DNA of 64,000 nucleotides from Botryosphaeria dothidea (lineage: Eukaryota > Ascomycota > Dothideomycetes > Botryosphaeriales > Botryosphaeriaceae), in NCBI GenBank assembly GCA_011503125.2, contig WWBZ02000062.1, positions 3,749,357-3,813,356 on the forward strand, in the 5' to 3' direction. This document shows, piece by piece, positions 1 to 64,000 of this stretch. The stretch's first letter is position 1. Every line of letters starts with the position of its first letter. The notes under the pieces were generated by a model. That model worked only from the letters and a program-made list of their open reading frames with translations. It had not been told where the DNA came from and searched no databases. A program made the translations under genes and the position numbers.

Positions 1-244
1 ACGAGGATAAGAACTAAAGAGATAGGTCTAGTAGGTAAATATAGGGCTACTATAGTAGCCGCTACTAGTAAGAAGGAAAAATAAGAACTAGTATAGGATA
101 GCATGCCTAGAGAGAGAGAAGGGGTTTTTACTAGGCGAAAAGGTTTTCCCCCTCGTATAAAATAACTATAGATAGCTAGCCCCGTATAGACCCGTAAGGG
201 AGCTATATCGGGAAGAAATAAATTTATCTATCTATCTATCTATA
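1..244 (+). mobile_element. LINE-D: 3' end of a RIPed Tad1-like LINE
   Basis: This is the 3' terminal part of the same non-LTR retrotransposon family as LINE-E, whose last 240 bases (about 12,085-12,325) match it almost base for base. It ends in an (ATCT)n tail at about 225-244. A small CCC-GTAA-GGG stem-loop lies about 30 bases before the tail. Gypsy-A reverse transcriptase sequence on the minus strand begins directly after the tail, so this LINE inserted into Gypsy-A. The rest of the element lies left of the window. CpA and TpG are almost absent, as expected after RIP. Confidence 0.8.
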
Positions 245-3200
245 TTATAGAGCCTAAAGGATATAACTAGGTATTTATACTAACTAAAGCGAGTATTAAA
301 AGCGGTAAGATACTTATAGTCTTTCTTAATTCGAATCCGGTTAAAGATATAGATAACGTCGAGTTTTATAAAGATCTTAGTCTTACTAAGCTAGGTAAGG
401 ATTTTATTAATATATAGAATTAGATATCGGTTCTTTTTAGTAATAGCGTTTAGGGCTCTATAGTTAATATAGACTCTAAGTTCTTCTTCTAGCTTTCTAA
501 TAATAAGTAGAGATACGATATAGTCTAAAGAGCTAGAGCGAATAAACTCTTTTTTAAGATATTCGTTAATATATTTCTTAACCGCTTCGTTTTCTTATTA
601 AGATATTAGACGGTAGCTTTTTATATAAGAAGGTTTATAGTTAGATTTAAGCTTAATTTTATAGTCTTCTTTCTAGTAAGAAGGGAGTATATCCGCTTCT
701 ATCTTATTCTAGAGTTCTTTAATCTAGTAGTATTTCTTCGGTAGCCGGGTAAGACGTTCTTCTCGTCTATATATTTTCTTTCTATTTATAAACTTCTAAA
801 AGTCGTCTTCTTTAGTTATAGCTACGCTAGTATTTATAGTAGGTTCCGTAGGCGTATAGTAGTATTTTTTATATCTAGGAAGTAATATTAAGTAGAAGAG
901 TATAGATATAAAATATAGTTAAATATCTAGTTAGAATTTCTCTATCTTCTATTTAGATCGGTATCTAATAGTATATTTAGTATAAGATTTTATAGTAAGA
1001 TAGCTAGCTTTAAAGTACTAAGGCTTATAAAACTTAACTAATCGCTTATTCTAGTTAATATATAGATTATAAGTACGTAACTATTCGTCTTTAAGAATTA
1101 GTAGATAGTCTTCTAAATTAGTAATATAGTAGAGAAGTTATTCTTTATAAGAACTAATATTAATATCGACTAGAGAGACGTAGGTAATATATTAAAAGAA
1201 TATTCTATCTTCTAAAGTTATAGTAATCCGTTTAATAAGAGAAATCTTTATTATCTTATATACGCGAATAAAGAAGATATTAATAAGCTTAGCTTAGCTT
1301 CTATTATCGATAAAAGAACGTATATTACTACTAGCTACTATAGTATATATAATAAGATAGATTCTCTTAATTTTATACGCGCGATTATCTACTACGAAGT
1401 TTAATATCTTTATTTTTTTCTAACTACGACTAGCTAGCTACTCGTCTAGCTTCTTCTACTTATATAGTTCTAGAAGACGACTTATTCTTAGAACTAGAAG
1501 TTTTCCGACTCGCTATTAGAGTCGAGTTCCTTAATACTCTAAATATATATAAATCTAGCGCGGTTATTATTAGAATAGTAGATATTAGATATAAAGTAGT
1601 CTAAGCCTCTATAGCTACGATAGCGTTTCTATCTCGTTATTATAAGACGTTTCTCGTCTAATAGCTTTAAAAGTTTTAGCTTAGACTTATACTATAGTCC
1701 GACCTAGTCTCTTAGTTTAGTAGTAGTAGATATATAGCTCTATTAGCTATCTTAGTTTATATTACCGCTTTTAGTTCTACTCTAGCGGCTAAGATTATTT
1801 TAAGTAGATTTCTAGTTATAGATAGGCTTAGTACGATCTCTTTTAGAATTATTACTATTATTTATTCTTTTATTAGAACGGATATTTATAGACTTAATCT
1901 CTTAATAATAATATTCGGCCTTATAAAGAGTTTTAAGTAGCTATTCGAGAGAGATAAAAATAAGAATAGCTACTAAGAGAGCTAAGCTAATAGAAATACT
2001 ATTCTATATCTTATCGATCTTCTCTTCTTTAGTAAAATTAATAAGAGACTAAAGTATATATAGACGGGCGTAGTAGAAGTCTACTATCTCTTTCTTACTT
2101 TATCTAGTAAGAATAAGATTATTAGTAGCTTTTTTCTTTACGATATCTATTCTATATATCTTTTCTAGCTTTTCTAAGAAATCTAGGGCTATCTAGTAGC
2201 TACTAATATATAGGCGTATTATAGTAGTAATTAAATTAGTAAGGCGAGAGTAGATATAGCGAATTATTAGCTTCTAATTTTCTTTAAAGAAGTTCTCTTC
2301 GACTTTAAGCTTAAAGACTATATTATTTTTAAAGTTAATAAAAGTATAGATATTAGTAGAGATAAGCTTATTAATATCTTCTATAAGTATCTTACGTAAG
2401 CTCTAATAAAAAAGAGTTCGCTATAAGATAATAGTTTTTTTTCTTAGTTAACGTTTTTAGTTAAGACTACGAATATTAGTACTAGAGAGAGTATCTTCGT
2501 AATAGTTAGCGATATTTTTAGTTAAAAGATTATTTTCTTAGATAAGCCGGCTAATCTTATCGTTACTTTCCTTAATAACTCTATTAGATCTAGTAATTAT
2601 CTTCTTATAGATCTATTTAAGTTTTTTATACTTATTCTAAAGAGAGACGTAGGCTATATATTTTTTACTAGTAGCTATTTAAGTAACTTAAAGAATATAG
2701 TAGAACTTAGTATACTAGTTTATTATTACTATAATATACTAGTTATAGAAGATATATTCGTTAGGCTAACGAATAGAGTCGAGTCTATAGTTACTTAGTA
2801 TTCCGGGGTTAATAGTAAGATTAAGATTCGTAGCTAATAAATATATAAGTTCTTTAGGTTCTAGATTTCTACGTAAAATAGTACGACGTAAGATAGAATT
2901 AGTAGCTTAACTTTATTAGTCTAAGATATTAGAAAAGCCCTAAAATAAAATAGTACTACTTATAAACTCGTTAAGATTCTAGCTAGGTTTTCTAACTATA
3001 TTACTAAATAATTCTTTTTTATTATTACTTAAATAAATAGAGGTAGTACTAGCGATACTACTAGTACGGCTACGACTATAGCTTACGAAGAATAGACTTT
3101 ATTACGCTATAATCTTCGCTAATTATTCTAGTTTTTTAGAGTAGTTTAACTCGTATTACGGGTAAAAACTCTAAAGAGATTAGTATAGAGTTAACGAGAA

Positions 3201-3438
3201 TCTTTATATCTTATTTAAGAAGATAGATTTTCTATAATTATACTATTATTTCTCTAATAGTATAGATTTCTTTAATATTTTTAGGTTACTTATCGTAGAG
3301 TATCGATATTATTAAGTTCTAGTTATAGGTTATTAGTATTATCGGGTTTTAGTTATAGATTATTAAGTTTAGATTCTAGTTAATAGTACGGGTATCGGAT
3401 TATCGAGTTTAGGTTTCTTATTAGTAGTATATAGATTA
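245..3438 (-). pseudogene. Gypsy-A internal region (gag and start of RT), RIP-destroyed
   Basis: Read on the minus strand from its LTR at 3,439-3,670, this stretch is an inverted copy of the Gypsy-B interior (4,235 onward). It holds a gag-like region and, at about 245-560, the first third of a gypsy reverse transcriptase, recognisable by a block resembling LRVYINYRALNAITKKNR. Every frame is full of TAG and TAA stops that fit CpA-to-TpA change on either strand. The RT is cut at 244 by the tail of LINE-D, so the rest of pol lies outside the window. No protein can be made from it. Confidence 0.75.
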
Positions 3439-3670
3439 TATAAGATAGTAAAGCCGAAATAATAGTATTATTTTTAACTAAAAATCTATATATAAGAAGA
3501 AAAAAAAGAGAGTCTAGAAAGAGAGGGCGAAGAGTAAATATACTTAGTCGCTTAGCGCTAGGCCTATACTTTAGTATCTAACTAAGTTATTCTTAGTAAA
3601 GTTAGAGCCTCTAGTTACTATTAAGTATTTATCTAGTTATCTAAGATAGTAGCGCTTAAGAGGCCTAATA
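3439..3670 (-). repeat. 5' LTR of Gypsy-A (232 bp)
   Basis: This is the inverted counterpart of the Gypsy-B LTRs at 4,003-4,234 and 17,816-18,047, and all three are 232 bp long. In element orientation it starts TATTAGGC, probably TGTTAGGC before RIP, and ends CTTATA, probably CTTACA. It abuts LINE-C sequence at 3,671. Confidence 0.75.
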
Positions 3671-3997
3671 TTTATAAAGAAGTAGATTCTTACTACTCTT
3701 TTTTAAGAAAAAACTATATAGTAGATAAAATATCTTACTATTATCTTAACTCTTAGATTTCTCTAAGATTTCTAAATAGCTAAGATATAGTAGATTTTTA
3801 GATTAATCTTCTTAAAGAACGGAAGTATTACTCTATTTCTACTCTTATAGACGTTATACTATATAATAAAGAGAGAGTCTATATCTAATATTAACTTTCT
3901 TCTATTTTTAAGTTAGACTATAAGAAGATTATTAGTATAAGCTATAAGAAGACGGAAGTTTTCGTAGATTCTTCTTTTAAGATATACTAAAAGCTAT
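3671..3997 (-). mobile_element. LINE-C, middle fragment between two gypsy insertions
   Basis: The reverse complement aligns with LINE-E positions of about 8,636-8,955, the start of the second ORF and endonuclease region. The LINE sequence picks up again at 18,053 after the Gypsy-B insertion, so this is one minus-strand LINE split by Gypsy-B on its right and by Gypsy-A on its left. No open frame survives. Confidence 0.75.
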
Positions 3998-4002
3998 TAA
4001 GT

Positions 4003-4234
4003 TATTAGGCTTCTTAAGCGCTACTATTTTAGATAACTAGATAGATACTTAATAGTAACTAGAGGCTTTAACTTTATTAAGAATAACTTAGTTAGATACT
4101 AAAGTATAGGCCTAGCGCTAAGCGACTAGGTATATTTACTCTTCGCCCTCTCTTTCTAGACTCTCTTTTTTTTCTTCTTATATATAGATTTTTAGTTAAA
4201 AGTAATACTATTATTTCGGCTTTACTACCTTATA
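4003..4234 (+). repeat. 5' LTR of Gypsy-B (232 bp)
   Basis: The boundaries come from comparison with the 3' LTR and from the taagt TSD. TG and CA termini are degraded to TA, as RIP would do. It contains the internal palindrome-like segment cctagcgctaagcg that the other copies share. Confidence 0.8.
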
Positions 4235-7169
4235 TAATCTATATACTACTAATAAAAAATCTAAACTCGATAATCTAATATCCGTACTATTAACTAGAAT
4301 CTAAACTCGATAATCTATAACTAGAACTCGATAATACTAATAATCTATAACTAGAACTTAATAATATCGATACTCTACGATAAGTAACCTAAAAATATTA
4401 AAGAAATCTATACTATTAAAGAAATAATAGTATAATTATAGAAAATCTATCTTCTTAAATAAAATATAAAGATTCTCGTTAACCCCGTACTAATCTCTTT
4501 AAAGTTTTTACCCGTAATACGAGTTAAACTACTCTAAAAAACTAGAATAATTAGCGAAGATTATAGCGTAATAAAGCCTATTTCCCGTAAGCTATAGTTA
4601 TAGCCGTATTAGTAATATCGCTAGTACTACCTCTATTTATCTAAGCGATAATAAAGAAGAATTATTTAATAATATAGTTAGAGAACCTAGCTAGAACCTT
4701 AACGAGTTTATAAGTAGTACTATTCTATTTTAGAGCTTTTCTAATACCTTAGACTAGTAAAGTTAAGCTACTAGTTCTATTTTACGTTATACTATCTTAC
4801 GTAGAAATCTAGAACCTAAAGAACTTATATATTTATTAGCTACGGATCTTAATCTTATTATTAACCCTAAAATACTAAGTAACTACGAACTCGACTCTAT
4901 TCGCTAGTCTAACGAATATATTTTCTATAACTAGTATACTATAGTAATAGTAAACTAGCGTACTAAGTTCTACTACGTTCTCTAAGTTACTTAAATAGCT
5001 ATTAGTAAAAAGTATATAGCCTACGTCTCTCTTTAGAATAAGTATAAAAAACTTAAATAGATCTATAAGAAGATAATCGCTAGATCTAATAGAGTTATTA
5101 AGGAAAGTAACGATAAGATTAGCCGGCTTATTTAAGAAAATAATCTTTTAACTAAGAATATCGCTAACTATTATAAAGATATTCTTTCTAATACTAATAT
5201 TCGTAGCCTTAACTAGAAACGTTAACTAAGAAAGAAAACTATTATCTTATAGCGAATTCTTTCTTATTAGGGCTTACGTAAAATACTTATAGAAGATATT
5301 AATAAGCTTATCTCTACTAATATCTATACTTTTATTAACTTTAAAGATAATATAGTCTTTAAGCTTAAAGTCGAAGAGAACTTTTTTAAAGAAAATTAGA
5401 AGCTAATAATTTACTATATCTATTCTCGCCTTACTAATTTAATTACTACTATAATACGCCTATATATTAGTAGCTACTAGATAGCCCTAGATTTCTTAGA
5501 AAAGCTAGAAAAGATATATAGAATAGATATCGTAAAGAAAAAAGCTACTAATAATCTTATTCTTACTAGATAAAGCGAGAAAGAGATAGTAGACTTCTAC
5601 TACGCCCGCCTATATATACTTTAGTCTCTTATTAATTTTACTAAAGAAGAGAAGATCGATAAGATATAGAATAGTATTTCTATTAGCTTAGCTCTCTTAG
5701 TAGCTATTCTTATTTTTATCTCTCTCGAATAGCTACTTAAAACTTTTTATAAGGCCGAATATTATTATTAAGAGATTAAGTCTATAAATATCCGTTCTAA
5801 TAAAAGAATAAATAATAGTAATAATTCTAAAAGGAATCGTACTAAGCCTATCTATAACTAGAAATCTATTTAAGATAATTTTAGCCGCTAGAGTAGAACT
5901 AAAAGCGGTAATATAAACTAAAATAGCTAATAGAGCCGTATATCTACTACTACTAAACTAAGAGACTAGATCGGACTATAGTATAAGTCTAAGCTAAAAC
6001 TCTTAAAGCTATTAGACGAGAAACGTCTCGTAATAATAAGGTAGAAACGCTATCGTAGCTATAGAGGCTTAGACTACTTTATATCTAATATCTACTATTC
6101 TAATAATAACCGCGCTAGATTTATATATATTTAGAGTATTAAGAAACTTAACTCTAATAGCGAGTTAGAAAACTTTTAGTTCTAAGAGTAAGTCGTTTTC
6201 TAGAACTATATAAGTAGAAGAAGCTAGGCGAGTAGCTAGCTAGTCGTAGTTAGAAAAAGATAAAGATATTAAACTTCGTAGTAGATAATCGCGCGTATAA
6301 AATTAAGAGAATTTATTTTATTATATATACTATAGTAGCTAGTAGTAATATACGTTCTCTTATCGATAATAGAAGCTAAGCTAAGCTTATTAATACCTTC
6401 TTTATTCGTATATATAAAATAATAAAGATTTCTCTTATTAAACGGATTACTATAACTTTAGAAGATAGAATATTCTTTTAATATATTATCTACGCCTCTC
6501 TAGTCGATATTAATATTAGTTCTTATAAAGAATAACTTCTCTATTATATTACTAATCTAAGAGACTATCTACTAATTCTTAGAGATAGATAGTTACGTAC
6601 TTATAACCCGTATATTAACTAGAATAAGCGGTTAGTTAAGTTTTATAAGCCTTAGTACTTTAAAGCTAACTACCTTACTATAAAACCTTATACTAAATAT
6701 ACTATTAGATATTAATCTAAATAGAAGATAGAGAAATTCTAACTAGATATTTAACTATATTTTATATCTATACTCTTCTATTTAGTATTACTTTCTAGAT
6801 ATAAAGAATACTACTATACGCCTACGGAACCTACTATAAATACTAGCGTAGCTATAACTAGAGAAGACGACTTTTAGAAGTTTATAAATAGAAAGAAAAT
6901 ATATAGACGAGAAGAATATCTTACCTAGCTACTAAAGAAATACTACTAAATTAAAGAACTCTAGAATAAAATAGAAGCGGATATACTCTCTTTTTACTAA
7001 AAAGAAGACTATAAAATTAAGCTTAAATCTAACTATAAACCTCCTTATATAAAAAGCTACCGTCTAATATTTTAATAAGAAAACGAAGCGGTTAAGAAAT
7101 ATATTAACGAATATCTTAGAAAAGGGTTTATTCGCCCTAGCTCTTTAGACTATACTATATCTCTACTTA
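4235..7169 (+). pseudogene. Gypsy-B gag and N-terminal RT, RIP-destroyed
   Basis: The upstream 1.8 kb is gag-like. A zinc-knuckle-like tract near 6,045-6,090 has tyrosine codons where cysteines are expected, the usual TGC/TGT to TAC/TAT RIP outcome. At about 7,020-7,150 the start of a gypsy RT is readable, including VKKYINEYLRKGFIRPSS. The RT then breaks off at 7,169 and continues at 12,326 after LINE-E. The break is flanked by the duplicated target ctatatctctactta. The region is inactive because of many RIP-type stops. Confidence 0.75.
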
Positions 7170-10100
7170 AGCCTCTAAAAAAATATAACTATACTAAAAA
7201 ATCGACTCTAAGCTACGGCGCCGGGAGAGAGTCCTAAAAACTCTTCTAGGCTTCGCGAGTTTTAAAATAGTACTTAAGATAACTATAGCCGCGAAGTAGT
7301 TAATATAGAGAATATAAAAAGAGGCGAATAGCCTTCTCTAGTAACTATCTCTATCTAGCTCTAATATACTCCTAAGAAACCGTAGAGTATCTAATATAGC
7401 GTAGAATACGTTAAAAGAGTCTTAAAAATAGTAGATACCCTCCTCTAAGCCCTATAAATATCCGCTAGTCTCTCTTTAGTCCTCTCTAGCTAGATAAAAA
7501 ATTTTCTCGATATTACTAAGATAATCTTCTAGAATTATATTACTATCTACTAAAAGATAGCTACTAAGAAGCTAAGCCTTAAGAATATTCTTAAAGAGAT
7601 CTAATAGGTCTAAAAGATAGTTAACTATATTTAAGCTATCTCTATATCTATACCTAATACTCGTAACTAGATATAAATTATAGCCTAAGTAGCTCCGAAG
7701 CCCTCTACCCCCCTAGCTACTACTAAATTTACTCTCTACTTTTTAGAGATAGTAAATAAATAAAAAATAGCTAAGCTCTTAAATAAGATAATTATTAGAA
7801 AGATTTAAATAGAAAAAAACTAGGCGTATAAGAAAGTACTTACTACTAAGAAGCTCCCTAGTAGAGACGTTAGAATCTTTATATTAGATAAAGTAACTAG
7901 AATAGCTCTTCTCTAGAACTAGAAATAGACTATAGAACTAGAAAAAGAAGTTAGGCCTAACTAGTAGCTATACTTAGTACTAGTATATAACGTTTCTCGA
8001 GAAGAAATCGATACTATAGACCCTTAAGCTATCTAAACTATCTAGAAGTAGAACCTATCTTTATATCTAGAACTACGTATTAATAAGCTAGTCTAGCTAA
8101 AGAGAAAGCTCCTAGAGGAGAAAACTTACTCGGCTATTATTCTTAGTACTATAAACTTTAAAACCGCTAACTAGATTATTAATAAGAGGCTTATTATTAA
8201 CTTTACTATCTATATAGCGTAGTACTATAACGTAGCCTTTATAGTAATCTAGTATTTTAAGTACTAGGCCTACGGATATATTACTAACTATTATAAAAAG
8301 AAGAAAAAATACGAATAGTATAGTAAAATATATAATACTAGGGACTATCCTAAGAAAAGTATATAATATATAAACTACTCTTAAAGGTATATAGCCTAGA
8401 GTAACTTTTATCTAGTACGTAGAGCCTACTATACTAAGGCCGTCTAAACCCGCTTAATAGTACTAGAAAGATACCGGGAAGAACCTCTAATAACTAAAAT
8501 ATAGTCTTAAACTAACTAGTTAATCGTTAGATTAAGAAAGAGGATTAGAGAGAAGAAGCCGGTTAAAAAGAGACTAGGTAGGCTAAGAGACTTAAGCCGT
8601 CTTCCGCCTTCTAACTAAATAAGATTTACCGGACTTAATAGCTTATAACACGCCTTAGAGAAGCTCGCGGGAACTCCCTCCTTATAGCCTATACTACTAG
8701 CCCCTTCGTAGCCGGATCTAAAGATAGAAGGAAGTTAATATTAGATATAGGCTCTCTCTCTATTATATAGTATAACGTCTATAAAAGTAAGAATAGAATA
8801 ATACTCCCGCTCTTTAAGAAAGTAAACCTAAAGATCTACTATATTCTAGCTATCTAGGAACCTTAGAGAAACCCGAGGGTTAAGATAATAGTAAGATACT
8901 CTATCTACTATATAGTTTTTTCCTAGAAGAGAGTAGTAAGAATCTACTTCTTTATAAGTAAGGCTATTAGCCCCGACTTCTAGTAAGTAATAGTCTATTT
9001 ACTAGATTTTATTATACTATCTTTTATTACTAGAATATATATAATCTATATCTATAACTACTATAATTCTTCGCTAGCCTCTTATACTAGTATAGCGCTA
9101 GAAACTCTATCTCTTCTACTAAAAGTTCTTAGAAAACTAGAAGAGTATATTCTTCTAGAAGACTTTAATCTCTACTACCCTATCTAGAGAGGTATAACCT
9201 CTTTAATATACTATATCCTAGCGGATAATCTAATTAAGATAGCTATTATAGCTAATCTTAATCTAGCCCTTCTAAGAGGTACTATTACTAGACGAGATAG
9301 TAGTAGCGAGAGTACTCTAGATCTTATCTTTATATTACGGTAGCTAGAGAAGAGAATCTTTAGCTATAGAGTTAGCTAGAAGCTCGAATTATTCTCTAAC
9401 TACCTATCTATTCTTACTATATTTAATTTTTCTTCTATCTTCGTAGAACTACGCTCTCTAAGACTTTAGTAGAAGAAAATAAACTAGAAGAGAACTAATA
9501 ATATACTCTAATTAAAGCTCGAATACCTTAAAGTAGCCCCTCTTAATACTAAAGTAGATCTAGATTATTTTACTATACTACTCTAAGAGGCTATCTAAAG
9601 AATAATTTAGAAGACTATTTTAGTAGCGAGACCTTCGTCCTAGGCCTCTATATAATAGATAAAGAAGTATTCGGATCTAGTATACTAGGCTAGAGTAGCT
9701 AGAAGAAAGTAAACGGTTATAGGGAGAGAGGAGGACTAGATAGTATACTAAACTATTACTAATAGTAAGAAGAGATAGATTAGAAGAAATAGAATAAAAG
9801 TATAGCGTAGAATAGTAGCTAAGATTACTTCGGATCTATTTATACTTTAGAAGCTCTTAAAGTAGATAAGAATAAGGGTACTAGAACCTCTAGCTCTATC
9901 TTAGTTTCTACCCCTCTAGAGAGTAGATAAATAACTATATTACGATAACTAGTCTAAGGTAGAAATTCTTACTAACTAGTTCTTTTTATCTTCTAGGGCT
10001 ACCGATCTCTTAGATTTAGATAGATATATATATCTAGTACTAGTAGAGATTTCCTAAGACCTTACTAAAGAGTAGATTCTTTATACTATTAAGAAGCTTT

Positions 10101-12325
10101 CTTTAGATAAGATACTAGGCCTAGATAAGATTACTAATAGATTTCTAAAGTAATACGCTAAGATACTAAGGGGACTTCTTACTAAGCTCTTTTAGAAATA
10201 CCTCGTACTTAAATACTACTTTAGATAGTTTAAAAGCTCTATTACCGTAGTTCTTAGAAAACTATAGAGGAACGATTATACTAAAGCTAAGTTATTTAGA
10301 CTAATTACTTTACTTAATACGCTAGAAAAGCTACTTAAGAGGATTATAGTAGATAGAATCTTCTAGACTACTAAAGTATACGGCCTACTTCCTAATATAT
10401 AGATAGAAGCTAAAAGAAATAGATCCGTAGTAGTAGCTCTTAATCTACTTATAGAATAGATCTATACTATCTAAGTATAAGACTTAGAGCTAGTAGCTTT
10501 AGTTCTTAGTTTAGATATCTTAAAAGTATATAACTACGTATTTTATAGAAGGCTTCTCTATAATATAAGGATAGTAAAACTTCTAGAATAGGTAGAAAGA
10601 TTTATCCGATTCTTTCTATAGAACTATACTACTTAGCTATTCTTTAGAGACTTTACTAGTCTACTAATCTAGATCTTAACCGGAATTTCTTAGAAATTCT
10701 TACTATCGCCGATACTCTACCTATTCTTTACTTCTAATCTACTTATATAGCTACGTAGAAGTAATATCTTCCCCCTTAGATTCGTTAATAATACTAATAT
10801 TCTAATCTTTAGTAGATCTATAGAATAGAACTATAGAATACTAGAGAGAGTATATTAAATTTACGAGCACTAGGTAGCTACCTACGGGTTAGCTTTCTCG
10901 CCTAATAAGTATTATCTTACTTATTTTATAAGAAAACTAAGGAGATTTAATATAGTAGTAGAGATCCGTATTCCTAGATTTACTAGATACCTAGAGCCGA
11001 TAATTAAGATTCTAGAAGTCTACGTAGATAATAAGCTTAGATAGAGACTCTATATTAGGGAAATAGAAGCTAAGATAATTAAATAGTATATATCTCTTTT
11101 TAGACTCGTAGCGTCTACTTAGAAAGCTTTATTTACTAAAGCCCGCTATATCTATACGGCCGTAGTAAGACTAGTTCTTACCTACGACTATAAAGTATAG
11201 TATATCTTAGAGAAAATCCTAGGGTAGAGGAAAATAGCTATCTAGCTACTAAAGAAGATCTAAAACTAGTACTTACGTACTATCTTAGGAGCGTATAAGT
11301 TAACTAATATATAAATCTTAGAGTATAAGATAGGAATTTCCCTACTCTTACTATATCTAGACGAACTAGTACTAGTTTAGGCTATTAGAGCTAGAGATAG
11401 CCTAGTCGCGATAGTAGTAGAGAAAACTTACTAGAGTATTAAATAGATAGCTCGGGCTACTCTAAGTACTAGAGGCGCCGCTAGCTCTACTAAAAGAACC
11501 CTACTTAGAAAAAAGATAAACTTACTACTTAACTACTATTTCTCTACCTACTAAAGTCTTTCGAAGTAAATAAAGCTACGTATAGTATATAGAAATAAGT
11601 AGAAGAAGAGATAGATAAAGTCTACTAGCTAGAAAAGATAAGATAAGCTAGTAGTCTAAAGTATATAGTAGAATCTAAAAATTAGATAAATCTATAGCGA
11701 ACTATCTAAGCTATAGAGTATACTTACTATCTTACTACGTATAGAGTATATTAGACTAAAGAACTTTCTCTTAAGACGTAAAATACTAGAATACTCTAGT
11801 TCTATCTATTTATACGGCTAGTATAGATAAACTCTAAAGTATATTCTTCTCTTCTATCTCTACTTCTAATAGAGTAGGGTATAGATACTCTAAAGAGTAG
11901 GAACTACGGACTACTACTTTCTTCTCTTAATAAAGAAGGGAATTAAAGTAGTAATAGACTAGTTCTTACGCCTAGGGCTACTTAAGTAATTTAACCTAGT
12001 AAGAGAACTAATATAGAAAGATAACTAAGAAGAGAAACTAGGAGGATAACTAAAACTACTAGAACTACTAGAACCTAAATAACTACGAGAATAAGAACTA
12101 AAGAGATAGGTCTAGTAGGTAAATATAGGGCTACTATAGTAGCCGCTACTAGTAAGAAGAAAAAATAAGAATTAGTATAGAATAGTATACCTAGAGAGAG
12201 AGAAGGGGTTTTTACTAGACGAAAAGATTTTCCTCCTCGTATAAAATAACTATAGATAGCTAGCCCCGTATAGATTCGTAAGGGAGCTATATCGGGAAGA
12301 AATAAATTTATCTATCTATCTATAT
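7170..12325 (+). mobile_element. LINE-E: full-length RIPed Tad1-like LINE inside the Gypsy-B RT
   Basis: This is a 5.15-kb non-LTR element ending in an (ATCT)n tail, with a target duplication of up to 15 bp (7,155-7,169 and 12,320-12,334; the first bases may belong to the tail). Two ORF areas can be recognised despite RIP. One is a gag-like part (7,200-8,640). The other is a second ORF with an APE-type endonuclease block (about 9,155-9,190, reading ILLEDFNLYYP) and a reverse transcriptase (LVLSLDISKVYNYV at about 10,500). The RT catalytic box at 10,781-10,801 reads FVNNTNI where the family has two aspartates; TGAT to TAAT by RIP explains both losses. There are stops in all frames. Confidence 0.85.
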
Positions 12326-14332
12326 CTCTACTTATTATTAGAAAGCTAGAAGAAGAACTTAGAGTCTATATTAACTATAGAGCTCTAAACGCTATTACTA
12401 AAAAGAACCGATATCTAATTCTATATATTAATAAAATTCTTATCTAGCTTAGTAAGGCTAAGATCTTTATAAAACTCGACGTTATCTATATCTTTAACCG
12501 GATCCGAATTAAGAAAGGCTATAAGTATCTTACCGCTTTTAATACTCGCTTTAGTTAGTATAAATACCTAGTTATACTCTTTAGGCTCTATAATATACTA
12601 GATATCTTTTAGAGCTATATTAATAATTCTATACTCGAATATTTAGATAAGTTTTATATAGCGTACCTAGATAATATTCTTATCTATAGTAAAAAGAAGA
12701 ATAAATACGCCTAAAATATTAATAAAGTTCTCTAACGGCTAAAGGACTATAGTCTCTAACTCGACCTTAATAAATACGAATTTAATATTAGATTAGTTAA
12801 GTACCTCGGCCTTATTATTAGTATAAACGGAATTAAAATAGATCTAGAAAAAATTTCTACTATTATTAACTAGGAGGTATCGACGTTAGTTAAGAATATA
12901 TAAGCCTTTCTTAGCTTTATAAACTTCTACCGCCGCTTTATTAAAAACTTCTTCTATATAGTACGCCTTCTTACTAAGATAATAAAAGAAGAATAATTTA
13001 CGACTAGAAATAGAAAATATAAGATAAGATACTAGAAGTTTATATAGGATAATAAGAAATAAGCCGTCTTTAACTAACTATAAGCTATATTTACCTTCGT
13101 ACCTATTCTTATATATTTTAACTCTAAAAAGAAAATATAGGTTAAAACGGATATCTTAGACTTTATTAGTATAGATATTCTATTATAGATATACGACGGA
13201 GTACTTAAACTAGTTACGTACTTTTCTAAGAAAATATTCTTAACTAAGTATAACTATATAATCTACGATAAAGAGCTACTTACTATTATTCGCTTCTTTA
13301 AAACTTAGAAACTAGAACTTATAAGTACTTTTATAGATAAGCCTATTAAGGTACTTATAGATTATAAGAACTTAGAGTATTTTATAATAACTAAGTAGCT
13401 AACTAGCCGCTAAGCCCGCTAGGCTAAATTTCTATCCGTCTTTAACTTTATTATCTTCTACCGGCTAGATAAATAAGAAGAAAAGCTAGACTCGCTTATA
13501 AGAAGAACGTAGGACTTATCGTAAGAAATTAACGACCTAAGAAAGTAATATCTGTTCTAATAACTACTTTAGGACTTAAATCTAGAACCTAATATAAAGA
13601 TCGCTATTAATTCTATTCTCTTTACTACTAATAATCTAGAGAAGAAGAAGTTAGACTCTTAAGAGCCGGAAGATAACTAGATCTAAGAAATCTAGAAAGC
13701 CTAGGAAATCTAGAAAGTCTAGAAAACCTAGAAAGCTAGATAAAAAGACCTCGATATACTTATTAGCGAAGTCTATAAGAAGAATAGAGTAATCTAGAAT
13801 TTTTATAAAAGTATTAATACTAGAGATAGACGTATACTAAGCTACTTAATTAGAAAGAGCTATAAGAAAAATATTTAGAACTTCTTAGTAAAAGATAGTT
13901 AGGTATAGCTAAAAGACGCGCTTATTATTCTAAACTACTAACTACTACGCCTACGCCTTCTATAGAATTACTACGAAAAACTACTTATAGAATATCTAAG
14001 ATCTAAAGCTATATATAGAAAGCTTATAGAAAACTATTAATAGGCTAGATAAAGAGAAGACGTTACTTATTTCTATAAGAACTATTACTACTACCGCCGC
14101 TATAAGCTATACTCGAAGTAAAAGTAAGAACTACTTAAACCGCTATCTATTTTCTAATAGAAGTAGCTCTACGTAATCTTAGACTTTATAGAAAAACTAC
14201 CGCTATATACTAGAAAGAATTAGAGATACTAATACTATCTAGTTATTATAGACCGTTTAACTAAAGAAAAGATCTACGAGCTAATAATAATACTAGATAC
14301 TAAAGAAACCGTAGAGGCTCTAAACCGCCGCC
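12326..14332 (+). pseudogene. Gypsy-B RT, RNase H and integrase N-part, RIP-destroyed
   Basis: The RT resumes in register after LINE-E. The block LRVYINYRALNAITKKNR is followed by the catalytic box at about 12,661-12,690, which reads AYLDNILIY (YLDD changed to YLDN). RNase H follows at about 13,140-13,400, and the start of the integrase, including DRLTKEK, at about 14,250. The sequence stops at 14,332, where LINE-F is inserted. Only RIP-type damage is apparent, and the order of domains is that of Ty3/gypsy. Confidence 0.75.
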
Positions 14333-16794
14333 GAAGTCCTATAGAATTATCTCTTTACTAAACTACTTAGAAAAAGTTCTAGAGCGTATTATAGCTAAGA
14401 GGCTAGGCTATCTTATAGAGAAAACTACTCTACTAGACCCCTTATAAATAGAAGAAAGATTAAAGAAGTCTACCGTAGACGCCGCTCTTTTACTAACGAA
14501 TTTAGTAGAGGAAAATAAGGCTAAAGAGCTAAAAATCTCTACTTTATTCTTAGATATAAAAGAAGCCTTCGACTACGTTATCTAAGAGTAACTACTAGCT
14601 ATAATAGCTAGAATAGACTTTCTCGTTAGCCTCTTAGCGTAGATAAGGTTCTTTCTAAACTAGCGAAGGCTTCGGTTAAGTTTTAATAGAGAAATAGAAG
14701 AATTTAGTAAGATAGAAACTAGTATTCCGCAAGGAAGCCTAGTCTCCCCTATACTTTTTCTAATATATATCCGCGAACTCTTCCCCGAACGGCTTAAGAG
14801 ATAAATAATCTTTTTATCTTATATAGACGATATCTCGTTAACTACTAGTTCTACTAGCTAGAAAACGAATATATCTATCTTAGAAAAAGGTATAGATTAG
14901 GAGAGAATAGCGCGGTAGAATTCGACTTATTAAAGACGGAGTTAATCTACTTTAGTAAGGAGAAAAAAGCCCGTATTTCTAGTCTTAAACTACCCTCCGA
15001 GGACGTTATAGAATCTAAAAATCTAGTCCGTTAGCTAGGCGTTTTCTTTAACCCCCTACTTACTTTTAAAGAGTACGTATCTATAAGAGTAAGCTAGGTA
15101 AGGTCCGCCTTTTACCGGCTATCTAGACTCGCGAATATAGAGCGAGGGTTAAGCCCCTACGCCGTTAGATAACTTTATCTAGCGTGCGTAAACTCCGTTC
15201 TAGACTACGTATACGAAATCTACTAGAAAAACTAACTCGCATTTAAACGATAAGCTACTCTATTATAGAATCTAGCCCTTCGAAAGATTCTAGGGGTTTT
15301 TAAAACCGCCCCGATTATTCCGCTAGAGCTAGAAGCCGCTATCCTACCCCCCGAGGCACGTTTTAACGCGAAAATTCGGAATTACGCGCTTAGAACGTTA
15401 AAACTCGATAAAACCTATCCTATAAAAGCTACGCTTAATAGAATAGAACTAGAAGAACCGTACGAAAGAGCTAGTACACGGCTAGAAAAACTAAAAGAAT
15501 TTCTTCTATCTAATCCCCTCGGTCTCGACGAGGAACTAGATTTCTTTTATTTTTCTTCGTAGAACTAAGAAACCTCTTATACGGTTAGAATCTCTAGTAA
15601 ATCTAAGGAAGAAGAGGTAAAAGAATACTTAACCCTTCTTAAAAACCCTCCCTAAAATCTAATAACTATATATTCCGACGCTAGTTCTATTTCTAATAAA
15701 ACGGAAATCGGAGTTAGAATAGTAGTAGATAAGGGAAGCCTATCTAAAGAGGAGTAAACGAGAAAAGTTCTAAACTTAGGACCTAATTTACTAGTCTATA
15801 ACGAAGAACTCGAAGGTATAACTAGTGCCCTAGAGCTCGCCGTTAAGAATAGATACTCCTCGAAAGATATTAGAGTCTACGCGGATAACTAGGCCGCCCT
15901 CTATAGGCTTAAATCTCTATCCGGAAACTTCGGATAAGCGTGCTAAATAAGAGCCCTACGCGCGGCTAGAACGCTAAGAGAAAGGGATAATATAACTACC
16001 TTAGAATAGGTTCCCGGCTACCGGAATATAGTAGGAAACGAAGAAGCTAATTCCCTAGCAAAGTACGCGGTAAAATACCCTCTAAAAACTAAAGAATCTA
16101 GCCTAGCTTTCTACCGAATGCTAGTAAAGTAAGAACTAGATAAGGAGTAGCTCTTTAAAGCGGAAAAGCTTAAGAAACTAGCCCGAGAATCCTCCTATTT
16201 AAAAACGTTTAGTTAGAAAATAAGGAAAAAGCTAAATCTTCCTCCTACGGAGCGGGAAATAGCCTCCGTCTTTTACTAACTAAAAGTAGGACACGGCTAC
16301 TTTAAGTCCTACCTATATAGGTTCTCCTACGCGGAAACGGACCTATATACGTACGGAACGGCTAAATAAACCCCTAGATACCTTATACTAGGATGTTCTC
16401 TTTATAAAGCCCCCCGGCTTAAAATAAAAGAACGCCTAGAGATACTACGCCCTAGCCTTAATTTAGTTTTAAATACCCGAGAAGGTATTCTAGCTATACT
16501 AGAATATCTAAAAGAAACGAGGATCGCTACGCGGAAATAGCGCCTTAACGAACTATTCGAGAAGATTTAAAATACCTACTTATCCGCTTACGCTTCTTAT
16601 CTACTACTTCTTTAAACTCTCTTACTTTTCTTAGTATTAGTTATCTCGAAAGCCTAGATCTAACCGTTTCTTTTCTCTAACGTGCCTTTATCTTTCTCGA
16701 AACTACGTACCCCCTAGAAAGCTCCTTTAAATAGGGCCGTCTAGATAGTTTTTAACTTAGAGTAGACGTAAAATAAATTAATTAATTAATTAAT
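14333..16794 (+). mobile_element. LINE-F: 5'-truncated RIPed LINE with RT and RNase H, (TTAA)n tail
   Basis: This 2.46-kb insertion is flanked by a perfect 13-bp TSD, ctaaaccgccgcc (14,320-14,332 and 16,795-16,807). RT motifs include YLEKVLERIIAKRLGY (about 14,365), LFLDIKEAFDYV (about 14,545) and YIDDIS (about 14,820). RNase H follows (YSDASSIS at about 15,670; ELEGITSALELA at about 15,805). A His/Cys-rich C-terminal tract typical of Tad1/I elements lies near 16,260-16,420. Its TTAA-repeat tail shows a family different from LINE-D and LINE-E. It keeps somewhat more CpA/TpG than its host, so it may have been RIPed less or later. Confidence 0.85.
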
Positions 16795-17815
16795 CTAAAC
16801 CGCCGCCTCTTTTATATACGAGATTTTCTAATAGATATTATCTCTAACCGAGGTAGCGCTATAGACTTCTATATCTATAGAAGAACTATAGAACGATATA
16901 ATATAAAGATTAAAATATTAACTATCTTTTACCTCTAGACTAACGGCTAGAGCGAGAGCTCTATTAAAGGTCTTAAAAAGTATCTTCGGATATATATTAA
17001 CTACGCGTAAGATAACTAGATCGACTTTCTATCTAAAGCTAAATTTATAGCTAATATATATATTAGCGTATTAACTAGTATATCGCTATTCTTTATCGAT
17101 AACGAATTCTATCTACGTACTAGCTTAGAGCTTATAAAAATCTATTAGAGTACTAGAAAAGTAGAAGTAATTAGAATAGACTAGTTAGTTAAAAGATTAA
17201 ATACTATAAGAAGCTTCCTGTAAGAATAACTAGTCTAGATATAAAAAAAATAAGTCCGCTACGTAGATAAATTTCGCTAGCTATACTCTACTTTCCGTAT
17301 AGGCGATAAAGTATTTATTAACGCCTAAGACTTTAACCTAGAACGGAATAGTAAGTTTTTCTTACTAAAGAATCTTAGTCCGTAGAAAATTACTAGGTTA
17401 ATTAACGATAAAGTATACGAAGTTACTATACTTTCTTATATATAAGAGAAAGAAATTTTTTCTATATTTTACTTCTAGAAGCTATATCTTATTCTAAATA
17501 ATCTATACCTAAGTTAGATCTAGAAGTCTAGCCTAGTATACGTAATCTTTAATAAAAACGAGAATAAAATTTATAAGAAGTAAAAAGTACTAGAGGTAGT
17601 AAATTACTAAAATTTAAGATATAGAGTATAGTATAAGATTATCTTTATAGATAACTAAGATAAGTAAAACTTTAATCCTCTATAGTAATACTAGGGTAAC
17701 TATAAGAATACTTCTAATAAAATTCGTAAGTACTATATATACTATAAGAACGCGCCTAAGCTACCCGAATTTTTTAAAAAGCTTAGCGGACCTCGCTTAG
17801 AGAAGAGAAAGATAG
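16795..17815 (+). pseudogene. Gypsy-B integrase core and chromodomain-like end, RIP-destroyed
   Basis: After the LINE-F target repeat the integrase continues with a block recognisable as the second catalytic Asp region (IISNRGSA) and the usual ESSIKGLKKYLRIYINY stretch. A GPY-like region (about 17,280-17,500) and a chromodomain-like end (VLEVVNY, then YKIIFIDN at about 17,585-17,660) follow. Many stops are present. The chromodomain places Gypsy-B among the chromoviruses, but in a different family from the 40-kb element. Confidence 0.7.
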
Positions 17816-18047
17816 TATTAGACTTCTTAAGCGCTACTATTCTAAGTAACTAAATAGATATTTAATAGTAACTAAAGGCTCTAACTTTACTAAGAATAAC
17901 TTAGTTAAATACTAAGATATAGGCCTAGCGCTAAGCGACTAGATATATTTATTCTTCGCTCTCTCTTTCTAGACTCTCTTTTCTTTCTTTTTATATATAG
18001 ATTTTTAGTTAAAAATAATACTATTATTTCGGCTTTACTATCTTATA
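17816..18047 (+). repeat. 3' LTR of Gypsy-B (232 bp)
   Basis: It matches the 5' LTR at 4,003-4,234 apart from RIP-type differences, and is followed by the taagt TSD. Confidence 0.8.
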
Positions 18048-18052
18048 TAAGT

Positions 18053-19505
18053 TTAGTAAACTATATCTAGTTAAAAGACGAGAAATAGCTTAGATTTCTT
18101 AGCCTATTTAGCTCTCTCTTAGTTAGCTTTTTTTTTTTAAATCTCTTTTTTAGTCTAAACGTTAACTAGTTAGTTTAAAGCTATATCTTAGCCGTAGAAA
18201 TATCTTCTCTATATCTTTTTAGTACCGCTAGGCGGGCCTTAGTAGTCTTAGTCTAACGGGCTTTACGCGTTAGATAGAAGTTATTTTAGGCCGTATACTC
18301 TTAGTTATAGTTTATATATTACGTCTTCTCTTTAGAGTACTTATAGATATTATATATCTTAGTATATTAGCCGTATCTATTCTTTCTTCTATAGTAGATA
18401 GAGATATAACTATAATTCTAGTACTTAAAGTACTAAATTACTATAAAGATTATACTATAGTACTTTACTATATAAAGAGTATAGTTACTAATAAGTTCTT
18501 TAGTAATAATTTAGTTAGCTATTTTAGAATCTATAGTACTAAGAATAATAACTAAATATATTTTTTTTTTTAGAAGCTTTCTTTTTAGCTAGGCTAACTT
18601 ACTAATATATAGTTCTAAATATAGAAATAAATTTTAATTCTAAAGAGTTTAGGCGGCCTAAAGATTTTTAATATTAATATCTTTAAGAGAAACGTTATAG
18701 ACTAGTACTAAGTAGAACTACTAGTTAAAACGAACTTTTCTATTTAGTTTTATAGTCTATTTCTAATTCTAGAGAAGAACTACTCTAGTCTAAGTATTAG
18801 ATATAAAAAGTTTAATATCTCTACTAGAAAGCTTCTTAGCTACTAGTACTCTTTTATAAGCTAAGCTTTTCTTTATCTAAATTTTTTTAATAATAGTCTC
18901 GTTAGTAAGATTAGTAATCTTCTATCTATTAGTTTTATCTAAAAAATATAGAGTAAGCTTAGTAGTAGTTAGAGAGATAAAGAGTTTTAGAGCTACTTAG
19001 ACTATAATATTAGCTTAACTAAGTATTATAGACGTAAGAATAGTCTAGAGTTAACTAATTATCTTTTAAATCTATTAAATCTTCTTAAAAATATTCTTAA
19101 GGCCTAGCTTTTTAGTAGTCGCCTTTTAATAAATAGTAATATAATCTTAAAAGATTATCTTAGTAATATTAAGAAAATTTTTTATCTAGCTAGAGAGAAC
19201 TAAAGAGAGACTAGCGAATATTTATAAAGCTTAGAGAAAAGTATCTACTATTTTTAAAACTTTTTTAACGTATTCTACGCTATACTAAGTATTTTATAAT
19301 TTATTAAAGATACGCTATAATTAAGTAGAGATAGTTACTAAAGAAAGCTATTCGCCTCTTTCTACGGCTTCTATATTAATTATAATGCGACTATAGCTAC
19401 TCTAAGTAGTATTTTAAATCTCGTTAAATCTAGAAGAGTTTCTAAAGCTCTCTTTTAGCGCCGTAGCTTAGAGTCGATTTTTTAGCGTAGTTATATTTTT
19501 TATCT
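18053..19505 (-). mobile_element. LINE-C, 5' part (minus strand), RIPed
   Basis: The reverse complement matches LINE-E from its 5' end (about 7,174) to about 8,636. Together with 3,671-3,997 this is one LINE split by Gypsy-B. Its 5' end sits at about 19,500, next to Gypsy-C gag sequence, which was therefore its target. No frame is open. Confidence 0.75.
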
Positions 19506-20340
19506 TTTAACGATAATATTTAGCTTTATAAAGAGTTTTAAATAGCTATTTAAGAGAAATAAAAATAAAAGTAACTACTAAGAGAGCTAAGCTAATAGAA
19601 ATACTATTTTATATTTTATTAATCTTCTCTTCTTTAGTAAAATTAGTAAAAAACTAAAGTATATATAAGTAGGCGTAGTAAAAGTTTACCGTCTTTTTCT
19701 CGTTTTATTTAGTAAGAATAAAGTTATTAATAGCTTTTTTCTTTACGATATTTATTCTATATATCTTTTCTAACTTTTTTAAGAAATCTAGAGCTATCTA
19801 GTAGCTATTAATATACGGGCGTATTATAACGGTAATTAAATTAGTAAGACGAGAGTAGATATAGTAAATTATTAACTTTTAATTTTTTTAGAAGAAGTTC
19901 TCTTCGACTTTAAGCTTAAAAATTATATTATTTTTAAAGTTAATAAAAGCGTAGATATTAGTAGAGATAAGCTTATTAATATTTCTTATAAGTATCTTCT
20001 ATAAGTCTTAATAAGAGAGAATTCTTTATAAGATAGTAGTTTTCTTTCTTAGTTAACGTTCCTAGTTAAAACTATAAATATTAATATTAGAAAGAATATC
20101 TATATAAGAATTAGTAATATTCTTAGTTAGAAGGTTATTTTCTTAAATAAGCCGGCTAATCTTATTATTACTTTCTTTAATAACTCTATTAAATCTAGTA
20201 ATTATCTTCTTATAGATCTACTTAAGTTTTTTATACTTATTCTAAAAAGAGGCGTAGGTTATATACTCTTTACTAGTAGCTATTTAAGTAACTTAGAGGA
20301 TATAATAGAACTTAGTACGCTAATTTACTATTACTATAGT
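19506..20340 (-). pseudogene. Gypsy-C gag fragment, RIP-destroyed
   Basis: This is collinear with Gypsy-A from about 1,915 to 2,740 on the same strand, so it is a third copy of that gypsy family. It is cut by LINE-C on the left and by the gypsy-G-family LTR at 20,341 on the right. Only RIPed remnants of gag are left. Confidence 0.65.
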
Positions 20341-21118
20341 TATTACGGTGGCGGGGTAGTATATTAGTAGGGTGTACTTCTACGGTAACCTAGCCTTTCT
20401 AGGGTGGCACAGGTTCTAAGTTCGAATCTTAGACCGCTTACCTACTCGTGGCATGTGCGTCCCACGTTAAAAGCACACGTACCCGCGTTCTCTCTGGCGG
20501 TAACAAGGGGGAGAAGGGCCAGCTAGGCGCTTCTGAAAATAAATTTTAAGAGCGCTTTACTAGCGCTTATAAATAGGTAAGCCGGGACTTCTTACGGCTT
20601 AGTCTTAAGATTTACAGTCACCTCTCTCTATAGTTCCTCCCTCTTAGCTACTCTTCCTACTTTAGACACCGCTACCGGTATATAGAAAAAAACCATACTA
20701 AATAGAGTATCTACGGATACTACCATTATAGATAGGGAAGGTTTTTACCCGGGCTATCCCAAGAAAGTAGCCACGGTTTCCCCTTCCATATATACCCTTA
20801 CAGATAGCCACAGCTGCATGGACCCTTCGGGGAGCTAAATCAGCTTAATTGAATTTATCTATCTATCTATCTATAGTTATTACGGTTTGAACCCTAAGGG
20901 TGCCTTAGATGGATCCTGCGGCGAGACCTTGGGTTGAGAGGACCCTGAAGCTCAACAAGAAAACTCTGCAACTCGCTACCAGCAAAAGGAACCCTAGAGA
21001 GATATATAAGCAGCGCTATCTTGCTTAAAACCTTGCTTCCTTTTCTCTTTAGCTTAGTCTTCTCGTAGATAGTAATGCCACTGTATTTCCGCGAGTGCAC
21101 CGGATGCAAGCCATCACA
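20341..21118 (+). repeat. Solo LTR of the gypsy-G family, interrupted by a SINE
   Basis: The segments 20,341-20,348 and 20,886-21,118 (about 241 bp together) match, in opposite orientation, the LTR at 30,780-31,018. Both copies start at TNTTACGG and end at gccatcaca, which fixes the borders. Here the initial TG has become TA. A TATA-like atatataag lies at about 21,001-21,010. No matching TSD is visible, so the copy may come from recombination between elements. Confidence 0.75.
20349..20870 (+). mobile_element. tRNA-derived SINE (copy 1) with ATCT tail and TSD of up to 15 bp
   Basis: The element is flanked by the direct repeat ctatagttattacgg (20,334-20,348 and 20,871-20,885). Its 5' part resembles a tRNA. 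A perfect T-arm is present at 20,416-20,432 (ctaag / loop ttcgaat / cttag), serving as the B box, and an A-box-like tract lies at about 20,352-20,370. The 3' end has a CCC-TTCG-GGG stem-loop and an (ATCT)n tail that resemble the 3' end of LINE-D and LINE-E. It is much less RIPed than the DNA to its left. RNA polymerase III transcription and LINE-driven mobility are inferred from the family. Confidence 0.75.
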
Positions 21119-21875
21119 GTACGGCTCTACTAGCCGTGCGGGAGCTTAGTTTCTATAGTATTTTTTTCCGTACGGGCTTCCTGTCCTTAGGGTACTAAAG
21201 TCCGTATAGCCTAGGGTTCGTAACACTTATAAAGAGCTTACGTAAATTTCGTCTTCTATATCTTAGTTATTTCTATAGCTAGTAGTACGTCGTCTTTCTC
21301 TAATATTTCTTTTAGGAGCCTTTGATTAAGATCTAGTAACTATTTAGTTGTTTAATAGGACTATAGTTAATTGGCGGCGCCCGCGGTATGGTAGGGGTTC
21401 CGGATTAGGAGCCATAGTTTCACGTATAGTGCCAAGCCTGTGCTTTGACTACTAGGGGAAGAATTTTGCGTCTAGTAAATATAGAAGGCTCTATAAGATA
21501 GCCCCGCCTAGCGGCCGCGCCTCGGCGCTACAGGCTTTGCTGCTGAGTTAACGTGGTGTGGCCGCTGTGCGCTTTCTTTTGCTAGTGGTTTGGTCCCTGG
21601 CCGAGCCTTGGTTAGTAGTTTGTTTTCCCGTGCGTGTTGGTCCTTTTTCGCTGGAACAAGTGATTCTTGATGGACCAATCTGGCCTTTGATTGATTCTTT
21701 CCCTAGGATAGAGACGCACCCTTCAGTTCCTAACGGTCAACTGGATGTGAAGGTTCCCTTTCATGATTTCCCGGAAATCTCATCCTGTGTACTTTACAGC
21801 AAAGCTATGTCTTTCTGTTGAACAGCGCGAGAGAGAATGGACGCTGCTGGCCCTCTAAATTGATTGCTGATCTGT
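21119..21875. other. No gene recognised
   Basis: This stretch has mixed composition and no credible coding frame. An 87-codon plus-strand frame at 21,558-21,821 has no recognisable motif and is not called as a gene. Confidence 0.4.
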
Positions 21876-21955
21876 GATTAGTTCGCAAATACCAGATGAT
21901 GAGTGGCATGAGGAGGAGGGTCGGTGACCCGGTACCCTCTTATATAGTAGCTATA
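21876..21955 (+). repeat. Dispersed repeat R1, copy 1
   Basis: About 80 bp matching 28,660-28,740. The shared parts include ggttcgcaaata, gatgatgagtgg or its RIPed form, and the block gtgacccggtaccctcttat. It is probably part of an LTR, but the full element is not defined here. Confidence 0.55.
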
Positions 21956-22880
21956 TAACAACTTTTCGGTGTTGATCCTTAGTTCGACTAGACCCTGTTC
22001 CTCCCAACAAATTATATTCCAACACTCTATCACTTGCACCGCCTCGGCTAATTTTTCATCGACACCGGTGACCTCTCCTTCAACGACGCTGAGGAAGACA
22101 TATTGGTACTACTAGGCACAAGACTAAGAGACGCGCTAGATGGATGCCGCGACTGGCAACAAGGAGGCTCGTCCTGTGCGGAAGCGCCCGCACGCAATCC
22201 TGCTCGAGATCTGGGTGCTCTGCCTCTGCAATGCAACTATGAGCGGAATGCCGCCCTACTTCTTTCTTCCCGTGGCCTTGCCATTGTCCTCTACTTCTAC
22301 TCCTCTTTCCTGCTTTTGATGCGACTCACCCATATCCAATGGCCTCGCTATACACCTGATCAAAACTTGTTGGCTGGCCTTCCTGGCCTGCTTTCGGCAT
22401 AAAGTATCCCGTAGACCTCAAAATAACCTGCATGTCATCTGTCAGAGCGTATTCATCCATGTGATTCCTCGCTCGTCCCTCACGCGTGCATCTGAGCCTC
22501 CTATTGGCGGTTTCTCCTTTGCATTTGCAATGGAGAAGAGAGGGATACCAGGCCATTTTCACAACCGCTATTTTCAGCCCCGAACAAAGCCAGCTCGCCA
22601 GCTCAACGGGGAATCGGCTTCCACATTGCCTATGGGGTAAAACTATTTGAGCCCTTTACTTGCAATCACATTCTCTCATTAACCATTTCGAAAATGTTCC
22701 ACCTCGACACCACCAGCCTTCTTGCAAGCACCATCGGCCTTCGACTACACTCCATCTTCACGCCAACTTGCAATCCACACGCAACCAGGGAAATAAGAAA
22801 AGGAAAAAATCACCGCATCCCACCGACAAAAAAAACAATCCTTCCATCGCCCGCTCTCGTTCAGACCATGTCTCTGCCCC
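21956..22880. other. Intergenic, possible degraded coding remnant
   Basis: A frame at 22,103-22,402 on the plus strand (LRDALDGC, then a hydrophobic stretch) looks mildly coding-like. It has no ATG context or family I recognise. The remainder, including the AT-rich 22,560-22,880, shows nothing. Confidence 0.25.
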
Positions 22881-24308
22881 TCAGGCACCATTTCCCTCCT
22901 CACCGGCGGTCAAGCGCAATTGTCTCCTCATGCGGCGGGCCAACACGTCTCCAGCGGCTACGGCTACCAATCCTCCTCCCTGCTCGGCGCGGTCCACGAG
23001 CTGCTGCACGTCGCGGGCGGCAGCGTCGGCGTAGGCCGTCTTGGCCCAGGCGTGGATCTCGTTGACCCAATGCACCAGCTTCCTGACGGCCCTGTCGTCC
23101 ACGAGGCGGCCGCCCGAGAGGCGAGTGGTGCGGCAGCCGGCCCAGCCTCGGTCGCGAGTTGTTCTTGGCGTCAGGCAGAAGACGACGAAGCACGGGCCGG
23201 CGATGACGATGGCGTAGTGGCGGAGGCAGAGGTCCAAATTACCGTCGCTCTCGCCTGGATGCTGCTGCTGCTGCTGCTGTCCGGCGGTGGTGGCCTCGGC
23301 GTGCAGGCGCCAGCGGTTGTACAGCGCGATGGCGCCCGCGCCCGCCAGCTCGTGCTCGCCCCGCGCCAGCTCCGCCTCGCTGCTCTTGACGGCCACGCTG
23401 AGGTACGGACAGAAGCCGTTAGTGCTAACGTACACGTGCGGCTGTAGGTCGTCACTCGTCAAGTCGTCGGCGCGCGTCGCCGTGCCGGGCGTGCGGCCGT
23501 GCCAGAGCCAGTACGAGATGTCGGGCGAGACGGAGATGGGGGGTGCCACGGCGGGCATATCTTCCGTACAGTCCTCGTCGGGAAGCAGCGGCGGCGGAGC
23601 GAGCCACCTACGCTTAGGGTCGTTCTCGTCGGTGGCGCTGCCGGGCGTGAAGTCCTGCCTTAGGTGCCGCTTTACGAGTAGGGAGGTCTCGAAAGGCGAA
23701 GGAGCAGGCTGGCGTGGGCGCTCGGCGCGGAAGAAGCGGTCGAGGGCGATGGCAAGGTAGGAGAGCTCCCGCTGCGGAGGCGGCGGCGGCGGCTCCTGGG
23801 CGTGCTGTAGGTACTCGAGTCGGGTATCTTGGATGACCTCAGAGTCGTGGGCATCGAGCCATAACGTCGGGCTGCTGCTTAGAACAACATTCCGGGCGGC
23901 GTAGAACTCCCTTGCCGTTATGCCTCGAGTGAGCGCAACGTCGACTTGGAAGTGGCGGAAGGCGTCTATCGAGGGGTAGGAGTGATGGGTGGATATGTGA
24001 ATGCCGCGCGGCTGGAGCATGAGCTCGAGAAAGCGCTTGGTACCAGGCTGGGGCACACGAGCCGATCGCCGCCTTGGCCGCCTTGAGGAGTCATCATCCC
24101 TGTCCTCGGTGTCGGCGTAGCTTTCCGTCGGCTCGCTGGCGGCGTTGAAGATGAGGTTGAAGTGGTTGTGGGCCATGACTCTTAATCGACGAGCTCTGTC
24201 AGTGCGCACAAGGCTCCACAAGTAGGTGATCTTCTCTGGCTCTGTCTCTGGAATGTCCGTCGGGTAAGCGCTCGTGGAAGTGGGCCCTGATCTGTCGCTG
24301 CGAGGCAT
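22881..24308 (-). CDS. Fungal protein with DUF7924-like / PD-(D/E)XK nuclease-like domain
   Basis: This intact 475-codon frame starts at the ATG at 24,306-24,308 (MPRSDRSG). The frame stays open upstream to about 24,520 without another ATG, so a 5' exon is possible. The C-terminal third resembles the fungal DUF7924 family: CPYLSVAVK at about residues 301-308, LYNRWRLH, CLRHYAIVIAG, a WAGC motif near 389-392 and WVNEIHAW near 414-421. Six-residue proline and glutamine runs sit in the linkers; the CAG/CTG run lies at about 23,260-23,280. The acidic-x-Lys pair expected of an active nuclease fold appears as VAVK, so catalysis is doubtful. Codons rich in CpA/TpG show that RIP has not touched it. 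The family call is from memory; the function is unknown. Confidence 0.6.
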   Translation of the reverse strand: MPRSDRSGPTSTSAYPTDIPETEPEKITYLWSLVRTDRARRLRVMAHNHFNLIFNAASEPTESYADTEDRDDDSSRRPRRRSARVPQPGTKRFLELMLQPRGIHISTHHSYPSIDAFRHFQVDVALTRGITAREFYAARNVVLSSSPTLWLDAHDSEVIQDTRLEYLQHAQEPPPPPPQRELSYLAIALDRFFRAERPRQPAPSPFETSLLVKRHLRQDFTPGSATDENDPKRRWLAPPPLLPDEDCTEDMPAVAPPISVSPDISYWLWHGRTPGTATRADDLTSDDLQPHVYVSTNGFCPYLSVAVKSSEAELARGEHELAGAGAIALYNRWRLHAEATTAGQQQQQQHPGESDGNLDLCLRHYAIVIAGPCFVVFCLTPRTTRDRGWAGCRTTRLSGGRLVDDRAVRKLVHWVNEIHAWAKTAYADAAARDVQQLVDRAEQGGGLVAVAAGDVLARRMRRQLRLTAGEEGNGA

Positions 24309-24370
24309 GCTTCTTAAACTGTCGTTCAACCTTGCTTGTTGACGGAAACCTTTTGTTCGTGCAAATAAGT

Positions 24371-24893
24371 TTAACTTTGCTTGTTCTTGTCTGGAAACCG
24401 ATTGTCCGCGTGGGTGAGTTCGGCTCTGCTTGTTAGTGCGGCTTGCTTGAGTAAAGCTCTGTGGAGGTTGGTTAAGGAAAGCTGATGGACAAGATGAGAT
24501 AACGTCACATATGGTAACACTTCTTTATTGTTACTAACACCAACCATCACCACAAAGGTGACACTGGTGTTATAGGTTGTGATGAAGCATAGGAGGACGT
24601 CATAGTCTTGAAAAACTCGCCTTGCTCGCCTCGGAGCTACCTGAGTTTTTCGTTGCAGATCTCTTTCCAGGTCGCTTAGCAATTTTTGTTTCCTCAACCG
24701 CCCGCCCACCTTGGTCCTGGCCTCGAGACTAGACATTGCGTGATGTATGCTCGTGTATTGTCCTGTGAAGGCGGATGCTTGAGGAATGCTTGCTGTAGAC
24801 GTGGCCGGGGGCAGTACACGGTAGGTGCGGGTCAGCGGCTGGGATACGGAAGTAGATGAATAATTAGGGTAGCTACTCTTCTTATCCATCACC
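24371..24893 (-). CDS. Possible separate small gene or 5' exon of the DUF7924-like gene
   Basis: A frame beginning MDKKSSYPNYSS (ATG at about 24,893) runs to a stop at 24,371. It has a Ser/Thr/Pro-rich start and a basic middle (GGRLRKQKLLSDLERDLQRK) and no recognised domain. It ends just before the DUF7924-like frame on the same strand. A branch-like actaac followed by aagcag (about 24,431-24,444) and GT-containing candidate donor sites could splice part of it into that gene. The intron cannot be fixed by eye. Confidence 0.3.
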
Positions 24894-25024
24894 GGCTGTA
24901 AATTCCGCGGCAAGGCTCTGGTTGATTTTGATGGATACAATATACGAAGATTAGCGCTGATCGAGCGAGTTCTATGCGTCTGAGCAGCGAGTAATGGACG
25001 GGTTGTGTCCCGAATTGCAGGCAA

Positions 25025-25485
25025 AAAGGCATGTCGGCACTATGACATTCGAGGCATTGTAAGAAGTGTATTGTAGTGTATCGCTTCTGGAGAAGGAGTG
25101 TTGTTACAACCAATCGAAGAACATGCCCCGTTGCTCCTCCTACAACAAAATACACCTTGAGACTAAGCCTGTGACCAATCGTTGACAAAGGATGCAACTA
25201 GGTGTATTTCCGCTCGATCCCTCGATTCTCTCCCTGAGCCTTTTAGTCGCCGTCCACAGCCATTCTGCTGGGCTACGGGTGAACCCACCCCTCTACATGC
25301 TCCCGCTAATCCTCCAGCTAATCCTCCATAGCGCCACCCCCTACTCCTTATGTCGACGCTTCTCTCTATGCACCGCCGCAGCAAAGCGCATTAGTTCTAA
25401 GCTTGCAGCTCCACCACACGCACCACCTCTAAGTATCCGCATCTCCAGAGCTCTCCGGTTGTAAGTTCTTTCTTTCGCTGGCTAG
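25025..25485. other. Intergenic, no gene seen
   Basis: Short frames on both strands have no motif. The interval probably holds upstream sequence of the neighbouring minus-strand frames. Confidence 0.4.
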
Positions 25486-26081
25486 TTAAAATAGAGAGCC
25501 CCGTATTACTATCCACCGCCGAGGAAGCTCTCGACAAGGGCGGTCTACCCGGCGGGTAGCGACTCGCTGCGGGCAACGGCGGCGTCCGGGAAGATGCGGT
25601 ATAGGCGGCCGGCGTCGTCCTCGCCGAGCGGGAGGAACGGGCAGATGGCGGTGGGCAGCAGACCGAGCAGCGCCGCGCTGTCGTTGGAATTGCGGAAGTT
25701 GGTCTTGCCGATGGCGTCGACGATTTCCTAGCGCGTCGGGGCCGTATTGTTGCGTTACCACCGCGCCGCAGCCATCGTTTGAGACTTGAAAAACGCCGCC
25801 CATTCCGACTCGATGGGGAAGCGTGCGTTGATGGTTTCGAATGTCGTCGGGACATCGTATCCGAGGATAGCTGCGTGGAGCTGGGTGAACTCGTCGGCCG
25901 ACGGCCTATGGCGTTCGTTGCGGAGGAAGCAGGTAGATGATAGTTTATCGAAGGACAAAGCTGGAAGGGTGGAGCTTGTCGCTGTGGGGCCTTGAGCAAC
26001 AACGGGGAAGATCGGAAAAAGAGGTGAAATTCGGATAAAGAAACGCGCGGCTCTCTTCCATCGACAAACGCCGCTGAACAA
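25486..26081 (-). pseudogene. RIP-damaged pseudogene of unknown function
   Basis: On the minus strand one frame reads through as coding-like sequence from about 26,081 to 25,500, broken by three stops. Recognisable pieces are RNERHRPSADEFTQLHAAIL, FPIESEWAAFFKSQTM, EIVDAIGKTNFRNSNDSAA and LGLLPTAICPFLPLGEDDAG. The stops sit where Gln or Trp codons would fit, each explained by CpA-to-TpA change. GC content is high. I do not recognise the family. Confidence 0.4.
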
Positions 26082-27610
26082 TTCCCCTGTTACGTGTCTC
26101 TTTATTTTGGCCGTGTCAGTGTTAATGCACTGAATGATAATGTCTCAGGCCAACGCAGAATGAAAGAAAAATGTCTTACAACAATCAAACACAATCAATA
26201 TAGGGTGACGGAGGAGCTTGATAAAATAAATACAACATGCCAGCATGTTAACACCCCACATGGCGCTCTAGCTGGTCCGTGAATGCTCTCTAGCGAGGCC
26301 CTGGAAGGATTTCAGAAGGGCCGCCGTGGACTTGTTCAAGCCACTCTTGAGCGTGGCGCGGGCAGCAGATGTCCTACAGCTGGGCGTAACACATGCAGCA
26401 ACTCTGGCAGCATGAGGTGCATGTCCGCCAGGCACAACTTGCGTTGGGGGGGCGTGGGACTGGCGGGGGCTGGGTGCGAATGGCGAAGCTGGACAGAAAA
26501 TGGGGGCTGACCAAAACGTCTCCGCGCAGAGCTGGTCTAGCAAGCCTGGCCGTACAAGGGAATCACGCGAGGGATAACGAGGACACGAGGCGGCCGGATT
26601 GCCGTTACAACGGGCCGAGTCCATGGCTATGTTCAAATGTCTTGTTGCAATTGCAGCGGCCCAACAGCGGTCGATCTTGCACACTCGCGCGTAAGTTTAA
26701 CGAGTCACGGTAAATAAGCGACTAATGAGTGTGAGAATGGCTGTGAGGTGGGGCCAGGCACTGGTATGTGTGCTGGACACCAGAGAAGGGAACATACCTG
26801 GACATGACCAAGCGGAAGGGGCGCATATTTTGAGTATTTCGAAGACGTTATCCCTGTTGTTGGTCTATCTATCCAGTCCTTCTACTCTCCGACTTAAAAC
26901 ATTCGTTCTAACGATTATCTTTAGCACCGCCTGCTTTCACCTCTAGTAGAGGTCAGTTGCGGTACTGGTTAGTAACGAATTCTCAAGGACTACTTGTTGT
27001 GATATAGCTATACGGGAACGCACAGATGCATCCTAAAATAGTTAGTTTAGATCCTGAGGATAAGAGGCGGCCCCGTTAATTTTCCCCTCCCCTGTCAACT
27101 GCCTCCGTTGCCGTTTATCTCCCATGCAACCCTCTCTTTCTGCCACTTATACCCGCATGAGGCTGAAACTACGCTAACAGGGATATATACACGTGGTTCT
27201 AACACTATCACGCCGTCAATCCATAATCTTCACGTCTTCCCACACCTTACCTTATGCGTTATGCGGCTATAGACTCTTCGGTTAGGACAACGTCGCGGAA
27301 TATTAATACGAAATCGTAGGCATTTACGAGTGCAGCTTATTACTCTCCGTGCACTGGGCGGTGAAGGAGCTATAGCTGCGGCTGCGAGCCTACATTGGGT
27401 ATATCTGCGCTGGACGAGGATTGTTTGGGGGCGAGGGCAATTTGGAGGAGCGCATGCTCAGCAACACCGGCCTGACGCGTCGTAGCTCTGGGGCAGCCTG
27501 TCGCGGGTCGTCGGGCATGATTCGTCCGTAAACTCGGCTAAAATGCGGTTAAGCGCCTATCGGATTACTAACACTCTTAGTGTTGAACTTTTTAGGTCGG
27601 AGAGAAAAGA
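26082..27610. other. Intergenic; one weak minus-strand frame
   Basis: A 138-codon minus-strand frame at 26,268-26,684 (Ser/Ala/Pro-rich, several Cys) has no recognised domain and may be chance in GC-rich DNA. At about 27,040-27,080 a short segment (tagatcctgaggataa, then ggcggcccc) recurs in altered form at 28,270-28,310. Nothing else was identified. Confidence 0.3.
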
Positions 27611-27611
27611 T

Positions 27612-27722
27612 TGTGTCAGACTGTGGGTGGGCCTCAGACCTTGAACTGTGTAAGATCAGAAGAACGAACTGAATTTCTGCCTGTGTGCTTCTGCCTGTCT
27701 TCCGTAATGAAGGTGGGTAGAC
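27612..27722 (+). repeat. Dispersed repeat R2, copy 1
   Basis: About 110 bp similar to 33,036-33,146. Shared blocks are gtcagactgtgggtggg, aagatcagaagaacgaactg and gcttctgcctgtcttcc, with small changes. The pair is direct. It is noncoding and the element type is unknown. Confidence 0.6.
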
Positions 27723-27726
27723 TTGC

Positions 27727-27837
27727 TGTTGGAAATATCGTCTCTGAATGCTCCAAATTAGGTTTAGCGCAGAATACCCCTCCTCATGGGCATGCCAACA
27801 ATCCACTCTTTATTCGTATCACAACGAATTTCCAACA
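27727..27837. mobile_element. Mini-element M1, copy 1 (111 bp, TGTTGGAAAT ends)
   Basis: It begins TGTTGGAAAT and ends with the reverse complement ATTTCCAACA, giving 10-bp terminal inverted repeats with TG...CA ends. The interior shares ttaggtttagcg and catgccaacaatcca with the copy at 28,462-28,597. The flanks cttgc and attgc are similar but not a perfect duplication. It could be a very short solo LTR (SMART/TRIM type) or a MITE. Confidence 0.6.
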
Positions 27838-28072
27838 ATTGCTTATATAAATAAGAGAGAGAGCAGTGTAACTTAGAGTATGGGTGATCCGATACTAAGT
27901 GCCGATGAGGGGTTGGGCATTAATGAGAGGAGTTTCCATTCATCCGATGGTTGATAGAAGATTTGAGATAATTGTAATGTCTAAGGCAGCAAGGCTGATA
28001 ATTTGTCGAAAAGGGGATTCTGGTTGATAGAAAGTGAAGGCTTCGTTATTTAGTGAAAGGCAGCTGTGCATA

Positions 28073-28125
28073 TCTGATGAAATCAAATGGGTGAATCAAT
28101 CATAATGAGTGAATGAATGACTTGA
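28073..28125. repeat. Arm of a 53-bp inverted repeat
   Basis: The segment containing aaatgggtgaatcaatcat matches the reverse complement of 31,915-31,967. The two arms lie about 3.8 kb apart and enclose Gypsy-G and the RING gene. Confidence 0.55.
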
Positions 28126-28461
28126 TTGCTTGGTTGCTGAGGCGCTCGTGGTGTTGCTCCCAAGACGTCTCAGAATGAATGACTAAGCTAATATACTATC
28201 CAATAACAGATAACGGAGGTGATTGAGCTCATTTTCCATCAGAATAAATATTGGCACGAGTTGTATTTGAGAGTAGTTAGCCTTAGATTCTGAGGATAAA
28301 ATGTGGCCCCCTCTCAAGGCATGCCACTTATTATCTAGCGATTGCGAATACAAACCAATTCAAACACATCTGATAGAGAGAGGTGTATCTAGAGGCCATG
28401 AGCACTGACTGACCCCTCCGTTTGCTTGTACACAAGCGAGGCTCGGCAGCGAATAGCATAT

Positions 28462-28597
28462 TGTTGGAAATATAGTCTCAGAATGTTCCGAATTAGGTTT
28501 AGCGTCAAATAGTCTATATAGCAGACACCCTCTCATACCCCTCTCATGGGACATGCCAACAATCCAGACAATAATCAAATCAACTTGATTTCCAACA
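28462..28597. mobile_element. Mini-element M1, copy 2 (136 bp)
   Basis: It has the same TGTTGGAAAT / ATTTCCAACA ends as copy 1 and the same core, plus about 25 extra bases in the middle. It is noncoding. Confidence 0.6.
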
Positions 28598-28659
28598 TAC
28601 TATTACCCCCCTCTTAGAGGATAGATAGAATCTACTTTCCTTCTAACCTGTTAAATTGT

Positions 28660-28740
28660 AATTGGTTCGCAAATACTAGATAATGAGTGGTATCCCCAGG
28701 AGGGGAGTAGGTGACCCGGTACCCTCTTATATAGTAACTA
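28660..28740 (+). repeat. Dispersed repeat R1, copy 2
   Basis: It matches 21,876-21,955. The sequence just after it (about 28,745-28,800) also resembles 35,450-35,510 (gacgaaa, then tgtgccgga-like). This suggests a larger, degraded LTR in these three places. Confidence 0.5.
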
Positions 28741-28849
28741 ACCTTCCCCCCGGTGTGACGAAAACCCCTATGTGCCAAAAAAAGCCCGAGATACCTTAAG
28801 TTTGTAGCAACTGCATAGACGTATCTATGTAGAAATTCTTATAAAACTA

Positions 28850-30779
28850 TGCTAGGCATATTCTACGGCTATTTAAGTTACTGATGGAATGCATGGACTG
28901 TAGTGGAGGCCATGGGCCTGGAATGACTCTTCCTTTGTTCTCTTTGTTCACTCGCATCTCCAAGACCATTGGCAGATTAGCTCTAATAGCTCGCTTAACG
29001 AGCAGAGCTTGGCAGTTGGGTATATCAACCCCTGCCAACTCTCTCTTCAATCGATCATCCTTTCGCACCACATCCATCAGTTACTTATAAATTATTTTAA
29101 ATTTGACATTATATAGGCGTGGCTGTTTCCTTGCCTGATTCCTATAGCATAAGTCTAGCAACTGTTTCTGCATCAATATCCTTACAGGCCTCAAGGATAA
29201 CTCCTTTGCCTAATCGATCAGTAATAACCATAAGCATTCGACATCCTTGGCTCTCGGGTAGCGGTCCAATAAAGTCGACTGAGACCTCCCTCCACTGACG
29301 ATTTGGTACTAGTAACGGCCGTAGTAGTCCTTATTTACGGTCTCTCCAGACTCTAGTCCTTCCGCAAACATCGCAGTTACGTACGAACCTTCGTACATCT
29401 GATACGAAGTTCGGCCAGAAGAACTGCCTTGCAACAAGAGCTATCGTTCCGGTACGTCCAGGGTAAGCTGTTATTATTGAATCGTGAAGTATCTGGATCA
29501 GCTTGGTTCTTAAAGGCTCGTGGTTTGGCACCCAACGTCTGCTGCGGAACAGCAACTCTCTTTGATTATTTAAGGAGCAATCAGCAATTGAGAGCTTAAC
29601 TAGTTCTTCCAAATCGTTTGGTAGCGTTCTTCTACCCTCTCTTACTGCTGTTATAAGACGTCCATGGTCCGGATCCGCTGCTTTTGCTTCTTGCCAGAGC
29701 TGCCGTAAGTGGTCTTCGATTAACGTTGCTCCTTGTTCGTATACTGGTTCGTCTACAGATCTATCTGCTGGTTCATCTGCTGGTTCATCTGCTTGTTAGT
29801 CTGCTCCTTGTTCGGTTATAGCTTGTCGTCTTGTTTGCACTGGTGTTGCCAAAACTCTCCAACAGTTGGCTTGAATCTTATCAGGGCTTAAGAGTCGTGC
29901 AACACGATGTTGTAGTCTCTCGTCATCTTGAGATACTGGTAAATCTTGTTCCCTTCGTGTGAGTGCGTCAGGTTGAGCTCCAAGCTTGCCTGGACGATAG
30001 GCGATAGTAAAGTTAAATCTGCTTAGGATAAGCTGCAATCGCATTTGTCTCTCAGAAAGCCGTCGGACTGTTGTAAAGTATTCGAGATTCTTGTGGTCTG
30101 TGACGATCTTGAACTCCTTAACGCTGCGTAGCTCTGCATCCCACTGTGAAAGACACTTAACGATTGCGAGAAGTTCCTTATCATAGATCTCGTAGTTACA
30201 CTCTGCTGGCGAGTTCTTCTTTGAGAAGTAGGCAACTGGCCGGAGCACTCTATCATCATCGTATTAGGATAAGATTCCTCCTGTGCAATATCCTGAGGAG
30301 TCGGTTTCGAGGATTATCTTCCGGTCTAGATCGAATTAAGCAAGGATTAGTGCCGTAATAAAGGCCTTCTTTAGCTTCTGAAATGCTCTTTCTGCTTCTT
30401 CTATCTAATAGAACGGAACGTCTTTCTTTGTAAGTGCATACAACGGAGCCGTAGTTTTTGAGTATCGGTCAATAAAGCGTCGGTAGAAGTTTACAAAGCT
30501 AAGGAATCTAAGCACTCCTTTGACTGTAGTTAGCGTTTTCTATTCCTAAATTGCTTTTACTTTAGTTGGTTCCATGCGGATACCTTTCCCAGCTTCGATA
30601 ATAAATCCAAGATACTTTGTTGACTGGACCTCGAACTCGCCCTTATCGATATCAAGCTGTAGTCCCGCTGCTTGTAGCTTTTCAAGAACCTTAGTTACGT
30701 GCTCTCGGTGTTGGGCACGGGATCCCTCGGTAAAAATAAGCACATCATCGACATAAGCCGATACAAAGTCGTCAAGGAG
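28850..30779 (-). pseudogene. Gypsy-G pol fragment: RT, RNase H, integrase start
   Basis: On the minus strand, directly inside the LTR at 30,780, the sequence reads LLDDFVSAYVDDVLIF. It is therefore joined to the middle of an RT, and the PBS, gag, protease and early RT are missing. RNase H follows (PVAYFSKKNSPAECNYEIYDKE... at about 30,050-30,240, KLGAQPDALTRRE). Next come the integrase zinc finger (about 29,340-29,500, CDVCGRTR) and core start (REVSVDFIGPLPES, about 29,250). Stops are RIP-type (for example RDRK* near 29,330). Frame and similarity fade below about 29,100. It is a deleted, weakly RIPed Ty3/gypsy element. Confidence 0.75.
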
Positions 30780-31018
30780 TGTGATGGCTTGTATCCGGTG
30801 CACTCGCGGAAATATAGTGGCATTCTATCTACGAGAAGACTAAGCTAAAGAGAAAAGAAAGCAAGGTTTAAGCAAGATAGCGCTGCTTATATATCTCTCC
30901 AGAGTTCCTTTTACTGGTAGCGAGTTGCAGGGTTTTCTTGTTGAGCTTCAGGGTCCTCTCGACCCAGGGTCATGCCGCAGGATTCATCCAAGGCACCTTC
31001 AGGGTTCAAACCGTAACA
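30780..31018 (-). repeat. Gypsy-G LTR (239 bp)
   Basis: In element orientation it starts TGTTACGG at 31,018 and ends gccatcaca at 30,780. It is an inverted match to the solo LTR at 20,341-21,118, with a TATA-like tatatatc near 30,890. It cuts the end of the RING gene reading frame. The other LTR of the element is not seen. Confidence 0.75.
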
Positions 31019-31788
31019 CTAAGCTCATACGCTTCTTTTACTATCCGGGCCCGTGTCTCTATACCATTCCGTTCCTCATTGGTACAGGCCATCATCCACG
31101 CACCAAGCTCGGTAATAGGCAACCAGGCCGGCGGCTGTCCAGGTGCGATATAAGGCACTGGGTAGACCTCGCATGGATAGATCTCCTCGCGCTCGGCCAT
31201 TGCTCTATAGATAGTTAACCAAGATGGCTCGTCGATTGCCTCCCTACGCCTCGTCATTATATAGCGGATTGCCGCACGTCCACTTCGGTCCCTTGCTCGA
31301 TAAATATCCGTGTCACTCTGCGCAGCATACCAGGCGCCAAGTTCTGTTATAGATAGTAACTCAGGAAGCTGTCTATCGTTAGGCAGCAGCGAAGTTACGT
31401 TAGTATTATCGATCCTACGGTAGACTTGTGTCCACCACCAAAGAACCTCTGCTCGATTCATTACGCCGTGCCTAAACGGAGTAGGCATATACGCGCTCTT
31501 ATCTAAGAACAGTTCTTCCCTACACATTGGACAGTGGCGCCGGTATTTAGTATAACGATCCGTTGTTGAGAACCATTGAAGAATGCAGTTGTAATGGAAA
31601 TAATGCTTGACGGTGCTATTACAAGCAGGAACAATGTCGGTAGATGTGGCCATCGACTCAGTACAGATAGGGCAGGCTAGGGAGCTATAGGTGTCTCCGT
31701 CGTTGGTTGCTTGTCGTAGATGTTCTAGCTCCTCTAGAAAGAGGTGATGGAAACTGAGATCAGCTGTAACCTGATCTGCAATACTCAT
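31006..31788 (-). CDS. RING-H2 finger protein, 3' end replaced by a gypsy LTR
   Basis: A 260-codon frame starts with an ATG at 31,786-31,788. A RING-H2-like finger spans residues 39-89 (C39-x2-C42, C56, H62-x2-H65-x2-C68, C86-x2-C89), the zinc-binding fold of many E3 ubiquitin ligases. The C-terminal half holds the repeated motif ITELGAW (near residues 150 and 228). Native sequence runs only to about 31,019. The last codons and the stop (31,006-31,008) are supplied by the Gypsy-G LTR, so the protein is probably truncated. A cAMP-response-like GTGACGTCAC palindrome lies about 390 bp upstream (32,175-32,184). Ligase activity is inferred from the finger only. Confidence 0.65.
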   Translation of the reverse strand: MSIADQVTADLSFHHLFLEELEHLRQATNDGDTYSSLACPICTESMATSTDIVPACNSTVKHYFHYNCILQWFSTTDRYTKYRRHCPMCREELFLDKSAYMPTPFRHGVMNRAEVLWWWTQVYRRIDNTNVTSLLPNDRQLPELLSITELGAWYAAQSDTDIYRARDRSGRAAIRYIMTRRREAIDEPSWLTIYRAMAEREEIYPCEVYPVPYIAPGQPPAWLPITELGAWMMACTNEERNGIETRARIVKEAYELSVTV

Positions 31789-33035
31789 GTATCAGGTTTC
31801 ATACACAAGTTCGACCATCATGGTATCAACACTGTTTTTCGTATTTGTCATTAGTCTGATGATTTGTCAGTCGTGTCTATTTATCTGCAGATAGTCTCCA
31901 GTTACTCAAGAATTCAGTCATTCATCTACTCATTATGATTGATTCACCCATTTCATTTCATCAAGAGGGGACGCGGTTGAAGCGATTGAAGGTATTCCGT
32001 GCGAGAGTCCATTATGCTACGGTATATCTTAATATAGTTAAGAGGTGTTTTGAACTGCCGCTTTTTCGAAAAGATAAATGTAAGCGATTGTAATGAGACT
32101 CGATGCTGCTACAGAGAGGTCGCACAAAGTGCGAGAGTCTACGTATAAGCGAGAGCTATAAAGTTGCGAAGTACGTGACGTCACCGCGTGCGCGCGCGTC
32201 TGCGGCCTACACGTCATCACGTGCACTGCCTCAACACCACTTCTTCGTTCAGCCGTTACAGCGATAGTAGAAAATCTGTGTGTTCGATGGTTTTTAATGT
32301 GATAGGAATCTAGAATTATCTCTGAAGATAGATATAGAAGCACTTTGCGTACTTATATAGCTATATAATTCCTTTCGCTACTATTGTAAGTAAAATTGTA
32401 CTGTATTCTCTTTATATTTATCACGCTCCTACAAAGCTAGATAAGTTAGTCTTTGACCATTTCCCTAAAATAGTCTCCATTAATACTGCCTTTATAAGAA
32501 ACCTATTTGCTCTTTGTTTCCTATACAATGCTTTTAAAAGTGTACATATTCTATCAAAGAAATAATGCAGCTTTCAGGACCGTTATTTTTAAAATCTTCT
32601 AGAGGATCCTGTTTTTAGTGTTAGTACTAGGAATGTGTCTAGTATTACTTTTTGGCATCTTATCCCTCAAGATCGGCTAGTCGGACTTCTTTTGAAAGGG
32701 TGGCGTAGATGTTGTAAATGCTGGCGTTCTACAAAAAGTATTTGCTATAAGTCAATGCGGTAATGGGGATAGAGTTGTATAGAAGAACGAAAGTTAAGAA
32801 ATAGTTATGGTGAAGGGATGAGGCTTAAGGAAGGGAAGGAAGAGCGAGATGTTGGGACGACTGGCTGCTACAGTCGGCCAACCGGCCAGCGACCAACTAC
32901 TTGCTCTAATTGGCCAAAAGGCACAAACAACGATCGGTAAAACCGATCGTCATAGCAGCAGATATCTAACAGTGGCCAGCTAGGCCACGCTACCGAATCA
33001 TGTGGGCGGCAGGCCCAACACGAGATGATTAGATA
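31789..33035. other. Intergenic, putative upstream region of the RING gene
   Basis: It contains the second arm of the 53-bp inverted repeat (31,915-31,967), the 10-bp palindrome GTGACGTCAC at 32,175-32,184 (CREB/ATF-type site), an E-box-like TCACGTGCA near 32,217, and a perfect 9-bp stem hairpin at 32,930-32,950 (acgatcggt, loop aaa). Several ggcca motifs occur near 32,870-32,990. No gene was seen. Confidence 0.4.
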
Positions 33036-33146
33036 ATGTCAAACTGTGGGTGGGGCTCAGGCCCGAGCTGGTGAGGTCAGAAGAGAAGAATTGAATTTCT
33101 GTCTACGTGTTTCTGCCTGTCCTTCCTAGTGAAGGAGATGATGATG
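33036..33146 (+). repeat. Dispersed repeat R2, copy 2
   Basis: The partner of 27,612-27,722, in the same orientation. It is noncoding. Confidence 0.6.
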
Positions 33147-33851
33147 ATATTAACGTCTATCTGTACTAACTTTATAGCCAGTCTGCCTCCTATAGGGCTT
33201 GTTAACGGGTGGAGTAGCCGCCTTTTCGCTGGACAAATGAGATCCTTCGCTTTGTCAGGCCCCCAAGGCACAGACAGAGGATCGGACCGCCGGGTGGCTA
33301 CCCAGCGGCTCCGCAGGTCAGGTAGGAACCGGAACAACGTTATTCCTTCGGCTTAGTCATAGAGCACCAAGGTGGTCAGGCATATCTACCTACCTACCTC
33401 TACTTCACCTTCTCTTCTTTTTTCTCTTTGTACTTAGATTTCTTCTTGATAGCAATACCATCCTTTTGGTTTGAGCTTCCTCACATACGGGATGCCTCTC
33501 GTACCAATGGCTTAGTCAGCGTTATTGTATCGGATGAATCTCGCGCCGAATGCGACCGGCTGAGCGCTGAAATAACACTGCATTTGCCCGTTCTGCAGAA
33601 ACGCTTCAGACTAGAGCGGTTGGCACACCCTCTTATCACTCAAGACCCGCCCCGCCACCTTCTTGCTGGCCAAAATGCAGTCCTTAGCTTAAGCCTCATC
33701 GGCAAGCATCGATCCTTACGCAGTTCCCTGCTCGTACCCTTCCTACTCCTACTCTCCTCCATAACGCCAGGGCAATTCCCTTCCATCCCAACGCCAAGAG
33801 CCGCAAGCGGCTCTCCAGAATCATCCAGTTCATCAACGGGTTGGACTTTCA
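33147..33851. other. No gene recognised
   Basis: A 156-codon plus-strand frame (33,428-33,898) has no motif. It overlaps the probable 3' flank of the HNH pseudogene on the other strand and is considered chance. Confidence 0.35.
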
Positions 33852-35323
33852 ATCCAATATCCAACCACGGCAGGCGTCGCAAAGAGTCGATGTCTTGAAG
33901 TAGTTACAATATAGAAGACCCGGACTCGAGGGGCGGCGCGCCCTGAGAGAGCGTTCACGCAACGCCGACATGCGTTCCCATTCCTTGATCTCCGAGTTGG
34001 CATCTTGTCCGGCAGGGGTGGGCAGATCTACGACGGCAACACCGGCCCCGTCGCCATCTGCTTCGGATAAGAGCGACGCGCCCGAGTCGCTAATAAGCGA
34101 CGGCGCTGCTGCTGGCGTGCACGTATCATGGCTGTGGGCGTAGACGCGCTTCGTGGTCTCGGCCTCGCCGATGCCCGGGAGGCCGGCGTTCGACGGCTTG
34201 CGCTTTTTGGGGCTGGCGCTCCTGGCATGGCCGTCGCAGCTGCTGTCCAGCTTCACGAAGTCGGCGGGCGAGCAGGGCCATACGACCTCACAGACGCCAG
34301 CGGCCGTCAGCTCCGGGACGCGCACCGTCTTAGCGAGCCCGGTCTCGAAGAAGGTCCGGATGCGCGGGAAGATGGCCTAGGCGAAGCGAGCGAGGAGGGA
34401 GACGGGCGAGATAGCCCCGTCGAGCTCGAGCGGTCGGTTGTAGTACAAGCGGCCGAGGTGGGCGGTCGGTTCGAGGAACTAGGCGACCCAGGCGTCGCTC
34501 TTGCGCATAAAGGCGAACTTCGCGTCGTTGAAGCACCTGTGGATGTCTAGGCGGAGGGTGACGGCATTATTCACGTCGTCGACCACGGCGTCGCCCGATA
34601 ACTGCTAATTAGCGTTGAAGAAGGCCATGCGGTTGCGCCGGAACTACTCGACCTCGCTCTACGGGCACAGGTACGCGCGGTCCAGGTAGTCGCCGCAGTC
34701 TAAGAGCACGCAGACGCCATCGCGCTACCATACCACGGTGGACACGAGCTAACCAAGAGCGCCGAGTGTACCGCCACGGCCGAGCGGACGGCATCGGCCC
34801 AGCCTGGTGGCCATGCCGCCTCGCGCCAGGCGAGCAGCGGGAAGATCCGCTGCGCAAACGACGGACATAGCGGGTACGAGTATAAGGCATTATCGGGCCG
34901 CGGTTCAACAGCGCCAGGGAGGCCGTCATCGAGGGGCACGTAGAACCAGTAGCTCGGCTCTGTTAGCAGCTGGTCGTCATCGAGTGCGACGCGGCGATAG
35001 TTATAGCTAACAAAGTAGCCGTGGCGGACGTTACAGGCGACAATGGCGCAGGCGAGGCGCGCGGTGCTAATGTGTAGGCCACCGGGCTTATCCCAGGCCG
35101 GGAGGCTGAGGAAGATGTTCTGGTCGAGGAAGTCGGGGTAGGCCGGGTGACGGAAGGTAACGCAGCGCACCACGTCATCGACGGCACTGGTAGGATGCGG
35201 CGGATGGAGGTCGTACGGTGGGCGGCAGGGTAACGCGCGCCGCAGACATGCCGCGGTGGCGACGCGGATTAGCAGTCGCGACGGCGTAAGATGATACAGC
35301 GCGATGGCGATAGCGATAGCCAC
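33852..35323 (-). pseudogene. RIP-inactivated fungal HNH_2 nuclease-domain gene
   Basis: The N-terminal part (35,323 to about 34,760) carries hallmarks of the fungal HNH family, such as FRHPAYPDF, FLSLPAWDKPGGLH and TARLACAIVACN. The HNH core follows at about 34,560-34,720 (DCGDYLDRAYLCP, SEVE, FRRNRMAFFNAN, VVDDVNNAVTLRLDIHRCF). The tail has FLEPTAHLGRLYYNRPL and KEWERMSALRERSLRARRPS. Five in-frame TAG codons (near 34,377, 34,477, 34,643, 34,658 and 34,726) sit where Gln or Trp is expected. The AHL histidine of the core is Tyr (34,671-34,673). A frame change separates the N-terminal part from the core. No ATG was identified for the 5' end. Confidence 0.7.
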
Positions 35324-36260
35324 GGGTGTGGGTGGCCGTAATCGGTTGCGGCGAGGCTCCGAAGCACCGAGACTTCGATGCCGCTCTTAACTTGGACCGC
35401 GCTTAACTTAAACTAGCCCGAATTCTTTCGGCTTCAGCTAAGTTACCCAACCTCCACCCCTCGGGACGAAATGCCCTGTGTGCCGGAAAGAGTCAGACGA
35501 ACCTTGACTTTTAAACAACTCAGAGCCTACCCACGCGTCAAGACTTAGAATACACTATAAGTGATATACTAATGTATGAGGAAGCTGCTACACATTTACC
35601 GTTTTTAGAGATGTTTATCGGGAAATTTCGTTCCCCTGAGCTGTATAACTGAGTCGGATACCGCGGCTAAGGTTTTGAAGTATGAATTGGTGTTGCAGTT
35701 CCCTCGGGAACTTGCTGAATGCGCAACATATCCTTGCGTGCCTAGGGAGAGAAAACGAAGATGTAGAAGACTCTGATTTCTGAAGGTAGTAACTACTATG
35801 GCTTAAATACATGACTGTTGGGTACAAATTGGGTAGAGTTAAGGTAGTAATTGGGTAGACATTGGGTAGACATTAGGTAGTAGCAGCAAGCACGGAGCAG
35901 GTTGGGTAGTAGATAGGTGCCTAAATTGCCACCGTATGCCTAAGTGATGCCTAAACCGTTACAATTGGACATGGAATAGAAGAGAAAGATCTGGCTGGCT
36001 TGCCCTGTGTACTTAGCACTACCAAGGAAACAACTCCGTAATGCTATTGATAAGCATCTTCCGCTACGGGCGAATAGTTTGAGCACGTGGATTACAGCCC
36101 CACCAGCTTTGCAAGCATGGTCCATGTTGAAAAAGTCTCTAGGTCGCCCCATTTTTTCTACGACCCTGATATAAAAAGCAATCAAGTCTCTACAGCCCGC
36201 CACTTTCCAACGAATCTATAAAAATTATTCCCACCTTAAAGTCTGCAATCATTGTTCGTT
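35324..36260. other. Intergenic; repeated TGGGTAG motifs; one weak minus frame
   Basis: The tgggtag/taggtag motif recurs at least six times at 35,820-35,915. An LTR-like stretch (about 35,450-35,525) resembles 28,745-28,800. An 87-codon minus frame at 35,940-36,203 (DFFNMDHACKAGGAVIHVLK) looks mildly coding-like, with no family recognised. Confidence 0.35.
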
Positions 36261-36267
36261 TATAAAA
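36261..36267 (+). promoter_or_regulatory. TATA-like box of the GRF zinc-finger gene
   Basis: The sequence tataaaa lies 81 bases before the start codon at 36,348. Its position and match fit a fungal core promoter. Confidence 0.4.
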
Positions 36268-36347
36268 CTCAGATCGCCTTGAAGGTATGGATATATTTAA
36301 ACTCATAGAATGCCACTACGTGGGCCAACTGACACTCCGCAGACCTG

Positions 36348-36635
36348 ATGTCTGAACAGCCTCGACTAGTCTCTCACCAAACCGAACCGCCTACTTGTCT
36401 TCGATGTGGTCGGCCCACCACAGCTCTCATCACCCGTTCTTCAAATAGACGAGGTAATGCAGGTCGCCCGTACTACAAATGTAGACCCTGCGACAAGTTC
36501 CATAATTTTGCGGATGACCGAGGAAGTGATCCTGAGCATCTAAGATGTTTCTGTGGAAGAGTAAGCAGAATGCAAAATTCCCGGTACAGGAAATTACATT
36601 TCGTTTGTAAATCCGGAGGCTGTGACTTCTATTAA
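36348..36635 (+). CDS. Small double GRF-type zinc-ribbon protein (95 aa)
   Basis: An intact 95-codon frame carries two zinc ribbons in a row. The first (C17-x2-C20 ... C45-x2-C48) contains NRRGNAGRPYYKC and is the classical GRF signature. The second (C67-x-C69-G ... C87-x4-C92-DFY) is a shorter GRF-like ribbon. GRF fingers bind single-stranded DNA in topoisomerase III, APE2 and NEIL3; here no catalytic domain is attached. A TATA-like box lies 81 bp upstream. The gene is not RIPed and has CpA/TpG-rich codons. Free-standing GRF proteins occur in fungal accessory regions; their role is unknown. Confidence 0.6.
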   Translation: MSEQPRLVSHQTEPPTCLRCGRPTTALITRSSNRRGNAGRPYYKCRPCDKFHNFADDRGSDPEHLRCFCGRVSRMQNSRYRKLHFVCKSGGCDFY

Positions 36636-38097
36636 GCTTTTCGTGGGAGAGATGGACGGGAGGTCATCGTTAGCCAGGACTTGGCAGAACTTTTAGCGCG
36701 CATAAGTATCATTTAAGTCTTCACCAATTGGATATTTACGTTTTCTGTCTACTATTCACACCTGTGATTTTACTAGGGTGATTTCTCGATAAGGAATGCC
36801 TACTCATTGGGAAGGCATTCGTACTTAGCAGCTAAAGAAGAGAGGATGGCTCTGAGATAGGAGATTCAACTCAACTCAGAATATGAATTCCATATATTTA
36901 GATACATATGTGTATATGCATATGTGGGCCGAAGCTCATATTAAGGTAGAGAGCAATCTTGTAACACCCGAAGGAAATAGCGAAAGCGCTTTATATACGG
37001 TTCGCGTCGAATGAATGAAATGATACGTAGTTAGCAACAATAACATTGGCACAATTAGCTGACAGCTTACAATCCGTTTTAGAATGGATTCTACGAGCCA
37101 TTTGACCCTTTAAATATGCCGCTCGTTTTGTATATAGCTAATAGAAATCGATAGCTTTAGGTAGACGACATCGTCCCTAAGTGGGTACGGTCTTTACATG
37201 CTAGGCCTTCGCTAGCCACGTTCGAATATTGAACTATTTGTTACCAGTAGTAGAGATCCGTTGTCATCCTTGTGTCAGCTACCTAAGCGGTGCTGGCGTG
37301 TGCCTCCTGTCTGGAATTGGTGCGGTAACCTTGAAACCAGGGGTCCAGCTCGGCTGGACGACCGATCCGCCCCGTGCGTGTTAACTGTGAGATGTTGTAG
37401 TAGGTTCTACGTAGAACCCGTCGAGTAGCTGTATCGTTTGTCTATCGCCACATTAAATAAACGAGCGATGGTCTGGATCGAAGTGTACACGTTATAGAAA
37501 ATCTTTCCTAACATAGAAGCTCCTCTACCCCCATAGAGAGCGAGAGAGACCCGGCTTCGGCGAAGGGCCAGGATCTAGACGACTCGACTCTCGGTTTATA
37601 AGGGGCCCCCGTCGCGGCAAAGATTAATGGTGCCACAAATGCCATTGTTACGACCAACCGAATGTGTTGGGTTTCAATCAGTGCCGCAAGGCATTATGCC
37701 AACCCTTCACTAGAGCAAAAGGTATAGCAGTGATCAGCCTGGTGGCTGCTCGTGCCCCAACAACTCTATATACAGGTAGGTCCGTGTTGAACAGTGCAAT
37801 GGAGTTGAAATGAGCACTGCTGCCCTTCTGAATTAAAGAGAAACTATCTGCTTAAATTTATGTTCGAATGATAACAAGTGTTATGGTTAAGAAAGGGATG
37901 CTTCCGAGGAATGCTAAGAAAGGGGAGTTGATGGTACAAGGCTTGGTGTGGTCCTTTTGTCAAGCCACCAAGATATACCAAGACTTGGCATGTTGATGCC
38001 GGCTAACAGTTTTAGATACGCTAAGCAAGCAAATCCATATTGAAACTTCTAAAAGGAGACTAAAAGACTTAGAGAACAAGGATTTGGGTTTCGTTTC
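36636..38097. other. Intergenic; possible short LINE/SINE 3' end
   Basis: At about 36,845-36,885 a segment ending in repeated caactcaactcag resembles the reverse complement of the LINE-H 3' end at 39,738-39,790. It may be a short truncated copy. Alternating atatgtgtatatgcatatgtg lies near 36,905-36,930. No coding frame was supported in the rest. Confidence 0.35.
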
Positions 38098-38443
38098 CTA
38101 GTTCGGAACGCAATCAGAAGTTTCGAGACGGTAGTGATATTTGTCAACTAGACGGGATTCGCAAAAATTTTTAAATGTAGCTTGTTGCATAGCAGAACTC
38201 TCCACATTACAGCAGGTACCGACTTTCCAGACATAAAACGTACTAGCCCCTGCTGCAGTACAAGAATCTGCGGTATACTGGTCCGAAAGAGCCCAATCTC
38301 TTCTGCCAGTCACATGAGAAAAAATAACACATTCTATGGCCGTAACGTGCCTACAATATATTAATTTGGAGCTTATAATAGTCACATTTATATTACACTT
38401 ACCTGAGGAAGAGTAGCGTAGTAGCTAGGGTTATAATCTTCAT
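38098..38443 (-). CDS. Small secreted cysteine-rich protein (97 aa), one intron; effector candidate
   Basis: Two exons: 38,403-38,443 and 38,098-38,350. The 52-nt intron (38,351-38,402) has a perfect CAG|GTAAGT donor and a TTGTAG acceptor. Joined, the frame gives 97 residues. The N-terminus MKIITLATTLLFLRHVTA has a Lys, a hydrophobic core and a V-x-A site, as in signal peptides, with predicted cleavage after A18. The mature part of about 79 residues has six cysteines (C21, C44, C60, C61, C77, C94) in a C-C-CC-C-C order, suggesting three disulfides. No known domain is recognised. The start codon is only 29 bp from the end of a solo LTR (38,473-38,902), so transcription may now depend on it. 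The effector role is inferred from size, secretion and cysteine content. Confidence 0.7.
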
Positions 38444-38472
38444 CTCTTTTTTTGTTTGAAGTCGATTGGTTG

Positions 38473-38902
38473 TGTTGGATTTTATAATAAATTGATTATC
38501 AACTGGACGAGTGGCGTGAGGAGTAGAGGGAGGTTTGAGACCGCCCCTTATATACTCCTAAGCGTGGGTTGCCTAAAGGTTGGTGTAATGAAGCGGAGGC
38601 AGATGGGTACAAGGGGCTTGGACCTGTAAGGTCTAATACAAGGGGCTAGGCTTGAGGGATAAGGAACAAGGGTAAAGGCGGAGAGATATAGGTAAGTCTA
38701 CGGAGAGCAAGGTGGTCCAAAGAGGATACAAAGTTACTAGACTAAAGAACTAACTACGAAGTAGAGGGGAGCGAGGTTTATATATATAAAGGACTAATTA
38801 AAATACTAGCTTTCTAATTTGTAAGCAGGTAAGTCTAGATCTTGGTTTTAAGTTGACGAAGGTAAAAAAGAAGTAAGGGGTCTGTAGACTAGAATCCTAA
38901 CA
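38473..38902. repeat. Solo LTR S1, copy 1 (430 bp)
   Basis: It begins TGTTGGAT and ends CCTAACA. Most of it (about 38,620-38,902) matches, inverted, the copy at 39,302-39,731. It contains a ttatatatataa TATA-like tract at about 38,778. No TSD was recognised. It sits immediately upstream of the small secreted protein gene. Confidence 0.65.
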
Positions 38903-39301
38903 CTTCCCCACTACTGTTGCTGGACGTATCGTAATAGATACCTAGGGCTCAGCGAGTAGTTAGATAGGAGTTTTAATTGAATTAAGGCGTTGTGGTGGAG
39001 TATTTTTGCGAAGACGCGTCTTGGGTTTGGTGGGGTGTCCGGATGACTGGTGAAACACGTTACCACTTTATTTATGTTTTAAAATACTTTTTTCGAAGCT
39101 TATCATCTTACGAAACACAACCATCTCCAACTTAATAAAACTATTTATAATAAGCCCTAAGGTAGTAATATTATACCACTTTATTTATGTTCTAAAATAC
39201 TTTTTCCAATAAGTATAAGAATTTGTTCCTACCCTCTGCTCGACTATCACCATAAAAAACCTCAACGACCTGTTAGGAATCACGTGTTTTCTGAAACCAA
39301 C
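38903..39301. other. Spacer between inverted solo LTRs, with a short duplicated block
   Basis: A 35-bp block, accactttatttatgtt followed by a similar ttaaaatactttt part, occurs at about 39,060-39,095 and again at 39,174-39,208. No gene was seen. Confidence 0.45.
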
Positions 39302-39731
39302 TGTTAGGATTCTAGTCTACAGACCCCTTACTTCTTTTTTACCTTCGTCAACTTAAAACCGAGATCTAGACTTACCTGCTTATAAATTAGAAAGCTAGTA
39401 TTTTAATTAGTCCTTTATATATATAAACCTCGCTCCCCTCTACTTCGTAGTTAGTTCTTTAGTCTAGCAACTTTATATCCTTCTTGGACCACCTTTGTCA
39501 GGATCTGACATGCGTGCTCCAGTAGTATTTGTACGTTGGGTGTGCGATCACTTCGTGATCGTACATTGTGCCTTTGGGCCCGCTCATGGCTGGTTGGAAA
39601 CCCAACAACTTTCGGTTCGTGACAACCTTGCTCTCCGTAGACTCACCTATGTCTCTCCGCCTTTACCCTTATTCCTTATCCCTTAAGCCTAGCCCCTTAT
39701 ATTAGACCTTACAGGTCCAAGCCCCTAACCC
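39302..39731. repeat. Solo LTR S1, copy 2 (inverted, truncated)
   Basis: It starts TGTTAGGATT, the reverse complement of the end of copy 1, and matches it inverted up to about 39,731, where the LINE-H 3' end begins. It is interrupted by a 129-bp mini-element. The last part of the LTR is missing, probably displaced by LINE-H. Confidence 0.65.
39496..39624. mobile_element. Mini-element M2 (129 bp) with perfect 5-bp TSD acctt
   Basis: It begins TGTCA and ends TGACA, with acctt at 39,491-39,495 and 39,625-39,629. The uninterrupted sequence is seen in S1 copy 1, which proves the insertion. A 7-bp perfect hairpin (cgatcac, loop ttc, gtgatcg; 39,545-39,561) lies inside. It is a tiny solo LTR or MITE. 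Confidence 0.75.
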
Positions 39732-39737
39732 CAATGA

Positions 39738-40179
39738 TTGAGTTGAGTTGAGTTAAATTCATTTACCCTGACCCATCGCCCTGAGCGATATGCAGGCTAC
39801 AGCTATTCGAGGTGTTTTGCTACTAGTATACATATTATGTGTCAATTTGAGAGGGAGGAAGAAGGTAGGGAGGGCGGAAGGTGAGGTATAAGGAGTGTAG
39901 TAAACGGAATTTTTCTAGGTTAAAGGTTCATCTCTGTTCTTAAACCGCTATATATCTTATACAAAACTTAGCACAGCTTGTAGCTGTGACGCTGTTATCC
40001 TCTACTTGTTTTTGCTTTAGGTAGCTGTTGTGCTGCTTGGTGGCTTTCCACCTAGCAAGGCCGGTAGGCTGTTCTTTTGGAGTCTACTATCTTAGAGCAT
40101 CTTCTATCGGCCTTGCTGGAGTAGGTGGCAATTAAGAAGGATATGCGATACTAATTCGACTTCTCCATATTCACATTAC
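39738..40179 (-). mobile_element. LINE-H, 3' part (minus strand)
   Basis: On the minus strand, translation just after the chromovirus TSD continues the RNase H C-terminal tract from 48,204 with CEYGEVELVSHILLNCHLL, a Tad1-type Cys/His motif. It is followed by a 3' UTR and a tail of repeated ACTCA (about 39,738-39,757). The two LINE-H halves are separated only by the chromovirus. It is lightly RIPed. Confidence 0.7.
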
Positions 40180-40264
40180 TCATTTGTTACGGCGCAGCCT
40201 CCACAGGTTGAGGAAGTTAGGGATCAGCCCCGCCGGAACAACAGAAGTCGGGGTCATAAAGATC

Positions 40265-40282
40265 CGAGGTCACGTGACCTCG
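40265..40282. promoter_or_regulatory. 18-bp perfect palindrome with CACGTG core in the U3
   Basis: CGAGGTCACGTGACCTCG equals its own reverse complement. The core CACGTG is the E-box bound by fungal bHLH factors (Pho4, Cbf1 and SREBP types). It is present in all three LTRs in the window. Binding is inferred. Confidence 0.5.
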
Positions 40283-40283
40283 C

Positions 40284-40413
40284 GCTCAACTAGACCCACC
40301 CGCTCAGATTGCCAAGGCTGCCTGAGCGGGCCCCACCTACTGAGCCATCCTGCTCAATCACAACAGCTCGCTCAGAAGACTACGCGCCATTGAGCGCAAC
40401 CCGCCTATTGAGC
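40284..40413. promoter_or_regulatory. Cluster of eight GCTCA/TGAGC motifs in the U3
   Basis: Within 130 bp the pentamer occurs eight times in both orientations (starts 40,284, 40,302, 40,323, 40,340, 40,352, 40,370, 40,390 and 40,409), often as CGCTCA. It lies just upstream of the TATA box, as an enhancer or operator array would. Confidence 0.45.
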
Positions 40414-40440
40414 ACATAGATTGTATAGAACTCTCCTACG

Positions 40441-40447
40441 TATATAA
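40441..40447 (+). promoter_or_regulatory. TATA box of the chromovirus LTR
   Basis: The sequence tatataa predicts a transcription start at about 40,466-40,476, right at the R-region hairpin. Confidence 0.6.
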
Positions 40448-40467
40448 ACCACGCTCTCTAGATAGCT

Positions 40468-40484
40468 TTGACCTTCGTGGTCAA
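40468..40484 (+). promoter_or_regulatory. R-region hairpin, candidate self-primer
   Basis: TTGACC and GGTCAA form a 6-bp stem closing a TTCGT loop. The part GTGGTCAA (40,477-40,484) is complementary to the putative PBS at 40,665-40,672, just inside the LTR. This matches the self-priming layout of Tf1/sushi chromoviruses. Confidence 0.45.
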
Positions 40485-40664
40485 CTTCAATAACAATTCA
40501 GCACCAATTGTTAGTAACAAGGCCTTCGCACGCAGTGCTCAGTCTTCAGTCGTCTACTCGTTCCTCACGTACCTCTTCTTGTACCCACTCAAGGAAAACC
40601 CTCGACAGGTTTCCACCCTCTTTGGTGTTTGGATCCTTAGAGGTAGAGGCCCGCTCGTTACACT

Positions 40665-40672
40665 TTGACCAC
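40665..40672 (+). other. Putative primer-binding site
   Basis: TTGACCAC begins two bases inside the 5' LTR end and lacks the TGG start expected for tRNA priming. It can pair over 8 nt with the transcript's own 5' region. Confidence 0.45.
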
Positions 40673-40759
40673 CATCCTTGCAAGGAGAGGGACCGTTCAG
40701 GAAGAACGAGTTATTAGGTTAAGTATCACCCCGCCTAACGCGTTTAGGGAAAGCATACA

Positions 40760-42589
40760 ATGGCACCAGGATCTCAGATGGACGTCGACCCAACGGAGGG
40801 CCGCGCTGAGGGTGCCCCAGGGCGTGCTCCGCCCGCGCTGCAAACAGAGCCTACCAGAGCTGAGCTCTTACAACTCATCGAGGAGTTGAAAGCTCAGAAC
40901 GCTCGACTGATCGAGCACACGACAAAGCGGAGCGCTACTAAGGTTAAAGTAGCGGCACCCGAGAAGTTCGATGGGGACAGGAAGAAGCTCCAATCCTTCC
41001 TACTCCAGATGCAACGCTACCTCCAGTTTAACCAAGCACAATTCGACAACGACGCCGAAGAAGTGCTCTTCGCATCAACCTACCTCAGAGGAACGGCAGA
41101 AGCATGGATGGAACCATACCTTCGCGACCACCTAGCCAACGAACACTCTCTCGAGAAGAGACGGGCAAAGACCAAGGAAATCTTCGACACCTACACGGGA
41201 TTCGCAGACAACCTTAGGGCCACTTTCAACGATCGGGACGAAGTCCGCAAAGCCTCTAACGATATTATGACCGTTAGACAGATGGGATCTGTAGCTGTCT
41301 ACGCAACCAAGTTTCAGCAGCTTGCAGCCTACCTCGAATGGTCAGACGAGACTTTCCGCGACCTCTTCTATAAAGGCCTGAAGGACGAAGTCAAGAAGAA
41401 CATGATCACTCACGAATACCCACCTACCTTTCAGAAGATGGTAGACCTTGCGTCTCAGATCGACGGTCGCATGTACGAATGGAAGATGGGTTCTCGACAA
41501 TCCAACACCTCGAAGCCCCGCCGTGAAAGAACAACCCTCGAAGGCGGAGACGCTATGGCCCTCGACGCGGCCAACAGACAGGATTCCAAGAAGGGCAACA
41601 ATGGTCACAACAACAAGAAGCCCAAGGGACCTAACCCGAACTGGACGGATGAGCAGAAACAGCGCTATAAGGATCGACTCTGCATCACCTGCGGCAGTGA
41701 CAAACACTTCTCTCCTAAGTGTCCGCAGAACCCTCGCAGCAAGAAGGACAACAAGCAGACTTCGAGCGCTCAGCGTGAAGCGTCGGTTGCATCTCGCCAA
41801 GACAACCACGATACGCTACACTGGACAGCCTGTTACGATGACGGCTGTCAGACGCACCAAACCAGCAAGGATATCTCTGGATGGTACCCCCACGAACCTC
41901 GAAACTTCGGTATGATGACCAGGAACGAAGAAGTCATCGAAACCGACGATATCATCGATAGTTTCCCTCTAGACGACGAACTTGTCAACAGCGAAACAGG
42001 AGAACTATACGAGAGTACTAGTGAAACGCAGTCAGATAATGCACCTATACCATCGGACAAACTAGACACCCTCGTCTCGTTAGAAGTTCTCGCTGAAAGA
42101 TACGGCATTGGCAACCACCTACGGGACGAATGGGGCAATCTTAGTCAAACAATCTGGATTCCGCATCAGAAAGGCATCGCGCTTACGGTCATTTGGGGAT
42201 GGCGTCAGAACACCCTTTGGGAAACCCGAATTGAACAAGACGGGAAGAAGTACGAACTTCCGGTGACCAAAGAAACGACACTCGTCGAACGCCACCACCA
42301 AGGAACCTCAGCACGCGAGCAAGCAGACTACGACTCCCTCCGGGAACTAGCACGGATTCTCTGCCAGTACGGCACGGCAACGATCCAGCATCGTACACTC
42401 CAGTGGATTCCGGACAAGAAGCTCAATCGACCAACCTTTAGATATCAGGTTCGAAAGGACAAAGTCTACTGGCGAAGGAAGCAGAACTCCGACAAATGGA
42501 CCAACTGGAAGCAAGCATATCTCCAAGTCAACGAATGGGAAGACTATATGCACAGTGAAGTCTACGGCTACCCTATGCCAAAAAACTAG
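40760..42589 (+). CDS. gag: Gag of chromovirus copy 1
   Basis: A 609-residue capsid/nucleocapsid protein. The first ATG after the LTR (MAPGSQMDVD) is the start. A coiled-coil-like segment is followed by the retrotransposon gag domain at about residues 70-230 (LQRYLQFNQ-type region, GTAEAWMEPYL). A CCHC zinc knuckle (C308-x2-C311-x4-H316-x4-C321) follows for RNA binding. The 280 residues after the knuckle are an unusual long extension of unknown role, acidic then Trp/Lys-rich. The frame ends CCA AAA AAC TAG, where a slippery heptamer allows -1 entry into pol. It is expected to form particles in the cytoplasm. It is intact in this copy. Confidence 0.9.
   Translation: MAPGSQMDVDPTEGRAEGAPGRAPPALQTEPTRAELLQLIEELKAQNARLIEHTTKRSATKVKVAAPEKFDGDRKKLQSFLLQMQRYLQFNQAQFDNDAEEVLFASTYLRGTAEAWMEPYLRDHLANEHSLEKRRAKTKEIFDTYTGFADNLRATFNDRDEVRKASNDIMTVRQMGSVAVYATKFQQLAAYLEWSDETFRDLFYKGLKDEVKKNMITHEYPPTFQKMVDLASQIDGRMYEWKMGSRQSNTSKPRRERTTLEGGDAMALDAANRQDSKKGNNGHNNKKPKGPNPNWTDEQKQRYKDRLCITCGSDKHFSPKCPQNPRSKKDNKQTSSAQREASVASRQDNHDTLHWTACYDDGCQTHQTSKDISGWYPHEPRNFGMMTRNEEVIETDDIIDSFPLDDELVNSETGELYESTSETQSDNAPIPSDKLDTLVSLEVLAERYGIGNHLRDEWGNLSQTIWIPHQKGIALTVIWGWRQNTLWETRIEQDGKKYELPVTKETTLVERHHQGTSAREQADYDSLRELARILCQYGTATIQHRTLQWIPDKKLNRPTFRYQVRKDKVYWRRKQNSDKWTNWKQAYLQVNEWEDYMHSEVYGYPMPKN
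42580..42586 (+). promoter_or_regulatory. -1 ribosomal frameshift site A AAA AAC at the gag stop
   Basis: In the gag frame the last codons are AAA AAC preceded by A, a canonical X XXY YYZ heptamer, directly followed by the TAG (42,587-42,589). Slipping one base back reads CTA GAC GGC and on into the pol frame with no stop. The site is unchanged in copy 2 (63,515-63,521). Confidence 0.75.
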
Positions 42590-42603
42590 ACGGCCCTACG
42601 GCA

Positions 42604-45600
42604 ATGGGACCAACCCAGGGGCCACAGTCTAGGTCCCTTCATATGGTATCGCGCACATCGGAAACGGAAACTCTTACCGGACCAAACCTATGGAAACAGT
42701 TCAAGACACAAGGAATACTCAACGGAGTACCCACTAGAATCCTGATCGATACAGGATTAAGCGGAAATTTCATCCACAACGAGCTTGTGCAGAAGATGAA
42801 TATCCCATACCGCAAGAAACAGGAACCGTATCCCCTCAGTGGATTCGACGGATCCCAGGCAGCCTACGGAGAAGGCTGGGTAAAGATAGAAACGGAGGAA
42901 GCAACCCTCCAGATAGGGAACCATCAAGAACGGATTTCCCTCGACGTCCAACGTATTCCTGGGCACGATATCATTCTAGGTATGCCCTGGATCCGGACAC
43001 AGAAACCTATCTTCGACTTCGGAGAAGGAGACTCCATTATCTTTCGAGAGGAGCTCGAGGACCTCCTACGAAAACAAGGATTACAGAAGGAGAATGGGTT
43101 GTTGGATACCCTTCGAAAGCTCCTATCGACATCAACACGGGAAGTAGCCAGTGTAAGGCCTGAATGTGGCAACTGTGTAGGCGACTCCGATAGTGGTGTA
43201 AGTCAGCACCAGGACTGCGACGCAAGTAGCGAAGCCTCCTCGGTAAAATGCAACCCTATTGCAGGAATAAGCCCTACTAAGCGAAACGATACCCCCGACT
43301 TAAGATACGACTCTAGCCACGATGGCGTGAGGCCTAGTGACGGCAGCATCAACGGCAATGATGGCGTAAGGCCCAGCGACGGCAGCATCAACGGCAACCT
43401 TAAGGAAAGCGTAAAACAGGACCAGGACAGTAGCGTACGAGACGCCGCCTCCTCGGTAAAATGCAGCACCTCAAGCGGAGTAAGACCAACCGAGTCTAGT
43501 ATTCCCGACGAACAAGTACAGCATACGTCACGAAGGACTACGAGGAAAAGGCATAAGGCTAAGAGTAAGGCTTCGCGTAAGCAATTAGCAGCCACTGAAC
43601 CTCAAGTCGACGTCCAGACAATCTCAGGAGAGGCATTCAAGCGTATGAGACGCCAAGGCCAGCAGGTCTGCCTCATGTACATCAAACCCTCACAGGCGGT
43701 GCAACAGAGAGCACTAGCCAAGGCCGCACGGGAAAGGCTTAAGGATGAGGATAGTCCTACTCCCATTGGAGGAGACGATCCCGCGAGGATTAGAAGGGGA
43801 CAACACGGTAGTTTGGAGACATGGAACAATCCATACGGAGAACCTCCAATACCGGAAATGGAAACGGTACCCAGCGAGTACTGGGACTTAAAAGCCGTTT
43901 GCCAAGAAAGAGGAAAAGGAGATTTGCCGAAGCATCAACCATGGGACCACGAGATTCCACTCAAGCCGGGCACGAAGCCAGCTTATAAGCCCATCTACTC
44001 CTTATCAGCAAAGGAAATGGAGGCTTTAAGGGAATACATCGAGAAGAACCTCGAACGCGGATATATTCGGCCTTCAACGTCATCAGCCGGATATCCGATC
44101 CTTTTCGTCCCAAAGAAGAATGGCAAACTACGCCTCTGTGTCGACTACCGACAACTCAACGACATCACGATCAAGAACCGCTATCCGCTCCCACGCATCG
44201 ACGAGCTCCAGGACAAGTTAGGGAAAGCAAAGTACTTTACGAAGCTGGACCTCCGGGAAGGATATCACCTGGTTAGGATCAAAGAAGGGGAAGAATGGAA
44301 GACAGCCTTCAGAACGAGGCTAGGACTCTACGAGTATACGGTTATGCCATTCGGGCTTACCAACGCGCCAGCAACTTTCCAAAATCTTGTCAACGATACG
44401 CTGCGCGAATACTTGGATATCTTCTGCTTAGCTTACCTCGACGATATCCTCATCTTTTCAGAGACCCTCGAGGATCATAAGAAGCATGTCAGAAAGGTCC
44501 TAGAAGCCCTCCAGGCAAAGAATCTGTCTATCGCACCCGAGAAATGCGAATGGCACGTTCAAAGGACAGAATTCTTAGGCTTTGTCATCACCCCAGGTCA
44601 CGTCGGTATGGACGACTCGAAACTGGATTCCATTAGAGAATGGCCAGTACCCAAGACGATCAAGGAAGTTCAGTCTTTCCTTGGATTCGCGAACTTCTAC
44701 CGAAAGTTCATTTGGAACTACTCAAAGGTCACGGAACCTTTAACGCGACTCACTCGAAAGGAGCATGGCTTCAAATGGGGAGACGATCAGCAGCAAGCCT
44801 TCGAATCGCTTAAACGCATGTTTTGCGAAGCACCGGTTCTAGGGATATATGATCCCGACAAACCTATCGAAGTAGAAACTGATGCGTCAGGATTCGCCCT
44901 CGGAGCATGTCTCAGCCAGCCTGACGATCAAGGTCGATGGCACCCAATCGCGTTTTACTCTAGGAAGTTCACACCGGCAGAGCTCAACTACGATACTCAC
45001 GACAAGGAGCTCTTAGCTATCGTCTCAGCATTTAAGCAATGGAGACACTATCTTGAAGGAGCCAGCTACCAGGTGGTAGTGCACTGCGATCATCAAAACC
45101 TCACGCGCTTCACCACGACTAAGGAGCTGAACCGACGACAGGTTCGCTGGTCTGAAGAAATGGCCTCCTACGATTTTAAGATTACACATAGAAAAGGTGT
45201 AGATAACGCCGCCGCTGACGCGCTCAGTAGAAGGGTAGACTACATGGAAGGACGAATCGAGCCGCACCCTGCAGTGTTCGCAGTGGATAGCGATGGATCG
45301 CTCACCCTTGCCAGACCGTCTTTCCCAATGCTTCGCATCGAGTCAAACCCATGGCATCTGAAGATCCGAGAAGCATACGCACAGGACTCCTTCGCGCAGG
45401 AACTTTTAGCGCTTGAGGACGACCCGCGTATTGCTCGAGATAGGGAAGGAACGCTTCTCTTCAAAGGATTAATCTATGTCCCGGCAAGACTGCGAGAAGT
45501 ACTAGTCAAGGATATACACGAAGCACCCGCGCATGGACATCAGGGCATCGACAGGACAACCGAAAGGATCACACGAAACTTCTACTTTCCAGGGTTACGG

Positions 45601-45750
45601 AAGACAGTCCAGCGCATAGTCTCGCAATGTGACCTTTGCATTAGAAGCAAAGCCGCGACACACGCTCCGTACGGACAACTACAACCCCTAGAAGTTCCAG
45701 AACGACCATGGCAATCGGTTACGCTAGACTTTATTACGAAGCTGCCATAG
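42604..45750 (+). CDS. pol: Pol, part 1: protease, RT, RNase H, integrase start (ends at RIP-type TAG)
   Basis: This 1,048-codon frame is in -1 register to gag. The aspartic protease motif ILIDTGLSG lies at residues 46-54; L52 is TTA where copy 2 has TCA (DTGSSG). RT follows with LRLCVDYRQLND and the catalytic YLDD (about 44,435). RNase H starts with EVETDASGFALGACL (about 44,870). The integrase zinc finger (H-x3-H ... CDLCIRSK, about 45,520-45,650) and the first catalytic Asp (VTLDFITKLP) close the frame at TAG 45,748-45,750. CAG-to-TAG at a CpA is the simplest origin. Translation probably starts by frameshift from gag, not at this ATG. It would make reverse transcriptase but only a stub of integrase. 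Confidence 0.9.
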   Translation: MGPTQGPQSRSLHMVSRTSETETLTGPNLWKQFKTQGILNGVPTRILIDTGLSGNFIHNELVQKMNIPYRKKQEPYPLSGFDGSQAAYGEGWVKIETEEATLQIGNHQERISLDVQRIPGHDIILGMPWIRTQKPIFDFGEGDSIIFREELEDLLRKQGLQKENGLLDTLRKLLSTSTREVASVRPECGNCVGDSDSGVSQHQDCDASSEASSVKCNPIAGISPTKRNDTPDLRYDSSHDGVRPSDGSINGNDGVRPSDGSINGNLKESVKQDQDSSVRDAASSVKCSTSSGVRPTESSIPDEQVQHTSRRTTRKRHKAKSKASRKQLAATEPQVDVQTISGEAFKRMRRQGQQVCLMYIKPSQAVQQRALAKAARERLKDEDSPTPIGGDDPARIRRGQHGSLETWNNPYGEPPIPEMETVPSEYWDLKAVCQERGKGDLPKHQPWDHEIPLKPGTKPAYKPIYSLSAKEMEALREYIEKNLERGYIRPSTSSAGYPILFVPKKNGKLRLCVDYRQLNDITIKNRYPLPRIDELQDKLGKAKYFTKLDLREGYHLVRIKEGEEWKTAFRTRLGLYEYTVMPFGLTNAPATFQNLVNDTLREYLDIFCLAYLDDILIFSETLEDHKKHVRKVLEALQAKNLSIAPEKCEWHVQRTEFLGFVITPGHVGMDDSKLDSIREWPVPKTIKEVQSFLGFANFYRKFIWNYSKVTEPLTRLTRKEHGFKWGDDQQQAFESLKRMFCEAPVLGIYDPDKPIEVETDASGFALGACLSQPDDQGRWHPIAFYSRKFTPAELNYDTHDKELLAIVSAFKQWRHYLEGASYQVVVHCDHQNLTRFTTTKELNRRQVRWSEEMASYDFKITHRKGVDNAAADALSRRVDYMEGRIEPHPAVFAVDSDGSLTLARPSFPMLRIESNPWHLKIREAYAQDSFAQELLALEDDPRIARDREGTLLFKGLIYVPARLREVLVKDIHEAPAHGHQGIDRTTERITRNFYFPGLRKTVQRIVSQCDLCIRSKAATHAPYGQLQPLEVPERPWQSVTLDFITKLP

Positions 45751-47520
45751 TCTAGAGACTCGCTTACCGGAGTTAAGCACGACTCGATCCTAGTCTTTGT
45801 CGACAGACTCACGAAGTACGCTTACTTCTTGCCCTACCTCGAGGCATCGAATGCAGAGCAGCTAGCTCATACGTTCCTCCGATACATCTTCGCGGATCAC
45901 GGAATGCCGGAAGAACTGGTTTCGGACAGAGATAAGCTAATGCGTTCTGAATTCTGGCAAACGCTCATGCGTCAACTTGGGGCTAAGAACAAACTCTCTA
46001 CAACCGCACACCCGCAAACGGACGGTCAGACAGAACGGATGAACCGGACTCTCGAACAATATCTCCGCTGTTTCGTCAACTACCCACAGGACGATTGGGC
46101 CACATGGCTACCTATGGCACAGTTCGCCTACAACAGCGCCAAACAAGAGTCAACCAACGTATCCCCGTTCTTTGCCAACTATGGATTCGAACCAGACGCG
46201 TATAGAGAAGCCATCCCAAGTCGAAAATTGGCCCAACAAGGTGTTCTTAAAGCCGAGCAGCTAAAAGAACTACACAAAGCCATCAGTCTCGACCTCGAGC
46301 ACGTACGAATCATGATGTCCAAGTACTACAACAGACGGCACCAGGCGGCACCGAACCTAAAGAGGGGGGATAAAGTATACCTCCTCACAAAAAACATCAA
46401 ATCGAAGCGACCAAGCGACAAATTGGATTTCAAGAAAACCGGTCCATTCGAAATTTCAGAAAAACTTGGAAACGTTACGTATCGACTCAAATTGCCAGCA
46501 ACGACACGAATGAATTCCACCTTTCACGTGGCATTGCTCGAGCCAGCACCAGAAAACGCCACAATCCCAGAAACTCCAGAAGAGATAATCCCAGAAAACC
46601 CAGATGCCGAAGAAGACGAATACCCAGTCGAGAAAATCTTAGACTGCAAAAGATTCGGACATCAGCTCAAATATCTTGTCAAATGGGAAGGATACGGAAA
46701 TGAGGATAACCAATGGGTACCCAAGGACGACATACATCCAGATCTCGTCACAGAATTCCACCGTCAAAATCCCGACCTCCCACGGAAACGAGGTCGTCCC
46801 CGAACGAGAACGGCGAGAGACCCTCAAGATAGGGGGATAAACGGGCAGAATTCACAGGCTCAGGAGAGCACGGAGATTTCGCACCAGCCACAGGCTCGCC
46901 GGCAGACTCGGCAGACTCAGCCACATGCGGCGCAGCAAGACCCACCGTCTCGTGACGTGGCCGTTTTGACGCGGACGGACCCTCAGAATTCTCAGGGTCA
47001 GGAGCGTACCCCTCATCCTCGGCCAGCGCAGCCAGCAACTCCTCCGCTTCCCGACGATCATGCTCATCCAACGCGGCCAAACTACCAGACTCAGCAAGAA
47101 GAGCCTTGTAACCACGCTCCTCCAACAAACGCTGGTTGGCCCGCAACCGTTTCAAACGAGCAGCAACAGTCCCTAGCTCTTTCTCCTGGCATCGCAGGAC
47201 CTCCTCATGACGACGATGCATCTCCTCTTGCTCCCGCCGTAAGCGCACTCGCTCTTCCTCCTGAACAGCACGGAGCCTATCAAGATCAGCCAGAGAAGCC
47301 AGAAACTTCTCTTGAGCCTCGGCCTCCTTGGCCTTTAACTTCTCCTGCTCGCGGCGAAGACTTAAGGCTAGAAAACGTGAGCAAGCATCCCGGACAGAAG
47401 AAAAGACCACCTACCTCCAGAAAGCGACATCTTCTTCGCATCACACATCGTAGTACCCTTCGCAATACAAGCACCACAACGATCGTGTTCCGGAGCAACC
47501 TTACACGGCCTACCGTTTAG
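45751..47520 (+). pseudogene. pol: Pol, part 2: integrase core, GPY/F, chromodomain, AT-hook
   Basis: The frame continues in register after the single TAG. The integrase core shows LVFVDRLTKYAYFLPY, ELVSDRDKL (second Asp) and QTDGQTERMNRTLEQYL (Glu). A GPY/F module (KTGPFEISEKL) and a chromodomain (about 46,618-46,760: VEKILDCK, LKYLVKWEGYG, NQWVP) follow, then RKRGRPRTR, an AT-hook core. Chromodomains direct integration to methylated-H3 chromatin. From about 46,830 the frame is Gln/Pro/Thr-rich and overlaps the antisense gene, so this tail may be a shadow of it. There is no start codon of its own, so it depends on read-through. Confidence 0.85.
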
Positions 47521-47622
47521 TTCACAATCAAAGCAGGGACGAATCGCGGGAAAGGAAATAGACTCCACGAGGGCCGCCAAACGACGTCGTTCCTCCGTAG
47601 TATCCCGCTTACGTTTAGACAT
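46748..47622 (-). CDS. Antisense spliced gene: Zn2Cys6-type cluster plus coiled coil (275 aa)
   Basis: Exons lie at 47,415-47,622 and 46,748-47,367. The 47-nt intron (47,368-47,414) has a G|GTAGGT donor, a CTCAC branch motif (branch A at 47,378) and a TTTCTAG acceptor, and both exons join in frame. The start MSKRKRD is basic. Residues 30-60 hold C-x2-C-x6-C-x8-C-x2-C-x7-C (C30, C33, C40, C49, C52, C60), within the spacing of Gal4-type Zn(II)2Cys6 DNA-binding clusters. A long charged coiled coil follows (about 70-170, with repeats such as LRREQE), then an acidic Ser/Pro-rich C-terminus. The start is 98 bp from the 3' LTR, so a promoter reading out of the LTR is likely. A nuclear regulator of the element is the inference; no such protein is standard in chromoviruses. 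Confidence 0.7.
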
Positions 47623-47707
47623 GATGGACTTACGGAGAGAAAGTAAGCCAGGAAGAACCCACAAGGAAATAGGCAATACGGAAGAATCTTCGGGCCGAAG
47701 ATCCTTA

Positions 47708-47720
47708 AGGGGGGGGATAG
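47708..47720 (+). other. Polypurine tract before the 3' LTR
   Basis: A run of purines (aagggggggg, then atag) abuts the LTR start at 47,721 and would prime plus-strand DNA synthesis. Confidence 0.8.
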
Positions 47721-48198
47721 TGTTACGGCGCAGCCTCCACAGGTTGAGGAAGTTAGGGATCAGCCCCGCCGGAACAACAGAAGTCGGGGTCATAAAGATC
47801 CGAGGTCACGTGACCTCGCGCTCAACTAGACCCACCCGCTCAGATTGCCAAGGCTGCCTGAGCGGGCCCCACCTACTGAGCCATCCTGCTCAATCACAAC
47901 AGCTCGCTCAGAAGACTACGCGCCATTGAGCGCAACCCGCCTATTGAGCACATAGATTGTATAGAACTCTCCTACGTATATAAACCACGCTCTCTAGATA
48001 GCTTTGACCTTCGTGGTCAACTTCAATAACAATTCAGCACCAATTGTTAGTAACAAGGCCTTCGCACGCAGTGCTCAGTCTTCAGTCGTCTACTCGTTCC
48101 TCACGTACCTCTTCTTGTACCCACTCAAGGAAAACCCTCGACAGGTTTCCACCCTCTTTGGTGTTTGGATCCTTAGAGGTAGAGGCCCGCTCGTTACA
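47721..48198 (+). repeat. 3' LTR of chromovirus copy 1 (478 bp)
   Basis: It reads as identical to the 5' LTR at 40,185-40,662 and is followed by the TSD tcatt. Confidence 0.95.
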
Positions 48199-48203
48199 TC
48201 ATT

Positions 48204-49215
48204 GTTGATGCGGCCCATTCGCTTACGGTATTGGTTAAGCTAGCAGTGGCCTGTCCGTAGCTGGGCAAGGAGTCCAGCCAGGCTCCGTGGGAGCTTGTCG
48301 TATAGATAGCGGGTGTGGGAACCAGGTGGTACTGTGTCAATGCTTCGGAGGTGTTGGCCTTTATCTGAGTTCTTCCACTCTGCCGCCCAGGATACATATA
48401 CTACTTCTTTAGCTACTTGGACCTGGAGTGATACTAGTAGTTCAAAGCCGTGTTCTCTTAGGCGTGTAGTTGCAGCTTTAGTAAGCTTATCTGCTTCTTC
48501 GTTTCCTCTAATTCTACTATGGCTTGGGATCCATTAGAGAGAGAAGCTAATTCGACGGCTATCTCTAATCTTCTAAGCTGTCTCTATAATGGCCCGTACT
48601 ATACCTTAGCCTGATCGCCGTTTATATGGGTTTGCTAGTGCTTGTAGGGCTACCTTAGAATTACTATAGATGGTAAAGCGTGCCGGGTTTAAATTATTTT
48701 CTTTACTATTCTGCTCCGCCGCTAGTTCTATACCGGTATTAATAGTAATAAGCTCCGCAGCCGTAATACTATAGAACTTACTAGAGCTAACTTCCTTCTA
48801 GACTTGCCTATAGACTTTCTATATTTAGTTAAAAATTACTATAGCTGCTCCGAGTTATTCCTTTACTTTAGATACGTCTATAAAGATTCTTCTAGACTAG
48901 TTTAGTTAAAGCTTTTTCTTAAAGTCCTCTAGAGTCTAAGAGTCCGGAAGCCGTAGTTAAATATTATCTAGTAGTATAGGCTTCTATAGTAGTAGGGGGC
49001 AGGTATCGATTATTTTAATATTCTAACCGAAAGGTATAAAGGTATCCTACTAAGGATACCTTAAGCTCCTACTAAAAAGATCGCCGGGTAGGTTAGGGTT
49101 AAGGATAGAATACCTTAAGGCTAGGAGGGGAATAGGATACTTTAACGGTAGAACGCTCTAATCGGTATTAAACTTAACTAAGTTATAGAGCTCGATCTTA
49201 CGATTACTTTTTATA
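48204..49215 (-). pseudogene. LINE-H RNase H and C-terminal region, graded RIP
   Basis: On the minus strand RNase H blocks are readable: AAELITINTGIELAAEQ (about 48,710-48,760), FTIYSNSKVALQALANP (about 48,640-48,690), GNEEADKLTKAATTRL (about 48,465-48,520), then SLAGLLAQLRTGHCWLNQY (about 48,220-48,280). The motif LRTGH is typical of Tad1 LINEs. TAG stops increase to the right. Sequence left of 48,560 still has many CpA/TpG, while beyond about 48,600 they nearly vanish. A 9-bp stem hairpin (aaggtatcc / ggatacctt) lies at 49,039-49,062. The 3' half is at 39,738-40,179. Confidence 0.75.
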
Positions 49216-49229
49216 TATAGATAGATAGA

Positions 49230-49840
49230 GCGGGGTAGTATACTAGTAGGGTACACTTCCACGGTAACCTAGCCTTTCTAGGGTAGCACAGGTTCTAAGT
49301 TTAAATCTTAGACCGCTTACCTACTCGTGGCATATACGTCCCACGTTAAAAGCACACGTACCCGCGTTCTCCCTAGCGGTAATAAGGGGGAAAATCTACA
49401 GGTAGTTAGGGTGGGCCACAAGTGGCATGTACGTCCCACTATAAAAGTATACGTACCCGCGTTCTCTCTAGCGGTAATAAGGGAGAGAAGGGCCAGCTAG
49501 GCGCTTCTAAAAATAAATTTTAAGAGCGCTTTACCAGCGCTTATAAATAGATAAGCCGGGACTTCTTACGGCTTAGTTTTAAGATTTATAGTTACCTCTC
49601 TCTATAGTTCCTCCCTCTTAGCTACTCTTCCTACTTTAGACACCGCTACCGGTATATAGAAAAACTATACTAAATAGAGTATCTACGGATACTACTATTA
49701 TAGATAGAGAAGGTTTTTACCCGGGCTATCCTAAGAAAGTAGCCACGGTTTCCCCTTCTATATACCCTTATAGATAGCCATAGCTATATAGACCCTTCGG
49801 GGAGCTAAATTAGTTTAAAATTAAATTTATCTATCTATCT
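49230..49840 (+). mobile_element. SINE copy 2, variant with internal duplication
   Basis: It is similar to the SINE at 20,349 but carries two copies of a block of about 70 bp (gtggcatatacgtcccacg..., about 49,327-49,395 and 49,423-49,490). The T-loop has changed from ttcgaat to tttaaat, so the B box is destroyed. It is inserted in the (TAGA)n tail of the inverted SINE that follows: tagatagatag occurs before its 5' end and again after its ATCT tail. Confidence 0.7.
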
Positions 49841-50435
49841 ATAGATAGATAGATAGATAAATTTAATTTAAGCTAATTTAGTTTCTCGAAGAGTCTATAT
49901 AGCTATAGCTATCTATAAAAGTATATAGAAAGAAAAACCGTAGCTACTTTCTTAGAATAGCCCGGATAAAAATCTTCTCTATTTATAATAGTAGTATTCG
50001 TAGATACTTTATTTAATATAGTTTTTCTATATACTAGTAGCGGTATCTAAAGTAGAAAGAGTAGCTAAGAGAGAGAAACTATAGAGAGAGATAACTATAA
50101 ATCTTAAGACTAAGCCGTAAGAAGTCCCGGCTTATCTATTTATAAGCGCTAGTAAAGCGCTTTTAAAATTTATTTTTAGAAGCGCCTAGCTAGCTCTTCT
50201 CTCCCTTATTACCGCTAGAGAGAACGCGAATATATATACTTTTATAGTAGGACGTATATACTACTTATAGCCTACCCTAACTATCTATAGATTTTCCCTC
50301 TTATTACCGCTAAAAAGAACGCGAGTACGTATACTTTTAACGTAAAACGTATATACTACGAGTAGATAAGCGGTCTAAGATTTAAACTTAGAATCTATAC
50401 TATTCTAGAAAGGCTAGGTTACCGTAGAAGTATAC
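49841..50435 (-). mobile_element. SINE copy 3, inverted, heavily RIPed
   Basis: The reverse complement of copy 2, including the internal duplication. The tails meet at about 49,840. It has lost nearly all CpA/TpG, so it is older than copy 2. Confidence 0.7.
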
Positions 50436-52098
50436 TAAACTAAAAAATATAAATCGACCGTTATAAGGGTCGATTTAGCCGGCTATATAAATTTAAGTTT
50501 AGAATTAGAGTTACGAGTACGGTCGATTAAGTACGGTCGATTTAGAAAAAAGATATTAGATTCGCGTTAAACCGAGATATATTATAGAGCGCGGTCGGGC
50601 GATAAGAATTTTCGCGTACGATATACCCGTTCGATCGCGCGTTTAAGCGTAGTTTCGTAGTTAGAATAAGTTAGAGTTAGATTTAATAGAGTAAAAGTAG
50701 CCCGAGCGGAGCGGTAGTAAACGGGTAGAATCGCCGGGTAGATAGAGAGCGAGTAAACGTATAGCCGGTAGTAGTACGAGACGAGTTAGATAGTTTAGCG
50801 GCGATAAGGGGCGAATAGTTAGATAGAAAGAATAAGCCGGTTAGGGGAGAAAAAAAAAATAAGACGTATTTTTTATATTAGAGTATTAAAGTAGCGAGTA
50901 GCGAATAGCGAGTAGTAGATAGTAGATAATAAGCGTAAGTTATTATAGCCGCCTAAGTAGCTAAGTATTTTTATTATTTAGGCGGGTATCGGGTCGCGAT
51001 ATATAAAGAATACCGGTACGCCGTATAGCCGGATTAGATATAGAAATATTTATAGAGTAGATATTACGGTATCGGCGGTAAGAACGTAGAGGCGATTATA
51101 AACGAGGTTAGATAGTTTCCCGGATTAATTAGATTCCCCGGAGAGTTTAAGGTACTCGTAGATATCGATAGGTCGATCCCGGAGTTACCAGTATACGCGG
51201 ACGGATTAATATACGAGTTATAGCCCGATAGATATAATTATATTTATCGGAACTAAATAACGATAAAGAAGTATTAGTATATTAAGTATTAGTAGTCGGT
51301 AGATAGATAAAAGAGCGGATCGAGTAAGAGTAAGAGCGAGCGGATAGAGAGACGATTCTAGAAAGTAACGAGGTAGATATATTACTAGCGATTTTTTACG
51401 AGCCGGTACGAATCGCGGTATTTTAAGGTATAATAGCCGATATAGAAAGAGAATAGAGCGGATAAAGACGGCGATAGCGGTAGTAGCGATAGTAGTAAAA
51501 ATACGTAGACGCGGGCGTAGTAGTAGATATAGGCCTGGTTTAAGTAGGCCGAGGATAAGATAGCCGCCGTAATTTAGAATATAGAGAGAAATTAGACGAA
51601 TCCGTAGTTAGAGCGGATATAGTAGTAGTAGTATTTAGTTAGTAAGAACCGCGAGGATTTATCGCGATATATTATTAAGCCGGGCGGCGGAGAGAACGAA
51701 AAGAAGAAGAGAAGACGATAAAAAGCCGGCCGCGAGAAGAAGAAAAAAGACGATTTAAACGAGCCGATCGAGATAGCCGTATAGTAGGCGATAGAGGACG
51801 TAGCCCGTATTAGTTAGAAGAGCGTAGCGAAGCGGGCGGGCGTATTAATACGGATATAGGCGATTAGAACGAAGAAGTATTAGACGCGGTACTAGCCGTT
51901 ATAGCCGTATATAGACGAGAAGTCGATTAAGAATCGGGTCCGGCCGTAGTAGTAGATATTAATATTTTTCGTTAGAACGTAGCGGAAGTACGATTAGAAT
52001 AGTCTAGAATATAAGTTTATCCGTAGCTAGTTTAGCGCGTTCGTCGGGTTAATTAAAGAGACGGAACGAAAGATTAAAGATAGAGAAGATAGCGAAAA

Positions 52099-52129
<31 letters not shown>

Positions 52130-53840
52130 AAGAAGAAGAAGAAGAAGAAAGAAGAAGAAGAAGAAGAAGAAGAAGATAGTAAAAAAGATAGCGGAGAAGA
52201 TAGTAGAGAAGATAGTAAGATAGACGAGAAGAGCGAGGAGGTATAAAAATTAAGCCCGATTTAACGCGCGTATTTAGATTTTTATATCGAGTTATTAAAT
52301 TAACGATTCGTCGAGCGCGAGTACGAGAGCGCGTTAGTATACGTCGCCGCCGTATTAGAAGTTAAGCCGATAGATAATAGTTAGAGAGGCTCGAAGACGT
52401 ACGAATTAATTTTATCGGCGTTAATTAAGGTAGCGTATTTTATAGTTATTTAAAAGATATTCGAGGTAGTAACTCCGGCGGAGAAGAACGAGTATTTTAG
52501 CGCGAGCGCGAGACTATATAATTTCGAAGATAGCGGATATAAGAGTAGAGAAAGTAGTAGAAGTAGTAGAAGTAGTAGTAGAAGTAACGGTAATAATAAT
52601 ATTAGACGCTCTAGTAGAAGCGGATTATAGTAGGTAAATAAGATAATAGACGATTTTATAGTCTATAGTAGCGATAGCCTAATATAGTAGTAATAGATAT
52701 AGTATAAAAGAATAATCGATTAAAGAGAGAGTTAGTAGAAGTTAATATATTTAACTACTAAGCTCTACTCGTTAAGTAAGCTATTAGAGCTAATTTACTA
52801 ATAGTCTTAGAGATACGAGTAAATAAAAAGAATAAAGAAAGAGTTATTCTAGGCCTATAGCCTCTACTATAGTCTATATATTCTATTAAGTAGTTTTTAG
52901 ATTTACGGGCGTACGGGATAAAGATTTATTTTAATACGACGGCGAAGAAGTACGTCGGATAGAGAAGTAGGAATATTTTAGAGTATAAGAATATATCGTT
53001 TAGTATAGCGTAGTTCCGCGGGATAGTATACCGTTTAGCGCGGGGGATAACGTAGATATTAGTTAAGAATTTATTATTTTATAGGAGTAGATAGAAGGTA
53101 TCGGCCGTGCCGTAGTATTTAATATACGACGATTCGACGAACGGACGCTAGGGGTAGAATTTTTTATAAGATTAGTATAATAAATTCCCCGTAGACGGTA
53201 GGTCGTAGTTATTTAAGCGGATTATAGAGAATAGTAAGATTAGAAGGCGGTTTATCCGGTAGAAAGCGGCGTTAGAGTTAAGCCGCGAGACTACGTTAAA
53301 TTAGATAGGCCGCGTAGCTACGTTTAAGAAGAAGTTATTAGTATTAATATATATTACGGGCGGATAGCCGGCGAGGAAACTAGAGATTTTAAGTATTAGA
53401 TATAGTAATACGGCCGAGGCCGGGTACTAGTATATTTTTATCGAGAACGGTATAGTTATATTTATTACGTAATATTATAAGGGGTATACGTTATAGGGCG
53501 ACGTTAAGATTATTTATTAATATTTACTTCGCGAGGTAGGCGAGTTATTAGTATTATATTTATAGTTAGTTTTATCGTTTTAGTAGAGAATCGAGATATT
53601 AATAAGAGATAAATAGACGTAGTAGGAATAGAAAGAGAAACGAAAATAGATACGAGTATAGAGATAAATAGAGATATAGAGATAAATAGAGATATAAAGA
53701 AAGCGGTAGTAGCGATAGTAGCGGCGGTAGTAGTAGTAGTAGTAGAAGTAGAAGTAAAAGTAGTAGAAATAGCCGTAGTATCTATTATTATCCGCGTATT
53801 TATAGACGACTAAGCCTAATCGAAAAAGTTAAGTCTATTC
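50436..53840 (+). pseudogene. OrsD-domain gene, tandem copy 1 (RIPed, lacks helicase part)
   Basis: From about 50,970 the frame gives EYFYYLGGYRVAIYKEYRYAV, then FPGLIRFPGEFKV and IPELPVYADGLIYEL. This is the N-terminal OrsD (DUF3505) zinc-finger region of fungal RecQ-like telomere-linked helicases. Stops replace Trp and Gln codons, and Tyr replaces Cys and His of the fingers, all RIP-type. The copy runs in parallel with 53,870-57,000 and stops where the second copy begins, so it lacks the helicase domain. A (GAA)n tract expands it at 52,100-52,174. The 5' leader (from about 50,460) is also duplicated. Confidence 0.6.
52100..52174 (+). repeat. (AAG/GAA)n microsatellite
   Basis: About 25 GAA-type triplets with one phase slip near 52,149, inside copy 1 only; copy 2 has no such tract at the equivalent place. 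Confidence 0.9.
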
Positions 53841-53869
53841 TTATAAGAATAGACTTAGAGCCTATATAA

Positions 53870-56800
53870 ATTAAGGTTTAGAATTAGGGTTACGGATATA
53901 ATAGACTTAGATACGGTAGACTTAAAAAAAAAAGTCGGATTCGCGTTAAACTAAGATATATTATAGAGTGCGGTCGGGCGATAAGAATTTTTACGTGCGA
54001 TATACTCGTCCGATCGCGCGTTTAAGTATAGTTTAGTAGTTAGAGTAAGTTAGAATTAGATTTAATAGGATAAAAGTAGTCTAAGCGGAGCGATAGTAGA
54101 CGGGTAGAATCGCCGGATAGATAGAGGGCGAGCGAATATATAACTAATAGTAGTACGAGAGACCGTAGCGAAGCGGGACGAGTTAGATAGTTTAGCGGCG
54201 ATAAGGAGCGGGTAGTTAAATAGAAAGAATAAGCCGGTTAGAGAAAAAAAAATAAGACGTATTTTTTATATTAGAGTATTAAAGAGTAGCGAGTAGCGAA
54301 TAGTAAGTAATAAATAGTAGATAATAAGCGTAAATTATTATAGCCGCCCGAGTAGCCGAGTATTTTTATTATTTAGGTAAGTATTAGGTCGCGGTATATA
54401 GAGAATACCGGTACGCGGTATAGCCGGATTAGGTATAGAAGTATTTATAGAGTAGATATTACGGTATTAGCGGTAAGAACGTAGAGACGATCGCGGACGA
54501 GGTTAGATAGTTTCTTAGATTAATTAGATTTTCTAGGAAGTTTAAGATATCTATAGGCGTCGATAGGCCGATCCCGGAGCTACCGGTATACGCGGACGGG
54601 TTAGTATACGAGTTATAGCCCGATAGATATAGATATATTTACTAGGACGAGAAGGCGATAAAAAAGTATTAGCGCGTTAAATACTAGTAGTCGGTAGGTA
54701 ATAGTAGAAAGAGAGACGGATTAGATAAGAGTAAGAGATAGCGGATTAAGAGGCGGTTTTAAGAAGTAGCGAGGCGGATATATTATTAGCGATTTTTTAC
54801 GAGCCGGTATAAATCGTAGTATTTTAAAGTATAGTAGCCGGTAGAGAAGAAGAATAGAGCGGACGAAGACGGCGGAGGCGATAGTAGTAGTAGTAGCGAT
54901 AGTAGTAGAAATATATAGGTACGGGCGTAGTAGTAGATATAGAAACGAATTAAAAAGACCGAGAAGATAGCGGCCGCGATTATTTAGAACGCTAAGAGAA
55001 ATTAGACGAATTTATAGTTAGAGCGGACGTAGTAGTAGTAGTATTTAGTCGATAAGAACCGCGAGGATTTATTATAGACCGTTAGAGAGCCGGGCGGCGG
55101 CGATAACGGTAAAAATAGAAGACGAAGAGCTTTTAATAAGAACGAAGAAGACGACTCGTATAAGCCGATTAAGATAGTAGTATAGACGGTAATAGAGAAC
55201 GTTAGCCGTATTAGTTAGAAGAGCGTAGCGAAGAGAGTAGGCGTATTAATACGGATATAGGCGATTAGAACGGAGAAGTATTAGAACTAGTACTAGCCGT
55301 TATAGCCGTATTTAGACGAGAAGTCGATTAAGGACCGGGTCCGGCCGTAGTAGTAGATATTAATATTTTTTATTAGAATATAGCGGGAGTATAATTAGAA
55401 TAGCCTAAAGTATAAATTTACCCGTAGTTAGAAGAAGATATTTATAAGGTTAATAAACGAGGCTAAGAGAGTAGTAGAAGGCGAAGATAGTAGCGGAACC
55501 GAAGATAAAGACGACGACGGTAACGATAGAAAAATTAATAGTACTAATAAGAAAGAGAATAATAACGGCGACGGCGATAACGACGATAATAACTAGCCGT
55601 AAAAATTAACCCGTATTTAACGCGCGTATTTAGATTTTTATATAGAGTTATTAAATTAGTAATTCGCCGCGTACGAGTATGAAAGCGCGTTAGTATACGC
55701 CGTAGCCGTATTAGAGGTTAACCCGATAGGTAATAGTTAGAAAGGCTCGGATATATATATATCGATTTTATCGGCGTTAATAAAGGTAGCGTATTTTATA
55801 GTAATTTAGAAAGTATTTAAGATCGTAGCCCCGGCGGAGGAGGACGAGCGGTATAGCCCGAGCGTACGGCCGTACGATTTTAAGAATAGTAGATATAAAA
55901 ATAGTAGTAGTAGCGGTAGTAGTAGCGGTAGTAGAAGTAGTAGTATAAGTAGCGGTAGAAGTAGTAGCGGTAATAGAAGTAATAGCCGTAACGACCGGAC
56001 CGAATAGCCCGGTAGAAATAGTTTATAGTAGATAAATAAGATAATAGACGATTTTATAGTCCGCGGTAGCGATAGCCCGATATAGTAGTAGTTAGATTTA
56101 CGGGCGTACGGAATAAAGATTTATTTTAATACGACGGTAAAGAGATACGTCGGGTAGAGAAATAGAAACGTATTAGAGTATAAGAACGTATTATTTAGTA
56201 TAGCGTAGTTCCGCGGTATAGTATACCGGTTAGCGTAGACGACGGCGTAGGTATTAGTTAAGAATTTATTATTTTATAAAAGCTAGTAGTAGGTACCCGC
56301 GGTACCGTAGTATTCGATATACGACGACCTAATAAACGGCCGTCGAGAGTAGAATTTTTTATAGAATTAGCGTAATAGATTCCCCGTAGACGGTAGGTCG
56401 TAGTTATTCGAGCGGATTATAGAGAATAATAAGATTAGAAGGCGGTTTACCCGGTAGGAAGCGGCGTTAGAGTTAAGCCGCGAGGCCGCGTTAGATTAAA
56501 TAGGCCGCGTAGCCGCGTTTAAGGAGAAGTTATTAGTATTAATATATATTACGGGCGGATAGCCGGGGAGAAGCCCCGAGATATTAAGTATTAGATATAG
56601 TAATACGGCCGAGATAGGGTACCGGTATATTTTTATCGAGGACGGTATAGTCGTGTTCGTTACGCGGTATTATAAGGGGTACGCGTTATAGGGGGACGTT
56701 AAGATTATTTACCGATATTTACCCCGCGAGGTAGGCGAGTTATTAGTATTATATTTATAGTTAGTTTTACCGTTTTAGTAGCGAATAGAGGTATTAATAC

Positions 56801-59345
56801 GCGGTAAATAGTAGGAATAGAAGTAGTAGAAGTAGTAGAGGTAGTAGAGATAAAGTTAAAAATAATAATAGAGGTAAGAGTAGCCGTAAAGACGGAGGTA
56901 GAATTAAAAGTAAAAGCCGCCGTAGTTACCGCCGTTATCGGCGTATTTATAGGCGCCTAAGCCTAGTAGTAAGAGATAGACGATAGAGCGGATAAGGTAG
57001 GCGATAAAGCGTAAGACGGCCGCTAGTTTAGGGTATAAGATTACCGTATAGGCGTACCGCGATATCGTAATAGTAATTAGTAGGTAGTAGATCTAAAGGC
57101 CGATAGTATTTAGATAGGATAATAGAAAAGAAGATAACGAAGGGCCGCGGGATAAAGACGATACGGTAGTAGCGATTACCGACGCGTAGGTAGGGCATAC
57201 GTCGCACGTTATAGATATCGTATACGCGCGAGATATTATAGAGTAGTTAGAATAGGTAGCGGAGCGAAGGTAGAAGTTTCGAGCGTATAGCATCGATTAG
57301 TATTAATTTTTAGAGTTTAAATCGACTAGTTAGGCGGACGAACGGTACGAATAGAATAAAAAGAACGTATAGATAGGCGGTAAGATAATAAGTAAGAAGC
57401 GTAAGCGGTGCCCGTTCGAGGACGAGGCCGACGAGGAGCGGTTAAACCGTCGAATCTAATTAAGAAAGATAAACGCTAAGAAGTAGTTAAAGTAGTTAGT
57501 AGATAAGAAGGCGATATTTCGTAGCGTATAGAAGCCGGCGATAGAGGTAATTAAGGCCGGGTATAGCCCCGTAGTAGCGGTAATACCGACGGGGGCGGGT
57601 AAGAGCGTATTATTTATATTACCGGCGTAGATAGAGCCCGAGGGTACGATAGTAGTAGTAGTACCGTTAAAGTTATTACGCGAGGATATAACGCGGCGGT
57701 ATAAAGAGATAGGCGTAAGGTACGCGGTATAGGACGGTAGGTAGTAGCCGGACGCTAAGTCGATTGTATTAGTAACGCCGGAGGCGGCGGTAGGCGAGGA
57801 GTTTAGAACGTTTTTAAAGCGTATTAGACGGACGAGGTAGTTAGACCGGATCGTCGTAGACGAATATTACGTCGTGTTAAACGACCGAGTAGATTTTCGG
57901 AAGTATTTATAGCGGTTAGATAAGTTAGCGGGGGCGGAGACGTAGATAGTATTATTAACGGCGACGTTACCGCCGGCGGAGAAGAATAGATTATACGAGC
58001 GAATAGGTTAGATAGCGGACGAGGTAAAGATATTTAGGAGGTCGACGGTATATAAGAACGTATAGTACTGGGTAGTAGATAGAAAGGGAAGCGGTAGAAA
58101 GAAGTAGAAGGATTTAGTAACGGGATTAGTAGAGCGGTAGTTAACGGCGTCGGCGGAGGATAAGATAGTAGTTTATTATAAGACGAAGGTAGAGGTCGAG
58201 CGGTTAGTTAGGGTAGGCTAGTTCGTTTACGAGGCGTTTTACGCGGATATTAGCGATTAGCGTAAGAACGAGATATTAGAGGATTTCCGGGCGGGCCGCG
58301 AGCGAGTAGTAGTAGTAACGAGCGCGTTAGATATAGAGATCGATATTCCGGATATTAGGTTAATCGTATATACGGGCGAGCCGCGTAGTATAATAGATTA
58401 TAGATAGAAGAGTAGTAGAATAGAAAGAGATAGTAGAAAGAGCGAGGTAGTCGTAGTTAGAGGGGGAGGCGGGGAGGTAGAGGATAAGTTAGTTAGGCGG
58501 TACGCGGATTCGGCGAGCGGGTAGTACCGCCGTATTATTATAAACGAGTATTTTAATAGCCGAAGGGGGCGAATTTTATGCGAGGACGGCGAAGAATTAT
58601 ATAATAATTATAGAAGAGACGGAAAAAGGCGAGAGGTAGAGGTAGACGAGGTAGAGGTAGAGTAGGCGAGAAGAAAGTAAATAGAAAGAAGGTAGATAGA
58701 GAGGGAACGAATAGAGAAGAAGCGAATAGAAAGGAAACGGGCGGAGCGGAAAAAGAGTAGGAAGATATTTCGTAGGTAGGAGTAGTAACGGGCCTAGCCG
58801 TACGTTAGATAGGCGGCGAGGGCGTAGAAGAAGAGATAGAAGTTAGAGGAAGTAGAGCGGTAGTTACGGCGGTAGAGACGGGTTTATAGAGTATATAAGG
58901 CGGTAGGATAGCCGGTAGAGTATAACGTTAGCGATTATACGACGGAGATAGGACGGTAGGTAGCGGAGAAAAGACGAAGGGCGAAGCGGACGATTAAGTA
59001 TAACCGATATTCGAGGTATTTTAGATGCGGGGCGCCGTAGAGCGTATATAATAGGTGGAAGAGTAACGATAGCGGCGGGTAGAGAAGGACGGGACGGAAG
59101 TATTAGAATAGCGGAGTATTATTAGGAGCGTTATACGGGATTAAGTACGGGTACGGGGCGGTTTAGAGGAGGTAGTTATAGTAGATAGTAGAGAACGGGG
59201 TAGACGTAGAGTAGGAGGAGAGCGTAGTTAGGTATTTAGGGCGAAAGCGGGATACGGTAAAGGTAGAAAGTAATAATTTAGTTTAGGAGTTTTTATAGTT
59301 AGCGCGGCGGGTAGAGAGTAGGGTATAGAGGAGATATTTTTCGAG
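53870..59345 (+). pseudogene. OrsD-RecQ helicase-like gene, tandem copy 2 (full length, RIPed)
   Basis: It repeats the copy 1 leader and OrsD region (about 54,360-54,640) and continues into an SF2 helicase. Walker A PTGAGKS lies at about 57,585-57,606, with PEAAVGEEF at about 57,780. The DExH box reads DEYY (about 57,858) where RecQ has DECH, then comes LLTATLPP (about 57,953), and motif V-VI-like VVVTSALDIEIDIPD (about 58,310). A basic coiled-coil tail and a knuckle-like Cys/His stretch (about 59,000-59,050) follow. These proteins unwind DNA and cluster near telomeres in several fungi. Stops are RIP-type throughout, so it is dead. Confidence 0.7.
59030..59345 (+). repeat. Duplicated helicase 3' end, copy 1
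   Basis: About 300 bp direct repeat with 60,125-60,425. Shared blocks include cgttatacgggattaagt and gggcgaaagcgggatacgg. This copy is in register with the helicase gene. Confidence 0.8.
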
Positions 59346-59825
59346 TTAAGAATAAGAATAAGGGTTCGTAAGATAGAAATTTAGTATACGGTAAAGAAGT
59401 TAGTAGATATTAAGTATAAAAACCGTTTTAAGAAGAAAGAAACCCGTATCGAGAAGAAGGTAGAGCGTAACCGTAATAGTATCGAAAAAGAGAGAACGAT
59501 ATTAAGAAGAAGAAGAAAACGGTATTAAGAAGAGAGGAGAGAACCGTAGTAATAGTAGAGTAGATTAGTATAGGTTTCGGGATTTAAAAAACCGGCGGTT
59601 TTTTAAGTAAAAAATTATAGAATGGCGATTTTTATAGTTTATAGGGCGAGGAGCGAGTTAATAATATTTAATAGTATTAAAAGATAAGATTTTAAAGTAA
59701 ATTAATTATAGAATAAGTATAGGCGATAATAGAGGCGAAGGATAGAGAGTAAAAAGTAGTAGTAGAAAATTAGCGTTGGGTAGGTTTTTCGCGTATAGAG
59801 AAGAAGGCGGAGCGTAATAGTAACC
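59346..59825. other. RIPed sequence, unidentified
   Basis: Purine-rich on the plus strand, with early irregular copies of the accgtatcgagaag motif at about 59,444-59,545. No frame. Confidence 0.4.
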
Positions 59826-60124
59826 GTATCGAGAAGAGAGGGAGAACGGTATCGAGAAGAGAGGGAGAACCGTATCGGGAAGAGAGGGAAGAATCGTATC
59901 GAGAAGAACGCGGAGCGTAATAGTAACCGTATTAAGAAGAGAGGGAGAACCGTATCGAAAAGAGAGAGAGAACCGTATCGAGAAGAGAGGAAGAACCGTA
60001 TCGGGAAGGGAGGAAGAACCGTATTAGAAAGAGAGGGAGAACCGTATCGAGAAGAGAGAGAGAACCGTGTCGAGAAGAGAGGGAGAACCGTATTAGGAAG
60101 AGAGGAAGAACCGTATCGGAAAGA
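59826..60124 (+). repeat. 23-bp purine-rich minisatellite, about 12 units
   Basis: Units of 23 bp of the form accgtatcgagaagagaggg plus aga repeat about a dozen times with small changes, mostly C/T and G/A. A longer spacer resembling the preceding sequence (gcggagcgtaatagt) interrupts once near 59,905-59,925. The unit length is not a multiple of three. Confidence 0.85.
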
Positions 60125-60425
60125 AGGCGGAGCGTGTATAATAGGTGGGAGAGTAACGATAGCGGCGGGTGGAGAAGGACGGGGAGGGAGTGTTAGAATA
60201 GCGGAGTAGTATTAGGGGCGTTATACGGGATTAAGTACGGGTACGGGGCGGTTTAGAGGAGGTAGTTATAGTAGATAGTAGAGAACGGGGTAGACGTAGA
60301 GTAGGATAAGAGCGTAGTTAAATATTTAGGGCGAAAGCGGGATACGGTAGAGGTGAAGAGTAATAATTTAGTTTAGGAATTTTTAGGGTTAGTACGGCGG
60401 GTCGAAAGTATAGACGGAAAGGCGT
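60125..60425 (+). repeat. Duplicated helicase 3' end, copy 2
   Basis: Direct repeat of 59,030-59,345, separated from it by the minisatellite. Confidence 0.8.
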
Positions 60426-61119
60426 AATATAGAGAAGAGAATATTTAATAGCGCCGAAAAACGCGATTTTAGAGATTAGATATAGATAATAGTAGAAGTA
60501 AAAAGTAGTAAGAAAGAGTAGTAATTATTTTAATTTTTAAAAAAATATTAGGAGGGCGGTTAGAGTATAAGAAGGATTTAAAGATTAGAGATAATAGTTT
60601 TAGAAGGTAGGAAATTTAATTTTAAGATTAAATATATTAAAAAATTAGATAGAGGAGGAGGAGGAAGAGAGGAAGAGAGTAGGTAAGTATAAGGATGGTT
60701 CGGGGAAAAAAGTTTTAGAGCGATAGTTAGTATATAAAAAGAATACGAAAAATAAGGCGAACCGTTTTTAAGTATAAATAATACGATATTAGGATAGAAA
60801 GCGGCGATATTTTATAATTAAGAAAGTAGTAAGTCTAAGAATAAGTAAATTTTTAGAAGAATTAAAGGAAAAGAGTTTTATAGTAATAGTCGATATATAA
60901 GAAGAGTTTAAAAAGTTAAGTAAATTATTTTTATAGAGAAGTAGATTTTTAGAATAAGCGTAATAAAAGGATTAGATTTTAAGAAGTAGTAAGCGTAAGG
61001 GTTAGGGTAAGTAAATTTATAGATAGTTTTTTAGAATAGAAAGAGAAAGGTTTATAGCGCCGGTAGGTAAATAAGAAGAGCCCGAAAATACGAGCGATAT
61101 ATTCCCGAGTATAGGGAGT
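60426..61119. other. RIPed sequence, unidentified
   Basis: AT- and purine-rich with no open frame. Ends abruptly at the LTR of chromovirus copy 2. Confidence 0.4.
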
Positions 61120-61597
61120 TGTTACGGCGCAGCCTCCACAGGTTGAGGAAGTTAGGGATCAGCCCCGCCGGAACAACAGAAGTCGGGGTCATAAAGATCC
61201 GAGGTCACGTGACCTCGCGCTCAACTAGACCCACCCGCTCAGATTGCCAAGGCTGCCTGAGCGGGCCCCACCTACTGAGCCATCCTGCTCAATCACAACA
61301 GCTCGCTCAGAAGACTACGCGCCATTGAGCGCAACCCGCCTATTAAGCACATAGATTGTATAGAACTCTCCTACGTATATAAACCACGCTCTCTAGATAG
61401 CTTTGACCTTCGTGGTCAACTTCAATAACAATTCAGCACCAATTGTTAGTAACAAGGCCTTCGCACGCAGTGCTCAGTCTTCAGTCGTCTACTCGTTCCT
61501 CACGTACCTCTTCTTGTACCCACTCAAGGAAAACCCTCGACAGGTTTCCACCCTCTTTGGTGTTTGGATCCTTAGAGGTAGAGGCCCGCTCGTTACA
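61120..61597 (+). repeat. 5' LTR of chromovirus copy 2 (478 bp)
   Basis: It differs from the copy 1 LTRs at one seen base, 61,345 (TG to TA context). Confidence 0.95.
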
Positions 61598-61694
61598 CTT
61601 TGACCACCATCCTTGCAAGGAGAGGGACCGTTCAGGAAGAACGAGTTATTAGGTTAAGTATCACCCCGCCTAACGCGTTTAGGGAAAGCATACA

Positions 61695-63524
61695 ATGGCA
61701 CCAGGATCTCAGATGGACGTCGACCCAACGGAGGGCCGCGCTGAGGGTGCCCCAGGGCGTGCTCCGCCCGCGCTGCAAACAGAGCCTACCAGAGCTGAGC
61801 TCTTACAACTCATCGAGGAGTTGAAAGCTCAGAACGCTCGACTGATCGAGCACACGACAAAGCGGAGCGCTACTAAGGTTAAAGTAGCGGCACCCGAGAA
61901 GTTCGATGGGGACAGGAAGAAGCTCCAATCCTTCCTACTCCAGATGCAACGCTACCTCCAGTTTAACCAAGCACAATTCGACAACGACGCCGAAGAAGTG
62001 CTCTTCGCATCAACCTACCTCAGAGGAACGGCAGAAGCATGGATGGAACCATACCTTCGCGACCACCTAGCCAACGAATACTCTCTCGAGAAGAGACGGG
62101 CAAAGACCAAGGAAATCTTCGACACCTACACGGGATTCGCAGACAACCTTAGGGCCACTTTCAACGATCGGGACGAAGTCCGCAAAGCCTCTAACGATAT
62201 TATGACCGTTAGACAGATGGGATCTGTAGCTGTCTACGCAACCAAGTTTCAGCAGCTTGCAGCCTACCTCGAATGGTCAGACGAGACTTTCCGCGACCTC
62301 TTCTATAAAGGCCTGAAGGACGAAGTCAAGAAGAACATGATCACTCACGAATACCCACCTACCTTTCAGAAGATGGTAGACCTTGCGTCTCAGATCGACG
62401 GTCGCATGTACGAATGGAAGATGGGTTCTCGACAATCCAACACCTCGAAGCCCCGCCGTGAAAGAACAACCCTCGAAGGCGGAGACGCTATGGCCCTCGA
62501 CGCGGCCAACAGACAGGATTCCAAGAAGGGCAACAATGGTCACAACAACAAGAAGCCCAAGGGACCTAACCCGAACTGGACGGATGAGCAGAAACAGCGC
62601 TATAAGGATCGACTCTGCATCACCTGCGGTAGTGACAAACACTTCTCTCCTAAGTGTCCGCAGAACCCTCGCAGCAAGAAGGACAATAAGTAGACTTCGA
62701 GCGCTCAGCGTGAAGCGTCGGTTGCATCTCGCCAAGACAACCACGATACGCTACACTGGACAGCCTGTTACGATGACGGCTGTCAGACGCACCAAACCAG
62801 CAAGGATATCTCTGGATGGTACCCCCACGAACCTCGAAACTTCGGTATGATGACCAGGAACGAAGAAGTCATCGAAACCGACGATATCATCGATAGTTTC
62901 CCTCTAGACGACGAACTTGTCAACAGCGAAACAGGAGAACTATACGAGAGTACTAGTGAAACGCAGTCAGATAATGCACCTATACCATCGGACAAACTAG
63001 ACACCCTCGTCTCGTTAGAAGTTCTCGCTGAAAGATACGGCATTGGCAACCACCTACGGGACGAATGGGGCAATCTTAGTCAAACAATCTGGATTCCGCA
63101 TCAGAAAGGCATCGCGCTTACGGTCATTTGGGGATGGCGTCAGAACACCCTTTGGGAAACCCGAATTGAACAAGACGGGAAGAAGTACGAACTTCCGGTG
63201 ACCAAAGAAACGACACTCGTCGAACGCCACCACCAAGGAACCTCAGCACGCGAGCAAGCAGACTACGACTCCCTCCGGGAACTAGCACGGATTCTCTGCC
63301 AGTACGGCACGGCAACGATCCAGCATCGTACACTCCAGTGGATTCCGGACAAGAAGCTCAATCGACCAACCTTTAGATATCAGGTTCGAAAGGACAAAGT
63401 CTACTGGCGAAGGAAGCAGAACTCCGACAAATGGACTAACTGGAAGCAAGCATATCTCCAAGTCAACGAATGGGAAGACTATATGCACAGTGAAGTCTAC
63501 GGCTACCCTATGCCAAAAAACTAG
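61695..63524 (+). pseudogene. gag: Gag of chromovirus copy 2, stop after the zinc knuckle
   Basis: It is the same as gag of copy 1 up to residue 332, with one His-to-Tyr change (codon with 62,079). Gln333 is now TAG (62,691-62,693), just 11 residues past the last knuckle cysteine, and the neighbouring AAC is AAT (62,687). Capsid and nucleocapsid could still be made, but the C-terminal extension and frameshift access to pol are lost. The frame after the stop is open to 63,524. Confidence 0.9.
63515..63521 (+). promoter_or_regulatory. -1 frameshift heptamer, copy 2
   Basis: A AAA AAC directly before the gag TAG, as in copy 1. Confidence 0.7.
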
Positions 63525-63538
63525 ACGGCCCTACGGCA

Positions 63539-64000
63539 ATGGGACCAACCCAGGGGCCACAGTCTAGGTCCCTTCATATGGTATCGCGCACATCGGAAAC
63601 GGAAACTCTTACCGGACCAAACCTATGGAAACAGTTCAAGACACAAGGAATACTCAACGGAGTACCCACTAGAATCCTGATCGATACAGGATCAAGCGGA
63701 AATTTCATCCACAACGAGCTTGTGCAGAAGATGAATATCCCATACCGCAAGAAACAGGAACCGTATCCCCTCAGTGGATTCGACGGATCCCAGGCAGCCT
63801 ACGGAGAAGGCTGGGTAAAGATAGAAACGGAGGAAGCAACCCTCCAGATAGGGAACCATCAAGAACGGATTTCCCTCGACGTCCAACGTATTCCTGGGCA
63901 CGATATCATTCTAGGTATGCCCTGGATCCGGACACAGAAACCTATCTTCGACTTCGGAGAAGGAGACTCCATTATCTTTCGAGAGGAGCTCGAGGACCTC
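63539..64000 (+). CDS. pol: Pol of chromovirus copy 2, N-terminal part (cut by window end)
   Basis: This is the first 154 codons of pol, open to the window edge. The protease active site reads ILIDTGSSG, the normal gypsy form, in contrast to Leu in copy 1 (base 63,693 is C here, T at 42,758). Because gag of this copy carries a stop upstream of the frameshift site, its pol could be reached only by read-through or internal initiation. Confidence 0.85.
   Translation, partial: MGPTQGPQSRSLHMVSRTSETETLTGPNLWKQFKTQGILNGVPTRILIDTGSSGNFIHNELVQKMNIPYRKKQEPYPLSGFDGSQAAYGEGWVKIETEEATLQIGNHQERISLDVQRIPGHDIILGMPWIRTQKPIFDFGEGDSIIFREELEDL

Follow-up and report, generated by a model that had tools for sequence, protein, structure and literature searches.

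The 64-kb stretch of DNA analyzed here (the window; G000:C58:3749357-3813356) lies at a contig end in a genome of 51.7 Mb and 78 contigs, and contains an LTR retrotransposon whose last coding part is overlapped on the opposite strand by a second gene. This arrangement raises the question of what such a gene does for the element that carries it. A first-pass annotation had proposed that the element encodes its own DNA-binding regulator. That proposal is partly supported, as the gene is genuine, is under purifying selection, belongs to the element and changes together with an array of short sites in the LTRs; it is qualified by the score of the protein, which misses the threshold of the Pfam Zn_clus family. 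The explanation that we favor, at a probability of roughly 60%, is a functional antisense gene whose Zn2Cys6-like coiled-coil protein would act on the U3 array of the element's own LTRs.

The chromovirus and its antisense gene

The element is a Ty3/gypsy chromovirus, with a 5-bp target-site duplication, LTRs, capsid, protease, reverse transcriptase, RNase H, integrase and chromodomain all in place; the integrase H2C2 and SH3 domains were also found by a Pfam scan (Table 1). Pol is split into two open parts in the window copy. Genome-wide, an open frame of 1653 aa contains 14 of the 20 best pol matches, one of these 14 matches being interrupted by a stop. The pol tail past the chromodomain is a plus frame without detectable constraint and lies opposite the antisense gene.

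Several features surround the element. A second copy of the same chromovirus, cut by the contig end, occupies 61120-64000 and is identical to 40185-43065 at 2874 of 2881 bases. Nested long inverted repeats (197 nt at 96% and 106 nt at 94%) lie directly left of the element at 38612-39726, and about 12 kb between 50000 and 62000 show a strong purine skew (GC skew 0.24-0.57) with many short purine-rich tandem repeats. Positions 1-20000 are AT-rich (GC 0.24-0.36) and adjoin a GC-richer part, as expected for repeats mutated by RIP. No described RNA families and no tRNA were found in the 64-kb window (ARAGORN was run with the bacterial code).

Table 1. Features of the chromovirus and of its antisense gene, in window coordinates.
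Feature	Position	Strand	Remarks
Target-site duplication, left	40180..40184		TCATT
5' LTR	40185..40662	+	478 nt, identical to 3' LTR
U3 array, 5' LTR	40284..40413		eight TGAGC/GCTCA half-sites
gag	40760..42589	+	Ty3 capsid / Retrotrans_gag; open frames, Pfam
pol, first open part	42604..45750	+	protease, RT, RNase H, integrase H2C2
pol, second open part	45829..47520	+	integrase C-terminal SH3, chromodomain ending near 46765
Antisense exon 2	46748..47367	-	charged coiled-coil-like region of ~120 aa, then Ser/Pro-rich tail
Antisense intron	47368..47414	-	47 nt, GT-AG (GTAGGT...CTCAC...TTCTAG)
Antisense exon 1	47415..47622	-	predicted zinc-cluster domain
Palindrome ATCTTCGGGCCGAAGAT	47686..47702		just before polypurine tract; read by eye
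3' LTR	47721..48198	+	478 nt
U3 array, 3' LTR	47820..47949		eight half-sites, ~200 nt upstream of antisense ATG
Target-site duplication, right	48199..48203		TCATT

The minus-strand join described in the first-pass annotation was reproduced in frame and gives 275 aa before a stop, with the six cysteines spaced C-x2-C-x6-C-x8-C-x2-C-x7-C as claimed. Fourteen AG acceptors lie within 120 nt of the donor, and with two of them, at 47 and 104 nt, the frame stays open to the same stop. The intron, which is predicted to be spliced in the cell, stays GT-AG at 46-49 nt in copies of subfamilies A (that of the window), B and C; an equally placed GT-AG intron can be recognized in the E (43 nt, or 47 nt as judged by eye), F (45 nt) and H (48 nt) types, and the G type has no recognizable donor there. 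A charged stretch follows the cysteines as had been reported, the first 122 residues of exon 2 being 44% D/E/K/R with four P/G, and its coil is judged from this composition rather than by a predictor. The plus frame is open across the antisense gene to 47520 in the window copy, so that the overlap of the two strands is real.

The Zn2Cys6 family (PF00172) has the consensus C-x2-C-x6-C-x5..12-C-x2-C-x6..8-C, and its members carry basic residues between Cys2 and Cys3. This cysteine pattern has a single six-frame match in the 64-kb window, and 20,000 shufflings of the exon 1 codons never reproduce it. The window protein fits the spacing, as do the B and F types; the E type has Tyr in place of Cys2 and the C copies have Tyr at several positions, and the G type, with 16 residues separating Cys2 from Cys3, and the H type, with 15 separating Cys3 from Cys4, fall outside canonical spacing. 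The HMM search of the joined protein that had been suggested as a check gave 11.0 bits against a Zn_clus gathering score of 21, and filing the protein under that family was rejected on this score. Zn_clus matches were obtained for three of the eight members of A1, the best at E 0.082. Basic residues between Cys2 and Cys3 are few in the window protein (ELNGRP); the F and H types read RSSNSK and RSKGKE. The low score, the scarcity of basic residues in the window protein and the deviant spacings of G and H weigh against our favored explanation. For low-confidence models of exon 1 the listed PDB structural matches are Zn2Cys6 domains, all of them weak, and absences in these structure searches carry no weight as evidence. 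A sequence search of the PDB returned nothing relevant, the coil giving just E 0.78-0.80 to C/EBP alpha (phmmer), and both TRP28 (PF04195) and the bZIP families are absent among Pfam matches at E<=1. The best reading of the protein is a Zn2Cys6-like regulator that would bind its own LTR, zinc binding and DNA binding both being predicted.

Distribution of the gene and selection on its reading frame

At least 45 matches to exon 1 are present in the genome (20 at 100%; 39 of the 45 without a stop), along with 45 matches to exon 2, 20 of them without a stop. When exon-1 matches were paired with the best 76 of the 126 pol matches, pol was found on the opposite strand within 2.5 kb for 42 of the 45. 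In total, 74 of the 126 are accompanied by some antisense type, and most of these exceed about 50% identity in pol. Exon-1 matches of the A/B/C/E kind account for 42; types D, D', F, G and H account for 27 of the 34 others in the top 76 (two of the 27 are fragments of a single copy) and for 5 of the 50 that remain. Absence of the gene was read directly at one locus, L060 (pol 45%), which has no cysteine-cluster frame and whose LTR, by eye, comes straight after the chromodomain; at the other low-identity pol matches absence means simply that no match was found. These associations support the view that the antisense gene belongs to the element.

The first-pass annotation had asked for the two overlapping frames to be compared in related elements, and this comparison supports purifying selection on the antisense reading frame. 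Older copies have been mutated by RIP: in four old copies of subfamily A, CpA accounts for 268 of the 329 C-to-T changes, against 99 of the 494 C sites. For this reason the count was restricted to changes beyond the reach of RIP, namely transversions, and substitutions in which an A or T of the window corresponds to G or C in the copy. Between the window and L023 of subfamily B there are 58 such coding changes, divided 14/8/36 among the codon positions. In the minus frame 19 of the 58 alter an amino acid, where a fraction of 0.69 ± 0.05 is expected and none of 500 reshuffles is as low, whereas in the plus frame the same changes are altering in 44 of 55 cases (expected 0.68), which is not reduced. 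The minus-frame count is again 19 of 58 in L025, L026 and L028 and is 22 of 55 in L030; these B copies share changes with L023 and one another and are not independent. In subfamily C the altering changes number 51 of 97 (L051) and 49 of 95 (L052) in the minus frame (expected 0.74; 0/500), and 77 of 95 and 79 of 93 in the plus frame, again not reduced. With only three such changes apiece, the closer old A copies (L021, L022, L024, L027, L029) carry no information.

Taken one at a time in the window codon, the counted changes give one minus-frame stop in L023 and two in C (expected 1.9 and 4.1), and these stops, which RIP cannot have made, count against our favored explanation; plus-frame stops number 0 and 2 (expected 0.6 and 1.5). 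Shared exon indels in B and C are of 12 nt, and the intron indels are of 1 and 4 nt. Extra 1-nt exon changes are present in L026 and L019, and in L024, L029 and L030 2 or 4 nt are missing from the extreme end, the point at which the extracted match broke off.

These data bear on two explanations that would dispense with a functional protein. The minus frame could be a chance open frame, the shadow of the plus-strand pol tail, which the openness of the plus frame in the window copy would allow; this is refuted by constraint that falls on the minus frame and not on the plus frame, and we regard it as scarcely credible. A plus-frame stop also lies opposite an open exon 1 in L023, L025, L028 and L030, a weak point since the changes are RIP-like. 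Alternatively, the antisense transcript could work as RNA, controlling the sense transcript as an siRNA or lncRNA, with the frame incidental. Passages of PMC10648671 describe spliced antisense transcripts of transposable elements in Blumeria, Ty3 elements included, and call them noncoding. However, an RNA function needs neither amino-acid-level constraint, nor shared indels that keep the frame, nor conserved cysteines, and the minus-frame constraint largely refutes it for this element family; we consider it very improbable.

The U3 half-site array and its change with the zinc-cluster exon

The window LTR carries GCTCA at LTR positions 100, 118, 168 and 186 and TGAGC at 139, 157, 207 and 225. 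These eight copies in the first 300 nt of the LTR compare with a shuffle mean of 0.97 and a maximum of 4 in 1000 shuffles; a ninth copy lies in R-U5 at position 353. The sense TATA (TATATAAAC) begins 27 nt past the end of the array in the 5' LTR. Arrays in this and other subfamilies, arranged by hand, consist of four pairs of half-sites in alternating orientation, with a spacing that is two-fold symmetric or nearly so: 18-21-18-11-18-21-18 in A (TGAGC), 18-20-18-11-18-20-18 in C, 18-19-17-12-18-19-18 in B, 8-19-8-11-8-19-8 in E (TGAAC), 9-22-9-14-9-22-9 in F (TGATC) and 9-31-9-14-9-33-9 in F'. With the registers placed in this way, one site each in C, E, F and F' and three in B fall outside the TGANC form.

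Site positions are identical at 36 of 40 between A and C, and likewise between A and B, compared with 41 of 88 and 39 of 85 spacer positions, respectively (p about 1e-6). The unedited B alignment gives a weaker contrast, with transversions at 4 of 40 site and 25 of 90 spacer positions, for which misplaced gaps are partly responsible. A comparison of sites and spacers between the two modules of one array, partly circular because the sites were picked for likeness, gives p 0.15 in C and 1e-5 to 0.0015 in the other five.

We also scored the commonest k-mer in each U3 against 500 shuffles; this test was devised after the TGAGC array had been seen, and is blind to the motif, not to the region. No shuffle of the 500 reached the counts of GCTCA in A (8), AACTGA in L057 (7) and AACTAA in L056 (5), both of subfamily C, GTTCA in E (7; best 6-mer 7/500) or GGATCA in H (6). 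GATCA in F (7) gave 2/500 and GATCAA (6) 0/500, with the same counts and values in F' (L059). The test was not significant in B (L030, 316/500 and 17/500 for the 6-mer; L026, 292/500 and 206/500), G (36/500 and 37/500) or D (500/500 and 250/500), and the gene-less L060 has no array (401/500; 6-mer 63/500). The TGANC repeat is absent from all 11 R-U5 control stretches (that of D is too short), in which low values reflect ATATA runs (H 6/500; C 19/500 and 38/500) and a tandem CCCTCG in L060 (2/500).

The D type is without a TGANC array, which, like the failure of the B, G and D copies in the 5-mer test, counts against the favored explanation. A D-type repeat, CCCTTAA..ACGG, is seen three times by eye and fails the exact k-mer test. 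Within the subfamily C array of L057 (1-321), long perfect palindromes (GCTCAGTTGCCAAGGCCAACTGAGC) extend the half-site to AACTGAGC.

Of the 20 young A loci, six lack the perfect array in the complete LTRs that were read, with half-site 8 changed, and this we count against our favored explanation. In all six (L035, L036, L041, L044, L048, L050) the G at LTR position 226 has become A; in L035, L036 and L048 the change is in both LTRs, so the variant has been transmitted.

The E type (on C10) and the F type are 96% and 94% identical to the window in pol, respectively, by the integrase-chromodomain query. In global alignments with the window, the E antisense gene has an identity of 0.94 in its C-terminal part, 0.37 in the coil and 0.52 in the zinc-cluster exon; toward and within the LTR, the values are 0.92 from the palindrome to the LTR start, 0.35 in U3 before the array, 0.35 in the array and 0.91 in TATA-R-U5. 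For F they are 0.38 (coil), 0.41 (zinc-cluster exon), 0.84 (palindrome), 0.41 (array) and 0.88 (TATA-R-U5), and the antisense C-terminal part is also unlike that of the window (0.06, mostly gaps). By these alignments, the zinc-cluster exon and the U3 array have been replaced jointly in E and F, while the LTR start and R-U5 stay 84-92% identical. The array thus changes together with the zinc-cluster exon, as a self-acting regulator predicts.

The D type gives 0.72 in the C-terminal part, 0.34 in the zinc-cluster exon, 0.86 at the palindrome and 0.35 in the array, with R-U5 partly covered. Its eight genes match at 75-99%, and seven have a D-type U3 piece 186 nt upstream. The 25 places with D-type U3 comprise these seven, six at the expected 5' LTR position, one beside an A-type gene (L022) and 11 outside these classes. 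L022 is rearranged: judged by its matches, the 3' part of the internal region directly follows an A-type LTR and is itself followed by a D-type LTR, and exon 1 of the A-type antisense gene bears a 244-nt insert. For the pol match that the 2.5-kb rule assigns to L022 (C58:2592492), a D'-type gene is the closer neighbor. We read L022 as a rearranged remnant, yet its combination of A gene and D LTR counts against the regulator-array model.

The 3' part of the antisense gene (in 46748-47367) is nearly identical among A, B, C and E, types whose 5' parts are strongly different. The sharp border between these two parts of the gene suggests recombination between elements. The palindrome ATCTTCGGGCCGAAGAT is, by eye, largely kept across lineages, even in one with 63% pol identity, and varied in H and D; it may serve as a further binding site or as a structure for priming.

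About 500 nt at most separate the zinc-cluster exon from U3, so one recombination tract could shift both without a functional link, and this adjacency is counted against the favored explanation. The two might then co-travel merely as fast-evolving neighbors, with tandem and inverted duplication having generated the arrays as by-products. In this region template switching is to be expected, and module duplication would yield the spacing symmetry. However, half-sites are kept where spacers have diverged, and the block between exon and array (palindrome, polypurine tract and LTR start) is 84-92% identical with both flanks near background. We think this account unlikely.

Enhancers in LTRs are commonly sites for host factors. 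An example from Ty1 is described in a passage of PMC10787394. Host transcription factors, differing by lineage, might likewise bind the U3 arrays, with the antisense protein acting otherwise, in nuclear import or in Gag or RNA binding. The correspondence of half-site and domain is not one-to-one, a point against the favored explanation: A, B and C share TGAGC though the C exon is about 60% identical to that of A, and GATC-type sites are common to F, G and H, whose domains differ widely (G and H just 26% and 33% identical to F). That such different lineages have GATC-type sites in common speaks for host factors. Yet within this one genome the half-site base and the spacing vary with the zinc-cluster exon and not with pol, and the eight-site two-fold architecture survives changes of base and spacing. 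Binding by host factors is a somewhat less remote prospect than mere co-travel of neighbors, and we still rate it as improbable.

Proposed regulation and comparison with known systems

For the self-acting regulator, we propose that leftward transcription of the antisense gene probably starts in the 3' LTR or just beside it; the promoter would lie there or in 47623-47720. The protein most likely binds the two-fold symmetric TGANC array in its own U3, as dimers or higher multimers. The array of the 5' LTR lies just upstream of the sense TATA and that of the 3' LTR upstream of the antisense gene; given this position in both LTRs, a single protein could govern how much of each transcript is made, as an activator or repressor of gag-pol and a regulator of its own gene. 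The coil is 85 residues long in A, 77 in B and 81 in C (from deletions), and about 55 in E and about 40 in F (by eye). Long coils (A, B, C) go with 18-bp pairs and short ones (E, F) with pairs of 8-9 bp, the two pair spacings differing by about one helical turn; this two-group correlation, read partly by eye, offers a prediction rather than proof.

Such a protein and its array may give the element a genetic switch of its own. It is conceivable, though we lean slightly against it, that each chromovirus lineage here has a private regulator-operator pair, in which an antisense zinc-cluster protein reads the base and spacing of eight U3 half-sites, exchanged as one specificity cassette and forming regulatory groups. 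If this were so, exchange between near-identical elements would create immunity or copy-number groups within one genome, much as regulatory groups arise from the repressor-operator pairs of phages and plasmids. With a candidate target found inside the element, in the form of a symmetric half-site array that switches with the zinc-cluster exon, function becomes directly testable with a small protein and a short DNA.

The first-pass annotation is also qualified by published work. An antisense gene, brtn, is in print for the chromodomain-bearing Boty of Botrytis cinerea (Zhao et al., 2011, Virology 417:248; cited in PMC7264820, PMC4227169 and PMC8365987, and BRTN is also mentioned in PMC5987419). 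As described in these citing papers, brtn likewise sits in antisense orientation between pol and the 3' LTR, in a fungal element that has gag-pol and a chromodomain; the citing passages mention no LTR site array. Among the openly licensed papers listed in our searches, we found no report of a Zn2Cys6 antisense gene in such an element, or of LTR sites for one. Plant elements have genes in the same place and orientation, namely gene23 of Grande and those of RIRE2 and Retand (TRP28), and a DNA-binding or regulatory role has been suggested for plant antisense ORFs (PMC7264820 and PMC11963269, in the passages concerned). Retand is of a non-chromovirus lineage and has TRP28 (PF04195), unlike the window protein. 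A passage of PMC7264820 states that the function of antisense ORFs between pol and the 3' LTR is not known; protein-level selection is shown here for a gene of a kind reported in plants and fungi without known function.

Crapaud of Podospora anserina, a chromodomain LTR element studied for RIP, has subfamilies that differ in the 5' half of the LTR, and the cause of this U3 diversification is left open in PMC10787394. There the element is drawn with two ORFs, and the word "antisense" is absent from the text. A regulator-array pair could explain such U3 subfamily splitting in fungal chromoviruses.

Gal4-type regulators (Pho7, Leu3, Ppr1, Put3 and Gal4) share the cysteine spacing, the order of zinc cluster then coil, and paired half-sites, theirs being CGG. 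The exon-1 models show weak structural similarity to this type. Unlike these, the window protein lies below the Pfam threshold, is encoded by a retroelement, and would recognize TGANC rather than CGG in sites grouped by eight. A parallel is HBZ of HTLV-1, a spliced antisense gene expressed from the 3' LTR whose product, a nuclear protein with a coiled coil, regulates the 5' LTR. Its antisense origin is noted in PMC3112605, and passages of PMC7264820 place an antisense promoter in the HTLV 3' LTR. HBZ differs in being a bZIP protein of a retrovirus rather than a zinc cluster, and no homology to the window protein is seen; the gene described here would be a retroelement-encoded transcription factor that arose independently of retroviral Tat or HBZ.
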